This document shows positions 1-49,717 of a stretch of DNA of 49,717 nt, one piece after another. Each line of letters starts with the position of its first letter. Positions within the stretch are counted from its first letter, which is position 1. A model generated the notes under the pieces. The model saw only the letters and a program-made list of their open reading frames with translations. It had not been told where the DNA came from and made no database searches. The position numbers and the translations under genes are program-made. Source of the stretch: an uncultured Oscillospiraceae bacterium (GTDB lineage Bacteria; Bacillota; Clostridia; Oscillospirales; Oscillospiraceae); the NCBI GenBank assembly GCA_944387015.1, contig CALXDH010000018.1, positions 1 to 49,717 of the forward strand. The letters run 5' to 3'.

Positions 1-46
1 CAATACTTGGCTGGTGACGGCCCGGGAAGATAGGTAGCGCCAACAC
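1..46 (+). rRNA. rrf: 5S ribosomal RNA, 3' end (partial)
   Basis: The first 46 bases match the 3' third of a clostridial 5S rRNA (TACTTGG..GGTGACGGCCCGGGAAGATAGG pattern, ending in the strand that closes helix I). The gene enters from the left edge, and an intrinsic terminator follows directly, as expected for the end of an rRNA operon. Identified by eye; the 5' part is outside the window. Confidence 0.75.
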
Positions 47-48
47 TT

Positions 49-80
49 AAGAGACAGTCAAACGACTGTCTCTTTTTATT
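49..80 (+). terminator. Intrinsic terminator of the rRNA operon
   Basis: A perfect 11-bp stem (49-59 with 64-74) with an AAAC loop is followed by a T tract. It lies just after the 5S end and before the sfsA ribosome binding site. Confidence 0.85.
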
Positions 81-132
81 TCAAAAATGTGAAAAGAATT
101 GCCTTTGATGACAGGAGAAAGAGGGGGAGCAT

Positions 133-813
133 ATGCGATATGGAACCGTGGTGCCGGGGCGGTTTCTGAGCCGTCCCAACCGCTTTATCGCACGGGTAGA
201 GATGCCGGAGGGCGTTGAAACCGTCCATGTGAAAAATACAGGCCGTTGTCGGGAATTGCTGATTCCAGGGACAACCGTATATTTGGAAAAAGCTGAAAAT
301 CCGGCTCGTAAGACCCGATATGACTTGATCGCCGTGGAAAAAGGAAGCCGTCTGATCAATATGGATGCACAGGCCCCCAACCATGTATTTGGGGAATGGG
401 CAGCAGCCGGTGGCTTTTTGCCGGAAGTGACTGCGATCCAGCCGGAATTTACCTGGGGGGAATCCCGACTGGATTTTTGCCTGAAAACCCCGCAGGGAAT
501 GCATTTGGTAGAGGTGAAAGGTGTCACACTGGAAGAAGGTGGTGCGGCACGTTTTCCAGACGCTCCTACGGAACGAGGAATCAAACACATCCGAGAATTG
601 CAGCAGGCTGTGGAACAAGGGCTTGACGCCACCTTGTTTTTTGTGGTACAAATGGAAGGTATTTGTTCAGTAGCACCGAATGATGACACACATCCAGCAT
701 TTGGCCAAGCCCTGCGGGCAGCATCTTCCGCAGGTGTGAATGTTTGTGCATATGACTGTTTGGTAAGGCCGGATGAATTGGTGATCCATCAGCCGGTACC
801 AGTGATTTTGTAA
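133..813 (+). CDS. sfsA: SfsA family DNA/RNA-binding nuclease-like protein
   Basis: The 226-residue protein has the usual length and conserved features of SfsA: an N-terminal OB-like part with the NTGRCRELL block around residues 36-44, then a C-terminal nuclease-like domain with LDFCL, the HLVEVKG strand (about residue 124), FPDAPTERG and a DY/CL ending. SfsA was named for stimulating maltose gene expression in E. coli, and its fold suggests nucleic acid binding and nuclease activity; the physiological role is unsettled. The ATG at 133 follows a GAGGGGG ribosome binding site. The gene ends 19 bases before mntP, so the two are probably co-transcribed. Confidence 0.9.
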   Translation: MRYGTVVPGRFLSRPNRFIARVEMPEGVETVHVKNTGRCRELLIPGTTVYLEKAENPARKTRYDLIAVEKGSRLINMDAQAPNHVFGEWAAAGGFLPEVTAIQPEFTWGESRLDFCLKTPQGMHLVEVKGVTLEEGGAARFPDAPTERGIKHIRELQQAVEQGLDATLFFVVQMEGICSVAPNDDTHPAFGQALRAASSAGVNVCAYDCLVRPDELVIHQPVPVIL

Positions 814-832
814 AAGCGAGGAGCGTTTCCAT

Positions 833-1408
833 ATGGGGTTCTTGGAATTACTGCTGGTGGGGATTGGTCTCTCCATGGATGCTTTTGCGGTGGCCATTTG
901 CCAGGGGCTCTGCATGTCCAAACTCAACTGGCGCCATGCAGCGGTAATCGCACTGTTTTTCGGCGGATTTCAGGCGTTGATGCCTTTGGCGGGGTGGCTT
1001 CTGGGGTCCCGGTTTGCGGGCTACATTCAAAATTTTGACCACTGGGTAGCATTTTTCCTACTGGTCATTATTGGTGGTAATATGCTGCGGGAGGCATTTG
1101 GCCCAGAAGAAGATGACGAGACTTCCTGCGCTGTAGATGCCAGATTGGATCTGAAGCAGCTCCTCCTGATGGCAGTGGCCACCAGTATTGACGCTCTGGC
1201 AGTGGGAGTGACTTTTGCTTTTTTGGAAGTAAAGATCCTGCCGGCAATCTCCATCATTGGAATCACCACTTTTTGCCTGTCACTGGTTGGTGTTGCGGTT
1301 GGCAATTTCTTTGGAACCCGCTATAAAAAGCGTGCGGAGGCAGTCGGTGGAATCATTTTGGTTCTGTTGGGGATTAAGATCCTGCTGGAGCATCTGGGGG
1401 GTTTATAA
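833..1408 (+). CDS. mntP: Manganese efflux pump MntP
   Basis: A 191-residue membrane protein with about six hydrophobic segments in two related halves. The two conserved Asp-bearing motifs of the family are visible: SMDAFAV (Asp16) in the first helix and SIDALAVG (Asp120) in the second half. MntP exports Mn2+ and protects against manganese overload. The start ATG at 833 has a GAGGAG ribosome binding site. No yybP-ykoY manganese riboswitch is evident upstream because the gene follows sfsA closely; an extended terminator stem follows. Confidence 0.93.
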   Translation: MGFLELLLVGIGLSMDAFAVAICQGLCMSKLNWRHAAVIALFFGGFQALMPLAGWLLGSRFAGYIQNFDHWVAFFLLVIIGGNMLREAFGPEEDDETSCAVDARLDLKQLLLMAVATSIDALAVGVTFAFLEVKILPAISIIGITTFCLSLVGVAVGNFFGTRYKKRAEAVGGIILVLLGIKILLEHLGGL

Positions 1409-1416
1409 GGCAGATG

Positions 1417-1456
1417 AACGCCAGCCCGTCGGAATCTCCGACGGGCTGGCGTTTTG
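1417..1456 (+). terminator. Intrinsic terminator after mntP
   Basis: A perfect 16-bp stem (1417-1432 with 1438-1453), loop of 5 and T run, 8 bases after the mntP stop codon. Confidence 0.88.
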
Positions 1457-1554
1457 TGTTTGCGCAAAAGCAATTTGCAGCCCGCTGGAGCCCTCTGAAC
1501 GCCCTGCTGGAGGCCAGGGGTCCTCGGATTTCGCATCCTTCTCAGAGCACATAG

Positions 1555-1585
1555 AAAGCCCCGGAGCATTTGCTCCGGGGCTTTT
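1555..1585. terminator. Terminator between converging genes
   Basis: A GC-rich 14-bp perfect stem (1555-1568 with 1571-1584) flanked by AAA on the left and TTTT on the right, so it can work on both strands. On the minus strand it lies 24 bases after the stop codon of the Cys-rich peptide gene, which it most likely serves. The preceding 1457-1554 shows no gene. Confidence 0.75.
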
Positions 1586-1608
1586 GGTTGAAGCAACCTA
1601 TGAAACGC

Positions 1609-1776
1609 TCAGCAGCAGGGATTGGGATTGCAGCCGCAGTTGTTGTTGCAGCCACAGTTGCAGCCGCAGCCGCAACCAGAGTTGCCCATGCTGTTGTTAC
1701 CGCAGCAGCACCAGATGATGATCAGCAGGACGATGATCCAGCAGCAGTTTCCCCCACCAAAGCCGTTATTGCACAT
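1609..1776 (-). CDS. Small Cys/Gly/Asn-rich membrane peptide, unknown function
   Basis: 55 residues. The ATG at 1776 has a strong AGGAGG ribosome binding site 9 bases upstream, which makes this the start rather than the longer frame. The product has an N-terminal CNNGFGGGNCC stretch, a hydrophobic segment (WIIVLLIIIW, residues 13-22) running into CCCG, and a tail of alternating Cys, Gly and Asn. Its composition resembles small spore-coat or YjcZ-like peptides, but no family is firmly recognised. The 16 Cys residues in 55 suggest metal binding or cross-linking. It has its own terminator downstream. Ribosome binding site plus terminator make it a convincing real gene despite low complexity. Confidence 0.7.
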   Translation of the reverse strand: MCNNGFGGGNCCWIIVLLIIIWCCCGNNSMGNSGCGCGCNCGCNNNCGCNPNPCC

Positions 1777-1863
1777 AACCAAAAACCTCCTATGAAGACG
1801 TAGACCGGACTGAATCGGTCTCAAGCCATCATATGCGGTGGGTGCACAGGGGTGAAGAAAATT

Positions 1864-2955
1864 TTACCAGATGCGGCTGCTGGTGACCATTGCCTGGGCG
1901 GCAGAAAGTTCCGCGGAGGTGAATACGCCTTTTTCCTGGAGGACCTGGCTGAGCAGCTGCCCGCTGGAGGCCTCCACAACATCCAGCGCATAGTAGGAGA
2001 CATACACCAGATCTGCCCGCAGGAACGTGCCGCCTGCCAACTGGGACCGCTCTCCCGCAGTGAGAACGCCATACAGCACGGCGTTGTCGAAGGTAGATGT
2101 CAAATCTGTGTTGGCGTTGGAACTATACCCAAGGGCACGCAGCATGAATTCCACGTATTGTTGGGCCGTGATCGTTTGGGAAGGACGGAAAGTCGTAGCG
2201 GTAAAGCCATTGGTGTAGCCCTTTTCATAGGCGTAGCCCACGTATTGAGCAGCCTGCGTACCGGCGGCAATGTCGGTAAAGGGGGTGCTGCCGGACCAGG
2301 CGAGGGCGGCGTCCTCTTCTCCCAGTACCCGGATAAACATGATCAGGGCCTGGAGACGAGTCGGGGCGACTTCCAAATCATATCCTTGACCATACCCCGT
2401 GAAACTGCCCTGGAACAGATGAAGGGTTTTGAGCGCTCCGGCCATGGCGTTGTAATCCACTGCGCTGGAGTATGTAAAGCTGTATGGTCCCTGATAGTCC
2501 AGCACAGCGGTTTTAGAAGTCACTGTAAAAGTGGCGGTGGTGTCCTCGGCTGTCAGATAGCGGTGGTTGACAGTCAGGGGAGAGCCGCTGGTGACAGCGG
2601 AACCGGTGGTGACATCCACTACCGCACCGGAGCCAAAGGTAACGGACCCGCTGCCTGCCAAAAGTAAAACACTGGTACCGGTTTGTCCTACCAGGGTGTC
2701 TCCTGATTTCAGGCGACATTCTGCCCAGTCAGTGGTGACAGACCCGCTGCCTGCAGGATCTGCGCCGGATCCGGAGAGCAGAGCGGCATCAGAGGCATCC
2801 AGCTTTTCGTCTACCTGGGTATTTACCTTACTGGTAAAGGTGCCGTTCAGATAGGAGAGAGAGGCCAAAGGATCGGAGGCGTCACCTGCAGCCAGCGCGT
2901 AAACAGCGGCAGAGAGCAGACATAGAGAAAGGAACAGAATGATTTTTTTCTTCAT
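1864..2955 (-). CDS. Exported S-layer homology (SLH) domain protein
   Basis: 363 residues with a clear Sec signal peptide (MKKKIILFLSLCLLSAAVYALA). The middle (about 30-200) is Ser/Thr/Gly-rich and beta-like without a recognised domain. The C-terminal part (about 205-335) carries SLH-type repeats: FTDIA..YVGYAYEKGYTNG..TTFRPSQTITAQQYVEFMLRALGY and a final FLRADLVYVSYYAL. Such proteins attach to secondary cell-wall polymers and are numerous in Oscillospiraceae. The ATG at 2955 follows an AAAGGA site. It sits between the Cys-rich peptide and rex, both also on the minus strand; there is no clear terminator after it. Confidence 0.85.
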   Translation of the reverse strand: MKKKIILFLSLCLLSAAVYALAAGDASDPLASLSYLNGTFTSKVNTQVDEKLDASDAALLSGSGADPAGSGSVTTDWAECRLKSGDTLVGQTGTSVLLLAGSGSVTFGSGAVVDVTTGSAVTSGSPLTVNHRYLTAEDTTATFTVTSKTAVLDYQGPYSFTYSSAVDYNAMAGALKTLHLFQGSFTGYGQGYDLEVAPTRLQALIMFIRVLGEEDAALAWSGSTPFTDIAAGTQAAQYVGYAYEKGYTNGFTATTFRPSQTITAQQYVEFMLRALGYSSNANTDLTSTFDNAVLYGVLTAGERSQLAGGTFLRADLVYVSYYALDVVEASSGQLLSQVLQEKGVFTSAELSAAQAMVTSSRIW

Positions 2956-3003
2956 AAACGGGGAAATCCTTTCGTGAGCCTGGCGACGGAGCCGAGGCGA
3001 TGA

Positions 3004-3633
3004 TCAGCGATTGGCGATGCGGTAGCTGAGGGTCAACAGGCTGTCTGCAAAATGGATATTTTCGAATTTGACATCGTCCGTAGGGCTGCTCAGTTCCACA
3101 TTGGTGAAATTCCAGAACCCCCGCACACCCAGTTCAATGAGATGTGTAGCGGTGTCCTGTGCTACAGACTGCGGGATCGTCAGGACGACAACGTCGATAT
3201 GATTCTGCTGCACAAAGGAATCCAGCTCCTGCATGGAGTAAACGGGAATTCCATTTACAGATGTACCCACAACGGCTGGGGAAATGTCGAAGGCGGCATC
3301 CACGGTAAAACCGGCCTGGGAAAAGTGAAAATTGTGCAGCAGGGCGCGACCAAGGTTGCCCACGCCGATCATGATGAGATGATGGTCGTTGTCTACGCCC
3401 AGAATATGGCCGATTTCAGAGCGCAGCTCTTCGACATTGTAGCCATAGCCCTGCTGTCCGAATTCGCCAAAACAGCTGAAGTCCTGCCGGATCTGGGAGG
3501 CGGTGATATTCATCTCCTGGCCCAGAGAATGTGAGGAAATGCGAACGATACCGCGGCCGCACAAATCCGTCAGCTGCCGGTAATAACGGGGAAGGCGCCG
3601 GATCACGGCGTCGGATATGTTCTCCTTTTTCAA
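3004..3633 (-). CDS. rex: Redox-sensing transcriptional repressor Rex
   Basis: 209 residues from the TTG at 3633. Rex binds NADH/NAD+ and represses fermentation and respiration genes when NADH is low. The N-terminal winged helix shows the hallmark AVIRRLPRYYR (from residue 9) and ASQIRQDFSCFG (about 45-57); the Rossmann domain has GVGNLGRA (about 90-97), and the end has the usual F..SLLTLSYRI. Start choice: a GTG at 3642 overlaps the AGGAG sequence itself, whereas TTG lies 8 bases after AGGAG and gives the family's typical MKKENIS..AVIRR beginning. Its promoter carries an operator-like palindrome, so autoregulation is likely. Confidence 0.95.
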   Translation of the reverse strand: MKKENISDAVIRRLPRYYRQLTDLCGRGIVRISSHSLGQEMNITASQIRQDFSCFGEFGQQGYGYNVEELRSEIGHILGVDNDHHLIMIGVGNLGRALLHNFHFSQAGFTVDAAFDISPAVVGTSVNGIPVYSMQELDSFVQQNHIDVVVLTIPQSVAQDTATHLIELGVRGFWNFTNVELSSPTDDVKFENIHFADSLLTLSYRIANR

Positions 3634-3676
3634 GATGATCACTCCTGCTCTTCGGGTTTCGTTCTGTTACCCTGTT

Positions 3677-3705
3677 AGTGTATCTTAAAACAGCAAGATT
3701 GTCAA
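3677..3705 (-). promoter_or_regulatory. rex promoter
   Basis: On the minus strand TTGACA (3705-3700) and TACACT (3682-3677) are spaced by exactly 17 bases, upstream of the rex start at 3633. Confidence 0.7.
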
Positions 3706-3719
3706 TTTTTTTAACAATC
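3697..3719. promoter_or_regulatory. Candidate Rex operator
   Basis: TTGTCAATTTTTTTAACAA (3699-3717) is an imperfect palindrome whose half-sites match the clostridial Rex consensus TTGTTAA/TTAACAA with one mismatch. The spacer is 5 instead of the usual 4 bases. It overlaps the rex -35 box and could also affect the divergent tRNA promoter 30 bases away. Confidence 0.55.
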
Positions 3720-3747
3720 TTTTTCGGGAAAAATTTAAAAGAAGGGC

Positions 3748-3776
3748 TTTACAGAAGCGTAAAAATCTGCTATACT
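3748..3776 (+). promoter_or_regulatory. Promoter upstream of tRNA-Arg
   Basis: TTTACA (3748-3753) and TATACT (3771-3776) with a 17-base spacer, facing the tRNA region and divergent from rex. Confidence 0.7.
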
Positions 3777-3805
3777 ACTCTAGCACGTGAGATAAAGCAC
3801 GTTTT

Positions 3806-3848
3806 ATATGCGCCCGTAGCTCAGTTGGATAGAGTGACAGACTCCGAC
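3806..3848 (+). repeat. Orphan 5' half of tRNA-Arg (43-bp direct repeat, copy 1)
   Basis: Identical to 3987-4029, the 5' half of the intact tRNA-Arg including five leader bases, and ending at the last base of the anticodon loop. The sequence then diverges and no 3' half follows, so it cannot make a tRNA. Tyrosine recombinases often recombine at tRNA anticodon loops, so this is probably an attachment-site scar. The interval 3849-3986 contains no gene. Confidence 0.85.
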
Positions 3849-3990
3849 ATTTCCGGCGGTTCCAGTTGAGATACAGCGCAAAGCCCTGTGGTCACTGGGA
3901 TCGCGTCTGGGAAGCCAAGCGAAAGCGCCGCCGTTGACTACTATTTGACCACTGTTTCCCCGCAACCGCAAATCCCCCGCAAGTGAATAT

Positions 3991-4067
3991 GCGCCCGTAG
4001 CTCAGTTGGATAGAGTGACAGACTCCGACTCTGTAGGCCACTGGTTCGAATCCAGCCGGGCGTACCA
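3991..4067 (+). tRNA. tRNA-Arg, anticodon CCG
   Basis: 77 nucleotides that fold as a full cloverleaf: acceptor GCGCCCG/CGGGCGT, D arm GCTC/GAGT, anticodon stem ACAGA/TCTGT with loop CTCCGAC (anticodon CCG at 4025-4027), T loop TTCGAAT and an encoded CCA. One pair at the base of the T stem is mismatched. It reads the CGG codon. Its promoter lies upstream of the orphan half copy, so the transcript probably begins with about 200 bases of leader. Confidence 0.93.
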
Positions 4068-4068
4068 A

Positions 4069-4104
4069 CAAAAGGCACTTGCTTTTGCAAGTGCCTTTTG
4101 TTTT
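4069..4104 (+). terminator. Intrinsic terminator after tRNA-Arg
   Basis: A perfect 14-bp stem (4069-4082 with 4087-4100), TTTT loop and T run, starting two bases after CCA. Confidence 0.9.
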
Positions 4105-4128
4105 CATTTAGGCAAAGGAGGTATTGGC

Positions 4129-4734
4129 ATGGCGCTCGAGAATAAACTGGGACTCACATCCTCTGCCGACCTTGCCCGCGAGGAGGAGCGGATCAGCAAA
4201 AAGAGAGCGGTCGAACTGTTTGAGAAGGGCCTGCTGGATCAGCTGGAGGCTGGTGCTTTTTCCTCTCTGCAGTTTATCCATAAATACCTCTTTGGGGAGA
4301 TCTACGATTTTGCCGGCGAGCTCCGTACCGTCAACATCGCCAAGGGCAATTTCCGTTTTGCTCCGGTGATGTACCTGGAAGCGGCCCTCTCCAATATTGA
4401 AAAGATGCCGCAGTCCACCTTTGATGAGATCATCGAGAAGTATGTGGAGATGAATATCGCCCACCCCTTCCGGGAGGGCAACGGACGCAGCACCCGCATC
4501 TGGCTGGATCTGCTGCTGAAAGCGGAGCTTCATCAGGTGGTCGACTGGAGCCGCGTGGATAAAGAGGATTATCTGCTGGCCATGGAACGCAGCCCGATCC
4601 GGGATACGGAGATCAAGCACATCCTGAAAAACGCACTTACAGATGAGATCGACAGCCGGGATGTCTATATGAAAGGCATCGATCACAGCTACTACTATGA
4701 GGGCTATATGGCCTTTAGGGCTGAGGAGCTGTAA
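4129..4734 (+). CDS. fic: Fic family protein adenylyltransferase, class III-like
   Basis: 201 residues from the ATG at 4129, which follows AAAGGAGG. The Fic catalytic motif HPFREGNGR (residues 112-120) is complete, with the catalytic His112, and the [19 protein letters not shown] block upstream matches the flap region. These enzymes transfer AMP from ATP to Ser/Thr/Tyr of target proteins. Near the C-terminus the motif S187-YYY-E191-G192 fits the (S/T)xxxE(G/N) inhibitory helix, which places it with self-inhibited class III Fic proteins such as NmFic and explains the absence of a separate antitoxin gene. It lies between tRNA-Arg and an integrase fragment, so it is probably island cargo. Confidence 0.88.
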
Positions 4735-4755
4735 GGTTTTATATTACAGACAAAA

Positions 4756-4788
4756 AAGAGGCAGAAACCGATTCGGTTCCTGCCTCTT
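4756..4788 (-). terminator. Hairpin between fic and the integrase fragment
   Basis: A 16-base arm (4756-4771) pairs with 4773-4788 with a single mismatch. The A tract at 4752-4757 becomes the T tract on the minus strand, so it best serves as the terminator of the integrase fragment at 4796. Confidence 0.6.
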
Positions 4789-4795
4789 GCTCGTT

Positions 4796-5077
4796 TCAGA
4801 CAACATATTCAGATATCCGCCCCTCCTGGAGCACTTTGCTGGCTGCCTGCTTGTTCCTGTCAATCGCATGGGTGTAGATGTCCAGCGTGGTGGATGGCTG
4901 GCTGTGGCCCAGGAGTCCCGCCACCGAGGCTACGTCTATGCCGTTTGCGATGAGCAGGCTGGCGTTGGTGTGCCGCAGGGAGTGGACGTTCAGATACTCC
5001 GGCAAGCCGTGCTTTTTCAGAATCAGCTTACACCGCTGCTTCAAGTCAAATGAAAATGACCTTGATAAGTCGAACAA
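4796..5077 (-). pseudogene. Truncated tyrosine recombinase (C-terminal fragment)
   Basis: The reading frame keeps only the last about 80 residues of an integrase: LKKHGLPEYLNVHSLRHTN, AGLLGHSQPSTTLDIYTH and the AASKVLQEG tail, including the catalytic H..R, H and Tyr. The N-terminal and core-binding domains and the first catalytic Arg are missing. About 217 bp (4820-5036) is closely similar to 6989-7205, the 3' end of the intact integrase, and similarity stops abruptly at the upstream side. It is a relic of a related element or of a partial duplication. Confidence 0.85.
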
Positions 5078-5108
5078 GAGCCCTTGGGGATATTACTTGG
5101 CTTATCAG

Positions 5109-6365
5109 TTAAGCTTTGTCTTCCATTTGGACCTTTTTACCTGTGGAGAACAAATAGAGAGGGATGGCGGCAAGCTGGGAAATCACCGAAACAGCGACCA
5201 AAGCGGGAATACTGATATCGTATAATACACCCATGAGCCAGCTGCCCAGAAACCAAAACACACCGAAGGAACACTCAAAGACGCCGTAGCCCGTGGCCCG
5301 GTTGTCTTTGGGCACCATGGTGGTAACGGCGGCTTTCAAAATGGACTCCTGAGCCCCCATACCTATCCCCCACAATGCCACACCCAGGAGCAGGGCAGGG
5401 ACGGAATCTATTGCGAAGACAAAGACGGCAAAGCCGCTGGAGAGAAGGGTGGAGATGGCCAGAGCCTTTGCGCCCATCTTGTCGTACAGGTAGCCGAATA
5501 CCACTGCCGCCGCTGCGTCCACCAGCATGGCCCCAGCGTACAGCAGAGGCAGAGTGCCCTCGGTCACCAGGGCGGAGGTCTCCGCCAGGCTCCCTGCCAG
5601 GGTGGTGTAAGTCCGGGAGACATGCATCAGGATCAGTGAGTAGTCAATGAAGCCGAAGGCGAAGAGGCTGATGCCGGTGATGTAGAGCACGAAACTCTTT
5701 TTCATGCGGAAGGGCACATATTCTTTCGGCTCCGGCTCGAACCGCTCTGGGTTGGGGAATTTGTGTTTGGTGAAGAGCAGCAGCAGGATGGTGAGAAATC
5801 CTGGGATTGCCAGCACGGCAAAGGCGTGGGAATAGGAGGAAAAGGCATCTTCCCCGGTGCGGAAGAGCATCACCACATAGAGGAGCACCGGGCCCAAAAA
5901 CGCGCCGATCTGGTCCAGCAGCTCCTGAATCCCAAAGCTTTTGCCAGCCCCCTCTTGGGAGGCGGCAAAAGACATCACCGTGTCCTTTGCCGGCTTTTTA
6001 ATCGCCTTGCCCATCCGCTGGATCACCAGCAGCATACAGGCTGCCACCCAGCCGTGCTCTCCCACCAGGGCCAGGGCGGGCACCGCCAGCACATCCAGTA
6101 TATAGCCCAAGATCACCATGGGCCAATACCGTTTGGTGCGGTCGGTGAGTTTGCCGAATACATACCGCATGGAGTAGCCAATGAGTTCCCCCAGGCCGGA
6201 AATGAAGCCGATGGTCCCAGCTGAGGCCCCCAGCAGGGTGAGATAGGCTCCCCGGATGCTGGAGGCTCCCTCGTGGGTCATGTCGGAAAACAGACTCACC
6301 ACGCCAAACAGGATCAGAAACACCATGGCTTGGGACAGCCGCCGTTGTTTTTTCTCCGCTTCCAT
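5109..6365 (-). CDS. Major facilitator superfamily efflux transporter
   Basis: 418 residues with about 12 hydrophobic segments. The N-terminal half has the MFS loop motif region GKLTDRTKRYWP and the second half YDKMGAKALA. The first helix carries SLFSDMTHEGASSIRGAYL, typical of MFS proteins with a conserved acidic residue in TM1. The substrate is not predictable from sequence. Start choice: ATG at 6365, 9 bases after GGGAGG, rather than a more upstream ATG inside marR; it begins one base after the marR stop, so translation is coupled. The pair looks like drug or metabolite efflux controlled by the MarR protein. Confidence 0.88.
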   Translation of the reverse strand: MEAEKKQRRLSQAMVFLILFGVVSLFSDMTHEGASSIRGAYLTLLGASAGTIGFISGLGELIGYSMRYVFGKLTDRTKRYWPMVILGYILDVLAVPALALVGEHGWVAACMLLVIQRMGKAIKKPAKDTVMSFAASQEGAGKSFGIQELLDQIGAFLGPVLLYVVMLFRTGEDAFSSYSHAFAVLAIPGFLTILLLLFTKHKFPNPERFEPEPKEYVPFRMKKSFVLYITGISLFAFGFIDYSLILMHVSRTYTTLAGSLAETSALVTEGTLPLLYAGAMLVDAAAAVVFGYLYDKMGAKALAISTLLSSGFAVFVFAIDSVPALLLGVALWGIGMGAQESILKAAVTTMVPKDNRATGYGVFECSFGVFWFLGSWLMGVLYDISIPALVAVSVISQLAAIPLYLFSTGKKVQMEDKA

Positions 6366-6366
6366 T

Positions 6367-6831
6367 TCATTCGCCCTCCCGGACACGAATCGTCATATTG
6401 GGAAACTCCGCTTTGCTCTCTGCTTTGCATCGCTGATAGAGTACCTCCAGCAGTCGGGCGAACTCTTTTTGCTCCTCCGGCTTCAATCCCTCCAGCAGCC
6501 AGTCGTAAAAAGCGGTCTCCACACGGGCTTTGGACCATTTGAGCCGCTCAGCCTTCTCCGTGGGGAACAGGAGCTGGCTGCGGCCGTCCGCCGGATTGGA
6601 TTCCCGGCGCAGGTAGCCTTTTGCCTCCAGATTGATGGTCTGCTTGGCGATCGCGCCCTTGTCCGTGCCCAAAATCTTGCACACACCTGCCTGGGTGATA
6701 CCGGGGTTTTTCCGTACAGCGTGAATGAGGTCGAACTCTCCAGTGCCTACCCCATCCGCCTTCAGGGTGCGGACGGTGAATTTGCTCACCTCCCGGGCAA
6801 TCTTGGTGATCTGACGATGAGTGATATCCAT
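6367..6831 (-). CDS. MarR family transcriptional regulator
   Basis: 154 residues with the winged-helix core: TGEFDLIHAVRKNPGITQAGVCKIL (about 30-54), recognition helix DKGAIAKQTINLEAKGYL and wing RRESNPADGRSQLLFPTEKA. MarR proteins bind palindromes near their own promoter and release on ligand binding. The ATG at 6831 has a GGAGG site that directly abuts a 48-bp perfect palindrome, and the MFS gene follows by one base. A self-regulated local repressor of the efflux pump is the natural reading. Confidence 0.9.
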   Translation of the reverse strand: MDITHRQITKIAREVSKFTVRTLKADGVGTGEFDLIHAVRKNPGITQAGVCKILGTDKGAIAKQTINLEAKGYLRRESNPADGRSQLLFPTEKAERLKWSKARVETAFYDWLLEGLKPEEQKEFARLLEVLYQRCKAESKAEFPNMTIRVREGE

Positions 6832-6843
6832 ATTTGCCGCCTC

Positions 6844-6891
6844 CAGAAAAGATGTACTATCATCTAATTAGATGATAGTACATCTTTTCTG
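6844..6891. promoter_or_regulatory. 48-bp perfect palindrome, operator of the marR-MFS operon
   Basis: The sequence from 6844 to 6891 is its own reverse complement without any mismatch, centred between 6867 and 6868 (core CATCTAATTAGATG, outer arms CAGAAAAGATGTACTAT). It ends next to the marR ribosome binding site. The length exceeds a normal single MarR site (about 16-20 bp), so it could hold overlapping sites, or an RNA hairpin that covers the ribosome binding site. Confidence 0.8.
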
Positions 6892-6976
6892 CGCAGTCAA
6901 CAGTATGCTTCAATTAAGATTTGGGATACATTGCAACCATTCAGAATCGAAAAATTTCATGTAAAAGAACGGCTGC

Positions 6977-8152
6977 TCAGATCTCCAGCCCCTCCTGGAG
7001 CGCCCTGCTGGCCGCCTGCTTGTTCTTGTCGAAGGCATGGGTATAGATGTCCAGCGTGGTAGATGGCTGGCTGTGGCCCAGGAGGCCCGCCACCGTGGCC
7101 ACGTCCGTGCCGTTTGCGATGAGCAGGCTGGCATTGGTGTGCCGCAGGGAGTGGACGTTCAGATGCTCCGGCAGACCGTGCTTTTTCAGGATCAGCTTGA
7201 ACCGCCAGGTGAAGCTGGAGGGTGTCATGGGAAGGCGGCAGCCCCTGCGGCGGAACAGGAAGTCCCCGTCCTCCAGCTCTCTGTCGTCATAGGTCTCCGT
7301 CTCCCATGCGCACTCCCGGCGGTATTCTTGCAGCAGGAATTCCATCTCCAGAGAGAAGAAGACATACCGATCCCCGGAAATGGTCTTGGGAGCCTTGGTG
7401 AAGATCTCCTCGTCCGTCACCTTCACCGCGTTCCGGCGGATGTGGATGGAGCGCTGCTCCCAGTCAATATCGCCCCATTGCAGGGCGCAGCACTCGCCCC
7501 GGCGCATGCCCGTGGCGATCACCAGCTTGAAGTAGGTCTCATACTTGATGCTCTCGTCCTCCAGGGCGGAGATGATCTTTCCCACGGTCTCCGCGTCCGC
7601 GATTTTCTTCTCTGTCTTTCGCCCCGCGTAGCGGTAGGTGCGCCAGGCGGGGTTATGACGCAGAAAGCCACCCTCCACGGCATCGGAGAGGATGCTGCAC
7701 AGCGTAGCGTGCACGCCCTCAACGGTGTACTCGGAGAGTGGCTTTTTGGTTTCGGTGCTGACGGTCTCACGGAGCCGGGCGTAGAAGGTGCGGAAGTGCT
7801 CCGGCCGCAGCTCCGTGAGCTTGTAGTGGCCCAGGGCGGGGAGAATGCGGACGATGTCCTGCCGGTCCCGGCGGAGGGTGGACTTGGCCAGCTTGCCGGG
7901 GGCGATCTCCCGCAGCCACAGCTCGATGTAGGCGGCCAGGGTGATGGGCTTTGCAGTTTCCTCCGGGGTGTCCCGGCAGGAGCGCTCGAAGAGCACCGCC
8001 TGCTCCCGGAGCCACTTCTCCCTCTGTTTTGGCGTCAGCCCTTCGGGGGGATGGACGGTTTTCTGCCGGGGCTTGATGCGCGCGCCCTTGTAGTCGTAGC
8101 CCATGGAGACCACGATGAGATAGCTGCTGCCCCGTTTTCGGATGCTTGCCAT
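6977..8152 (-). CDS. int: Tyrosine recombinase / phage-type integrase (Tn916 Int-like)
   Basis: 391 residues with the full domain order: N-terminal arm-binding domain (1-65), SAM-like core-binding domain (about 70-165) and catalytic domain. The catalytic residues are visible: Arg217 in GMRRGE, Lys near 256 in the beta-hairpin, His334 and Arg337 in HSLRH, His360 in LLGHS and nucleophile Tyr370 in LDIYTH. It would integrate and excise the element. The fragment at 4796-5077 is a relative of its last about 75 residues. Confidence 0.93.
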   Translation of the reverse strand: MASIRKRGSSYLIVVSMGYDYKGARIKPRQKTVHPPEGLTPKQREKWLREQAVLFERSCRDTPEETAKPITLAAYIELWLREIAPGKLAKSTLRRDRQDIVRILPALGHYKLTELRPEHFRTFYARLRETVSTETKKPLSEYTVEGVHATLCSILSDAVEGGFLRHNPAWRTYRYAGRKTEKKIADAETVGKIISALEDESIKYETYFKLVIATGMRRGECCALQWGDIDWEQRSIHIRRNAVKVTDEEIFTKAPKTISGDRYVFFSLEMEFLLQEYRRECAWETETYDDRELEDGDFLFRRRGCRLPMTPSSFTWRFKLILKKHGLPEHLNVHSLRHTNASLLIANGTDVATVAGLLGHSQPSTTLDIYTHAFDKNKQAASRALQEGLEI

Positions 8153-8280
8153 GTTGTGTTGACCTCTCTTTCCTTGGCCTCATTCCAGCTGAGGCCGGTT
8201 TGGCAAACACACCATACCGAACGCTCCCGCCAAAAGCCATCACAACTTTTGCAAAACCGATTTTTCTACGAAAGCGACAA

Positions 8281-9489
8281 TCACGCGCCCCGCCGCTTTG
8301 CCATACACGTTGCTGCCAGGTTGAAGATAGGGCTGCCGTCAGGGCGGAGCACCGTGCGCATGGTGTCGGCCGCCTGTTCCTTCTGGGCCTGCTGCGGGTG
8401 GCAGTAGGTACGCTCCAGGAAGCCCGTGTCGCCGTGGCCCACCAGATCGGCCACCGTCTGCTTGTCCACGCCGCAGTGGAGCAGCGCGGTCACGAAGTAG
8501 TGGCGCAGGGTGTGGAGGTGGTATTCCCTGGGGAAGCCGATGGAGTCATAGATCTTCCGCAGCCGCTTGGTGAAGGTGTCGGGGTGGATGAGCTGCCCGT
8601 GTTCATCGGTGAAGAGGTAGGGGCTGAGCTTGCGGTGGGCCCGCTCGGCCTCCATCTTTTTGCGGTGGCGGTAGCTGCGGATGATCCCGCACAGCTCGCC
8701 GGAGAGATAGATCTCCCGGCTGCGGCCGTTTTTGGTGGCGCCCTCCACGATGCCCTTGCCGGCCACATTGCTGCGGGAGCGGCTGATGGTGAGAAGCAGG
8801 GAGTCCTTTCTGAACGTGAAGTCGGACCATTGCAGGGCGCACAGCTCGCCCCTCCGGCAGCCGGTGTACAGGGAGAGCAGGTAGAACATTCGGTAGTGCC
8901 GGGGCTCCCGCGCCAGAGCATCCAGAAGCTTTTGCACTTCGGCTTGGGAGGGGACGCGCTGGATGGGCCGCCGGGTCTGGGGCAGCGCCACCATGCGGGC
9001 AGGATTCTTTTCCAGGATCTCATTCCGTTTGGCGTCGCTGAGGACGGCGGATACCACCGTCAGATACTTCTGGGCGGTGGCCTCCTGGATGGGCTTTCCG
9101 TGACAGGCCCGCTTCCGCAGTTCCGCCAGCAGATTCTCCATGTGGATGGGCCGCAGGCGGCAGAGGGGGACGGCGCCGATGTACGGGTACACCGCCTCCA
9201 GCATCCGGCGGTAGGAGGCCAGCGTGCCGGGGGCGTACCGGGACTGCCGATCCAGCCACCGGCAGGCGTATTCCTCGAAGCGCATGCTGCTGTCCTCGCA
9301 GAAGCCGTTCTTCACCAGCCGCTCAAATTCCTCCGCCTGGTGCGCCACATATTGCGGGATCTGCTGTTTGCGGACGGTGTCCGGCACGGTAATGGTCTTG
9401 GCACGGCTGATTTTCCTTCCGTCGGGCCGGTACCCGTTGCTGACGGTGATCTTATATTTACGCGTTTGAAGCTGCTTGATACTTGCCAT
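8281..9489 (-). CDS. Second tyrosine recombinase
   Basis: 402 residues, only distantly like the first integrase. The N-terminal part starts MASIKQLQTRKYKITV (arm-binding type), the core-binding domain spans about 68-170, and the catalytic domain shows YTGCRRGELCALQW (first Arg), HTLRHYFVTALL, LVGHGDTGFLERTY with the nucleophile Tyr in ERTYCH. The ATG at 9489 has only an AAGGAA site 12 bases away. Having two different recombinases in one island suggests either two nested elements or dual-recombinase control. Confidence 0.9.
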   Translation of the reverse strand: MASIKQLQTRKYKITVSNGYRPDGRKISRAKTITVPDTVRKQQIPQYVAHQAEEFERLVKNGFCEDSSMRFEEYACRWLDRQSRYAPGTLASYRRMLEAVYPYIGAVPLCRLRPIHMENLLAELRKRACHGKPIQEATAQKYLTVVSAVLSDAKRNEILEKNPARMVALPQTRRPIQRVPSQAEVQKLLDALAREPRHYRMFYLLSLYTGCRRGELCALQWSDFTFRKDSLLLTISRSRSNVAGKGIVEGATKNGRSREIYLSGELCGIIRSYRHRKKMEAERAHRKLSPYLFTDEHGQLIHPDTFTKRLRKIYDSIGFPREYHLHTLRHYFVTALLHCGVDKQTVADLVGHGDTGFLERTYCHPQQAQKEQAADTMRTVLRPDGSPIFNLAATCMAKRRGA

Positions 9490-9531
9490 AGCTGAGTCTG
9501 ATTCCTTTCTTCCAATTTTCCGAGCGGGGTG

Positions 9532-9720
9532 TCACCCCAGCGTCTGTTTCATCTGCGGTTCGTCCGGCTTGGGTGCATCCTTTTGGCGCTGCCGGGCTGC
9601 CTCGCCGACGGCTCCGGCGGCGAGACCGATGACGGCGCCCAGGTTCTGGGCAACTTCCCGTGCTTCCATCCGCCGGCGGCGTTCCTCCGGGTCATCGCCA
9701 GCGTCCTCCAGCAGACTCAT
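9532..9720 (-). CDS. Small hydrophobic mobilization-locus protein, unknown
   Basis: 62 residues. Its ATG (9720-9718) overlaps the stop of the preceding gene as ATGA, which is strong evidence for a translated, coupled ORF. The sequence has a charged start (LEDAGDDPEERRRRMEARE), a short hydrophobic Ala/Gly segment (LGAVIGLAAGAVG) and a polar tail. It is in the same frame as the long relaxase frame that runs through it. No family is recognised. Confidence 0.6.
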   Translation of the reverse strand: MSLLEDAGDDPEERRRRMEAREVAQNLGAVIGLAAGAVGEAARQRQKDAPKPDEPQMKQTLG

Positions 9721-11031
9721 CCCCGTAGCCACAGATGCCGCACCAATTCCCACAGCACCAGGATGATGGTGGGGGTGTACATCTTCCAGCCGATCGACCT
9801 GGCGGACTCCCGCAGCGTATCTTCTGCTCTGGACAGACGCGAGGAGTACGTTTCGCTGATCTTCCCAGCCTGTGACTGGAATTCCTTCAGCAGCTTCTCG
9901 CTCTCCCACTGGCTGTCGGCGCGGGTCTCCTGCATGGCCTCCTGCATCCACCGCAGGTTCTCTCTGCCGGTCTCCAGCAGCTCCTGCACGGTCTGCTGGA
10001 TCTGCTGCACCGCTTCGGTGTGCGCTGCCGTGAGATTGCCGGCCTGTCCCGCCAGCAGCGTTTCCATCTCCTGCGCGGTGGGGAGACGCTCCAGCGTCTC
10101 CTGGGCCTTGAGGATGGAGTTCCCCGTCAGCTCCATGGCGCGGGTCAGGCCCATCCAGTTGGCCTCCGTCAGCGTGACGGCTTTTTGTATATTGGATGCC
10201 TTGTTCAAATTCGCCTGGAGCGCGCTTTGCTGCATGGCCAGCAGCTCGTCCATGGGCGAAGAGTGCTTCTCGGATGCGGAACTCATCTTCCATCGCTCCT
10301 TTCAGATATTTCATGTCGTGTAGCTTGCAGTCCCGGCAGCGATAGCCGTCGGGGGTGGTGTAGGTGATGCTCTTGTGGCTCTCCGACCAGCGGACCGTGT
10401 AGCCCTCGCTCTCCATCAGCTCCAGGAACTGCTCCCGGGAGACGGCGTACTTCATGGCCTCATTGATCTGCATGGCGAGCCGCACCTTCCAGCTCTGTCC
10501 TCTGGCGGCAATTTTGTACTCCGCCTGGGTGGGACGGGAGACCGTCTGCTGACGCTTTGGCTGACAGACGGACAGGCCGTGATGGATGCAGAGCGTGTCC
10601 GAGACCTGGCGGAGCTGCGTCAGGTCCGCCTTTTCAAAGTGGAGCTTCCTGCCGCTCTGGAAGCTGACGGAGTTGACGATGAAGTGGGAGTGGATGTGCG
10701 CCCGGTCCGTGTGGGTGGCCACGACGACCTCGTAGCCTTTCCACTGCTGCGCCAGCTCCAGTGCGATCCGGTGCGCCAGCTCCGGCGTGACGGCTTCCTC
10801 CGGATGGAAGGACTGGACGAAGTGATAGTACATCCGGCTGCCGTCTTTTCCGTACTGCAGCTTGGTGCTGATGAACTCGTCGCAGCAGGACGCCGCCTGG
10901 CAGTTCACGCCGGTCACCAGATGGCGGCCCTGATCGGCGGTCTTTTCCTCCTTCATCACATACCGGAGCACCGCGCGCATGCCGCCGCGGGTCTGACCCC
11001 GGGGACGGTTGACGGCTGTGACGATGGCCAT
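9532..11031 (-). CDS. MOBP-type relaxase / mobilization nuclease
   Basis: The first about 255 residues are a relaxase: the metal-binding triad lies in H107-T-D-R-A-H112-I-H114-S-H (HxDxxHxHxH type), followed by FIVNSV, and then SREQFLELMESEGYTV..RDCKLHDMKYL, a segment common after the catalytic domain. The enzyme nicks oriT and pilots the transferred strand. The open frame continues to 499 residues, but beyond residue 255 it overlaps the coiled-coil gene in another frame and becomes Gly/Ala/Arg/His-rich without domain character, so the functional C-terminus is uncertain. It starts three bases after the mobC stop. Confidence 0.82.
   Translation of the reverse strand: MAIVTAVNRPRGQTRGGMRAVLRYVMKEEKTADQGRHLVTGVNCQAASCCDEFISTKLQYGKDGSRMYYHFVQSFHPEEAVTPELAHRIALELAQQWKGYEVVVATHTDRAHIHSHFIVNSVSFQSGRKLHFEKADLTQLRQVSDTLCIHHGLSVCQPKRQQTVSRPTQAEYKIAARGQSWKVRLAMQINEAMKYAVSREQFLELMESEGYTVRWSESHKSITYTTPDGYRCRDCKLHDMKYLKGAMEDEFRIREALFAHGRAAGHAAKRAPGEFEQGIQYTKSRHADGGQLDGPDPRHGADGELHPQGPGDAGASPHRAGDGNAAGGTGRQSHGSAHRSGAADPADRAGAAGDRQREPAVDAGGHAGDPRRQPVGEREAAEGIPVTGWEDQRNVLLASVQSRRYAAGVRQVDRLEDVHPHHHPGAVGIGAASVATGMSLLEDAGDDPEERRRRMEAREVAQNLGAVIGLAAGAVGEAARQRQKDAPKPDEPQMKQTLG
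9717..10286 (-). CDS. Coiled-coil protein with C-terminal membrane anchor, mobilization accessory
   Basis: 189 residues in a different frame from the relaxase, whose frame stays open across it. The product is rich in Glu, Gln, Ala and Leu with long predicted coiled-coil stretches (about 10-160) and a C-terminal hydrophobic segment (YTPTIILVLWELVRHLWL). The ATG at 10286 is 9 bases after AGGAG. The codon pattern and sensible composition mark this as the real product of the region, whereas the overlapping relaxase tail reads like non-coding translation. Probably helps relaxosome placement at the membrane; this is inference from position. Confidence 0.65.
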   Translation of the reverse strand: MSSASEKHSSPMDELLAMQQSALQANLNKASNIQKAVTLTEANWMGLTRAMELTGNSILKAQETLERLPTAQEMETLLAGQAGNLTAAHTEAVQQIQQTVQELLETGRENLRWMQEAMQETRADSQWESEKLLKEFQSQAGKISETYSSRLSRAEDTLRESARSIGWKMYTPTIILVLWELVRHLWLRG

Positions 11032-11034
11032 GGA

Positions 11035-11361
11035 TCACACCGTCCTCTCCAGCAGCGCCTTGAGGGAACGCTGGATGTCGGCATAGAGCGCGCAGGCCTC
11101 CCGGACATTCACGGCGGTGATCCGTCCCATGTTGGCCAGGGTGGTCAGCTGGTTGAGGTTGTTGCCCTGGGCTTTCAAGGCTTTTGTAAACTCGGTCAGC
11201 GCGTCGATCCGGACGATCTCCTTGCTGACGGCGCAGTCGGTCAGGTATTTGGTGAGGCTCACGCCGCACGCTTCCGCCTTTTGGTGGATGCGCCGGGAGT
11301 CCGCCTCGGTCACATAAAACGTCAGAGGAACGGATTTCGTTCGGTTGGGTTTCTTGCTCAA
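11035..11361 (-). CDS. mobC: MobC-like relaxosome accessory protein
   Basis: 108 residues from a TTG at 11361 that follows AAGGAGGA; the upstream extension of the frame is GC-rich noise. It begins SKKPNRTKSVPLTFYVTEADSRRI, a ribbon-helix-helix type start as in MobC proteins, then helices with ALKAQGNNLNQLTTLAN, the conserved MobC core. MobC binds oriT and helps the relaxase to nick. It directly precedes the relaxase (3-base gap). The 241 bases upstream (11362-11602) are a likely place for oriT, but no convincing nick-site signature was recognised. Confidence 0.85.
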   Translation of the reverse strand: MSKKPNRTKSVPLTFYVTEADSRRIHQKAEACGVSLTKYLTDCAVSKEIVRIDALTEFTKALKAQGNNLNQLTTLANMGRITAVNVREACALYADIQRSLKALLERTV

Positions 11362-11602
11362 GTTGATCCTCCTTCTTGTTATCTGAAAAGGGGGTGCAGG
11401 GCTTCCGCCCGCAAAGAGATGCCGAAGGCAGTTCGCGGCCGCCTGTGGCGGGCGTGAACAGCCAAAGGCGATGCTTGCTCTCCGCCGATCCTCCCGTTGC
11501 AAGGCGGCGGGCGGCGGAGACCCGTCCCCCGCGTCTCCCGCGTTTTCCGGCGATTTGGGGGCCCACAGTGACCTTTCCGCCGGGGACGGGGAACGAGTCC
11601 CG

Positions 11603-12670
11603 TCAGGCGGGAAAGCCCCTCAGAGGGGGCGCAGCGGCCGCCACAGGGTCGATGGTGACGCTCTTTGCGGCAGCGGGATCATCGACACCATCGGCCCTCC
11701 GCAGACAGATGAGCCGCTCTCCGTTGCTCTTGCGGAAGGACACGGTAATACCGCTGCGCCTTAGGGCGTCAACGCTTTTGCGGATCTGGTGAGAGAAGCT
11801 GTTAGGCGTCAGGCCCTCCGCACCGGCAGGGTCGATCTTTTCCAGCAGCGCCTTGGCAGGGGCGCAGATCTCCTGCTGCTCCCGCAGCAGCGGGGAGAGA
11901 AGTGCCAGGATGCGCCCGTGCGGTTCGCCGGTCTGTTCGCAGTCATCTGAGAGCAGATCCCAGATGTGAGTTTCGCTGTTGAACTCCAGAGACAGTTCCC
12001 GGTAGGCGATGTCCCTGCCCGTGCAGTAGAGGGTGGCGGTGTTCTCCCGCCGCTTGCTCTTGCGGAGCACAAAGTTGGAGTCGGTCGCACCGCTGAGGCC
12101 CGTGGTGCCGGAGATCATGTTCATGGGATCGTCGTCGCCCAGCTTGCGCAGATGATGGACCAGCAGCACGGCGATGCGGTGCCGGTCCGCCAGACTCTTG
12201 AGCACACCGATGTCCCGGTAGTCGTTGGCGTAGGGACTCACGTCATTGCTCACGGTACGGATGCGCTGCAGCGTGTCGATGACCACGAGCCCCGTGGCCG
12301 GGTGATCCTTGAGGAACTGCTCGATCTGTTCCACCAGCCCGCTGTGGAGCTGCTCCGCCATGACGGCGAAGTGCAGCGTGGGCGGCGCGTCCTCGGTGAG
12401 ATCGAAGAGCCGGCTCTGGATGCGCTGGAAGCTGTCCTCCAGACAGAGGTAAAGGACCTCGCACGGGTGCGTGGAAAAATTCCAGAGGGGTTCGCCCCGC
12501 GCCACCCGGAGACACAGCCACAGCGCCAGCCAGGACTTTCCGATCTTCGGCGCGCCGGCCAGCAGGTGCAGTCCCTGGGGCAGCAGATCCTCCACAAGGA
12601 AGGTGAGCGGCTCGTAGGCGATGGTTTGCAGGGTGTCGGCGTCTATGGTGTTGAGTTTTTTCGTTGGCAT
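11603..12670 (-). CDS. RepA-like AAA ATPase (putative replicative helicase)
   Basis: 355 residues from the ATG at 12670, which has AGGAGG 5 bases upstream. It shows Walker A GAPKIGKSW (about 39-47), Walker B LVVIDTL, a further LLVHHLRK motif and GTTGLSGATDSNFVL, the pattern of RSF1010 RepA-like hexameric helicases and related element-borne ATPases. The C-terminal about 80 residues resemble a winged-helix domain (ISVDALRRSGITV) and a Pro/Ala-rich tail. It most likely assists autonomous or transfer-linked replication of the element. Confidence 0.83.
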   Translation of the reverse strand: MPTKKLNTIDADTLQTIAYEPLTFLVEDLLPQGLHLLAGAPKIGKSWLALWLCLRVARGEPLWNFSTHPCEVLYLCLEDSFQRIQSRLFDLTEDAPPTLHFAVMAEQLHSGLVEQIEQFLKDHPATGLVVIDTLQRIRTVSNDVSPYANDYRDIGVLKSLADRHRIAVLLVHHLRKLGDDDPMNMISGTTGLSGATDSNFVLRKSKRRENTATLYCTGRDIAYRELSLEFNSETHIWDLLSDDCEQTGEPHGRILALLSPLLREQQEICAPAKALLEKIDPAGAEGLTPNSFSHQIRKSVDALRRSGITVSFRKSNGERLICLRRADGVDDPAAAKSVTIDPVAAAAPPLRGFPA

Positions 12671-12712
12671 GAGAACCTCCTGATGGTTTTTGAAATTCAG
12701 AGGAAGAAAATC

Positions 12713-12741
12713 TTGCGTTTCGGCAGGCTCTCTGTTAGACT
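12713..12741 (+). promoter_or_regulatory. Candidate promoter divergent from the ATPase gene
   Basis: TTGCGT (12713-12718) and TAGACT (12736-12741) with a 17-base spacer. It faces away from the ATPase gene and toward two compact hairpins. Confidence 0.4.
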
Positions 12742-12747
12742 GAACAC

Positions 12748-12815
12748 AGATGGGAGCTGTGTTTTTCGAAACGCGGCGTGCCGCCAGACTGTTGCAGCAG
12801 TTTGGCGGTTTTCCT
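12748..12815 (+). ncRNA. Candidate short regulatory RNA
   Basis: A transcript from the promoter above would start near 12748 and meet a hairpin at 12781-12808 (CCGCCA..TGGCGG with an inner ACTG/CAGT stem) followed by TTTTCCTTTT, a good terminator on the plus strand where no protein gene ends. Its length would be about 65 nt. Element copy-number or transfer control is possible but only inferred. Confidence 0.3.
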
Positions 12816-12993
12816 TTTGCTGCGGCGGATGATCGCTTTTCACCTCCTTGTGATCTGGATGCCCCGCACCGGCGCGCTCCCTGCTCCATCGGTACGCTCG
12901 TTCGCTGTCGCATAGCCAGCGAAGTCCCGGCGATACTGCCCCTGGAACATTTGCCCTCCGGCGGTGGGGATGCGGTTGTCAAGGTACAGGGGG

Positions 12994-13022
12994 TTGCGTA
13001 CCAAATCAATGCGTGATATACT
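12994..13022 (+). promoter_or_regulatory. Promoter of the DUF6076 gene
   Basis: TTGCGT (12994-12999) and TATACT (13017-13022) with a 17-base spacer, about 130 bases upstream of the start codon. Confidence 0.55.
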
Positions 13023-13152
13023 AATCGGGTACAAGACCAGTATAACAGATGCGCAAACCGTTGCAAGGCCTGGGGGCACGGTTTTACACTCATGAGAGAA
13101 AGTTGGGTAAAGGATTCAAACTCTATCGGGTACAGAGAGGGCGCGGCAGACC

Positions 13153-14247
13153 ATGTATTACATGAATCAGGACGCGGTGGATTACTTTCGGGTGGATTTC
13201 ACACCGGGCGAAAGCATCGTGGGCGGGAAGCACTATCCCCTGGGGACCTTTGCCGTGGAGATGATGGAGTGCGGGTGGAACAGAGCTGCGGAGATCCGTC
13301 AGCCGCTGAAGCGGTTCCAGGAGGAGTTCCAGGTATTCCTGGCGGCCAGAGATGTGTCCAGCGCGGCCACGGCGTTCCATGCCATGCTGGAGCTGTGGCA
13401 GGTGTTGGGGAAGTTGCCGGTGTACAACAAGCTGATAGTGGAGGGCCACCGGCTGCCTGGCCTGATCCCCTATCTGCGCGGGCACCAGGACCTGCTGGAC
13501 GAGATGCTGACGCCGGGGACGCCCTGCAACGAGGGATATACCCGGTGGAAGGGGAAGCTGGAGCATCTGGCGGATGAGCTACAGTCCTTTGTCAAAAACA
13601 CGCAGTGGATGCTGGATGAGTTCTTTCAGGAACTGCCGTCCAGAAGGCGGCAGGACTATATCCGGGCCTATGCCCGATACCGGGATGTGATCGAGGACGC
13701 GATGCAGGCAAAGCAGGACGTGGAGGATGAGGGAGAGGAGTGGGAGGATCGAACCGTGGATCTGGACACGATCTCCTTTACGTTTTCCGTGAACATCTCG
13801 CTGGTTCCCGTTCTGGACCCGAAGACCCGCCGACCGACGCTGGCGGAGCAGATGACCTTTGAGAGCCTCCCCGGCTTTTTGTACATGGACCTGTACAAGG
13901 GGATGGCCGCCGGAAATCTACCCCGGCGCTGCGCTCACTGCCGCCGGTGGTTCCTGGCGATGGGCGGATACGATACCCGCTACTGCAACCGGGTGGTGCC
14001 GGGTACCAACGGAAAGACCTGCCGGAAGGTGGGTGCTCACGAGCGGGAGAAGGAGAAGCAGAAGACGGAGACGGCGGCCCGGGAGTACAACCGGACCTAC
14101 AACCGGCTGAAGGCCCGGAAGCGGCGAGGCCGGATCACCGTGGACGAGTGGAACCGGCAGGTGGCGCGGGCCCAGGAGCTGAAGGACGCGTTCACGGCCC
14201 GGCAGATGACCAGGGAAGAGTATGTGAAGAGACTCTATGAGTTGTGA
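13153..14247 (+). CDS. DUF6076-like protein with C-terminal zinc-finger-like motif
   Basis: 364 residues, soluble. The N-terminal two thirds are helical without a recognised domain. Around residues 255-300 there is a Cys/His cluster: CAHCRRWF, GYDTRYCN and TCRKVGAH, similar to CGNR-type treble-clef fingers, then a highly basic helical end (REYNRTYNRLKARKRRGR). Such proteins are common in clostridial mobile elements; a nucleic acid-binding role is plausible. Two ATGs (13153, 13162) are possible starts with a weak GAGAGGG site. It is transcribed opposite to the rest of the element and has its own terminator. Confidence 0.7.
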   Translation: MYYMNQDAVDYFRVDFTPGESIVGGKHYPLGTFAVEMMECGWNRAAEIRQPLKRFQEEFQVFLAARDVSSAATAFHAMLELWQVLGKLPVYNKLIVEGHRLPGLIPYLRGHQDLLDEMLTPGTPCNEGYTRWKGKLEHLADELQSFVKNTQWMLDEFFQELPSRRRQDYIRAYARYRDVIEDAMQAKQDVEDEGEEWEDRTVDLDTISFTFSVNISLVPVLDPKTRRPTLAEQMTFESLPGFLYMDLYKGMAAGNLPRRCAHCRRWFLAMGGYDTRYCNRVVPGTNGKTCRKVGAHEREKEKQKTETAAREYNRTYNRLKARKRRGRITVDEWNRQVARAQELKDAFTARQMTREEYVKRLYEL

Positions 14248-14251
14248 GAGC

Positions 14252-14292
14252 ACAGGAAGCCTGTCCCGAAAGGGACAGGCTTCCTGTTTTCT
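14252..14292 (+). terminator. Intrinsic terminator after the DUF6076 gene
   Basis: A perfect 16-bp stem (14252-14267 with 14272-14287), GAAA loop and T-rich tail, 4 bases after the stop codon. Confidence 0.9.
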
Positions 14293-14338
14293 TGGTACTT
14301 CTTCACTTTTCTATTCCTCCTAGCTTTTGAACGCCGCC

Positions 14339-15487
14339 TTATCGTTCATTGACAGTGAAGCTCATCAGGTTGCCCGCACCGTCATAGCGCTCTTCACCCA
14401 GATAGTTGCCCGTCTCGTCATAGCGGTAAACAGTGTCCCAGTCCAAGGTACCGTCGCCGAAATAGCCGCTGTAGCGGATCTTGCGGCCTGCCGCATCGTA
14501 TTCGTTGACCTCGTAGAGGGACAGCGTGCCGTCCGGATCGTGATACTCCAGCCGCAACTGCTGTCCGGCATCGTTGTAGGTATAGGTCATATAGGCGGTC
14601 AGCGTACCGTCCGGACTGTAAGTGTCCTCGCGGATTACGTTTCCCTGTCCGTCATATTGGAAACGGGTATCGGAAATTTGCGTGCCGGAGGCATCAGCCC
14701 GCACCTCGCGGCTCTTATTTCCTTGGGCATCATACTCATAGCGGAAGAAATTGACTTCTCCGCCGGGGTAAGGACGTTCCTCCTCCACCAGCCGGCCACT
14801 GCCATCATAGGTAAAGTGGAGGGGAGCAATCTCCCCGGTGTCGGTAAAGGTGACATAGTCCACCAGAGGATCTCCATTTTCGTTGCAGCTCAACTCCAGA
14901 TATCCGATTTGGTTCCCTCCGCCGTCATAGGCGGTCACCGATGCGCTGCGGCCCTTACTGGTATAACTAAGAATATGGTACCATACCAGGTTCCCGTTCC
15001 CATCGTAATAGCTCTCTCGCCGCATGTTACCGGCGGAATCGATGAAGCTGCCGCTTTCCATCTCAGAGAGCTTGTCGGCGATGCTCTGATCGTTCCCGGT
15101 CTTTTCCAGGGCCTCCTGGATGATTTCCAAGGCCTTGTCGTAGTCACCGCGGCGGATGTACACGTCGGCAAGACCCAGCCAGCCGCCGGGCAGGGTCTCA
15201 TCCAGGGCGATGGCGGCCTCGTAGTCACTGAGGGCGGCAGAGAGGTTGTCTTCCGTGTCCCCGGACAATGCATAGGCGTCGCCGCGGCCAATCAGGCCCT
15301 CGGGCCGCTTGGCGTCGATCTCAATGGCCGCCGTGAAGGCGAGAATAGCCTCTTCATAGTTTCCCTCGGATAAGTACCGCACGCCCAGGTCGTACTGCTC
15401 CTGCCACGCCGCCGCGGCATTCTGCCCGCAGCCCGCAAGCCCCAGCACCAGGGCCAGGGTCAAAATCCAGCTTATAATTCGTCTCAT
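14339..15487 (-). CDS. TPR and YD-repeat lipoprotein (paralog A)
   Basis: 382 residues. A lipoprotein signal (SWILTLALVLGLAGC, lipid-modified Cys about 20) is followed by two or three TPR units (WQEQYDLGVRYLS..NYEEAILAFTAAIEID and ADVYIRRGDYDKALEI, residues 28-150) and then about 230 residues of YD/RHS-like beta repeats (YDGNGNLVWY, YDAQGNKSREV, YDGQGNVIRED, YNDAGQQLRL, YDAAGRKIRY, YDETGNYLGE). It is anchored on the outer face of the membrane. The ATG at 15487 follows GGAGAC. Its first about 150 residues are nearly identical to paralog C. It belongs to a minus-strand set that diverges from the type VII-like locus. Confidence 0.85.
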   Translation of the reverse strand: MRRIISWILTLALVLGLAGCGQNAAAAWQEQYDLGVRYLSEGNYEEAILAFTAAIEIDAKRPEGLIGRGDAYALSGDTEDNLSAALSDYEAAIALDETLPGGWLGLADVYIRRGDYDKALEIIQEALEKTGNDQSIADKLSEMESGSFIDSAGNMRRESYYDGNGNLVWYHILSYTSKGRSASVTAYDGGGNQIGYLELSCNENGDPLVDYVTFTDTGEIAPLHFTYDGSGRLVEEERPYPGGEVNFFRYEYDAQGNKSREVRADASGTQISDTRFQYDGQGNVIREDTYSPDGTLTAYMTYTYNDAGQQLRLEYHDPDGTLSLYEVNEYDAAGRKIRYSGYFGDGTLDWDTVYRYDETGNYLGEERYDGAGNLMSFTVNER

Positions 15488-15494
15488 TCTATGT

Positions 15495-15790
15495 CTCCTT
15501 TTTTGTGCCGGTGATCTCTCGATGATGAACGACCGGGTCAGGTTACCCTCGTTGTCATATTTGTCGCAGCCCAGGCAGTTCATCTGGTAATTGTAGTGGT
15601 AGACATATCGCCAATTTGGGTTCCCTCCGCCGCTCGGCGTTGCGTGCTGCCGCGCGGGAGTGGTCAAAGTACTGCCAGCCCGGGTGGACAAACTTGCCCT
15701 TGGAGTTGTGGAGGTACAGACCATGGAGCAGTCTGCCCTGGGAGGCCGGAAGTTCAGTGGGAGCACAGGGCTCCTGTTTTTCTTGCCTTC
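15495..15790 (-). pseudogene. Possible remnant of a further YD-repeat gene
   Basis: The stretch before paralog A has no complete gene, yet one frame reads WRYVYHYNYQ..CDKYDNEGNLTRSFI (about 15510-15615), a typical YD repeat, and another frame upstream reads LLHGLYLHNSKGKFVHPGWQYFDH. The pieces are in different frames and lack a start, so this looks like a decayed copy between two paralogs. Confidence 0.35.
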
Positions 15791-15795
15791 TGTAT

Positions 15796-16791
15796 TTAGG
15801 GTTCCAATACCTCCCACTCCAGCACGGCGGTGCCGGAGAGGCTGCCGTCAGAGTAATAGCTGGAGATGGCCACGGAGCAGCCCGCCTCATCAAAGGTATA
15901 GACAGCGTAGGACCAGTCTGCATAGCCCCCGTTTACCTGCATCTCATTGTAGAGAACATTTCCCTCTTGCAGCGCTTCCAGCCCGCCGGATCTGAGAATG
16001 AGCGGGTCCATATTCACCGAAAACTCAACGGAACCGATGTCGGTATCATAATCGTGCGTTCCCGGCAAGAAGTTCTCCTTCGACCAGGCTGCCTGCCACT
16101 CCGCCTCCGTGTCGTACCACTGACGGTTAGGAATTCGCCACCAGGAGCCGGAGTTCTCGTCATACTGAAATTCCATCCGCTCTGTACCGACTGCCCGACC
16201 CGTATTGTCATAGTTCACCGCATCCCGGCTCAGCAGGTAACCCGTCTCGTCATAGGAATAGCGGAGATCCCTCAGCAGATGCCCGTCGGAGTCGTAGGCC
16301 GCCTGGTGGGTGAGCAGCTTCAGCCGGGTATTATCCCGAAGCTCCTCCAGGTAGTCGCTCAGCCCCTCGTCGCCGGTGGCCTCCACACCCTGTTCCAAAA
16401 GGTCGATGGCGGCATCCAGATCGCCTAGGCTCACATACACGCCCGCCGCCTTTTCATAGGCTTCCACCAGTTGGTCGTCCATCTCAATAGCCGCAAGATA
16501 GTCCGCCAGAGCGTTCTGATAGAGAGTATTGGCATCCTCTTCTCCTGGCGATCCGCTCTCCTCCGCTTGACCCGCGTAGGCGTCGCCGCGGCCAATCAGG
16601 CCTTCGGTCCGCTTGGCATCGATCTCAATGGCTGCCGTAAAGGCGAGAATAGCCTCTTCATAGTTTCCCTCGGATAAGTACCGCACGCCCAGATCGTACT
16701 GCTCCTGCCACGCTGCCGCGGCATTCTGCCCGCAGCCAACAAGACCCAGCACCAGGGCCAGGGTCAAAATCCAGCTGAAAATTTGTCTCAT
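15796..16791 (-). CDS. TPR and YD-repeat lipoprotein (paralog B)
   Basis: 331 residues with the same lipoprotein leader (FSWILTLALVLGLVGC) and TPR module (WQEQYDLGVRYLS) as its neighbours, but with an inserted acidic segment (AGQAEESGSPGEEDA) and a different C-terminal half: only two clear YD-like units (YDSDGHLLRDL, YDETGYLLSRD) and then a unique domain with several Trp residues. The ATG at 16791 is preceded by an AGGAGA-type site. It lies 26 bases downstream of paralog C, so the genes are co-transcribed. Confidence 0.83.
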   Translation of the reverse strand: MRQIFSWILTLALVLGLVGCGQNAAAAWQEQYDLGVRYLSEGNYEEAILAFTAAIEIDAKRTEGLIGRGDAYAGQAEESGSPGEEDANTLYQNALADYLAAIEMDDQLVEAYEKAAGVYVSLGDLDAAIDLLEQGVEATGDEGLSDYLEELRDNTRLKLLTHQAAYDSDGHLLRDLRYSYDETGYLLSRDAVNYDNTGRAVGTERMEFQYDENSGSWWRIPNRQWYDTEAEWQAAWSKENFLPGTHDYDTDIGSVEFSVNMDPLILRSGGLEALQEGNVLYNEMQVNGGYADWSYAVYTFDEAGCSVAISSYYSDGSLSGTAVLEWEVLEP

Positions 16792-16817
16792 CTGTTTTCT
16801 CTCCTTTGCCGCCCGTG

Positions 16818-17897
16818 TCAGTTATAGACCCTAGAGCGGATCAGCGTTCCGTCGGCCTCATACGTCTCAACGCTTGTGGTGATTCCTGCCTCGTTGTAGG
16901 TATAGACGTCATACGCCTCGAATGTCCCCGTCTCATCGTAGTAGTCCGCTCTCACCAGGCGGCCCTCGCTGTCATACTGGTAGAGCTCATAACCCTGCAA
17001 GGCGCCGTCCCCGCTATACACCGTTTCTTTCGTCTGTACGCCGTCGGCATATTCATACTCGTAAACCAGACTGGGCTCCCCGTTGCCATGGTAGTTCTCC
17101 TGGCGGGTCACGTTTCCATCCCCATCGTAGGTGTTCACCTTGTAGTAATCCACTTCGCTGTCCAGCGCGCCGGAGACATGTATGGTCTGCCGCACCGCGT
17201 TCCCGGCGGCGTCATATTCATACTCCCGCGCCCCCAGGCGGCCGTCGTCTATATGGTAATTTCCCGCATCCACAAGCCTGTTTCCCGCCTCGTCGTAGAC
17301 ATAGTCCACATGGCCCGCCTGGTTCCCGGCGGCATCAAAGCCGGTGACCGAGGCGATGCGCCCCTGGCCGTCGTAGGTGTAGGTGAAATAGGACATTAAC
17401 GACCCATTCTCATCGTAGTGGCTCTCCCGGCGGATATTGCCGGCGGAGTCGGAGAAGCTGCCACTCTCCATCTCAGAGAGCTTGTCGGCGATGCTCTGGT
17501 CATTGCCTGTTTTCTCCAGGGCCTCCCGGAGAATTTCCATGGCCTTGTCGTAGTCGCCCTGGCGGATGTACACGTCGGCAAGACCCAGCCAGCCGCCGGG
17601 CAGGGTCTCGTCCAGGGCGATGGCCGCCTCGTAGTCACTGAGAGCGGCGGAGAGGTTGTCCTCCGTGTCCCCGGACAATGCATAGGCGTCGCCGCGGCCA
17701 ATCAGGCCTTCGGGCCGCTTGGCGTCGATCTCGATGGCCGCTGTGAAGGCGAGAATGGCCTCTTCGTAGTTGCCCTCGGATAAGTACCGCACGCCCAGGT
17801 CGTACTGCTCCTGCCACGCCGCCGCGGCATTCTGCCCGCAGCCCGCAAGGCCCAGCACCAGGACCAGGGTCAAAATCCAACTGAAAATTCGTCTCAT
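16818..17897 (-). CDS. TPR and YD-repeat lipoprotein (paralog C)
   Basis: 359 residues from the ATG at 17897, which has AGGAG upstream; the longer frame has no ribosome binding site. Lipoprotein leader (MRRIFSWILTLVLVLGLAGC), TPR module to about residue 150, then YD repeats (YDENGSLMSYF, YDGQGRIASV, YDEAGNRLVD, YDAAGNAVRQ, YDGDGNVTRQ, YDSEGRLVRA, YDETGTFEAY). The amino part is nearly identical at the DNA level to paralog A, which indicates recent duplication or gene conversion. First gene of the minus-strand lipoprotein operon. Confidence 0.85.
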   Translation of the reverse strand: MRRIFSWILTLVLVLGLAGCGQNAAAAWQEQYDLGVRYLSEGNYEEAILAFTAAIEIDAKRPEGLIGRGDAYALSGDTEDNLSAALSDYEAAIALDETLPGGWLGLADVYIRQGDYDKAMEILREALEKTGNDQSIADKLSEMESGSFSDSAGNIRRESHYDENGSLMSYFTYTYDGQGRIASVTGFDAAGNQAGHVDYVYDEAGNRLVDAGNYHIDDGRLGAREYEYDAAGNAVRQTIHVSGALDSEVDYYKVNTYDGDGNVTRQENYHGNGEPSLVYEYEYADGVQTKETVYSGDGALQGYELYQYDSEGRLVRADYYDETGTFEAYDVYTYNEAGITTSVETYEADGTLIRSRVYN

Positions 17898-18017
17898 GTT
17901 TTCTCTCTCCTTTGCACGCGCTTTCTCCTGCCGCTGCCGATCCCGTTGGGGGAGACAACCGTGATTGGCGGTTTGCCACATGGAGATTTGACTGCCTGCT
18001 TTTTCCAATTGTTAAAT

Positions 18018-18046
18018 ATTATAATGTATTATTTATCATTTCACAA
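18018..18046 (-). promoter_or_regulatory. Promoter of the YD-repeat lipoprotein operon
   Basis: On the minus strand TTGTGA (18046-18041) and a perfect TATAAT (18023-18018) are spaced by 17 bases. Confidence 0.7.
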
Positions 18047-18117
18047 TTGCATAATTGGAAATTCAAACCTTTTTTAGGCGCACAGTTGTCCTTGAATCTC
18101 ATTTCAATAAAAAAGAG

Positions 18118-18148
18118 AATATTATTTTACAAAATGTAAAATAATATT
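18118..18148. promoter_or_regulatory. Inverted repeat, candidate operator of the XRE regulator
   Basis: AATATTATTTTACA (18118-18131) is repeated in reverse complement at 18135-18148 with an AAA spacer and no mismatch. It overlaps the first bases of the -35 box of the rightward promoter. A second small palindrome, TTGCATTATGCAA (18147-18159), starts in the -35 box. Confidence 0.6.
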
Positions 18149-18175
18149 GCATTATGCAAGCGGGAGGTATATAAT
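18147..18175 (+). promoter_or_regulatory. Promoter of the type VII-like secretion operon
   Basis: TTGCAT (18147-18152) and a perfect TATAAT (18170-18175) with a 17-base spacer, 64 bases before the XRE start codon. Confidence 0.72.
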
Positions 18176-18238
18176 CGCCTTAAAGCTTTTCAAAAATCTG
18201 GTAATCCATCTGCGTATTGGTCCAACGGGAGGAAAAAC

Positions 18239-18592
18239 ATGGAACAGGGAACGTTGTTTTCCATAGACAGATCATCCTATACGAAGCGAATGGCCCAAAA
18301 TTTACCCGTGCTCCGTGCCAGCCTGGGGGTGAGTCAGGCGAACCTGGCTGAAATTATCGGGGTGACGCGCCAGACCCTTTCGGCGGCTGAGGCCGGTACC
18401 CGGGAACTGTCATGGGGGAATTTCATATCGCTTTTGTTTGTGTTTACCCAAAATGAGCAGACTTTGCCGCTCTTGCGCAGTCTTGGGATCTATACCGAAG
18501 AATTGGATTCCATGTTCCATATCACCAATTTGAAATCTTTGCGCGAACAATCTTCTTCCCCTAAAAAAGCAAGGGAGCGTGAAACCAAGTGA
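18239..18592 (+). CDS. XRE family helix-turn-helix regulator
   Basis: 117 residues. A Cro/C1-type HTH spans about 18-70 (LRASLGVSQANLAEIIGVTRQTLSAAEAGTRELSW). The C-terminal tail is polar with SSSPKKARERETK. The ATG at 18239 has GGGAGG upstream. Its stop overlaps the GTG of the ATPase gene (GTGA), so it heads the operon and is translationally coupled. The adjacent inverted repeat suggests that it represses or activates its own operon and perhaps the divergent lipoproteins. Confidence 0.87.
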   Translation: MEQGTLFSIDRSSYTKRMAQNLPVLRASLGVSQANLAEIIGVTRQTLSAAEAGTRELSWGNFISLLFVFTQNEQTLPLLRSLGIYTEELDSMFHITNLKSLREQSSSPKKARERETK

Positions 18593-21500
18593 GTGTTATT
18601 TTCAGAATTTACCAAAATTCAGATTTAACGGAGCGAGAACTGAATGAAAGCGACAGCTTCACGCTAGGAAGCGGGAAAAAAGATACGGTCTGCCTGGAAA
18701 ATGCGGGCCTTGGGAAAAAGCAGATTTCCTTTACCAAGACAGAAAACGGTTGGCAGTGGAAATCCGCTCAGCCTGCGTATCTTCACGGAAAACCGGTTGC
18801 ATCCGGCGTGCTGAAGTCAGGCGAGATCCTTCTCATAGATCAGGCGCAGCGGCTGGCGGTCACAATGATCGAACGGACTCCCGATGATACACAGATCATT
18901 GATTTATCCGGCCAAAGCCGGGTGAGTATCGGCCGGAGCAGCGAATGTGACATTGTAGTCGCAAGCCACCAGATTTCCGGGAAACACCTGGAGCTTTGCC
19001 GCAGCGCAGAAGGCTGGATCGCGCAGGATCTGGGCAGTTCCAACGGTACATACTGCAACGGCAAGCTGATTCGCGAGAAAACATTGCAGCCCGGGGATTT
19101 CTTGGACATCGGCCCATGTCGGTTGATCCTGACGGGGGATCATCTTTCCGTGGATTATAAGGGCGCGGTAAAGAGCAATTTTTCCTGCGGGCAGGTGGAG
19201 CGGACCGCAGAGAAACCGGAGGATCCGTATCCGTGCCAGTTTCATCGCTCTCCCCGGCTGTTGGAGGATGTCCCTTCGGAAACCATAGAATTTCAGGATG
19301 CGCCCAGCATCGGAGGAAAGCCGGAGGTCCACTGGGCAGGCATCATCATTCAGCCGCTTGCCATGATCGGAATTACCGCGGCTGTGTCGTTTTTTATGGG
19401 CGGCCCCCTGACTATGCTGTATTTCAGCGCGCCCATGACTTTGGTAAGTCTGGTCATGTCGGTCATGAACTATCGCAGGCAGATCAAAAATTACCGGCAC
19501 ATGGAGCAGCTGCGGCTGCAGAAATATGATGAGTACCTGGATGAACAGGAGGAAAAAATCCGGCAGCTGCAGCAGGAGCAGCGGCGGATTTTGATGACCA
19601 CGCACCCCGCGACCGCAGATTGTCTCCCTATTGCAGCAGAGCCTGCCCGCCGTTTGTGGGAGCGGCGCCGCAGAGATCAGGATTTCATGGAGCTTCGGGT
19701 CGGCGAGGGTTCACTGGATTCCTGTGTGGTATTTCAGGTTCCGCGCCATGGGCTTTCCCTGGTAGAAGACGATCAGGCGGGACGGGCCGGAGAACTGGCC
19801 CAAAAGTATGAAAAAGTTTCACGGTGCCCCATCACCTGTCCCTTGGGACGGTTCCCCACCTGCGGTGTGATTGGCGATCGCTCCTCCGCTCTGGCGGTGA
19901 CCCGCAATATGCTGGTACAAGCTGCAACGCACCACAGCTATGAAGATCTGCGCATGGTGCTTCTTTGTAAAGACGATGAATTGGCCCAGTGGTCGTTTGT
20001 CAAATGGCTTCCGCATATTTACGATGATACGCGCAGCCAGCGGTATATTGCCGATTCTGCCGAATCTGCCCGCCGGGTGCTGTCCAGCGTGATGGAAATT
20101 GTCTCCGCCCGCAGTATCGGTGAATCCCGCGACCGTGAGACGCTGCCCGATGGCCCGCATTACCTGTTTGTATGTGCCGACAAAGACCTGATCGAACGGC
20201 ATCCCATCAGCCAGTACTTGACCGCCAACGACCCGTCCTTGGGCGTCAGTGCGATCTTCCTGTACGACGAACTGGATCATCTGCCCAAGGAGTGCATGAC
20301 CATTCTGGAAATGCAGGGACACAAGGGGTGCATATACCAGCGGGAGAACGCCAATGTGCGCATACTGTTTGCCGTGGACCCGGTGCGGGAGGAGCTGTAC
20401 GACAGCTTTGCCCGGGCGCTTGCCCCTATCCGCATTGAGTTGACGGGCGGAAAGGGAACTCTGCCGTCCACGCTGTCCTTTATGCAGGGGTATCGGATGC
20501 GGCGTCCCGAAGAACTAAACCTGGCGGCAAAATGGGAGCAGGCCCGGCCTGAAAAGTCTATGGCGGTTCCCATCGGTGTACAGGCGGGAAATGAACCGTT
20601 CTATTTTGACATCCACGAAAAGAAGAGCGGTCCCCACGGCCTGGTGGCAGGCATGACGGGTTCCGGTAAGTCAGAGATGGTTCAGTCGTGGATTTTGTCC
20701 ATGGCGCTGGCGTTTCCTCCTGAGGCAGTATCCTTTGTTCTGATCGATTTCAAGGGAACGGGCCTTATTCTTCCTTTCCGGAATCTACCGCACCTTGCCG
20801 GTACGATTTCCGATCTGGACACCACCATCACGCGGAATCTGATCGCATTGGAAAATGAACTGACCCGCCGCAAAGCGCTGCTGGACGAAGCGGGCGTCAG
20901 CAATATCACCGGATACTTGAAGCTGTACCGGGAGGGCAAGGTCACGACGCCGCTTTCCTATCTGTTTTTGATCATCGACGAGTTTGCGGAATTTAAAGTC
21001 CAATTCCCGGACTTTATGCAGGTGATCAACCGCGTGTTTGCCATTGGCCGTACGCTGGGCGTTCATATCATTCTGCTGACGCAAAAGCCTGGCAGTGTGG
21101 TGGATGACAAGATGAGTGCCAACACGCGTTTTCGCTGGTGCCTGAAAGTTGCCAGCTCAGCAGACAGCAACGAAATGCTGCATCATACAGACGCTGCGCG
21201 GATCACCAACCCCGGCCGAGCCTATGTGCAGGTGGGCGAGGATGAGATCTATACGGAAATCCAGTCCTACTGGAGCGGCGCGCCATATAACCCGAACCGC
21301 GAACTGTCTCATAGCCGGCAAGAAAAATTGTCGGTAGTGGATCTGTATGGCTTCCGTAAGAGCTACGAACCTGAAAAGACGACTGGTTTCCGGGCGGAGA
21401 AAAATGAAATCGACGCCATTGTGGAATATCTGGATGCCTATACCAGGAAGAACGAGATATCCAGGGCGAGGAACATTTGGACGTCCAAGCTGCCGGGGCG

Positions 21501-23082
21501 GATCGAGCTTCCTGAGCTGTTGCATATTGCCTTCGACGGTGAGCACTGGGGCGACAATGCGGGCTTGGCACCTGTTGTGGGTATGCTGGATAATCCAAGA
21601 ACACAGTCTCAGTACCCCATGCATCTGGATCTGTTGGAAAACGGCCATACGGTGATCTACGGCGCTCCCGGCAGCGGCAAGACCACGTTTCTGCAGACCC
21701 TGATTTTGTCTGCGGCTCTGTCTTACTCCCCGCAGGTAGTTTCCATGTATCTGTTGGACTTCGGGGGCGGCAGTTTGAACCTCTTCCGGAATCTGCCGCA
21801 TGTGGGAGCGGTAGCCCGGGACAATGAAGAAGAGCGGGTCATGAAGATTTGCCGGCTCATCTCCGATGAACTGGGAGCAAGGAAAGATCGATTCTCCGAA
21901 TTGGGCATTGTGAGTATGGATGCCTATCGGGAAGCGACTGGCATCCAACTGCCGTATCTGATGCTGATTGTAGATAATTTCGGCCCTGTATTGAATTTGT
22001 ATCCGGATCTGGACGAATTCTTCCAGATCCTCACCCGTGAGGGCAGCGGGTACGGTATCTATCTGGTGGCTACTGCCAACAGTGAAAACGCAGTTTCTTT
22101 CCGAATCTCTCAGAATATCACAGGCGGAGTGGCTCTCCGGATGCAGGACCGGAGCGACTACAATTCCATTGTCGGACGTACGGATGGGCTGGAGCCGGAG
22201 AATCTGCCGGGCCGCGGCCTGTGCCGGGGGAAGCCGCCGCTGGAGTTTCAGACGGCACTTCCTGTGCCCGGTGAGAGCGAGAACCAGCGGGTCGCACAGG
22301 TCCGCCAGCTTGCAGAGTTGATGGATCGAAAGTGGGATGGGCCTCGCCCCAAAAAGGTCCCCGTATTGCCCAGACGGGTACTTGCACAGGATTGGACCAC
22401 AGAAGGCCTGCTGGCAGGTCTGGACCGCGAGACGGTTGAGCCTGTTTCCTACGATTTGGAAGCGAGACAGTTTTTGATGATTTCCAGCCACGGTTCGGCC
22501 CAGGGACGGCAGCTGCTTCAGGCTTTGACGGATCAGTTGCTGGACCGCTTTTCCAACGACTCTTTGGCACTGTACGACCCCGGCAGCATCCTCTCCCCAT
22601 ACAAAACCCGCTGCAGCGAGTATATGACGGCTGCAGACCGCTTTGACAGTTATATCGCGGACTTGATGCCTGTTTTGCAAAAGCGAAAGGAGCAGGCGGA
22701 AACCCCGGAGGGGATCCAATGGCTGGCGGAGCAGCCGGAGATTATCATTGTGATCGGTGACCACAAGCGCTGCTTTGATTTGGCCAGCAACGAGACCATG
22801 CGCCGTCTTTCCAGTATCATCAGCTTGGGGAAAGGACTGAAAGTGTGCTTGGTGATCCTCAGTGTTTCCGGTGAGCGGGAAGAACTCCGAGGAGATATGT
22901 TTACCATCAACCTGAATAACAAGGCCGATGTTTTGATGGTAGACGGCAGCTTCCGCTCTCACGGCTTGTTTGATAGTCAGTTGGATTATTCACAAAGCGG
23001 GGAGGATCTGCCGGAAGGGGATGCCTGGCTGCTGATGGATGGACAGGCGCGACGGATCAAAGCCGTGGAGATCGGGCAATGA
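18589..23082 (+). CDS. essC: EssC-like FtsK/SpoIIIE ATPase of a type VII secretion system, with FHA domains
   Basis: 1497 residues, the motor of WXG100 secretion. Order: a degenerate FHA-like domain (about 1-95), a canonical FHA domain (about 105-182) with GRSSECDI (115-122), the S..H at 131-133 and SSNGTYCNG (150-158), two membrane helices (about 250-292), a coiled coil (300-335), then three FtsK-type domains. Walker A motifs: GMTGSGKS (688-695) and GAPGSGKT (1025-1032); the third domain (SHGSAQGRQ, about 1298) is degenerate. FHA domains bind phosphothreonine, and an active kinase and phosphatase are encoded in the same operon. The GTG start overlaps the XRE stop. Length matches EssC (about 1480). 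Confidence 0.92.
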   Translation: MSVIFRIYQNSDLTERELNESDSFTLGSGKKDTVCLENAGLGKKQISFTKTENGWQWKSAQPAYLHGKPVASGVLKSGEILLIDQAQRLAVTMIERTPDDTQIIDLSGQSRVSIGRSSECDIVVASHQISGKHLELCRSAEGWIAQDLGSSNGTYCNGKLIREKTLQPGDFLDIGPCRLILTGDHLSVDYKGAVKSNFSCGQVERTAEKPEDPYPCQFHRSPRLLEDVPSETIEFQDAPSIGGKPEVHWAGIIIQPLAMIGITAAVSFFMGGPLTMLYFSAPMTLVSLVMSVMNYRRQIKNYRHMEQLRLQKYDEYLDEQEEKIRQLQQEQRRILMTTHPATADCLPIAAEPARRLWERRRRDQDFMELRVGEGSLDSCVVFQVPRHGLSLVEDDQAGRAGELAQKYEKVSRCPITCPLGRFPTCGVIGDRSSALAVTRNMLVQAATHHSYEDLRMVLLCKDDELAQWSFVKWLPHIYDDTRSQRYIADSAESARRVLSSVMEIVSARSIGESRDRETLPDGPHYLFVCADKDLIERHPISQYLTANDPSLGVSAIFLYDELDHLPKECMTILEMQGHKGCIYQRENANVRILFAVDPVREELYDSFARALAPIRIELTGGKGTLPSTLSFMQGYRMRRPEELNLAAKWEQARPEKSMAVPIGVQAGNEPFYFDIHEKKSGPHGLVAGMTGSGKSEMVQSWILSMALAFPPEAVSFVLIDFKGTGLILPFRNLPHLAGTISDLDTTITRNLIALENELTRRKALLDEAGVSNITGYLKLYREGKVTTPLSYLFLIIDEFAEFKVQFPDFMQVINRVFAIGRTLGVHIILLTQKPGSVVDDKMSANTRFRWCLKVASSADSNEMLHHTDAARITNPGRAYVQVGEDEIYTEIQSYWSGAPYNPNRELSHSRQEKLSVVDLYGFRKSYEPEKTTGFRAEKNEIDAIVEYLDAYTRKNEISRARNIWTSKLPGRIELPELLHIAFDGEHWGDNAGLAPVVGMLDNPRTQSQYPMHLDLLENGHTVIYGAPGSGKTTFLQTLILSAALSYSPQVVSMYLLDFGGGSLNLFRNLPHVGAVARDNEEERVMKICRLISDELGARKDRFSELGIVSMDAYREATGIQLPYLMLIVDNFGPVLNLYPDLDEFFQILTREGSGYGIYLVATANSENAVSFRISQNITGGVALRMQDRSDYNSIVGRTDGLEPENLPGRGLCRGKPPLEFQTALPVPGESENQRVAQVRQLAELMDRKWDGPRPKKVPVLPRRVLAQDWTTEGLLAGLDRETVEPVSYDLEARQFLMISSHGSAQGRQLLQALTDQLLDRFSNDSLALYDPGSILSPYKTRCSEYMTAADRFDSYIADLMPVLQKRKEQAETPEGIQWLAEQPEIIIVIGDHKRCFDLASNETMRRLSSIISLGKGLKVCLVILSVSGEREELRGDMFTINLNNKADVLMVDGSFRSHGLFDSQLDYSQSGEDLPEGDAWLLMDGQARRIKAVEIGQ

Positions 23083-23138
23083 TGTATGGAACAAAAGAAT
23101 AGGCCAATAAAATCGGCTTCACAGGAGGTGTGCATCGG

Positions 23139-23924
23139 ATGGCGGAGATGACCCTAAGCACAAAGGAGTTCCTGTTTGCGGCGGCCAATCTGGGTGCAAA
23201 AAATTTCTTCGGCATATCCGATCCGTTTTACGGCATGACGGCGGAGGAAATCCGAAGCGAATGCGAAAAGATTCAGCTTTCCCTTGAAAAGAAAGGATAC
23301 GCAGAGGTCGGCTTTGAGGGGGATTTTGCGCTCAAATCTGAGGCGGTAAGCCTGATAACTGCGTGTATCAAGTGCAGGAGCTATTTGCTTGTGCAACTGG
23401 GAGAGGCGGGAAAGTCCACCCGTCAATTCCTGGCCTATGCCGGCGAGAGCGGTTTGGTGGGAGCAGATGTTCAAGGCCAGGAGGTTTCTCTGAGACGAAT
23501 GGACAAAGAATCTGTAGTTCCAAGCGTGTTGGAGAAAATACAGCCTCCGGCTTCCGGCAGCGGAGAAACATGCAGTGCCGTGGTAAAGCAGGCGGATTTG
23601 GCGCAGGTGCAGAGCTTGGCGGTTGACGAACCGGAAAGAGCGGTGGGGCAATTGCTGGACAAAGGCTGCCCGAGAGAACTTGCTGCTGTCTTAGTACAGG
23701 GCTTTCGAAAGGAGGCGGGGCGGTATCTGCTCTTCCACACCGACGTTTGTGAGCGGTCGCTTACGGAGATGATGGTGATCCAGAGTACGGCCGGCGCGGT
23801 CTGCATGACGCTGGAGGATCTGGACGAGGACCTTTGGAAGGCGGAGTTCCTGCCCGGCGGAATTACGGAGGAATCGTTAAAAGACCTTTGCGCATTGGAA
23901 GGAGCAGGCCATGAAATGCTGTGA
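23139..23924 (+). CDS. EspG-like type VII-associated protein (tentative)
   Basis: 261 residues from the ATG at 23139, 10 bases after AGGAGG; a GTG at 23130 is too close to the site. It begins MTLSTKEFLFAAANLGAKNFFG, has a helical first third and a more beta-like remainder (RSYLLVQL, AGRYLLFHTDVCERSLTEMMV). This layout resembles EspG or DUF5081-type proteins that act as chaperones for ESX substrates, but the similarity is weak and no decisive motif is seen. No signal peptide or membrane segment. It sits between the ATPase and the YukD-like gene, overlapping the latter by 14 bases. Confidence 0.45.
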   Translation: MAEMTLSTKEFLFAAANLGAKNFFGISDPFYGMTAEEIRSECEKIQLSLEKKGYAEVGFEGDFALKSEAVSLITACIKCRSYLLVQLGEAGKSTRQFLAYAGESGLVGADVQGQEVSLRRMDKESVVPSVLEKIQPPASGSGETCSAVVKQADLAQVQSLAVDEPERAVGQLLDKGCPRELAAVLVQGFRKEAGRYLLFHTDVCERSLTEMMVIQSTAGAVCMTLEDLDEDLWKAEFLPGGITEESLKDLCALEGAGHEML

Positions 23925-24180
23925 AACGGCGATCGTAACCATTCGGCTGCACCCGGGCGAGCGAATGCTGGATATGGAGATCCCGACGTTTTTGCCGCTG
24001 GGCCAGTTGGAACCGCGGTTTCTTGAGACCATTCGGGAAATGGACCCTCTGCATTACGGCATGGTGTCTGCAGTGAAATTTTGCAGAGGAGAGCGGAAGT
24101 TATCCGGGGAGATTACCCTTGCGGAGGCTGGGATCTGGGACGGAGGCCTTTTGGACGCATATTTGAGCGAAGGGGCGTGA
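23911..24180 (+). CDS. esaB: YukD/EsaB-like ubiquitin-fold protein
   Basis: 89 residues. The pattern TIRLHPGERMLDMEIPTFLPLGQL..F at the start and LAEAGIWDGGLLDAYL at the end is that of YukD/EsaB proteins, ubiquitin-like cytosolic regulators of type VII secretion in Firmicutes. The gene starts inside the end of the previous gene and stops four bases before the WXG100-like gene. An N-terminal extension of about 8 residues with a CC pair is unusual. Confidence 0.8.
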   Translation: MKCCETAIVTIRLHPGERMLDMEIPTFLPLGQLEPRFLETIREMDPLHYGMVSAVKFCRGERKLSGEITLAEAGIWDGGLLDAYLSEGA

Positions 24181-24184
24181 ATGG

Positions 24185-24631
24185 ATGAAACTCAATTATG
24201 ATGCGGTCCGCCGGGATGCCAAAAAGCTGCGGGCGCTGGCAGATGACTGTGAGGCGGCAGCAAAGACCTGCAGCAACTACCAGAGTGAACTCGGCCAGTA
24301 CTGGCAGGGAGCTTCTGCGGACAGCTATCTGGCCGGGCTTGCGCAGTTGCAGCAAAAGAATAAGAACCTGGCTCGCAGCATTGAGCAGCTCTCTGCACAG
24401 ATCACCGCAGTAGCGGATGAACTGGAGGAGGAGGACCGCCGTCTGGCGGCGCAGATCGCCGCAAAGCGTGCCGCGGTAATTGCATCCACAGTAAAAGCGA
24501 CCGTCAAGACAGCGGCATCGGCCGGTGCGGTTCTGAGCGGTACAACATCCGCCACCACTCCAAAAACCAACACCAGCACGCTGCTTGAATCGGCGTCCGA
24601 CTTGTTGTCCCGCCTGTTCGGAAAGAGGTGA
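24185..24631 (+). CDS. WXG100-like protein with extended tail
   Basis: 148 residues. The first about 95 form the helical hairpin of the WXG100 family, with the turn motif Y-W-Q-G (Trp38-x-Gly40) followed by ASADSYL. Typical WXG100 proteins have about 100 residues; here an Ala/Lys/Thr-rich tail of about 50 residues is added (AAKRAAVIASTVKATVKTA..). It is probably a secreted partner or chaperone of the next protein, whose GTG start overlaps its stop codon by four bases. Confidence 0.82.
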   Translation: MKLNYDAVRRDAKKLRALADDCEAAAKTCSNYQSELGQYWQGASADSYLAGLAQLQQKNKNLARSIEQLSAQITAVADELEEEDRRLAAQIAAKRAAVIASTVKATVKTAASAGAVLSGTTSATTPKTNTSTLLESASDLLSRLFGKR

Positions 24632-26313
24632 GCGGAGTGAAAAGCGGATTGACGATTAAACTGAATGCTGCCCGGATGCTCCTTTTGCGTGCAGCGATGA
24701 AAAAAGAGGAACTTCGCCTGCAGAATACGGCCAGTCAGGTTGCCAGGATCGCTGCCGGACTGGAAATGGAGGTTGCCGCAAAGTCCAATATTGATGCGTC
24801 GCTGAACAACCTCAGAAAGCAGCTGAAGCAGGATTCCGAATACATGGGGACCATGCAGCGCATGGCGGACCTTGCCATAGAGGAGCTTTCAAAAAAGGAT
24901 GAAGACTTGGCCAATCAGGCAAGAGGCTTGAACTACACTGCGCAGCAGATCGTGGGAGCCGTTTCTTCGGCGCAGATATTGACTGGAACAGCGGAATATT
25001 CCACGACTGCGGCGGGAAGCTCCGGGGCGATGCGTTCCCCGTTGGATCTGACCTCTCAGTTGATCGCGGATGCTGCCCAGAAAATAGGAGGGCTTTTCGG
25101 CCTGGCTGGTGATGGCATGGGAGATGCCCTGCAGGGCGTCTCCCTGGAGCAGCTTGCTGCCGGTAATCAGACTTCGGCTGCCGGTTCTGCACAGCCCGGC
25201 CAGACCGCAGGAGCGTTGGCCGTTCTTGCCGGTGCCGGTATGGCGATTACCACCGCACTGGATGCAATTTTGAATTCCTTCAGCGGACATGGAAGCACAT
25301 CCGGTACGACCGCAACCAAAAAGACCTCCAGCAGCAAAAAAACCACCAAAAAAACTTCCAGCAAGAAGAAAAGCATGTGGGATAAGCTGGGAGATAAGCT
25401 GGAAGATGCGGGCGACTGGGTCGCCGAAAAGACCGAAGATGCCGTAGATGCTGCAACGGATGCAGTGAAGGACGGTGTCAAATGGGTCGGCGACAAAGTG
25501 GAAGAGGCGGCGGAGGCTGTGACAGACGGCGCCAAATTGGTTGGAGAAAAAGTCTCGGATGCAGGCAAATGGGTCAGCGACAAGGCGAGGGATGTTTGGG
25601 AAGTCGCAAAGACTGTGGCCGATAGTAAGCCCGTGGAGTATTTGTGGGACATGGGCGGCTCTGTCGTAGGCGGCGGTGCGGATATTCTGTCGTTCTGCGG
25701 GAATGTTTCTGCCGGGAAGATGGGAGAGGCGGTGCTGGATGGGTATAGCTTCATCAATAATTTCTTCGATTTTTCCCAGGATTCCGTAGCACTCTTTTCG
25801 TATGGAGTAGGCGCAGGAGCGGAGGCTTTGGGGGCAAAGCAATCGGCTGTGGACTATTTTTATGACTACGCCGAGGACTACGCCAATCGGGAAGGCCTGG
25901 CAGGAGAACTGCATGCAAGTGGTTTAGATGAGGTCGGGTATGTCGTCGATACCATCGATTTTTCAGTTGGTACCTATAAAGCTGTAACCGGTTTTGGAAA
26001 ACTGAGTTCCACACTTGACGGAATGAGTTGGAGCAGTCTGGATGATCTGAAGGATAATCTGCTTACTTTGAGTGGCTGGAAAGACGTTGGTTCGCTGAAA
26101 GATGCGGCGGATCTGAGTACGCAGATCGATCATTATAAGGATTTTTCCTCTAATGTGAAATTGGGCTATAAATATGTAGATGGCGCCTTTGGCGAAGACG
26201 GACTGCTTCTAACGGCTTTGAAGAATACCTCGGCGGGCAAACCAGGCGTTGGTTTGATTACGACAATCGAAGACTACCTAGACCTGCTGAAAGAGGTCAG
26301 CGAATCTGACTGA
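24628..26313 (+). CDS. Candidate type VII secretion substrate with helical N-domain
   Basis: 561 residues, no signal peptide. The N-terminal about 110 residues are helical like LXG/WXG-type targeting domains. Then come an Ala/Gly-rich hydrophobic part (GALAVLAGAGMAITTALDAIL, about 200), a Lys/Ser/Thr-rich linker (TKKTSSSKKTTKKTSSKKK, about 236-254), an amphipathic repeat region (KLEDAGDWVAEK, AVKDGVKWVGDK, VTDGAKLVGEK, VSDAGKWVSDK; about 260-330) and a C-terminal domain of about 220 residues that is not recognised. No known toxin motif and no adjacent immunity-like gene. GTG at 24628 is used; GTG at 24637 is an alternative with better spacing. Confidence 0.68.
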   Translation: MSGVKSGLTIKLNAARMLLLRAAMKKEELRLQNTASQVARIAAGLEMEVAAKSNIDASLNNLRKQLKQDSEYMGTMQRMADLAIEELSKKDEDLANQARGLNYTAQQIVGAVSSAQILTGTAEYSTTAAGSSGAMRSPLDLTSQLIADAAQKIGGLFGLAGDGMGDALQGVSLEQLAAGNQTSAAGSAQPGQTAGALAVLAGAGMAITTALDAILNSFSGHGSTSGTTATKKTSSSKKTTKKTSSKKKSMWDKLGDKLEDAGDWVAEKTEDAVDAATDAVKDGVKWVGDKVEEAAEAVTDGAKLVGEKVSDAGKWVSDKARDVWEVAKTVADSKPVEYLWDMGGSVVGGGADILSFCGNVSAGKMGEAVLDGYSFINNFFDFSQDSVALFSYGVGAGAEALGAKQSAVDYFYDYAEDYANREGLAGELHASGLDEVGYVVDTIDFSVGTYKAVTGFGKLSSTLDGMSWSSLDDLKDNLLTLSGWKDVGSLKDAADLSTQIDHYKDFSSNVKLGYKYVDGAFGEDGLLLTALKNTSAGKPGVGLITTIEDYLDLLKEVSESD

Positions 26314-26360
26314 TTTTCCCGATTCAAAACGATGAAGCAGGCATAAAAGGAGGCATCATC

Positions 26361-27515
26361 TTGGAAGCACAGCAGATTTATACAAGCATGATACAGGCAA
26401 ATGACCTCATGCGGGAGGCGCATTATGAAGAGGCACTGGAAGTGCTGAATTCCCTGGACGTGGACGGCGAACTGGCGGGCATGGTCAGCTTCATGAAAGG
26501 GTGCGCGTATTTGCAGCTGGAGCAGGATGAACAGGCGCATCTGTGCTTTGGTCAGGCCCTTAACCAGGGCTTGATTCACAAGCAGCTGTACATCAACTTC
26601 GGCATTGTCAAAAGTCGTATGGGCAACGTCCTCCAGGCTGAGCAGATGTTCCGTCAGGCGGCAGAACTGGATCCAACAGATGCACTGCCGCTCAACCGCA
26701 TTTTGCTCCTCCGGCTGGGCCGGGGTGATTTTGACGGCGCAGAGGCCATCATGGACGAACTGATGGAGCGAAACCCGGAGCTGGTGGACGGCTACCACCA
26801 CAAGGCGGACCTGCTCTTGGGTACCGGCCGCAGTGAAGAAGCGCTGGAACTGCTGAATGGTGTGGAGCATCGCTTTTCCGCCAATCCGCTGTATGTCTAT
26901 GACCGCTGCCGCGCCCTCCGGCGTGTGGGGCGGACGGAAGAGGCGCTGTCCTACCTGGATTCCCGCAAAGAGATCTTCCGCGAGGACACGGAACTGGTCC
27001 TGCTGAAAAAGCAGAAAGCGTCGCTCCTGGTCGATGCCAAGAGATACGATGAAGCAGTCCCGCTGTGGCGCGAACTCTATGAACTGTATGGCGACCGGCA
27101 GGCGGGAATGGCGCTGGCGGCCCAGGCGCTGTCTGAAAATGATATGCAGACGCTGCTGGGCATCGCCGAGGAAATGACTGCTGCACAGACGGAAGATGAC
27201 AGTCACTATATGTGCCTTTACTACAAAGTATTGGCGCTGCGGCAGTTGGGGGACCAGGAGGGAATGCGGGATGCGCTCCGTCAGGCTGCGGAACAGTTCG
27301 ACGCACTGGGAGATACCCCAAAAGGCGTCAAACTCCGCACTCTGCGGGCGACCATTTACATGGAGCTGGGGCGCTACGAAGAGGCGCTGCGTGATCTGGA
27401 CTCCCTGATCGCTCTGGTACGCCAGGATACCGATTCCGCGCAGCGGGCGCATACGCTGGAGGAATTGGAGGGACTGAAATCGGAGGTCCGGACCCGTATG
27501 AACTCGTTTGAATAA
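26361..27515 (+). CDS. TPR repeat protein of the type VII-like locus
   Basis: 384 residues, cytosolic (no signal or membrane segment), made of about ten TPR-like units (for example YEEALEVLNSLD, AEQMFRQAAELDPTDALP, RSEEALELLNGVE, RYEEALRDLDSL). TTG start at 26361 after AAAGGAGG. A scaffold role for the secretion machine or its substrates is the obvious guess from position. The following intergenic contains a short GCCGG/CCGGC hairpin (about 27530-27545) before the WXG100 ribosome binding site. Confidence 0.82.
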   Translation: MEAQQIYTSMIQANDLMREAHYEEALEVLNSLDVDGELAGMVSFMKGCAYLQLEQDEQAHLCFGQALNQGLIHKQLYINFGIVKSRMGNVLQAEQMFRQAAELDPTDALPLNRILLLRLGRGDFDGAEAIMDELMERNPELVDGYHHKADLLLGTGRSEEALELLNGVEHRFSANPLYVYDRCRALRRVGRTEEALSYLDSRKEIFREDTELVLLKKQKASLLVDAKRYDEAVPLWRELYELYGDRQAGMALAAQALSENDMQTLLGIAEEMTAAQTEDDSHYMCLYYKVLALRQLGDQEGMRDALRQAAEQFDALGDTPKGVKLRTLRATIYMELGRYEEALRDLDSLIALVRQDTDSAQRAHTLEELEGLKSEVRTRMNSFE

Positions 27516-27574
27516 ACTTGTATATCTTGCCGGAAGTCCCGGCTTGATCAAATTTTTTTAGGAGGAATTATAGT

Positions 27575-27889
27575 ATGGCAACGCAAGGAATCATTCAGGT
27601 AACTCCCGAACTGCTGCGGGGAGAGGCAAAAAATGTCCGTAAAATCAAAAGCGACCATGATGCGCAGATGCAGCAGCTGTTCCAGATCGTTCGTGCTCTG
27701 GAAAGCAACTGGAAAGGCAAGAGCCAGGATGCCTTTGTAGCAAATTTTGAGGCAATGAAACCCACGTTCCAGAAATTTTCCAAAATGCTGGAGGAGTATG
27801 CGGCCCTGATGGATCTCTCCGCAAATGATATGGAGAGCAAGGATACGGAGCTGGCAAGCAGAATCGCAAAGGCTACCACGTTCAACTGA
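27575..27889 (+). CDS. WXG100 family protein (EsxA-like)
   Basis: 104 residues, the classic length. Helix-turn-helix hairpin with W-K-G at the turn (ALESNWKGKSQDAF, Trp46), preceded and followed by amphipathic helices. AGGAGG ribosome binding site. Likely the major secreted WXG100 protein of the locus. A clear C-terminal YxxxD/E export signal is not seen. A strong RNA hairpin lies 31 bases downstream. Confidence 0.92.
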   Translation: MATQGIIQVTPELLRGEAKNVRKIKSDHDAQMQQLFQIVRALESNWKGKSQDAFVANFEAMKPTFQKFSKMLEEYAALMDLSANDMESKDTELASRIAKATTFN

Positions 27890-27919
27890 CTGTAATAGTT
27901 AATTATTTTGAATGTTTGC

Positions 27920-27953
27920 GCAGAGCGGCGCATGAAACCATGCGCCGCTCTGC
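27920..27953 (+). terminator. Strong hairpin between the WXG100 and kinase genes
   Basis: A perfect 15-bp GC-rich stem (27920-27934 with 27939-27953) and AAAC loop, but without a T tract. It may be a partial terminator or an mRNA-stabilising processing end that allows higher WXG100 expression than of the downstream kinase. Confidence 0.55.
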
Positions 27954-28041
27954 ATCGCGTGCGATAAAAAGGAAATCCAGCGGGTCTTCCGCATGACATA
28001 AATTGCGCATCACAACTGCACCAGACATAAGGAGAGAGAGT

Positions 28042-30468
28042 ATGGACCAACGCTATCAGATCGGTTCGGTGGTTTTTGGAACTTGGACGATCCGGCGTAA
28101 ATTGGGAGAGGGGAGCTTCGGCAAGGTCTTTGAGATCCAGCGAGAGGACTTTGGCGAGGTCTACAAGGCTGCCCTGAAAATCATTACGGTTCCGCAGACT
28201 GAAGCAGAGATACAAGGCGCCATGGAGGAGGGAATGTCTCCCCAGCAGGCAGAGCAGTATTTCTACGGCGTTGTGGAGGATATTGTGCGGGAGTTTGCCA
28301 TTATGGCAAAGCTCAAAGGCACAGCCAATGTGGTTGGATATGAGGACCACGCAGTGATCCGCCATCAAAGCGGCATCGGGTGGGATGTGTTGATTCGGAT
28401 GGAATTGCTCAACCCGCTCCTGCCGTATGCCTATGCGCATCCCTTTGCCCGCAGGGATATTATCCAGTTGGGAATTGATATCTGCCGGGCGTTGGAGCTG
28501 TGTCAAAAGTACAACATCATCCACCGGGACATCAAGCCGGAGAACATCTTTGTTTCTGATAACGGGGATTTCAAGCTGGGAGATTTCGGCATCGCCCGGA
28601 CCATCGAGCGTACCATGTCAGGCCTCTCCAAGAAGGGTACTTATAATTATATGGCACCGGAGGTATACCGCAGCGGCGAGTACGGTTTCAGTGTGGACTT
28701 GTACTCTCTGGGTATCGTCCTGTACCGTCTGCTGAACAAAAACCGCGTGCCGTTTTTGCCCCCACCGCCGGAACCCATCACATTCCACAGCAGGGAACTG
28801 GCTTTGGCCAAGCGCATGGGCGGGGAGCCGCTGCCTGCGCCGGTGCATGCCCAGGGCCGGTTGGCGGAAATTATCCAAAAAGCATGTGCATTTGATCCCA
28901 AAGAGCGGTATTCCAGCCCAGCTCAGATGCGCCAGGAGTTGGAGGCAATCCTCTATGACGAGGCGGATTCCGCACTGATCTATCCGGATGGTGATGAGCT
29001 GGCGCTGCTGGAAAACCAGTATGTCTCCCAGACACCGAAAACAGAGGATTTTCAATCGGAGGACATCAGCGAAGGAGACAAGACGGAATCCATGTTTGGG
29101 GGGATTTCCGGCGCTGACGACAGTTTGGATGGATCCCGGACCGAGAGCTTTTTCGGCGGATCGATTCCGGAAAATGAGACCTCCCGGACCGAGAGCATCT
29201 TTGGCGCGCCGCCTGCAAAAGAGAAAACCAAAAGTCAGCCCCAGGCTAAAAAGAAACCCAATGGGAAAAAGCGCCTGATTACCGGTGCTGTTGCGGGCGT
29301 GTTGGTGCTGGCGGCTGTGGGGGGCGGCTTCTTCATCTCCCGGCAGAAGGCACAACAGAGGATGGAACAGTATGTACAGCTGATGCAGGAAGGCTCCGAT
29401 CTGTGCGAAAGCGATCCTGACGCTGCTGCGGAACGGTTCCTCAGTGCGCAGAGCCTCTCTCCGGAGGAGGTGGAACCGAAGGTTTCCTACGCCTATGCGC
29501 TGTATTGCGGAGGAGACTACGAAGCATGCATCACATACATTGAGGACGACCTGGCGCTGGGGAAAGCCTATGACGTGGAGACCCAGAGCCGGCTTAGCGA
29601 GATTCTGGGCGCCGCTTATTTTGAACAGAAGGACTATGCAGCGGCCGCATCTTTCTTCCGACTGAGTACAGCCGGCGGGGACATTACCGTGTCGGCCCAG
29701 CGGGACTATGCGGTTTCTCTGGGAAAGCTGAAAGACTTTGACGCTGCGGATGAGGTGCTTCAGCAGATGATCTCTGCCGGGGCAGATGATATGGTCACCA
29801 GATATGTCCAGGCAGAGGTAGCCTATGCACAGGAAGAGTATGTGGAGGCCGAAAGCGGTTTCCGCTCTGTGCTGGAGGAGGCGGAGGACCAGACTCTGCA
29901 AATTCGGGCCATGCGGTCTTTGGCGGAGCTGTACCGGGACTGCGCCGCGCTGGTGCGGCTCAATCAGTCTCCTATCGAGTATCCCGCTACCAAAGAAGCG
30001 GAATTGCTGTCAGATGGAATCGTAAAATTTGGACTTCGTTATGACAGCACACTGTGGGAAATGCTGGCGCTGGCGTATTTTGAAGCGGCGCACACAGATC
30101 CCGGTGCGGAAAGCTATCTGTCCAAATCCGCCGATTGCTTCAATCGGGTCATCGAGCTGGGTGTGCAGAAAGAATACCTGTACAGCAACCTCTATACGAT
30201 TTATTATGAACTCGGTCGCTATGAGGATGCGGAAAATGCGCTGCAGCGATATGAGGAGGCGTTCCCGGATTCCTATATGCCCCATGCCTTGCGGGGCATG
30301 CTGCTCATCACCGTAGAGAACGCAAAGGACCAGTCCCAGCGCGACTATGCCGCCGCAGCGAAGGAATATGAAACCGCAGGCAGTTTACTGCGCAGTGATG
30401 ATGACACAACCTATTATCAGCAGCTCGGCAGCCTTCTGGATCAGCTGAAAGCTGGCGGATGGCTGTGA
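28042..30468 (+). CDS. Hanks-type Ser/Thr protein kinase with membrane helix and extracellular TPR-like region
   Basis: 808 residues from the ATG at 28042 (AAGGAGAGAG upstream). Kinase domain 1-310: glycine loop GEGSFG (22-27), Lys46 (AALKII), catalytic HRDIKPEN (161-168), DFG (181-183) and APE (205-207), so it should be active. A linker (320-410) contains KTED, KTESMFG, RTESFFG and RTESIFG repeats (Thr at 333, 348, 367 and 383). One membrane helix at about 412-432, then an outside region of about 375 residues built of TPR-like helices. Unlike PknB kinases it has no PASTA repeats. It probably signals to the FHA domain of the EssC-like ATPase; PP2C follows directly. Confidence 0.9.
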   Translation: MDQRYQIGSVVFGTWTIRRKLGEGSFGKVFEIQREDFGEVYKAALKIITVPQTEAEIQGAMEEGMSPQQAEQYFYGVVEDIVREFAIMAKLKGTANVVGYEDHAVIRHQSGIGWDVLIRMELLNPLLPYAYAHPFARRDIIQLGIDICRALELCQKYNIIHRDIKPENIFVSDNGDFKLGDFGIARTIERTMSGLSKKGTYNYMAPEVYRSGEYGFSVDLYSLGIVLYRLLNKNRVPFLPPPPEPITFHSRELALAKRMGGEPLPAPVHAQGRLAEIIQKACAFDPKERYSSPAQMRQELEAILYDEADSALIYPDGDELALLENQYVSQTPKTEDFQSEDISEGDKTESMFGGISGADDSLDGSRTESFFGGSIPENETSRTESIFGAPPAKEKTKSQPQAKKKPNGKKRLITGAVAGVLVLAAVGGGFFISRQKAQQRMEQYVQLMQEGSDLCESDPDAAAERFLSAQSLSPEEVEPKVSYAYALYCGGDYEACITYIEDDLALGKAYDVETQSRLSEILGAAYFEQKDYAAAASFFRLSTAGGDITVSAQRDYAVSLGKLKDFDAADEVLQQMISAGADDMVTRYVQAEVAYAQEEYVEAESGFRSVLEEAEDQTLQIRAMRSLAELYRDCAALVRLNQSPIEYPATKEAELLSDGIVKFGLRYDSTLWEMLALAYFEAAHTDPGAESYLSKSADCFNRVIELGVQKEYLYSNLYTIYYELGRYEDAENALQRYEEAFPDSYMPHALRGMLLITVENAKDQSQRDYAAAAKEYETAGSLLRSDDDTTYYQQLGSLLDQLKAGGWL

Positions 30469-30488
30469 CATCGGGGGAGCATGGCACT

Positions 30489-31253
30489 ATGAAGCTGATT
30501 TCCGAAGGCCGCTGCGGACGCGGTGTGGTCCGGCAGAGCAACCAAGACAATCTGTTTGTCAATGGGAAATACAGGGAGGCTCTCTCTGACCGGGAAATGA
30601 TGTCCTGTTCTGACGTGGCAGAAGCGGGAATTTACGCTGTCTGTGATGGAATGGGCGGCGAGCAATACGGGGAAGAGGCCTCTTTGCTCGCGGTGGAGGC
30701 CCTCCGGTGCCTGCCGGTGAAAGACTTTTTTGATCACGGGCCAGCTTATCTGAGAGAAATGAATCGGTCTCTTTGCACTCTAATGCGTCAGCGCGGTGCG
30801 AGAATCGGCACCACTTTTGTTGGGCTGAGTGCAGTTGGAGATATGGGACGTATTCTCAATATCGGAGATAGCCGGGCGTATTTGCTGCGTGCCGGCCGGC
30901 TGACCAAGCTCAGCCGGGACCATACGCAGGCGCAGCAGATGCTGGATCTGAAACTCATTACGTTGGAACAGGCGGCAAGTCATCCAGACCGGCATAAACT
31001 GACGCAGCACCTGGGGATCTTTCCGGAGGAAATGATTATTGAGCCGTATGAGTCAGATGGGTTCCCACTGTATCGGGGGGACTTGTTTCTGCTGTGCAGC
31101 GACGGCTTAACGGATATGCTCACAGAAGTGGAACTTGCACAGATTTTGCACGGTCCCCTTCGGGTGTCGGAAAAGGCAGATTGTTTGTACAAGGCTGCTG
31201 TACAGCACGGAGGAAAGGACAATATTACAGTAGTGCTGGTTCAGGCGGTTTGA
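30489..31253 (+). CDS. PP2C-family Ser/Thr protein phosphatase
   Basis: 254 residues from the ATG at 30489, 9 bases after GGGGAG. PP2C/PPM metal-binding motifs are in order: RQSNQDN (about 17-23), VCDGMGG (about 52-58), GTTFVGL, NIGDSRAYL, LCSDGLTD and GGKDNITVVL. It removes phosphate from Ser/Thr and is the natural antagonist of the kinase encoded 20 bases upstream. The insert ..REALSDREMMSCSD.. between the first two motifs is somewhat unusual. Cytosolic. Confidence 0.92.
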   Translation: MKLISEGRCGRGVVRQSNQDNLFVNGKYREALSDREMMSCSDVAEAGIYAVCDGMGGEQYGEEASLLAVEALRCLPVKDFFDHGPAYLREMNRSLCTLMRQRGARIGTTFVGLSAVGDMGRILNIGDSRAYLLRAGRLTKLSRDHTQAQQMLDLKLITLEQAASHPDRHKLTQHLGIFPEEMIIEPYESDGFPLYRGDLFLLCSDGLTDMLTEVELAQILHGPLRVSEKADCLYKAAVQHGGKDNITVVLVQAV

Positions 31254-31276
31254 CCGGCATGGAAAGGTGAATGACC

Positions 31277-32020
31277 ATGGGTAAACGAGTTTTCAGCCTT
31301 GTGCTGGTGCTGGCTCTGGCCTTGGGGCTGTGTGCCTGCGGCAGCAAGGCTCCCACTTGGCAGGAGCAGTATGACCTGGGTGTGCGCTATCTGTCTGACG
31401 GCAATTACGAAGAGGCAATCCTTGCATTTACAGCTGCCATTGACATTGATCCGAAGCGGCCGGAGGCCTACATTGGACTTGCCGATTCTTATGATCAAAG
31501 CGGCCGGCCGGAGCAGGCAATCGATATCCTGCGCAGCGCCATCGATCTGCTGGGAGAACTGCCGGAACTGCTGGAACGGCTGGAAGCGCTGGAAGGCAGC
31601 GCTTCCCCCCAGGGGGATGCACTGCCTGCGCAGGTGGAGGGGAGCTTAGAACTTCACGATGTAATCTGTGTTTTTTCGCGTGAGAGCGATGTCGTAGACA
31701 TGAACGAAAACGCTGTCGCCGGACTGGAAATCACCTGTACTGTCGACGGCCCGGAAACGGTTTGCGCTGTTTTAATCGCAGCTGCAGGCCCTGCGGCTAC
31801 GATGCAGCAGGAGATCGATGAGACGATTTCCTATATGGTCGATACCTGGAAGGAAGAGGGGGCCGTTGCTGCAGGAGAGACATTGCCGTTTACCACTACG
31901 TCATCTTGTCCGCTGATTTCCTATGATCTTGGCCAGACGTTCACAACCATACTGGTTGGTTTGGACGAACAGACCAATGCGGTTGGCTATGCGCTGGTCA
32001 CCGTTGATCTTCCGAGCTGA
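31277..32020 (+). CDS. TPR lipoprotein (paralog D) at the end of the type VII-like operon
   Basis: 247 residues. Lipoprotein leader (VFSLVLVLALALGLCAC) and then WQEQYDLGVRYLS..NYEEAILAFTAAIDID, nearly the same TPR module as the three divergent lipoproteins. The C-terminal 130 residues are different and lack YD repeats. ATG at 31277 chosen for spacing to AAAGG; ATG at 31271 is possible. It lies 23 bases after the phosphatase and so links the TPR lipoprotein family to this locus. Confidence 0.83.
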   Translation: MGKRVFSLVLVLALALGLCACGSKAPTWQEQYDLGVRYLSDGNYEEAILAFTAAIDIDPKRPEAYIGLADSYDQSGRPEQAIDILRSAIDLLGELPELLERLEALEGSASPQGDALPAQVEGSLELHDVICVFSRESDVVDMNENAVAGLEITCTVDGPETVCAVLIAAAGPAATMQQEIDETISYMVDTWKEEGAVAAGETLPFTTTSSCPLISYDLGQTFTTILVGLDEQTNAVGYALVTVDLPS

Positions 32021-32366
32021 AGAGGAACAGCGGTTCCCATGAGAAAGCATTGCCCTTAAAATGGTGTTAAGTGGACAGCGATTGCCCATGTACCGCGACC
32101 GGCATTCGAAAATAAGTGCCGGTCACGGTATGATGGTGCTGTTTTCTGAATGTCATGTCTTCTGCTCATATGAGGTGATGTTTGCCGATGAACTGGACTG
32201 AGAAATATGTGTTCTTCCGATGATTGGAAAAGATCTGGAAAACAGCACTGGAGCGCCTGGATCAACGCTACCCAGACGGTGCCCTGTACCACTGGCGCAG
32301 GGCCTTCCGGCTGATGCGGGATGTGTAAGCCGACTGGTCATCTAGTGTATTCGTCAGAGATTTCTT
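32021..32366. other. Intergenic stretch with hairpin and decayed small ORF
   Basis: A 12-bp hairpin with one mismatch (32093-32104 with 32117-32128) follows the operon. It lacks a T tract but could end transcription or protect the message. The small interrupted ORF is listed separately. Nothing else is recognised. Confidence 0.45.
32188..32328 (+). pseudogene. Small ORF with in-frame TGA
   Basis: ATG at 32188 with a GAGGTGA site reads MNWTEKYVFFR, then TGA (32221), then LEKIWKTALERLDQRYPDG and ALYHWRRAFRLMRDV to a TAA at 32326. The post-stop part has good coding character. It looks like a 46-codon gene inactivated by one stop codon. No family recognised. Confidence 0.4.
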
Positions 32367-32669
32367 TCAGGAAATGGAACAGGCATCTGTCTCAGCTTCT
32401 TCGGCTGATGACAGATGCCTGCTTTCCTCGTAATGATCCAATTCGCCGGCCAGTTCCCACGCCAGACGGAAGCCGCAGAGAAAGCTGTCCAGGGACCGCT
32501 CTTCGATGATATGGTTCTGGGTATCGATGATCTGCAGCACCAGTTTCCTCTCTGGCTTTTCCAGCCGCTCGATCAGCTGGCGGTGGCAGGTCTCGACTTC
32601 CTGCTCGTACTCCGCCAAGGGCAGAGGGGTGTAGAATCGCTGGTACAGTGATTTCAGAGTTTCGTTCAT
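32367..32669 (-). CDS. DUF6809-like small protein
   Basis: 100 residues from the ATG at 32669, which has AGGAGG upstream. Sequence features LYQRFYTPLPLAEYEQEVE, RLEKPERKLVLQIID and SLDSFLCGFRLAWELAGEL, a conserved small helical family found in many clostridial mobile regions. Function unknown. Its last residues are acidic. Confidence 0.75.
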   Translation of the reverse strand: MNETLKSLYQRFYTPLPLAEYEQEVETCHRQLIERLEKPERKLVLQIIDTQNHIIEERSLDSFLCGFRLAWELAGELDHYEESRHLSSAEEAETDACSIS

Positions 32670-32858
32670 GTGTCTCGCCTCCTTGCAGCAAGACACCATA
32701 CCACAGCTTATCGGAAATAGCTACAGCCGGAAGGGATATTTTCTGTGCCTGCGGGAAGATTGCCTTTTATTCCCGGGTGTTCTGTGTTATGATAACAAAA
32801 ACGAGATGGCCGGCATTTCGGCCTTGATCACGGCAGGGAAGCGGCCAAGGAGGTATCC

Positions 32859-33131
32859 ATGGAACAGATTTATCGTCAGCTCGGTGAGCTGGCCCGCCGG
32901 CATGGAGCCCGGAAACTGGTTCTCTTCGGCTCCCGGGCCAGGGGAGATTTTCACGAGCGCAGCGATATTGACCTGGCGGTGTACGGGATGCCCCCGGAAA
33001 ATCGGACCTCCTTCTGGCTGGATGCAGAGGAGCTTCCGACCCTCCTGAAGCTGGATATCGTCCATGTGGCCCCTGAATTTTTGTCGAACATCGAAAAGGA
33101 CGGTGTGATCCTTTATGCTGCAGAAAATTGA
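32859..33131 (+). CDS. MNT-domain minimal nucleotidyltransferase (antitoxin-type)
   Basis: 90 residues with the nucleotidyltransferase signature GSRARGDFHERSDIDLAV (24-41), including both metal-binding Asp, and a later KLDIVHV. Such MntA-type proteins pair with HEPN RNases and silence them by adding AMP. ATG at 32859 after AAGGAGG. The next gene starts inside its end but is truncated. Confidence 0.88.
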   Translation: MEQIYRQLGELARRHGARKLVLFGSRARGDFHERSDIDLAVYGMPPENRTSFWLDAEELPTLLKLDIVHVAPEFLSNIEKDGVILYAAEN

Positions 33132-33237
33132 AAAATACCGCAGGACTGTTGAGCGGCTCCGGGAGGCACTGTCCGATTTCACCCAAAATCCGAACTCCAC
33201 AAAACCACTGGATCCCAACGGTTTTTCTATTGGCTGA
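33115..33237 (+). pseudogene. Truncated HEPN partner protein
   Basis: 40 residues starting MLQKIEKYRRTVERLREAL, the usual beginning of the HEPN/HI0074-type partner that follows MNT genes with a short overlap. A complete HEPN partner has about 130 residues and the RxxxxH active site; here the frame ends just 10 bases before a 46-bp direct repeat. The toxin half of the pair is therefore destroyed. Confidence 0.65.
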
Positions 33238-33618
33238 TGTCTGCGGATAATGGCCTCAACAAAGCTATCATTTCAGTAGTTCCCTGCAGCCGAAACTTTG
33301 GGAAGCTGCCAAGATGCTGTTAGAACGGAGCGGTCTGTCTTTGGATATTGAGACAGTGTGGTTGAATGCGATGCCAGGACAGGAGAGACGGTCTGAGATG
33401 ATCAATATGAAAATCCAAGGTTTTTCAGCTTGGCCTTGCCGAAAAACCTTGGATGGAAGCCGGAGGAAATTGCGGGCTCTTTATAAAAACAAGCGGCTGG
33501 TGCCTGGTGTAAATCCAGTCGGATCATGGAGTTCCCCACGTACTGACCAAAGACGTTTATGGCGCAAAGCCCGCACGCGCTTGAAATCGGCGGAACTTTT
33601 TCGCAAAAATATCCATGC
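33238..33618. other. Scar region with no recognised gene
   Basis: Begins with copy 1 of the 46-bp direct repeat. A plus-strand frame just after it (LWEAAKMLLERSGLSLDIETVWLNAMPGQERRSEM) has coding character but no start or known family and may be the tail of another lost gene. The rest is featureless. Confidence 0.4.
33247..33292 (+). repeat. 46-bp direct repeat, copy 1
   Basis: Identical to 33970-34015 (starts ATAATGGCCTCAACAAAG, ends CCCTGCAGCCG). It lies next to the truncated end of the HEPN gene. Confidence 0.9.
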
Positions 33619-33969
33619 TCAGCCATTGTTCAGCCAATTTGCAATCTCGATCACAGCGGCAATCGCCTGCTCATCCTCCTGAGCGGGAATCGTGTCGGTA
33701 TTCGGTGAACAGGCCGTGTGGTCAAGGAACCCCTCGGCATTGACCATGCGGAAAAATGCGCTGAGGTGATGGTTTGCGTTGGCCTGATTGCCCTTGCCGC
33801 CGGCGGTGAGGATCGCCGCAGATTTTTTGTGTCTCAGGTTCAACGGCTGATTCAGGAAGAACGTTGCCGCGTGCCAGGGCTGCAGACGGCTCATGAGACT
33901 CAAAACGGAGCCGGGCAGCGTGCCGTAATACACCGGAGAGGCAATGACGATATTGTCAAAATCGTCATC
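33619..33969 (-). pseudogene. Flavodoxin/NADPH-dependent FMN reductase fragment
   Basis: The frame reads DDFDNIVIASPVYYGTLPG..SLMSRL and ends IEIANWLNNG, the middle and C-terminal parts of a flavodoxin-fold oxidoreductase (the SPVYYGT loop binds FMN). The N-terminal about 60-70 residues with the first FMN loop are missing, and the coding similarity stops exactly where copy 2 of the 46-bp repeat begins. Confidence 0.7.
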
Positions 33970-34015
33970 ATAATGGCCTCAACAAAGCTATCATTTCAGT
34001 AGTTCCCTGCAGCCG
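33970..34015 (+). repeat. 46-bp direct repeat, copy 2
   Basis: Identical to 33247-33292, offset 723 bp. It marks the truncation point of the flavodoxin fragment. 34016-34155 beyond it shows nothing recognisable. Confidence 0.9.
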
Positions 34016-34155
34016 CTGCCTTGATACTCGCGTTCCTATCCTTGGACCCTGAAAGTTCAGCTTGGGAGAAAGAAACCGGCTCATATGCTGCGACTGCCCT
34101 GAACCAGCCTTTTAGAAGAGTGCCCTTGACATCCGGAGGTTATCCGAAAAATGCC

Positions 34156-34184
34156 TTGCGCTTTTTTTCGGGGTGTGGTATACT
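34156..34184 (+). promoter_or_regulatory. Promoter of the phnDCE-like operon
   Basis: TTGCGC (34156-34161) and TATACT (34179-34184) with a 17-base spacer, giving a leader of about 235 bases before the first start codon. Confidence 0.6.
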
Positions 34185-34194
34185 TCCATCGGTT

Positions 34195-34398
34195 TGCGGA
34201 ATGCGGCGAAAGGGGGAGCTCCCTGGCGCCACGCTCGGAATATTGATGACAAGAACCAGATCGCGAGGGAGCCTGTGTTCCAGGCTGAGAGGGTCCCAGG
34301 AAGGGCCGACCGTACCCTGCTTTTTCCAAAGCGGGGCAATCAGCATCTGCGTGAAAGCCATGGCAAGGCATATGCAGGTGCATATGCCTTTTTCTTTT
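34195..34398 (+). ncRNA. Candidate riboswitch leader with intrinsic terminator
   Basis: The leader folds by eye into an enclosing helix CAGAT (34257-34261) with ATCTG (34345-34349) around three hairpins: AGCCTG/CAGGCT, GGTCCC..GGG..GACC, and CCCTGCTTT/AAAGCGGGG. A terminator stem (34365-34376 with 34379-34390) and TTTTTCTTTT follow, only 28 bases before the phnD start. The segment GGGAGCC..GGCTGAGAGG..GACC resembles the 5' half of a thi-box (TPP) aptamer, but the usual GAACCTGAT and GCGTAGGGA blocks are absent. Class and ligand are open. Confidence 0.5.
34365..34398 (+). terminator. Leader terminator before phnD
   Basis: A 12-bp stem AAGGCATATGCA/TGCATATGCCTT plus T-rich tract. Its position between promoter and start codon implies transcription attenuation. 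Confidence 0.8.
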
Positions 34399-34426
34399 GC
34401 GCGGAAAATCGAATGGAGGTACTCCC

Positions 34427-35491
34427 ATGAAAAAGAACATTCCCGCACTCCTTTTGTCCCTGGCACTCTCCTGCGGCCTGCTGGCCGGCTGCGGTGCCTC
34501 CGATACCGGCGAGACGGCGCAGGAAGCGCCGGACGCGGACGGGGTACAGAGCGTCTCTTCCCTGAAGATCGCATTCTCGCCCTACGCCGATGCCGACATC
34601 ATCTCGGAGTCCACTCAGCCGCTGGAGGAGCTGCTGAAGGCGAAGCTGTTGGAAAAGGGTTATGACGTGGGCGAGATCGACATGTCGGTGGGCACCAGCT
34701 ACACAGCCGTGGGCGAGGCCCTCAGCGCCGGCAGCGCCGACCTGGGCTTTATTTCCGGCGGCAACTACGTCCTCTTCTCCGATGACTGCGATGTGCTGCT
34801 GACCGCGCTTCGCTACGGCATCAACAAGGACTCCGAAAATCCTGCCGACTGGAACGACGGCACCATCGAGGAAAATACCGAGGATATGAGCACCTACTAT
34901 CGCTGCATTTTGCTGGCAGGTCCCACGGAAAAGGGACAGGAGCTTCTGGACAAGGTCAATAACGGACAGGAACTGACCTGGGAGGATTTGAACAGCGCCA
35001 CCTGGGCGGTCCTCAATCCCACCTCCGCCTCCGGATATATCTACCCCTGCCTGTGGCTCCAGGAGCACTACGGAAAGGGGATCAGTGATCTGGACAACGT
35101 GGTGGAGTGCGACTCCCATACGACCTCCGTGGCCCGGCTGGCCGCAGGACAGGTGGACGTGATGGTCTCCTACGGTCACATCCGCATCAAGAACGCCCCC
35201 ATCTGGGAATCCGACTTCGGCGGCACCGCCCCCATGGTGGAGCAGACCGGCGTCATCGGCGTCACGGACGGCATTTACAATGATATGATCGCTTACAGCA
35301 AGACTTCTGAGACCATGCAGGACGAGGACTTCCGGGAAGCGGTGGGCGAAGCGTTCATCGAACTGGCCGAGACCGAGGAGGGGCAGGCCATCTTCAGCGT
35401 CTTCAGCCAGGTGGGCTACACCTGGGGCAGCGACGCCGATTATGACGGGGAGCGGGCCGCTCAGGAACTCCTCAAATCCATGGAACAGTAA
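34427..35491 (+). CDS. phnD: PhnD-like ABC transporter substrate-binding lipoprotein
   Basis: 354 residues from the ATG at 34427 (GGAGG upstream). Lipoprotein leader with LLAGC, then a type II periplasmic-binding fold: LKIAFSPYADAD, AGSADLGFISGGNYVL, TWAVLNPTSASGYIYP, AAGQVDVMVSY, typical of the PhnD/PtxB/HtxB group that binds phosphonates, phosphite or related small ligands, though related proteins serve other ligands. The gene is first in a three-gene ABC operon under the attenuator leader. The real ligand cannot be told from sequence. Confidence 0.88.
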   Translation: MKKNIPALLLSLALSCGLLAGCGASDTGETAQEAPDADGVQSVSSLKIAFSPYADADIISESTQPLEELLKAKLLEKGYDVGEIDMSVGTSYTAVGEALSAGSADLGFISGGNYVLFSDDCDVLLTALRYGINKDSENPADWNDGTIEENTEDMSTYYRCILLAGPTEKGQELLDKVNNGQELTWEDLNSATWAVLNPTSASGYIYPCLWLQEHYGKGISDLDNVVECDSHTTSVARLAAGQVDVMVSYGHIRIKNAPIWESDFGGTAPMVEQTGVIGVTDGIYNDMIAYSKTSETMQDEDFREAVGEAFIELAETEEGQAIFSVFSQVGYTWGSDADYDGERAAQELLKSMEQ

Positions 35492-35511
35492 CAGCAGCCG
35501 GGAGGACAGCC

Positions 35512-36261
35512 ATGTTGCAGGTCCAGCACATTCAAAAAAGCTTTCCCCGAACGGGGGAGGTCCTGAAAGACGTGAGCTTTACCCTGAAAGATGGGGAATT
35601 TCTCTCCGTCATCGGCCCCTCCGGCGCCGGAAAGACCACCCTGTTCCGGATCCTCAACGGGATGGAGGCCTGTGACGGCGGAACGATCCTCTACGCCGGC
35701 GTCCCCTTTGAGTCTGCCCGGGGCCGGGACAAACGGGCCGTGCAGCGGACCATCGGCACCATCTACCAGGATTTCTGCTTGGTGGAAGTCTCCAGTGCCT
35801 TGAAAAATGTCCTGAATGCCTGCCTTCCGGAGATGAACACGGGAGCCGCCCTTCTGGGGCGCTTTGGCCCGGTCCGCCGGGAAAAAGCTGCCGGGATCCT
35901 CCGGGAAGTAGGGCTGGCCGACAAGCTGGACGAGCCGGTCAAGCGCCTCTCCGGCGGGCAGAAGCAGCGAGTGGCCATTGCCAGAGCCTTGATGCGGGAT
36001 CCGGCGGTGCTGCTGGCGGATGAGCCGGTGGCTTCCCTGGACCCCGTTACCGGGCGGCAGATCCTGGAGCTGCTGCGACAGGTCCAGCAGAGCCGGGGCG
36101 TCAGCGTCCTGATGAACAGTCACAATCTGGAGCTGTCCCTGGAATTCTCCGACCATATCATCGGGATCAGCCGGGGTCAGGTGGTTTTTGACGGTGCTCC
36201 AGGGGACCTTACGGAAGAGGTCCTGGAGCGTATTTACGGCGGGGCCGGGGTGAGTGCATGA
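35512..36261 (+). CDS. phnC: PhnC-like ABC transporter ATP-binding protein
   Basis: 249 residues. Walker A GPSGAGKTT (about 36-44), Q-loop at QDFCLVE, signature LSGGQKQRVAIARAL (about 146-160), Walker B AVLLADEPVASLD and the His switch at NSHNLEL. Sequence similarity is to the PhnC/phosphonate-type ATPases. It follows phnD by 20 bases and overlaps the permease gene by four bases (ATGA). Confidence 0.92.
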   Translation: MLQVQHIQKSFPRTGEVLKDVSFTLKDGEFLSVIGPSGAGKTTLFRILNGMEACDGGTILYAGVPFESARGRDKRAVQRTIGTIYQDFCLVEVSSALKNVLNACLPEMNTGAALLGRFGPVRREKAAGILREVGLADKLDEPVKRLSGGQKQRVAIARALMRDPAVLLADEPVASLDPVTGRQILELLRQVQQSRGVSVLMNSHNLELSLEFSDHIIGISRGQVVFDGAPGDLTEEVLERIYGGAGVSA

Positions 36262-37787
36262 GGCGGCGCGTTTCCCGCCCTCTGGCGGCCGCGGCCTTTG
36301 CGGCGGCCTTTTTGGGCGCCGCCTGCTTTACCGGCTGCGATCTTTCCGTGCTGTGGTCCCGGCGGAGTCATTTGACGGACATCGTATCGGAAATGATCCC
36401 CCCGGAGTGGAGCTTTGTGGGGACGGTTTTGCCGCTGCTCTGGACCACGGTGCAGATGTCTGTCACCGGCACGGTACTGGGAGCGGCACTGGCGGTTCCC
36501 GCCGCCATGGTCTGCGCCGGGCCGCTGCCCGGTCCCCGGGCGCTCAAGAAGCTCGCGCGATTTGGGATCCAGCTGCTGCGGTCTTTCCCGGCCCTGATTC
36601 TGGCGCTGCTGGCCACGTTCTTCCTGGGGATCGGCGCCTTTGCCGGGACTGCCGCGATCACAGTTTACACCTTTGCCATTATAACCCGGTTGACTTATGA
36701 GGACATGGAGAGCGCACCGCTGGGGCCTTATACAGCCCTGCAGGCCTTGGGAGCCGGGCCGGTCCGGGCCTTTGTCCATTCCGTATTCCCGGAGATCGCA
36801 CACGCCTACCTTACGAATGCGCTCTATTTGCTGGAGGGAAACGTGCGCCACAGCGCCATCCTGGGTTATGTGGGAGCGGGAGGCATCGGACTGCTCCTCA
36901 ACGAGAAAGTCTCCTGGCGGGAATACGGCAAGGTCGGGATGATCCTGATTCTGCTGTTTCTTGTCGTGTATGGGATGGAAGCCCTCAGCGCGGTTTTGAC
37001 CCGGCTGGTGCAGCATGAGCTGACGATCAGCCCAACAGGGCGGAGGCTGCTGATCGGCGCGGCGGCGGGGCTGTTTGCCTTCTGTACGCTGACATTGCCA
37101 TCTCCTGACCTGTCCCGAACCAGTCTGCGGATGGTGCGGGTGATGCTGGACGGGATGCTCCACCCGGACCTGGAATTGCTGCTACGGCTGGACAGCAGCG
37201 GCCTTGCGTATCTTCTGCTGGAGACGGCGGCCATGGCCCTGGTGGGGACTTGCGTAGGCGTGGTCGTGGCAGTTCCTCTGTCTTTTCTGGGCAGCGGACG
37301 GTTCTTTCCGGCTCCGGTAGCGTGGTTCTTCCGGACCGTAGTGGCTGCCGTGCGTTCCGTTCCTTCTTTGATCTATGGGCTGATCTTTATCCGGGTCTGC
37401 GGCCCCGGCTCCTTCACCGGCGTGCTGACGCTGGCGGTGTGCAGCGTGGGCCTTTTGTGCAAACGATTCTCCGAAGCCATCGACGCGCTGGATCTGCGCT
37501 CCGTTTACGCACTGGAGGCCATGGGGATTTCCCTGCCGGCCCGGATCCTTCATGCCGTCTTTCCACAGTTGGTGCCTCAGATCACCTCCGGTACGCTTTA
37601 CCGCTTCGATGTCAATATCCGGGAAGCGTCGGTGCTGGGACTGGCTGGGGCCGGCGGGATCGGAGCCCCTTTGATTTTCGCTATGAACCAGTATGCCTGG
37701 AATGAGGTGAGCACGCTGGCTCTGGGGATGATTTTTCTGGCATGGCTGGTGGATCTGGTTTCTTCCAACTGCCGTAAGATTTCCTGA
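36258..37787 (+). CDS. phnE: PhnE-like ABC permease, two permease domains fused
   Basis: 509 residues, about twice the length of a usual PhnE (about 260). Two MetI-type permease domains are seen: first half with the EAA loop around ALQALGAGPVRAFVHSVFPEI (about 155-175) and second half with ALEAMGISLPARILHAVFPQL (about 416-436), each followed by LGYVGAGGIG or LGLAGAGGIG. Around 10-12 membrane helices in total. The fusion supplies both subunits of the channel in one chain. Start overlaps the phnC stop. Confidence 0.9.
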   Translation: MRRRVSRPLAAAAFAAAFLGAACFTGCDLSVLWSRRSHLTDIVSEMIPPEWSFVGTVLPLLWTTVQMSVTGTVLGAALAVPAAMVCAGPLPGPRALKKLARFGIQLLRSFPALILALLATFFLGIGAFAGTAAITVYTFAIITRLTYEDMESAPLGPYTALQALGAGPVRAFVHSVFPEIAHAYLTNALYLLEGNVRHSAILGYVGAGGIGLLLNEKVSWREYGKVGMILILLFLVVYGMEALSAVLTRLVQHELTISPTGRRLLIGAAAGLFAFCTLTLPSPDLSRTSLRMVRVMLDGMLHPDLELLLRLDSSGLAYLLLETAAMALVGTCVGVVVAVPLSFLGSGRFFPAPVAWFFRTVVAAVRSVPSLIYGLIFIRVCGPGSFTGVLTLAVCSVGLLCKRFSEAIDALDLRSVYALEAMGISLPARILHAVFPQLVPQITSGTLYRFDVNIREASVLGLAGAGGIGAPLIFAMNQYAWNEVSTLALGMIFLAWLVDLVSSNCRKIS

Positions 37788-37808
37788 GAGAACGATACAA
37801 AGATTGTC

Positions 37809-38085
37809 GCTTGACTATAGCTACGCCGCCGGTCTGGATCAGTTTCCCCAGTGTGGTGGACAGCCCTGCCCCTGCCGCGTCAGCCGCCGCGATCTGCCGG
37901 GTCACGGATTGCAGATTCCCTGCGGCCCGTTGGGCGCTGTCCTTCACATTCAGCGCCTTTTGAAGGGTGTCTCCCGTGTCCTTTGCGGTTTTGGAGAGGA
38001 CCTGCGTCGCCTGGGTCATCCGCTTCACCTGCGTGGAATATCGGTCGTCCACCTTGTAGATAATGGAATAGCTTGGAATACGATC
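37809..38085 (-). pseudogene. Phage tail tape-measure-like fragment
   Basis: The minus-strand frame reads DRIPSYSIIYKVDDRYSTQ..QVLSKTAKDTGDTLQKAL..AADAAGAGLSTTL, helical and Ala/Thr/Gln-rich like the beginning of tail tape measure proteins, but with no start codon and an early end next to the phnE stop. Together with the neighbouring tail-assembly-like fragment it is a prophage relic. Confidence 0.4.
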
Positions 38086-38095
38086 ACCTGCTTTC

Positions 38096-38125
38096 TTGAC
38101 ATATAATTTCCGCCTGTGCTATCAT
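38096..38125 (+). promoter_or_regulatory. Promoter of membrane peptide unit 1
   Basis: TTGACA (38096-38101) and TATCAT (38120-38125), spacer 18. The same pair recurs in unit 2. Confidence 0.6.
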
Positions 38126-38148
38126 AAAACAAAAGGAGGAGATGCCTC

Positions 38149-38250
38149 ATGACAAATCGTCAGTTTTTGATTCTGCTTGGAATCTGCCTCATTGGATGCC
38201 TTTTCTTTGCCCTCAAATTGCTCGGTACTGAGCTGCAGTATTATTTTTGA
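38149..38250 (+). CDS. 33-residue single-span membrane peptide, copy 1
   Basis: The ORF reads MTNRQFLILLGICLIGCLF to LGTELQYYF: a charged short N-terminus, one hydrophobic segment (FLILLGICLIGCLFFALKLL) and a polar/aromatic end. AAGGAGGAG ribosome binding site 7 bases upstream, own promoter and own terminator. The coding part is identical to copy 2 apart from residue 2 (Thr/Ser). Size, hydrophobicity and tandem duplication resemble type I toxins such as Ldr, Ibs or Fst, but no antisense antitoxin RNA was located. Not listed among larger ORFs because of its length. Confidence 0.65.
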   Translation: MTNRQFLILLGICLIGCLFFALKLLGTELQYYF

Positions 38251-38262
38251 TGTGTTTTTGCG

Positions 38263-38299
38263 CAGCCGTTCCCGCCCCTGCGGGAGCGGCTGTTTTTTT
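38263..38299 (+). terminator. Terminator of membrane peptide unit 1
   Basis: 13-bp stem with one G-T pair (38263-38275 with 38280-38292), CCCT loop and a T7 tract. Confidence 0.85.
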
Positions 38300-38361
38300 A
38301 TCCCTCTCCGCGCCGCCCTCTCCGCCCCTTAGAGCCCTCGGGCAGCCCCGCCCCTGCTTTC

Positions 38362-38391
38362 TTGACATATAATTTCTCCCTGTGCTATCAT
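38362..38391 (+). promoter_or_regulatory. Promoter of membrane peptide unit 2
   Basis: TTGACA (38362-38367) and TATCAT (38386-38391), spacer 18, as in unit 1. Confidence 0.6.
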
Positions 38392-38413
38392 GAAACCAAA
38401 GGAGGGATACAGA

Positions 38414-38515
38414 ATGTCAAATCGTCAGTTTTTGATTCTGCTTGGAATCTGCCTCATTGGATGCCTTTTCTTTGCCCTCAAATTGCTCGGTACTGAGCTG
38501 CAGTATTATTTTTGA
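38414..38515 (+). CDS. 33-residue single-span membrane peptide, copy 2
   Basis: Reads MSNRQFLILLGICLIGCLF to LGTELQYYF, the same protein as copy 1 except Ser2. The ribosome binding site region differs (AAAGGAGGGATACAGA), while promoter, coding sequence and terminator are conserved; the copies are 265 bp apart. Keeping the protein intact in both units while the spacers drift suggests selection on the peptide. Confidence 0.65.
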   Translation: MSNRQFLILLGICLIGCLFFALKLLGTELQYYF

Positions 38516-38527
38516 TGTGTCTTTGCG

Positions 38528-38562
38528 CAGCCGTTCCCGCCCCTGCGGGAGCGGCTGTTTTT
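38528..38562 (+). terminator. Terminator of membrane peptide unit 2
   Basis: Stem 38528-38540 with 38545-38557, CCCT loop and T run, identical in design to unit 1. Confidence 0.85.
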
Positions 38563-38586
38563 GCTCCCTGGTTCCTCAGTCAAGTA

Positions 38587-38793
38587 TCATCTCATGTGCC
38601 TGGTCCTGGGCGGGAAGCGCTGTTTGCGCTTCCCGCTCTTTTGTTCCGCTTCATAGGAGGCGAAGGCCCAGATCAGGTCCTTTTCGCCCTGGCTCCGCCG
38701 GTAGTAATCCCCCGGCAGGATCCCGTGGGCCGCGTACAGGTAATACGCCAGGCCCAGCTCCGGGTCCTCTGCCTCCCTCAGCCGTTTTTTACT
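38587..38793 (-). pseudogene. Phage tail-assembly-like fragment
   Basis: A minus-strand frame without start codon reads LREAEDPELGLAYYLYAAHG, ILPGDYYRRSQGEKDLIWAF and ends at a TGA. The spacing of this short helical protein before a tape-measure-like fragment matches the order of tail genes, but the family is not certain. An upstream TGA and missing start show it is decayed. Confidence 0.4.
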
Positions 38794-38805
38794 TCTTCAT
38801 CAGTA

Positions 38806-38960
38806 TTAGAGGTTCAGACGCTCCTGTGACACTTGGTTTGCCGCCTGCTGGTCACCACATATGTCCAGTGCAGTAAAGGGGTGGCGTTGGTGTCTGCGGG
38901 GAAAGGGAGAGACGCGCAAATGCTCCGACAGATCGTATTTTTCAACCAGATTGCCCACAA
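38806..38960 (-). pseudogene. Decayed integrase C-terminal fragment
   Basis: Pieces in two frames match the tyrosine recombinase end seen at 6977 and 4796: EKYDLSEHLRV, then DTNATPLL in the shifted frame, then LDICGDQQAANQVSQERLNL (compare LDIYTH..NKQAASRALQEG). The catalytic Tyr is replaced and the GHS block is lost. A third integrase footprint in this window, in a different location. Confidence 0.6.
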
Positions 38961-39106
38961 GTGAAATAGGATCGCTCCCACAGACAATGGAGATGCTCCA
39001 GGCCCGTTCTCCCAAGTATTCTTCATGCGATTACTCGGACCGGCTGCCGGTCGCCTGCTTTGCACAGCATATTTGAGGTTCAATTTGAATCGGGAAAGAT
39101 GGAATC

Positions 39107-39135
39107 TTGCATGGATTCATCGATTATGGCATAAT
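39107..39135 (+). promoter_or_regulatory. Promoter of the PAS-AAA+ regulator gene
   Basis: TTGCAT (39107-39112) and CATAAT (39130-39135) with a 17-base spacer, 39 bases before the start codon. Confidence 0.55.
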
Positions 39136-39173
39136 GGCAATACGATTTCTGAAAGAACCAGGGGGGTAACTTC

Positions 39174-40712
39174 ATGAAGCTGCGGGACTTGTCCAGAAGA
39201 ATCCGGGCAGATGATCAGCCGGATTTTGACCATGTTCTCCAGGGTGGACAGGACCTGTCTGAATTGACGGCAGAGTGTTTGGAGGGATTTCCGGATACCA
39301 TCTTTATTGCCAACAGCCAAGGACGTGTGTTCGGAAAGGTTCAGAAGGAGACTTTGCTCTATCTTTTGGAACGTCAGCGCGGATTTCGGTTCGAACAGAT
39401 CCTGGACAGTATGAACGACGGTGTAGTTGCCGTAGACACCTTTGGACGCATCTTTTATGCGAATCCCGCCTACGTTTCCGTGCTGGGCGTCCCCCTGCGC
39501 CGGATTCTGGGAAGGCTGATCCAGGAGGTGGAGCCCGGTTCCCTGCTGGGACGGACGCTGGAGGAACGTACACCGCTGACCAACGAAAAGCAGCTGATTG
39601 CATCTCTGAAAAAATACGTTTCGCTGCGGACCTTTCCACTGTGGGATGGCGAGACGTTCCTGGGGGCGGTGTCGATCTTTCGGGATGTGACACGGCTCCA
39701 CCAACTGAGCCAGGAGATGCGGCACATGTCCGGAATCGTGGATGAATACTCACAGCGCATCCGCAGCCAGGAGACGGCGGAAAAACTGGGGATCATCTCC
39801 TATAATAAAGGACTGCAGACCACCATCCAGAAGGCAGCTACCGTGGCGCTGACGGATGTGCCGCTGCTGATCTGCGGAGAGAGCGGTACTGGAAAAAATG
39901 CCATGGCCCGGTATCTGCATCAGTGCAGCAGCCGCAGGGAAAAGCCGCTGATCGTGGTAAACTGTGCCGCGGTTCCCGCCAACATGATGGAGGAGGAACT
40001 CTTCGGGGATGAGACACGGCCGGGGAAATTTTCCTTAGCGGATGGAGGAACGCTGTTTCTCGATGAGATCGAGGAACTGCCGCTGCCGGCCCAATCCAGA
40101 TTGCTGTATTTTCTGAAGCAGGATGTGATGGATGCTGCGGGGGATGGTGCGGGAACGCTGCCGGATGTACGGCTGATTGCCTCTGCCTGCCAGCCGCTGG
40201 AAACAATGGTGCGGGAAAAACGGTTTCGAAAGGAGCTGTTCTTCCGCCTGAATACCATTACGGTGACGCTTCCTCCTCTGCGGGAGAGGAAAGACGACAT
40301 TATCCCCATGGCAAATCGCTTTTTGTCTATCTGCAATGAAAAGTACCACCGGGATGTGGCGTTTTCCTCTCAGATCTATCAGGAACTGCAGGCATATAGC
40401 TGGCCGGGGAATCTGCGGGAGCTGAAAAGCTATGTGGAGCGGGCGGTGATCCTGGCGGACGGAAGCCTGCCGGTCATTGAGTGGAGAGAGGAGCGGGAGG
40501 ACGTTCACAAAGATCCATCCGGACTGCCGACGCCGCAAGGCGGGCGGCCGCTTGCAGATCAAGTGCGGGACTTTGAGGCGCAGGCGATCCGCCAAACACT
40601 GATTGCCTGCGGCGGGAACCGTACCGTGGCCATGAAGAACCTGGGGCTGAGCCGACGGACCTTCTACCGCAAATGTGCGGAGCTTGGGGTCCTGACCTGT
40701 GACGAAAAGTAA
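39174..40712 (+). CDS. PAS-AAA+-Fis transcriptional regulator lacking the GAFTGA loop
   Basis: 512 residues. A PAS domain (about 70-180), an AAA+ domain with Walker A GESGTGKN (235-242), Walker B LFLDEIE (294-300) and ARFFRLN-like ELFFRLN, then a Fis-type HTH at the end (RQTLIACGGNRTVAMKNLGLSRRTFYRK). In sigma-54 activators ELFG is followed by ..KGAFTGA..; here the sequence goes ELFGDETRPGKFSLADGGTL, a deletion of about ten residues including GAFTGA. It should therefore not activate sigma-54 polymerase but act as a sigma-70 type regulator, like TyrR or its relatives. It probably controls the downstream catabolic operon in response to a small ligand bound by PAS. Confidence 0.88.
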   Translation: MKLRDLSRRIRADDQPDFDHVLQGGQDLSELTAECLEGFPDTIFIANSQGRVFGKVQKETLLYLLERQRGFRFEQILDSMNDGVVAVDTFGRIFYANPAYVSVLGVPLRRILGRLIQEVEPGSLLGRTLEERTPLTNEKQLIASLKKYVSLRTFPLWDGETFLGAVSIFRDVTRLHQLSQEMRHMSGIVDEYSQRIRSQETAEKLGIISYNKGLQTTIQKAATVALTDVPLLICGESGTGKNAMARYLHQCSSRREKPLIVVNCAAVPANMMEEELFGDETRPGKFSLADGGTLFLDEIEELPLPAQSRLLYFLKQDVMDAAGDGAGTLPDVRLIASACQPLETMVREKRFRKELFFRLNTITVTLPPLRERKDDIIPMANRFLSICNEKYHRDVAFSSQIYQELQAYSWPGNLRELKSYVERAVILADGSLPVIEWREEREDVHKDPSGLPTPQGGRPLADQVRDFEAQAIRQTLIACGGNRTVAMKNLGLSRRTFYRKCAELGVLTCDEK

Positions 40713-40715
40713 ACA

Positions 40716-40755
40716 GTGCCAAAAATGATACGGTGAGTTGTGCCAAAAATGATAC
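40716..40755 (+). repeat. Tandem GTGCCAAAAATGATAC repeats
   Basis: Two identical 16-bp copies, 40716-40731 and 40740-40755, offset 24 bp. They overlap the terminator stem after the regulator gene. Possible binding sites for the regulator about 100 bp upstream of the operon promoter. Confidence 0.6.
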
Positions 40756-40772
40756 AACTCACCGCTTTTTTG
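40732..40772 (+). terminator. Terminator of the regulator gene
   Basis: 10-bp stem GGTGAGTTGT/ACAACTCACC (40732-40741 with 40754-40763) and a T6 tract, 19 bases after the stop codon. Confidence 0.8.
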
Positions 40773-40789
40773 TGTAAGGAACCGGCCGT

Positions 40790-40838
40790 TTTTGTGGAAT
40801 ACCCCACAAAAGACTTTTGAAGAGGGAATTGCTACAAT
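40790..40838 (+). promoter_or_regulatory. Promoter and operator region of the AtuA-HMG-CoA reductase operon
   Basis: An inverted repeat TTTTGTGG/CCACAAAA (40790-40797 and 40804-40811) lies just upstream of a weak promoter with AAGACT (40810-40815) and TACAAT (40833-40838), spacer 17. A poor -35 box next to a palindrome fits activator-dependent transcription. Confidence 0.45.
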
Positions 40839-40883
40839 AAAGCCATCAAAAACCCGGATCAACGGGCAAAGGAGATGCAAAAC

Positions 40884-42251
40884 GTGAAAAAAGTATCCAT
40901 TGGAGGCGGCCAGGGCTTCTGGGGTGACAGTCCCGATGCGGCCATTCACATGGTTCGGCACGGGAACCTGAACTACATGGCCTGCGACTATCTGGCGGAG
41001 CTGACGCTGTCCATCATGCAGCGCCAGCGGATGAAGAATCCGGCTGCCGGCTATGCCCGGGATTTTATCAGCTTGATGAAGGAGATCGGCAAGGAGGCCT
41101 ACGAGAAGAAGATCGGCGTCATCACCAATGCCGGCGGCATGAACATCACCGGCGCGGTGGATGCGCTGAGGGCCGTGGCAGAGGAACAGGGAATGCACGG
41201 CTATAAGATCGGCTACGTCACGGGAGACGACCTGCTCGATCAGATTCCGCAGATGATCGCCGATGGCTGTGAATTCAAGAACATGGATGACGTCGGTGAC
41301 TTTCATGAGATCAAGGACAAACTGGTCAACGCCAACGTCTATTTCGGACGGGAACCCATCATGGACTGCATCGCCGGAGGGGCGGATACCGTGATCACCG
41401 GCCGCGCGGCGGACAGCGCCATGTTCCTGGCGCCTCTGGCGTATGAGTTTGGCTGGAAAGACGAGGATCTGGATGATCTGGCCCGGGGCATCATGGCAGG
41501 GCACCTGCTGGAATGCGGCGGTCAGGGTTCCGGCGGAAACTTCCAGTATGACTGGCGCAGCGTGCCGGATATGGACCAGTTGGGCTTCCCCATCGCCGAG
41601 CTGACGGAGGACAGCTTCCACATCACCAAGGCGCCGGACTGCGGCGGATTGATCTCTGAACAGTCCTGCAAGGAGCAGTTCCTTTATGAGGTCCATGACC
41701 CTGCAAACTACATCACGCCCGACGTGACCGTGGACATCAGCCACGCCACGCTGACCCAGGACGGAGACAACCGGGTCCGGGTAGGTGGTATCAAGGGCAA
41801 AGCCAAGCCGGATCAGCTGAAGCTGTGCCTGGGCTATCATGCCGGCTATAAGGTAGTCACCTATCTGTCCTTCGCCTGGCCTGACGCCTATGAAAAGGCG
41901 CAGTACGCCGCGGACATCCTGATGAAGAAGATGAAGCGCAAGGGGATGCAGTACGAGGATCTGCGCATCGACTATGTGGGCCTCAACGCGCTGCATCTGG
42001 ATGTGGCCGAGGTGGACGACGATCTCATCCGGCGTATGAACGAGGTGGTGCTCCGCATTGCCATCCGCACGAAAGAGAAAAAGGATGCCCAGCTCATCAT
42101 CCCCGAGATCAGCCCCCTGCAGCTCAACGGTCCTCCGGGAGCCTCCTTCTTCGGCGGCCGCTCTCATGTGACGGATGTGATCGGTCTGTGGCCGACGCTG
42201 ATCCCCAGAGACGCGGTGAAACTGGAGTCTCACATTCTGGAGGTGAAATAA
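40884..42251 (+). CDS. AtuA family protein (DUF1446, acyclic terpene utilization type)
   Basis: 455 residues from the GTG at 40884, 8 bases after AAAGGAGA; an ATG at 40875 lies inside the ribosome binding site. Contains the DUF1446 hallmarks: GGGQGFWGDS at the start, DYLAELTLSIM, NAGGMNITGA, ADTVITGRAADSAMFLAP, HLLECGGQGSGGNF and the C-terminal RIDYVGLNALH. AtuA was found in the citronellol/geraniol degradation cluster of Pseudomonas; its exact reaction is not established. First gene of the catabolic operon. Confidence 0.88.
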   Translation: MKKVSIGGGQGFWGDSPDAAIHMVRHGNLNYMACDYLAELTLSIMQRQRMKNPAAGYARDFISLMKEIGKEAYEKKIGVITNAGGMNITGAVDALRAVAEEQGMHGYKIGYVTGDDLLDQIPQMIADGCEFKNMDDVGDFHEIKDKLVNANVYFGREPIMDCIAGGADTVITGRAADSAMFLAPLAYEFGWKDEDLDDLARGIMAGHLLECGGQGSGGNFQYDWRSVPDMDQLGFPIAELTEDSFHITKAPDCGGLISEQSCKEQFLYEVHDPANYITPDVTVDISHATLTQDGDNRVRVGGIKGKAKPDQLKLCLGYHAGYKVVTYLSFAWPDAYEKAQYAADILMKKMKRKGMQYEDLRIDYVGLNALHLDVAEVDDDLIRRMNEVVLRIAIRTKEKKDAQLIIPEISPLQLNGPPGASFFGGRSHVTDVIGLWPTLIPRDAVKLESHILEVK

Positions 42252-42252
42252 G

Positions 42253-42573
42253 ATGGCACTGGTCTATTTGAATACACTGGCCCACGGCCGCAGCGGTGAC
42301 AAGGGCGACACCAGCAATGTCTGCGTTTATGCCCGGGACCCCAAGGACTATGAATTCCTGAAGCGGGTGCTGACCGTGGAACGGGTGAAAGAGTACTTCG
42401 GGGATATGGTCAAGGGAGACATTATCCGCTATGATGTGGATACCCTGTGCGGCATGAACTTTGTGATGAAGCACGCTTTGGGCGGCGGTGCCACCCACTC
42501 CCTGCGGCTGGACAGCCTGGGCAAGTCCATGGGTTCCGCCTTCATGCGGATGAAGGTCGACACGGACTGGTAA
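42253..42573 (+). CDS. AtuA-like ferredoxin-fold small subunit
   Basis: 106 residues starting MALVYLNTLAHGRSGDKGDTSNV, which is the conserved start of the AtuA-like C-terminal domain that is often fused to DUF1446 proteins. Here it is encoded separately, one base after the large subunit stop, so the two most likely form a complex. The end ALGGGATHSLRLDSLGKSMG is also conserved. Confidence 0.85.
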   Translation: MALVYLNTLAHGRSGDKGDTSNVCVYARDPKDYEFLKRVLTVERVKEYFGDMVKGDIIRYDVDTLCGMNFVMKHALGGGATHSLRLDSLGKSMGSAFMRMKVDTDW

Positions 42574-42615
42574 CTGGAACAGGAACGACGCTTTGACGAA
42601 GAAAGGATTTTGAAT

Positions 42616-43875
42616 ATGAAGACAAATCAGTATTCTGGCTTTCACAAGCTGACCATGGAACAGCGCGCCGCAGAAGTGGCGGAGTTTTCCGGCCTGACGG
42701 AGGAGGAGATCGGCCGTCTGACCAACCCCGGTGCTCTGACCAACGAAGTGGCGGATCATGTGATCGAAAACGTCATCGGAACCTATCAGCTGCCGGTGGG
42801 CGTGGCCATGAACTTCCTGATCAACGGCAAGGAATATGTGATCCCCATGGTGCTGGAAGAGGCCTCTGTGGTTGCGGCGGCGTCCAACGCTGCAAAGATG
42901 GCCCGTGCCGCCGGCGGTTTCACCACCAGCTATACGGGAAACATCATGATCGCCCAGGTCCAGTGCATCGGCGTAGCCAATCCTTACTTTGCCCGCCAGA
43001 ACATCCTGCACCACAAGGAGGAGATCCTGGCAATCGCTAACGAAAAAGACCCTGTTCTGGTGAAGCTCACCGGCGGTGCCAAGGACCTGGAGGTCCGCAT
43101 CGTGGATTCCCAGATCGGTCCCATGGTGGTGACCCACCTGCTGGTGGATACCGGCGACGCGATGGGCGCCAACGCTGTCAACACCATGGCGGAGGCGGTC
43201 GCCCCCACCATCGAGAAGCTCACCGGCGGCACCGTCAAGCTGCGGATCCTCTCCAATCTGGCAGATCACCGGCTGGCCCGTGCCACCGCCACCTTCACCA
43301 AGGAGGCCATCGGCGGTGAAGATGTAGTGGACGGTGTCGTGGCGGCATATGCCTTTGCTGCAGCGGATCCCTACCGTGCGGCCACCAGCAACAAGGGCAT
43401 CATGAACGGAATCGATCCCGTGGTGGTTGCCACCGGCAATGACTGGCGGGGCATGGAAGCCGGCGTTCACTCCTACTGCTCCAGAGGCGACCACTATACG
43501 TCCCTGACCCGTTGGGAGAAAGACGCGGATGGTAACCTGACCGGTTCCATCGAGCTGCCCACTCCTGTCGGCCTGGTGGGCGGCGCCACCAAGATCCACC
43601 CGGCCGCTCAGGCCTGTGTGAAGATCCTGGGGGTCAAGACCGCCGCGGAACTGGCGCAGGTGATCGCCGCTGTTGGTCTGGCACAGAACTTCGCCGCCAT
43701 GCGGGCTCTGGCCACTGACGGTATCCAGAAGGGCCACATGAAGCTCCACGCCCGGAACCTGGCCACCGTGGCCGGCGCGACTCCGGAACAGCTGGATGCA
43801 GTTGTGGCGAAAATGGTAGCTGACAAAAAAGTTTCTGTGGACTACGCCAAGGAGATTCTGGCGGGCATGCAGTAA
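42616..43875 (+). CDS. mvaA: Class II hydroxymethylglutaryl-CoA reductase, degradative type
   Basis: 419 residues from the ATG at 42616 (AAAGGA 9 bases upstream; TTG at 42610 less likely). Conserved class II features: catalytic Glu in ENVIGTYQLPVG (about 79), the HMG-binding ASVVAAASNAAKMAR, DAMGANAVNTM, catalytic Asp region VVVATGNDWR, and the catalytic His in GHMKLHARNL (about 377). Class II enzymes usually oxidise mevalonate to HMG-CoA in catabolism (Pseudomonas mevalonii), although some act biosynthetically. No other mevalonate pathway gene is near, which favours a catabolic role with the AtuA proteins and transporter. Confidence 0.92.
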   Translation: MKTNQYSGFHKLTMEQRAAEVAEFSGLTEEEIGRLTNPGALTNEVADHVIENVIGTYQLPVGVAMNFLINGKEYVIPMVLEEASVVAAASNAAKMARAAGGFTTSYTGNIMIAQVQCIGVANPYFARQNILHHKEEILAIANEKDPVLVKLTGGAKDLEVRIVDSQIGPMVVTHLLVDTGDAMGANAVNTMAEAVAPTIEKLTGGTVKLRILSNLADHRLARATATFTKEAIGGEDVVDGVVAAYAFAAADPYRAATSNKGIMNGIDPVVVATGNDWRGMEAGVHSYCSRGDHYTSLTRWEKDADGNLTGSIELPTPVGLVGGATKIHPAAQACVKILGVKTAAELAQVIAAVGLAQNFAAMRALATDGIQKGHMKLHARNLATVAGATPEQLDAVVAKMVADKKVSVDYAKEILAGMQ

Positions 43876-43934
43876 ACACAGGACAGGTGCGCCGCAGGTT
43901 TCTGCGGCGCACCCGGGCAGGAAAGGAGAGCGAC

Positions 43935-44432
43935 ATGTCCAAGCAAAAACAACCGGTCGGAAAGTATATGGAAGTCTGGGGAGACACAGTCGTCCCCAAA
44001 GAACTGGCTGCCTCCGCTGTGATCTGCATCATCTCGTCCATGGCCTTTTTCCTGGCCGGGCGGGCCTTTTTCACGGGCCTGGGAACTCTGGATGCGGAGC
44101 TTGCCAAAGGATATGCTCTGCTGGTGGGCATTGCCGGCACATTTGTGGGTGCCTTCATTTCCGGAAAACGGTTCAAGCCCAAGCGCCGCATTCTGGAGGA
44201 TGCCTCCGGCGAGGATATTGAGGAGATCCTGCGCTCTGCAGGTATGACGCTGGAAGAGGAGATCGACGCGCTGCGGACGGTTTCCCCGGATGTCATTCGG
44301 GAGATGGAGAGCTTTGAACTGTATTCGCTGTTGGCCCTGATCCCGGAGGATTCCCCCAACTATAAGCCGGAGTACCGTTTGAAGGCAAAGGAAAAGGCTG
44401 CTGCAAACCAGGCGAAAACGGAGGGGACCTAA
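43935..44432 (+). CDS. Small membrane subunit of a TctAB-like transporter
   Basis: 165 residues from the ATG at 43935, which follows AAAGGAGAG. Two hydrophobic segments (ELAASAVICIISSMAFFLAGRAFF and YALLVGIAGTFVGAFISG) then a charged cytosolic tail. It takes the place of TctB but does not look like the usual four-helix TctB, so it may be a different small partner. It ends one base before the TctA-like gene. Confidence 0.6.
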   Translation: MSKQKQPVGKYMEVWGDTVVPKELAASAVICIISSMAFFLAGRAFFTGLGTLDAELAKGYALLVGIAGTFVGAFISGKRFKPKRRILEDASGEDIEEILRSAGMTLEEEIDALRTVSPDVIREMESFELYSLLALIPEDSPNYKPEYRLKAKEKAAANQAKTEGT

Positions 44433-44433
44433 G

Positions 44434-45804
44434 ATGCTGACTACAATTTTACTTGCCATCGTTGCCGCGGTTGCAGGCGGATTCCTGTATACCATTGTCG
44501 GCATTATTCCTGGAACGGATGAAACGGCTACCATGGTCCCTACGACCATCATCCTGGTCCTTGCGGGTGCTCCGGCAGGGGTCTTGTTTGCGTGGGAAGT
44601 GGGCATCATTGTGGCCATGCAGTGCTCCCATACCATTCCCACCGCCATGACCGGCCTTCCCGGAAGCACCATGGCGGTGCCCCTGGTGCAGAGCTGCACC
44701 ATTGCCAAGCGTTTGGGCGTGCCGCATATGGCCATGCGTAAAATGGCGGCAGGTTCCGTAGTAGGAACCATCTTCGTGCTGCCCATCGGGATCATTGTGG
44801 CGCTGCTGCTCTCTCCGCTGGGAGATGTGATCTCCTCTTATTCCGGCGTGATCTTCACCGTGTGCGCGGTGCTGGTGGCATATATCTCTCCTGCCCGCTG
44901 GGGAGCCATTGCCGCCATCATCCCCTTTGCCATTTTCATCCAGGCTCTGCAGCGCATTGCCATTGAAGGACATGGCTCCACGGTGTTTACGTCCATCTTC
45001 ATGGGCATTACCATCGGCCCCATGATCTACGAACTGTTCGGCACTCTGATTCCCAGCCGCCGGAGACAATTTGCAAAAGACGAGCCCAACGAGTCCTGGC
45101 TGGCTCCCGATACCAAGCAGAAGCTGCCGTTCTTCCCCAATCCGTTCAAGCAGCTCACCCGGCAGCAGGTGGCGCAGTGCGGCCTTTGGAGCGCAATTTC
45201 CAGCGTCGGGTTTACCATGAGCCCTGTGGGCATGACCGTGCTGGCAGGCGAGGCGTCCGGCGGCCGGAAGAAGGAACTCTATGACAGGATCTCTACCTGC
45301 CTTGGTGTGCAGAACGCCACCTGCAACGCCACCTACATGGCCGGCCTGATCATCCCCCTGCTGGGACTTGGCGGCGTGGCCATCGGCGGCGTGGCCGCAG
45401 GCCCTGCGGCGCCCCTCTTCGCCTGTGCGCCCCGGTTTGAGATCGGCAACAACCTCTCGAACCTTCTCACCATTCCGGACTACATCCTCTTCGGCATCAT
45501 CGGCGTGGTGGGCGGCGCACTGTGTGCCTATCCCATCGGCATGCACAAGGCCCGCTCCTGGACGGAACTGATGCTCCGTGCCGTCAGCCAGGAGGCCCTC
45601 ATCGGCGCGTTCTGCGGCCTGGTGGTGATGCTGTCTTTCTACGAGGCGGGCATCCTGGGCGTGTTCCTGGCGCTGACCATCGGCCTTGTGGGCGGTTTCC
45701 TGCACACGGTTTTCGGCGTCCACACCGGAATCCAGTTTATGACCTACTACGCCTCCGCCTGGATCGTTACCAATCTGCTGTCCATCGCCTCCGTTCTGAA
45801 CTGA
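44434..45804 (+). CDS. TctA-like tripartite carboxylate transporter permease
   Basis: 456 residues, about 10-12 membrane segments. TctA features: an early GIIPGTDETATMVPTTII motif (related to GLLPGLGPTTA), TGLPGSTMAVPLV, and in the second half NATYMAGLIIPLLGLG and TIPDYILFGIIGVVGG. Such permeases import carboxylates together with a periplasmic TctC-type binding protein, which is not encoded here. By context the cargo could be mevalonate, hydroxymethylglutarate or a terpenoid acid. Confidence 0.85.
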   Translation: MLTTILLAIVAAVAGGFLYTIVGIIPGTDETATMVPTTIILVLAGAPAGVLFAWEVGIIVAMQCSHTIPTAMTGLPGSTMAVPLVQSCTIAKRLGVPHMAMRKMAAGSVVGTIFVLPIGIIVALLLSPLGDVISSYSGVIFTVCAVLVAYISPARWGAIAAIIPFAIFIQALQRIAIEGHGSTVFTSIFMGITIGPMIYELFGTLIPSRRRQFAKDEPNESWLAPDTKQKLPFFPNPFKQLTRQQVAQCGLWSAISSVGFTMSPVGMTVLAGEASGGRKKELYDRISTCLGVQNATCNATYMAGLIIPLLGLGGVAIGGVAAGPAAPLFACAPRFEIGNNLSNLLTIPDYILFGIIGVVGGALCAYPIGMHKARSWTELMLRAVSQEALIGAFCGLVVMLSFYEAGILGVFLALTIGLVGGFLHTVFGVHTGIQFMTYYASAWIVTNLLSIASVLN

Positions 45805-45847
45805 GGAGATGGCGGGCTCACGGCGGCCGTATTACAAAGAACACAAA

Positions 45848-45886
45848 CGGAGAACCCCCTGCATCAAACATGCAGGGGTTCTCTGT
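45848..45886 (+). terminator. Terminator of the AtuA-HMG-CoA reductase operon
   Basis: Stem of about 14 bp (45850-45864 with 45870-45883, one bulged C) and T-rich end, between the TctA-like and AEC genes. Read-through to the next gene is possible. Confidence 0.75.
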
Positions 45887-45919
45887 TAACCAGCCACAGC
45901 AGGAAAGAGGAGAGATGTC

Positions 45920-46831
45920 ATGCCGGATATGGAAGCCCAGGTACTCCTGGTGGGAAAGCTGTTTTTGCTCATGGGGATCGGGGTGATCCTTCGCAAGCGG
46001 AATATCATCCCCGAGCAGGGCAAGGCCCTGCTGACGGATCTTGTGATCAATGTCATTTTACCGTGCAGCATTTTGACGTCATTTTTTGTGGAAATGACAG
46101 GGCAGCGGCTGCGGCAGACGGTAGTCATCTTCTTCCTCTCTGTAGGGATCCAGCTGTTCAGTTATCTCTGGGGACTGGTGGGGTACCGTTGGTGTGCGCC
46201 GGAGCACAAGACCGTGATGCAGTATGCCACTGTCTGTTCCAACTCCGGGATCCTGGGAACACCAATCGCAGAGGGAATCTTCGGCGCAGAGGGAACGCTG
46301 CTGGCAGCGGTGTTTCTGATTCCGCTCCGGGTGGTTATGTGGACCCTGGGCCTGTCTTTTTTTACAAGAAAAAGCGGGAAGTTTTCCCTGAAAAAGATTG
46401 TGACGCATCCTTGTATTGCCGCTGTGCTGGTGGGGATCGTGCTGCTGGCGGCGAAGATCCCGGTGCCTTCACTGCTGAAGGACACATTGACCACGGTGGG
46501 CAGCTGCAATACAGCGATCTCTATGCTGCTGGTAGGCAGTATTGTAGCAGACATGTCGCCTGAATTGCTGGTGCATCGGGATACGCTGTATTTTTGCGCG
46601 GTGCGGCTTCTGATACTGCCGCTCTTGGTCTGGATGGTTTGTGTGGGATTGGACATAGATCCGTTGGTGCGGAATCTTTCTGTGATCCTCACCGCCATGC
46701 CGGCGGGAGCTACTACATCGATTCTGGCGCTGAAGTACCAGGGAGACGCTCCGTTTGCATCGGCCTGCACTGCGGTGACCACGGTTTTATCTCTGGCGGC
46801 TGTGCCGCTGTGGTGCGCAATATTGTTATGA
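45920..46831 (+). CDS. AEC family permease
   Basis: 303 residues with about 10 membrane helices. Family features: GVILRKRNIIPEQGKALLTDLVINVILPCSIL, CSNSGILGTPIAEGIFGAEG in the middle and MPAGATTSILALKY near the end. AEC permeases export or exchange organic acids such as malate and related compounds. GAGGAG site; ATG at 45920. It is followed within 10 bases by the MBL-fold gene, forming a two-gene unit next to the catabolic operon. Confidence 0.9.
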   Translation: MPDMEAQVLLVGKLFLLMGIGVILRKRNIIPEQGKALLTDLVINVILPCSILTSFFVEMTGQRLRQTVVIFFLSVGIQLFSYLWGLVGYRWCAPEHKTVMQYATVCSNSGILGTPIAEGIFGAEGTLLAAVFLIPLRVVMWTLGLSFFTRKSGKFSLKKIVTHPCIAAVLVGIVLLAAKIPVPSLLKDTLTTVGSCNTAISMLLVGSIVADMSPELLVHRDTLYFCAVRLLILPLLVWMVCVGLDIDPLVRNLSVILTAMPAGATTSILALKYQGDAPFASACTAVTTVLSLAAVPLWCAILL

Positions 46832-46841
46832 GGTGAGACAA

Positions 46842-47750
46842 ATGCAGCAAGCACGGCTGGTCCACGTTCTGGGAAACACCTGGTGCATTGAATCCCATGT
46901 GACCATCCCCGTTTACTTTCTGAATGACCGGGAGGTCATATTGCTGGACAGCGGTTACGCAAACTGGGATCGTGCCCCGTTGGACGCGCTCCTGCAGGAG
47001 CATGGCCTCCATGTACAGGCGATCCTGGGAAGTCATAGCCATAACGATCACAACGGGAATCACGCTTATTTTCAAGCGACCCAACAGGCAGAAGTGATCC
47101 TTCGCGACGTGGAGGCGGCGATCGTCTCTGATTTTTCGCTGATGACGGCAGCCTATTTCCCCAGCACTCCCGGGGAATTGGAACGGGAACTGCCATATCT
47201 GCAGTTAAAAGCGGATCGGGTCTTTTCTGCGAATACTACAGAAATCTCCATCGGCTCCAAGACGTTTGGCCTTGTCCCGCTGCCAGGCCACACACCTGGA
47301 CACACCGGCATCATAACTCCGGATGACGTTTTTTATGTGGGGGATGCGCTTTTGAGCGATGAGGTTCTGCAGGCAGCGAAGCTCCCCTCCATAATGGATT
47401 GGACAAAGGATTCGGAAAGCAAGCGCAGCCTGTTAGCTGAACATCATTCCCGGTACATCCTGGCTCATAGAGGGGTTTATACGGAAATTACCACGATAGT
47501 AGAGGAAAATCTATCGGATAAGAATCGGCGCACTGTCCAACTCCGCGATTGGCTGTGCTCTCGCGACGTCTGGCTTTTGAATGAGATAGAACAGTTTCTC
47601 TGGAAGCAGTTGGGGCTGCACGGAAAATCCTTCCTTACACGAGTCGCCTTTCAAAGAAACGTACGCTGCGCACTGGAGTACCTGATTGCAGAAGGAATGG
47701 TATGCCGGGAATTCCGAGATGGAGCTTTTTGGTATTGGGTGATCCAATAG
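46842..47750 (+). CDS. Metallo-beta-lactamase fold hydrolase
   Basis: 302 residues from the ATG at 46842 (GAGGTGA site; GTG at 46833 lies in it). The metal ligands are visible: HSHNDH (about 66-71), HTPGH around 155, GDALL (Asp about 170) and a late AHRG His. The C-terminal about 70 residues (LRDWLCSR..LTRVAFQRNVRCALEYLIAEGMV) form a winged-helix-like module found in a subset of MBL hydrolases such as the LACTB2/CoA-thioesterase-like proteins. The substrate is unknown; an acyl-CoA or lactone hydrolase would fit the neighbours. Confidence 0.88.
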   Translation: MQQARLVHVLGNTWCIESHVTIPVYFLNDREVILLDSGYANWDRAPLDALLQEHGLHVQAILGSHSHNDHNGNHAYFQATQQAEVILRDVEAAIVSDFSLMTAAYFPSTPGELERELPYLQLKADRVFSANTTEISIGSKTFGLVPLPGHTPGHTGIITPDDVFYVGDALLSDEVLQAAKLPSIMDWTKDSESKRSLLAEHHSRYILAHRGVYTEITTIVEENLSDKNRRTVQLRDWLCSRDVWLLNEIEQFLWKQLGLHGKSFLTRVAFQRNVRCALEYLIAEGMVCREFRDGAFWYWVIQ

Positions 47751-47798
47751 AAGCCCCCAATATTCGGAAAGATGGGTAAGAGGATTGACGTCTGTCCT

Positions 47799-47847
47799 GA
47801 AGAGCCCCGGAAGCACTGCGGTGCTTCCGGGGCTCTTCAGAATTTTT
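47799..47847 (+). terminator. Intrinsic terminator after the MBL-fold gene
   Basis: A perfect 18-bp stem (47799-47816 with 47821-47838), TGCG loop and T6 tract at 47842-47847. The rest up to 48016 shows no gene. Confidence 0.9.
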
Positions 47848-48016
47848 TGCAAATCCGGCTGGTTCTCAGAAAGCAAGAGCATTTCACTGCCAATGCTCAG
47901 GCCGCCAGGTCCGACCGGCCGTACTTACAGCAATCAGTTCGTACGGCGCAGCCGTTTCGTGAGCTGAAAGAATGCCTGTGATGCCGGCATATCGAAGCCT
48001 TTGAGAAAGTTGCGGT

Positions 48017-48514
48017 TCAAAGCGGCAAGGCTGCGCAGTCAGCGGGGCCGCCGGTGAGCATCTCCAGGCCATGGGCCAGGGTGGGCAGGACCGCCTCCAG
48101 ATTTTCACGGGCTGCTTTGGGAGAACCGGGGAGGTTTACGATCAGCGTTCCGTTCCGGATACCAGCCTGAGCCCGGGACAGCATGCCCCGGGGCGTCACC
48201 TGCATGGAGGCGTAACGCATGGCTTCCGGGATACCGGGGGTTAATCGCTGGCATACGGATATGGTGGCTTCCGGGGTCACGTCCCGGGGGGAAAAGCCGG
48301 TACCGCCGGTGGTGACGACTAGGGCTACGCCCACCTCATCGCACAGTCCCCGCAGCGCTGTCTCAATCTGCGGCTGCTCATCAGGAACGATAACGGTTTC
48401 AGCTATTTCATATCCGGCATCTTTTAAAAGCTTCGCTACCAGTGGCCCACCGCTGTCTGGGCGCTCGCCGCGAAAACTGCGGTCACTGACGGTGACGACT
48501 GCCGCCTTGAACAT
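48017..48514 (-). CDS. mogA: MogA/MoaB family molybdenum cofactor biosynthesis protein
   Basis: 165 residues from the ATG at 48514, which has AAGGAGG; the longer frame lacks a site. Motifs: VTVSDRSFRGERPDSGG (8-24), VVTTGGTGFSPRDVTPEAT (the GGTG molybdopterin-binding loop, about 67-85) and NLPGSPKAARENL near the end. It adenylates molybdopterin as a step towards molybdenum insertion. It is the last gene after modB and modC, 13 bases downstream of modC. Confidence 0.9.
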   Translation of the reverse strand: MFKAAVVTVSDRSFRGERPDSGGPLVAKLLKDAGYEIAETVIVPDEQPQIETALRGLCDEVGVALVVTTGGTGFSPRDVTPEATISVCQRLTPGIPEAMRYASMQVTPRGMLSRAQAGIRNGTLIVNLPGSPKAARENLEAVLPTLAHGLEMLTGGPADCAALPL

Positions 48515-48527
48515 GGAAATTCCTCCT

Positions 48528-49577
48528 TCATCTCGTTTCCAGGGGCAAAATACCATCGGGGTCCACCGTCACGATGATCTGCTCGCCCGCTGTTTTCTTC
48601 CAGGAGCCCTTGGCTGCTGCCATCCGCACGGGCGGAAGGTCCGGTGCTGCGCCATCTGGCCGCAGCAGTACAGTCAAAGCGTCTGTATCCTCCACGACCC
48701 GGACCACCCGACAGGAAATGGCATTCATTGTTTGCTCCTCGGCAGGGTGCAGGTTTCTGGCCCGGATGCCTATCCGGCAAACTGTGTCCGGCACAGGGGC
48801 GGTACAATTCAGCGTCACACCCCAGTCCCGCAGGGTCACGGTATTTCCGTGGCCCATGGCATCGACGAAGTTCTCGCAGCCGGAGAGACGGGCCGCAGCC
48901 TCACTTCCGGGATGAGCCATCAATTCTTTCATGGCCTGAGTGATCTGAGCCTGGCCCCGGTCCATGACGCAGACCTCGGGACAGTTGCGAAGTACTTCTC
49001 CCCGGTCGTGGGATACCCATACCACCGGACCGGAAAAAGTGGAAAGCATCTCTGCCAATTCCCACTCCAGCTGGCACTTTAAATAACTGTCCAGAGCGGA
49101 AAAGGGCTCATCCAGCAAAATGACCCGGGGAGCGGAGGCCAAGATCCTGGCCAGGGCGCAGCGCTGCTGCTGACCGCCGGAGAGCTGGCCCGGCCGCAGG
49201 TCTGCCACGGATTCCAATTGGAACTGTCGGAGTTTTTCCGCTGCCACGCCTGCCCGGGCCTTTCGGTCCCGAACCGCAGCGGCGATGTTCTGCCGTACGG
49301 TCATGTTGGGGAAGAGGGCATACTGCTGAAAAAGATACCCGACCCGCCGCTGCTGGGGCGTCAGGTCGATCCCGGCGGCACTGTCATAGAGGACGACGCC
49401 GTCCAGGGTAATCCGCCCTTCGTCCGGTTTCAAAATACCGGCAATGCAGCGCAGCGTCACGGATTTGCCGCAGCCGGAGGCCCCCAGCAGTGCCAGAGGG
49501 GTACCCTGTTCAGCTTCAAACTGAACTTCCAGCTGGAAGGAGCCCAGCTTCTTGCGGATGTTTACGGAAAGCGCCAT
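48528..49577 (-). CDS. modC: ModC-like molybdate ABC transporter ATP-binding protein
   Basis: 349 residues from the ATG at 49577 (AAGGAGG). ABC ATPase: Walker A GASGCGKS (about 32-39), signature LSGGQQQRCALARIL (about 128-142), Walker B VILLDEPFSALD, His switch VSHDR. The C-terminal third (from about residue 235) is a MOP/TOBE-like domain (IGIRARNL..ISCRVVRVVEDTDALTVLLR), typical of ModC-type ATPases. The start overlaps the modB stop (TGATG), and mogA follows, which supports molybdate as the substrate. Confidence 0.9.
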   Translation of the reverse strand: MALSVNIRKKLGSFQLEVQFEAEQGTPLALLGASGCGKSVTLRCIAGILKPDEGRITLDGVVLYDSAAGIDLTPQQRRVGYLFQQYALFPNMTVRQNIAAAVRDRKARAGVAAEKLRQFQLESVADLRPGQLSGGQQQRCALARILASAPRVILLDEPFSALDSYLKCQLEWELAEMLSTFSGPVVWVSHDRGEVLRNCPEVCVMDRGQAQITQAMKELMAHPGSEAAARLSGCENFVDAMGHGNTVTLRDWGVTLNCTAPVPDTVCRIGIRARNLHPAEEQTMNAISCRVVRVVEDTDALTVLLRPDGAAPDLPPVRMAAAKGSWKKTAGEQIIVTVDPDGILPLETR

Positions 49578-49717
49578 CACCGAACCTCCTTCCGGGTCTG
49601 CCGCTGCCGGGTCTCCAGCAGGTTCACTGCCAGCAAAAACACGGCGGAGATGGCCACGTTCACCAGTACCCACCGGGCGGCACCGGCGTCGTCATTGGTG
49701 CGCCAGAGCTGGTAGAC
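49577..49717 (-). CDS. modB: ModB-like molybdate ABC permease, C-terminal end (partial)
   Basis: The last 46 residues of a membrane protein enter from the right edge: VYQLWRTNDDAGAARWVLV, then a hydrophobic helix (VNVAISAVFLLAVNLL) and a basic tail ending ..QTRKEVR. The end matches ModB permeases by position and character; its TGA overlaps the modC ATG. Confidence 0.75.
   Translation of the reverse strand, partial: VYQLWRTNDDAGAARWVLVNVAISAVFLLAVNLLETRQRQTRKEVR

Follow-up and report, generated by a model that had tools for sequence, protein, structure and literature searches.

The window analysed here, a 49,717-nucleotide stretch of DNA from an uncultured Oscillospiraceae bacterium, carries a type VII secretion system (T7SS) locus in which an EccC/EssC-type FtsK-like ATPase and WXG100 proteins encoded with this motor, the general criteria for a T7SS, are both present (Table 1). 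All genes listed in the initial annotation are open + strand frames within 18239-32020, with gaps of 4 to 113 nt or overlaps of 4 to 14 nt between neighbours, bearing out the co-oriented set with short gaps and overlaps described there. Domain matches confirmed the EssC, YukD, two WXG100, TPR, kinase, PP2C and TPR lipoprotein genes that it had named, but its parts list omitted a helix-turn-helix (HTH) gene and a protein with an EspG fold.

Table 1 Genes and features of the T7SS locus and its divergent neighbours.
Feature	Position	Strand	Evidence
XRE-type HTH protein	18239..18592	+	HTH_3 3.6e-07; first gene, 4 nt overlap with EssC
EssC/TsxC motor ATPase, 1497 aa	18589..23082	+	TIGR03928 1091.4 bits (cut-off 778), FHA 6.6e-17, FtsK_SpoIIIE 6.3e-62
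FHA2 domain of EssC, residues 112-175	18922..19113	+	G115-R116, S130, H133, N152-G153 kept
EspG-fold chaperone (TsxG)	23130..23924	+	Fold comparison
YukD/EsaB ubiquitin-like protein (TsxB)	23911..24180	+	PF08817 7.7e-09
WXG100 protein 1, 148 aa, WQG	24185..24631	+	PF06013 1.3e-11; 4 nt after YukD
561-aa candidate substrate	24628..26313	+	N-terminal domain common to like-placed genes elsewhere
TPR protein	26361..27515	+	TPR_2 4.5e-18
WXG100 protein 2, 104 aa, WKG	27575..27889	+	PF06013 8.5e-18; TIGR03930 68.1 bits
Membrane Ser/Thr kinase (TsxD)	28003..30468	+	Pkinase 4.1e-38 at 29-309; TPR matches in C-terminal half
Kinase linker motif 1, KTESMF (Thr361)	29080..29097	+	
Kinase linker motif 2, RTESFF (Thr380)	29137..29154	+	
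Kinase linker motif 3, RTESIF (Thr396)	29185..29202	+	
PP2C/PPM phosphatase (TsxF)	30459..31253	+	PF13672 4.4e-08, over cut-off; 10 nt overlap with kinase gene
TPR lipoprotein	31271..32020	+	TPR matches; lipobox-like LCAC judged by eye
Three divergent paralogous TPR lipoprotein-like genes	14339-15817, 15796-16791, 16818-18008	-	

EssC comprises an N-terminal FHA region, a membrane segment and FtsK/SpoIIIE-type ATPase domains. Among the loci fetched for comparison (L numbers), genes of the same cluster as the HTH gene lie directly before EssC in L036 and L043, and distant relatives of the TPR protein occur in L057, L047, L098, L033 and L034. For the kinase and TPR genes, the start positions listed are TTG codons set mechanically; the kinase has an ATG at residue 14. 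The PP2C protein matched NF033484 at 1.5e-46, yet under the model's own cut-off (158.8 of 230 bits). RHS repeats were found in two of the three divergent genes, which are possible accessory or immunity genes. Promoter and terminator scans gave counts close to those of shuffled sequence (13 found against a mean of 9.1, and 15 against a mean of 13.5).

The initial annotation had described the locus as devoid of EsaA, EssA and EssB and had proposed an HMM search for them elsewhere in the genome. This search was run, and none of the three profiles matched the genome of the window (99.58% complete, 72 contigs) at E limits of 0.001 for EssA and 1 for EssB and EsaA, in agreement with the described absence. 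In each search a single control genome exceeded the cut-off; it is named as B. subtilis in one search, and in the other two, where the output leaves it unnamed, B. subtilis was among the 5 and 7 matching genomes. The accompanying statement that these partners are needed was made for Firmicute T7SSb and holds for that type only, since T7SSc to T7SSj, which have a kinase, a PPM phosphatase and FHA without EsaA, EssA or EssB, were already described in 2024 (PMC11217815). At E ≤ 1, PF06013 matched no gene of the genome other than the two for WXG100 proteins. DUF6382 (PF19909) gave no match there, in a search with no control genome over the cut-off, although the model does match a gene of L042. No other frame of the size of the giant Ig-type gene (TsxI) occurs in 18239-32020.

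The ATPase phylogeny against T7SSa and T7SSb that had also been proposed was constructed by a quick search with SH-aLRT supports, no bootstrap and no named T7SSd, T7SSg, T7SSi or T7SSj references. The eight rows labelled T7SSb, seven of which have EsaA- and EssB-like neighbours (none was seen for L092), formed their own group (SH-aLRT 100) with the window outside it, and the window belonged to a clade of 12 rows (99). This tree joined the clade to an e-like clade at 95, whereas an earlier tree placed it next to the remaining non-T7SSa rows as a whole; because the two trees differ, its place is not firm. The proposed "distinct clostridial variant" is thus upheld as to an ATPase apart from T7SSb, but not as to the novelty of a T7SS without EsaA, EssA and EssB (PMC11217815). 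L113, first assumed to represent T7SSd, grouped with T7SSa rows and is left unassigned.

EssC, EspG-like, YukD, WXG100, PP2C and kinase genes occur together in six loci of the window clade (the window, L052, L053, L054, L107 and L108). An EspG-like gene is present in 9 of the 12 loci, and kinase and PP2C genes in 8. Of the four loci without kinase and PP2C genes, three are pieces only: L051 (4.4 kb), L055 (6.9 kb) and L057 (13.3 kb). Counting against a uniform gene set, no EspG-like, kinase or PP2C gene was seen in 20 kb of the fourth, L038.

The EspG fold spans the whole protein encoded directly after EssC. A sequence search of this family against solved structures returned no EspG (best E 0.052), and the assignment therefore rests on the fold comparison. 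A 251-aa protein at the corresponding place in L058 (hhalign probability 20%, E 0.0011) was left uncounted. WXG100 protein 2, with 49-53% identity to the WXG100 proteins of L052, L053 and L054, is the best candidate for TsxA, and WXG100 protein 1 is a candidate partner of the 561-aa protein. With E-values computed over the fetched loci only, the first 120 aa of the latter matched N-termini in L108 (1.1e-06), L107 (2.2e-06), L054 (8.4e-05) and L052 (0.0012), and its C-terminal part matched nothing there better than E 0.14. A shared N-terminal part and a private C-terminal part make it a candidate substrate.

The FHA2 domain of EssC retains the phosphothreonine-ligand residues (GR, S..H and N-G), a full pattern found in none of eight T7SSb EssCs. 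Its closest solved relatives by sequence are 1uht, then GarA and OdhI; the phosphorylated tails of GarA and OdhI are reported to be read by their own FHA domains. A tree of FHA2 alone was poorly resolved, with 5 of 46 branches starred. The kinase consists of a kinase domain, a linker, a membrane helix (predicted from residue 425) and an outer part with TPRs. Both HRDIKPEN and DFG are present, and the annotated "active Ser/Thr kinase" is accordingly active-looking. Together with the linker motif described below, a kinase, a phosphatase and a phosphothreonine-competent FHA in one locus support, and give concrete form to, the earlier suggestion that reversible phosphorylation takes a central role. 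A phage-defence reading was dropped because PADLOC, run on six proteins, gave matches for the kinase and EssC only (mad6, PD-T4-6, SspH, mad8 and others) and no families for the other four.

The motif T..[VILMF][FW] was present in 11 of 18 linkers of T7SS-linked active kinases, where 0.89 were expected and 3000 shuffles gave at most 5; it was first noticed in the same kinases and then counted, and the rows are related. Its Ser version occurred in none of the 18 (0.99 expected). In the window operon, all three matches in 4498 aa lie within the 106-aa kinase linker, and at least three were obtained in 1 of 20000 shuffles of this linker. Because 2.45 matches are expected by shuffling the whole operon, only the place of these matches, not their number, is unusual. 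The linkers were finally cut at HRD+145, close to where the Pfam kinase match stops (HRD at 174, match end at 309), with 21 of 23 comparison linkers usable; a first cut at HRD+155 gave the motif in 9 of 18, with 20 of 23 usable. Excluded from the 18 were a near-copy (L091), fragments or frame-split genes (L053_24, L054_18, L054_19, L054_20, L060_22 and L107_15) and kinases without HRD or DFG (L036, L042, L043, L094, L097, L098, L104, L105, L106 and L114). L202, L203, L207 and L208 (no HRD) and L219 were read later, outside the 18. Excluded from the 23 were L172, L176, L177 and L181 (no HRD) and L168 and L179, whose contig equals that of L054 in length (33091) and in its genes.

Several findings count against a strict tie between this motif and the FHA2 of the motor. 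The strict motif is missing in 7 of the 18 T7SS-linked kinases, and it is also present in 5 of the 21 comparison kinases (0.63 expected), those with no EssC seen nearby, a label that is weak for short contigs (L129, 3.0 kb; L165, 4.6 kb; L175, 4.7 kb; L167, 6.2 kb). L053 has the motif, but Gln replaces the FHA His; conversely, FHA2 is intact in L113 and L054, yet the L113 kinase and the first L054 kinase are without the motif. Among kinases examined afterwards, it was present in L155, L129, L153 (EssC lies on another contig of this genome) and L154 and, by eye, in the second, frame-split L054 kinase, and absent from L174 and L219. In the L202/L203 lineage the FHA sits on YukD; since the kinase linker there is without the motif, this lineage gives no support for docking.

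L047 appears to combine parts of two motor lineages. Residues 101-640 of its EssC group with the window clade and three other rows (99), and its ATPase part groups with an f-like set (100). Its FHA2 is 52% identical to that of the window (next best 37%), its kinase domain 80% (next 60%) and its kinase outer part 66% (next 28%); no other member of the window clade gave a match to the window kinase outer part. The ten proteins that best match the window PP2C do not include the L047 phosphatase, and the TPR proteins share only 23% identity; the swap therefore concerns FHA and kinase, not the whole cassette. L047 is one case of an apparent joint transfer of FHA and kinase between motors.

On balance, we consider it probable, by a modest degree, that the locus represents a T7SS subtype unmatched by the published T7SSa-j sets, with a switch formed by kinase-linker phosphothreonines and FHA2 and reset by PP2C. 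The EspG-like protein and WXG100 protein 1 would keep the 561-aa substrate ready, WXG100 protein 2 would serve as TsxA, and the kinase would stand in for the pseudokinase EssB. A signal sensed by the TPR outer part would lead the kinase to phosphorylate Thr361, Thr380 and Thr396 of its own linker; the resulting pThr-Glu-Ser-hydrophobic-Phe tags would dock on FHA2 and thereby assemble or unlock the membrane machine until PP2C strips the phosphates. The EssB-FHA-type contact, reported to be phosphorylation-independent in T7SSb, would thus be a phosphorylation switch here. As precedents, the phosphorylated PknB linker is reported to bind FhaA (PMC12077195), and YukC to bind the YukB FHA region (PMC9600267).

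Among the alternatives, it is unlikely that the locus belongs to T7SSe, T7SSj or T7SSi with lost or shuffled accessory genes and that the kinase is an ordinary regulator. T7SSe and T7SSj share TsxA, TsxB, an FHA-bearing TsxC, TsxD and TsxF, and the outer part of TsjD contains TPRs (PMC11217815). The window kinase outer part is 25-28% identical to those of L106, L105, L098 and L043, loci that fall in e-like and f-like regions of the tree. The later of the two ATPase trees joins the window clade to the e-like clade, in a place that is not firm, and FHA/DUF6382-cluster (c3) genes occur at the clade loci L038, L052 and L054, the last with FHA but without DUF6382. Against membership stand the absence of DUF6382 from the genome and of TsxI from the locus, an EspG-fold gene outside the descriptions of T7SSe and T7SSj, and the separate clade of the window ATPases, in a tree without named T7SSd, T7SSg, T7SSi or T7SSj.

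In a still less probable reading, kinase and phosphatase would govern transcription or envelope processes, and the linker motif would bind an FHA protein other than EssC. An HTH gene does open the operon, and among kinase relatives not seen near EssC, T..[VILMFA][RK] occurs in 10 of 21 linkers (5.05 expected); six of these ten (L158, three in L159, L160 and L163) adjoin a gene whose product has FHA-type matches; Pfam reads this product in L158 and L163 as an ABC exporter with two FHA domains. The kinase family thus serves other FHA partners. In the window, however, the scan of ten operon proteins gave an FHA hit for EssC alone, and both FHA2 and the kinase have their nearest counterpart in L047. 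That phosphorylation acts on other parts (EssC, WXG100 proteins or the chaperone) while the linker repeats are disordered filler is highly improbable. A phosphorylated linker does not by itself imply FHA docking, since seven linker phosphothreonines are reported for StkP, whose genus has no FHA domains (PMC12077195), but the enrichment is Thr-specific, the Ser version being no commoner than chance, and three matches are rare in shuffled window linkers.

The switch reading extends, more tentatively and with the balance somewhat against it, to a linker docking code in which T-x-S-hydrophobic-Phe would address the T7SS motor, T-x-A/S-V-Arg/Lys two-FHA ABC exporters and T-x-S/T-Asp/Glu-Ile/Val small FHA adaptors, the last seen with small separate adaptors in two loci only (L054 and L219). 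T7SSs would then be assembled by a phosphorylation-dependent EssB-EssC-type contact, and the FHA-kinase pair would be transplantable between motor lineages, as L047 suggests. The 2024 survey raised possible phosphorylation control of some subtypes, but for the new ones neither a phosphorylated residue nor a docking contact is given in its main text (PMC11217815). With its three threonines, single FHA pocket and single phosphatase, the locus makes this a question for the test tube. The short repeated tags of the kinase look tailored to the phosphate-reading FHA domain of the motor, suggesting a simple on/off switch; if true, this would suggest that the FHA and dead kinase of T7SSb are relics of a once phosphate-dependent contact.

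The locus stands out by uniting, in a lineage apart from T7SSb, an FHA motor with a chaperone of EspG type and a phosphatase paired with an active-looking kinase; the chaperone gives it a part set not described in PMC11217815. Membership in T7SSb, T7SSc, T7SSe and T7SSj was considered and not adopted. Like T7SSb (e.g. B. subtilis Yuk), the locus has an FHA-bearing EssC, YukD, WXG100 and a kinase-like membrane protein beside the motor. It differs in its active-looking kinase instead of the pseudokinase EssB, its kept FHA2 phosphothreonine site, its EspG-fold chaperone (some T7SSb have an EspG-fold EsaE; PMC11217815) and PP2C, its ATPase outside the T7SSb group, and no match to EsaA, EssA or EssB. 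With T7SSc it shares TsxA, TsxB, TsxC, kinase TscD, phosphatase TscF and EspG-like TscG, and the chaperone gene directly follows the motor gene in the c-like L209, L212 and L213 as in the window; however, the tree places the T7SSc motor, which has no FHA, close to T7SSa, and the T7SSc vWA protein was not seen among the scanned proteins of the locus. T7SSe and T7SSj resemble it in an FHA motor with a kept phosphothreonine site, a kinase and a phosphatase, T7SSe also in two WXG100 proteins and T7SSj in the TPR outer part; in contrast, neither TseJ (DUF6382-FHA) nor TsjJ has a match in the genome, the giant TsjI is absent from the locus, and the EspG-fold chaperone sets the window apart from both. 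T7SSh and T7SSi have an EspG-like TsxG, and TsiC has FHA, but no phosphatase is described there, the kinase homologues of the h-like L094 and L097 are without HRD, and T7SSi, compared by description with no named sequence in the ATPase tree, has FHA sites described as poorly conserved. The proposed reading of a kinase-linker phosphothreonine by FHA parallels PknB-FhaA, and Thr followed by Ser and hydrophobics parallels GarA/OdhI, with the Ser at +2 in the window motif against the +1 reported for DgcB/OdhI; unlike in PknB-FhaA and GarA/OdhI, the FHA that reads the tag would in the window be part of a secretion motor.

The locus is a genuine, coherent T7SS and a new variant. The window is contig C18 (49717 bases) of the host genome (2.42 Mb), which is 99.58% complete with a contamination of 1.42. 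Pfam and NCBIfam agreed with the domains named in the initial annotation. Among all proteins of the genome, PF06013 matched only the two WXG100 genes of the locus, and only this EssC exceeded the TIGR03928 cut-off; a second match, on contig C4, covered 194 of 1296 model positions and was below it. EsaA, EssA and EssB had been reported as missing, and model searches for EssA, EssB/YukC and EsaA, in each of which one control genome was over the cut-off, gave no match in the host genome either. DUF6382, the marker domain of TseJ, TsfJ and TsjJ, had no match in the host genome and no control genome over the cut-off, while its model does match a gene of the comparison locus L042.

Features of the window and of two comparison loci
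Sequence	Position	Strand	Feature
Window	14339-18008	-	Divergent from the T7SS operon: three TPR lipoprotein-like paralogues, two of them containing RHS repeats
Window	18239-32020	+	Eleven genes, 5' to 3': HTH, EssC, unnamed 264-aa protein, YukD, WXG100-1, 561-aa protein, TPR protein, WXG100-2, Ser/Thr kinase, PP2C, TPR lipoprotein
Window	23130-23924	+	The 264-aa protein, EspG-like chaperone candidate
Window	34397-36261	+	Downstream phosphonate-type substrate-binding protein and ABC ATPase, seemingly unrelated to the T7SS
L054	5675-6430		Separate 251-aa FHA protein, its own tail with two T-x-S-hydrophobic-Phe-like motifs (TISVF, TVSAF)
L202	16033-16785		YukD domain fused to an FHA domain (Pfam)

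The 561-aa protein is likely a cargo, since its first 120 residues are common to proteins in a like position elsewhere and the remainder is not, the sequence mark of a polymorphic secreted protein. The last gene of the operon is related to the TPR lipoprotein-like genes upstream. In L047, a locus whose genome belongs to the window's own family, four relatives separate a WXG100 gene from the kinase gene. All these genes may have accessory or immunity roles.

In a tree of 74 EssC/EccC proteins, built by a quick search under a single substitution model with SH-aLRT as the only support measure, the window EssC fell in a 12-row clade (SH-aLRT 99), separate from T7SSb (8 rows, SH-aLRT 100), a TadZ-bearing f-like group, an h-like group, a c-like group and T7SSa. 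The initial annotation had called for a comparison with T7SSa and T7SSb, and the clade lies outside both. Subtype labels are our own assignment from neighbour genes (EsaA- and EssB-like in 7 of the 8 rows labelled T7SSb), and T7SSd, g, i and j had no named reference in the tree. In the c-like locus L209, the vWA and PP2C neighbours were matched weakly by Pfam, which gave no match on the 276-aa EspG-like gene and a 702-aa gene; the former matches the EspG-like profile built in this analysis (6e-18). Since the nearest neighbour of the window clade differed between the two trees computed, only its separateness is used here. Two loci titled Synergistaceae branch just below it.

EssC, EspG-like, YukD, WXG100, PP2C and kinase genes are all present in six loci of the clade; L038, a member from the window's own family, has no EspG-like, kinase or PP2C gene within 20 kb. 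The clade is rare: only one of 20 stretches fetched by family search (L038) and two of 20 by class search (L107 and L108) belong to it. All 11 named EssC relatives come from records of metagenome type. Eight of these carry a clostridial title or none (Clostridiales, Clostridia, Lachnospiraceae twice, Lachnotalea, Paralachnospira, Oscillospiraceae and 'uncultured bacterium'), and two are titled Synergistaceae. The closest by identity, L051 (46%), lies on a contig of 4.4 kb that bears the title Dysgonamonadaceae (Bacteroidota), a placement that seems likely to be a binning error. L059 and L061, on contigs titled Synergistaceae, carry a T7SS-type EssC, YukD and several WXG100-like proteins, and could be real or binning errors.

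The kinase carries KTESMF, RTESFF and RTESIF (Thr361, 380 and 396) in the linker between its kinase domain and predicted membrane helix. Across the 4498 aa of the eleven operon proteins, T..[VILMF][FW] has three matches, all within this 106-aa linker; since about 2.45 are expected operon-wide by shuffling, the clustering of the matches is odd, not their number. Shuffling the linker 20000 times gave three or more matches once, although this and the following shuffle figures are not clean probabilities, since the pattern was noticed before being counted and the rows are related. Of the 18 T7SS-linked kinases counted, all of which have HRD and DFG, 11 contained the motif (0.89 expected; maximum of 3000 shuffles, 5), or 13 (1.56 expected) with Ala or Gly admitted at +3. 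Its Ser version occurred in none of the 18 (0.99 expected), which is what a reader that accepts only phosphothreonine would require.

Of the kinases that were not seen near EssC, 21 had a usable linker; among these, five had T..[VILMF][FW] (0.63 expected) and ten had T..[VILMFA][RK] (5.05 expected; 18 matches vs 5.89), the latter being found in one T7SS-linked kinase of 18 (3.50 expected). Six of these ten adjoin a protein with FHA-type matches; in L158 and L163 Pfam reads this protein as an ABC exporter with two FHA domains. The linkers of L158, L159, L160 and L163 have Thr motifs ending in Arg/Lys. A kinase relative without HRD (L181) also lies beside a protein with FHA-type matches. The L054 kinase linker, near the separate FHA protein, has TxS/T-D-I/V motifs, and a two-step relay to EssC is possible.

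The ligand residues are kept in FHA2 of the window EssC (residues 112-175), the presumed reader. Of 10 clade members with a readable region, 6 show the full pattern (Gln stands in place of His in L053 and L055, L038 carries an insertion, and the start of the L051 EssC is cut off); none of 8 T7SSb motors does. The solved structures nearest by sequence were 1uht, an Arabidopsis-type FHA entry of plant origin, then GarA and OdhI. The tail of GarA/OdhI runs on with V-F after the phosphorylation motif. Passages of PMC12321487 and PMC6733907 describe, respectively, regulation of GarA/OdhI via an N-terminal ETTS phosphorylation motif and self-peptide recognition. The L203 gene matching the L202 YukD-FHA fusion is likewise fused, by sequence, and no FHA was seen in the neighbouring EssC of either locus; apparently the domain has shifted from the motor to YukD.

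L047 offers a natural swap, a single case from a draft genome. In its EssC, residues 101-640 cluster with the window clade plus three further rows (99), and the ATPase part falls in the f-like set (100). Identity to the window was 52% for FHA2 (next best 37%), 80% for the kinase domain (next 60%) and 66% for the kinase outer part (next 28%), and the linker has RTESVF twice. These results suggest that FHA2 and kinase go together while the motor differs. The L047 phosphatase, cut by the contig end, was outside the ten best matches to the window PP2C, and its TPR protein was only 23% identical.

That T7SSs bearing kinases exist is already known: Garrett, Higginson and Palmer (2024) defined T7SSc-T7SSj, several with a kinase, PPM phosphatase and FHA, and the main text raises phosphorylation control as a possibility (PMC11217815). 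Thus, of the phospho-centred T7SS proposed in the initial annotation, the kinase, phosphatase and FHA are present here, but the general idea is not new. Passages of a 2026 paper compare TsxD kinases with TraF and cite a structure of the T7SSb core in which YukC sits on the FHA domain of YukB. Searches of open-access papers, judged from their listings, turned up no other subtype description. L090 and L091 (EssC bearing an FHA-like region, WXG100, YukD, PP2C and kinase) were not matched to a described subtype; they adjoin a gene cluster common to L094, which there includes a T2SSE-type ATPase gene, and we guess that the cluster is Tad-like. The present set, an FHA motor, EspG-like protein, YukD, two WXG100, TPR kinase and phosphatase without a DUF6382-FHA protein or giant Ig-type gene, matches none of the T7SSc-T7SSj sets in the main text of PMC11217815. 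The present analysis adds this EspG/FHA/kinase combination, the linker motif and the L047 pairing of FHA with kinase.

Most likely, the kinase takes the place of EssB. An active kinase would phosphorylate its own linker, creating an EssB-like contact with the EssC FHA, and PP2C would reverse the phosphorylation and undo the contact; the outer TPR part of the kinase would be a natural sensor. This switch is concrete and cheap to test. In B. subtilis T7SSb, as described in a passage of PMC9600267, the pseudokinase YukC binds the YukB FHA region apparently without phosphorylation, whereas here the kinase looks active and the proposed contact would depend on phosphorylation.
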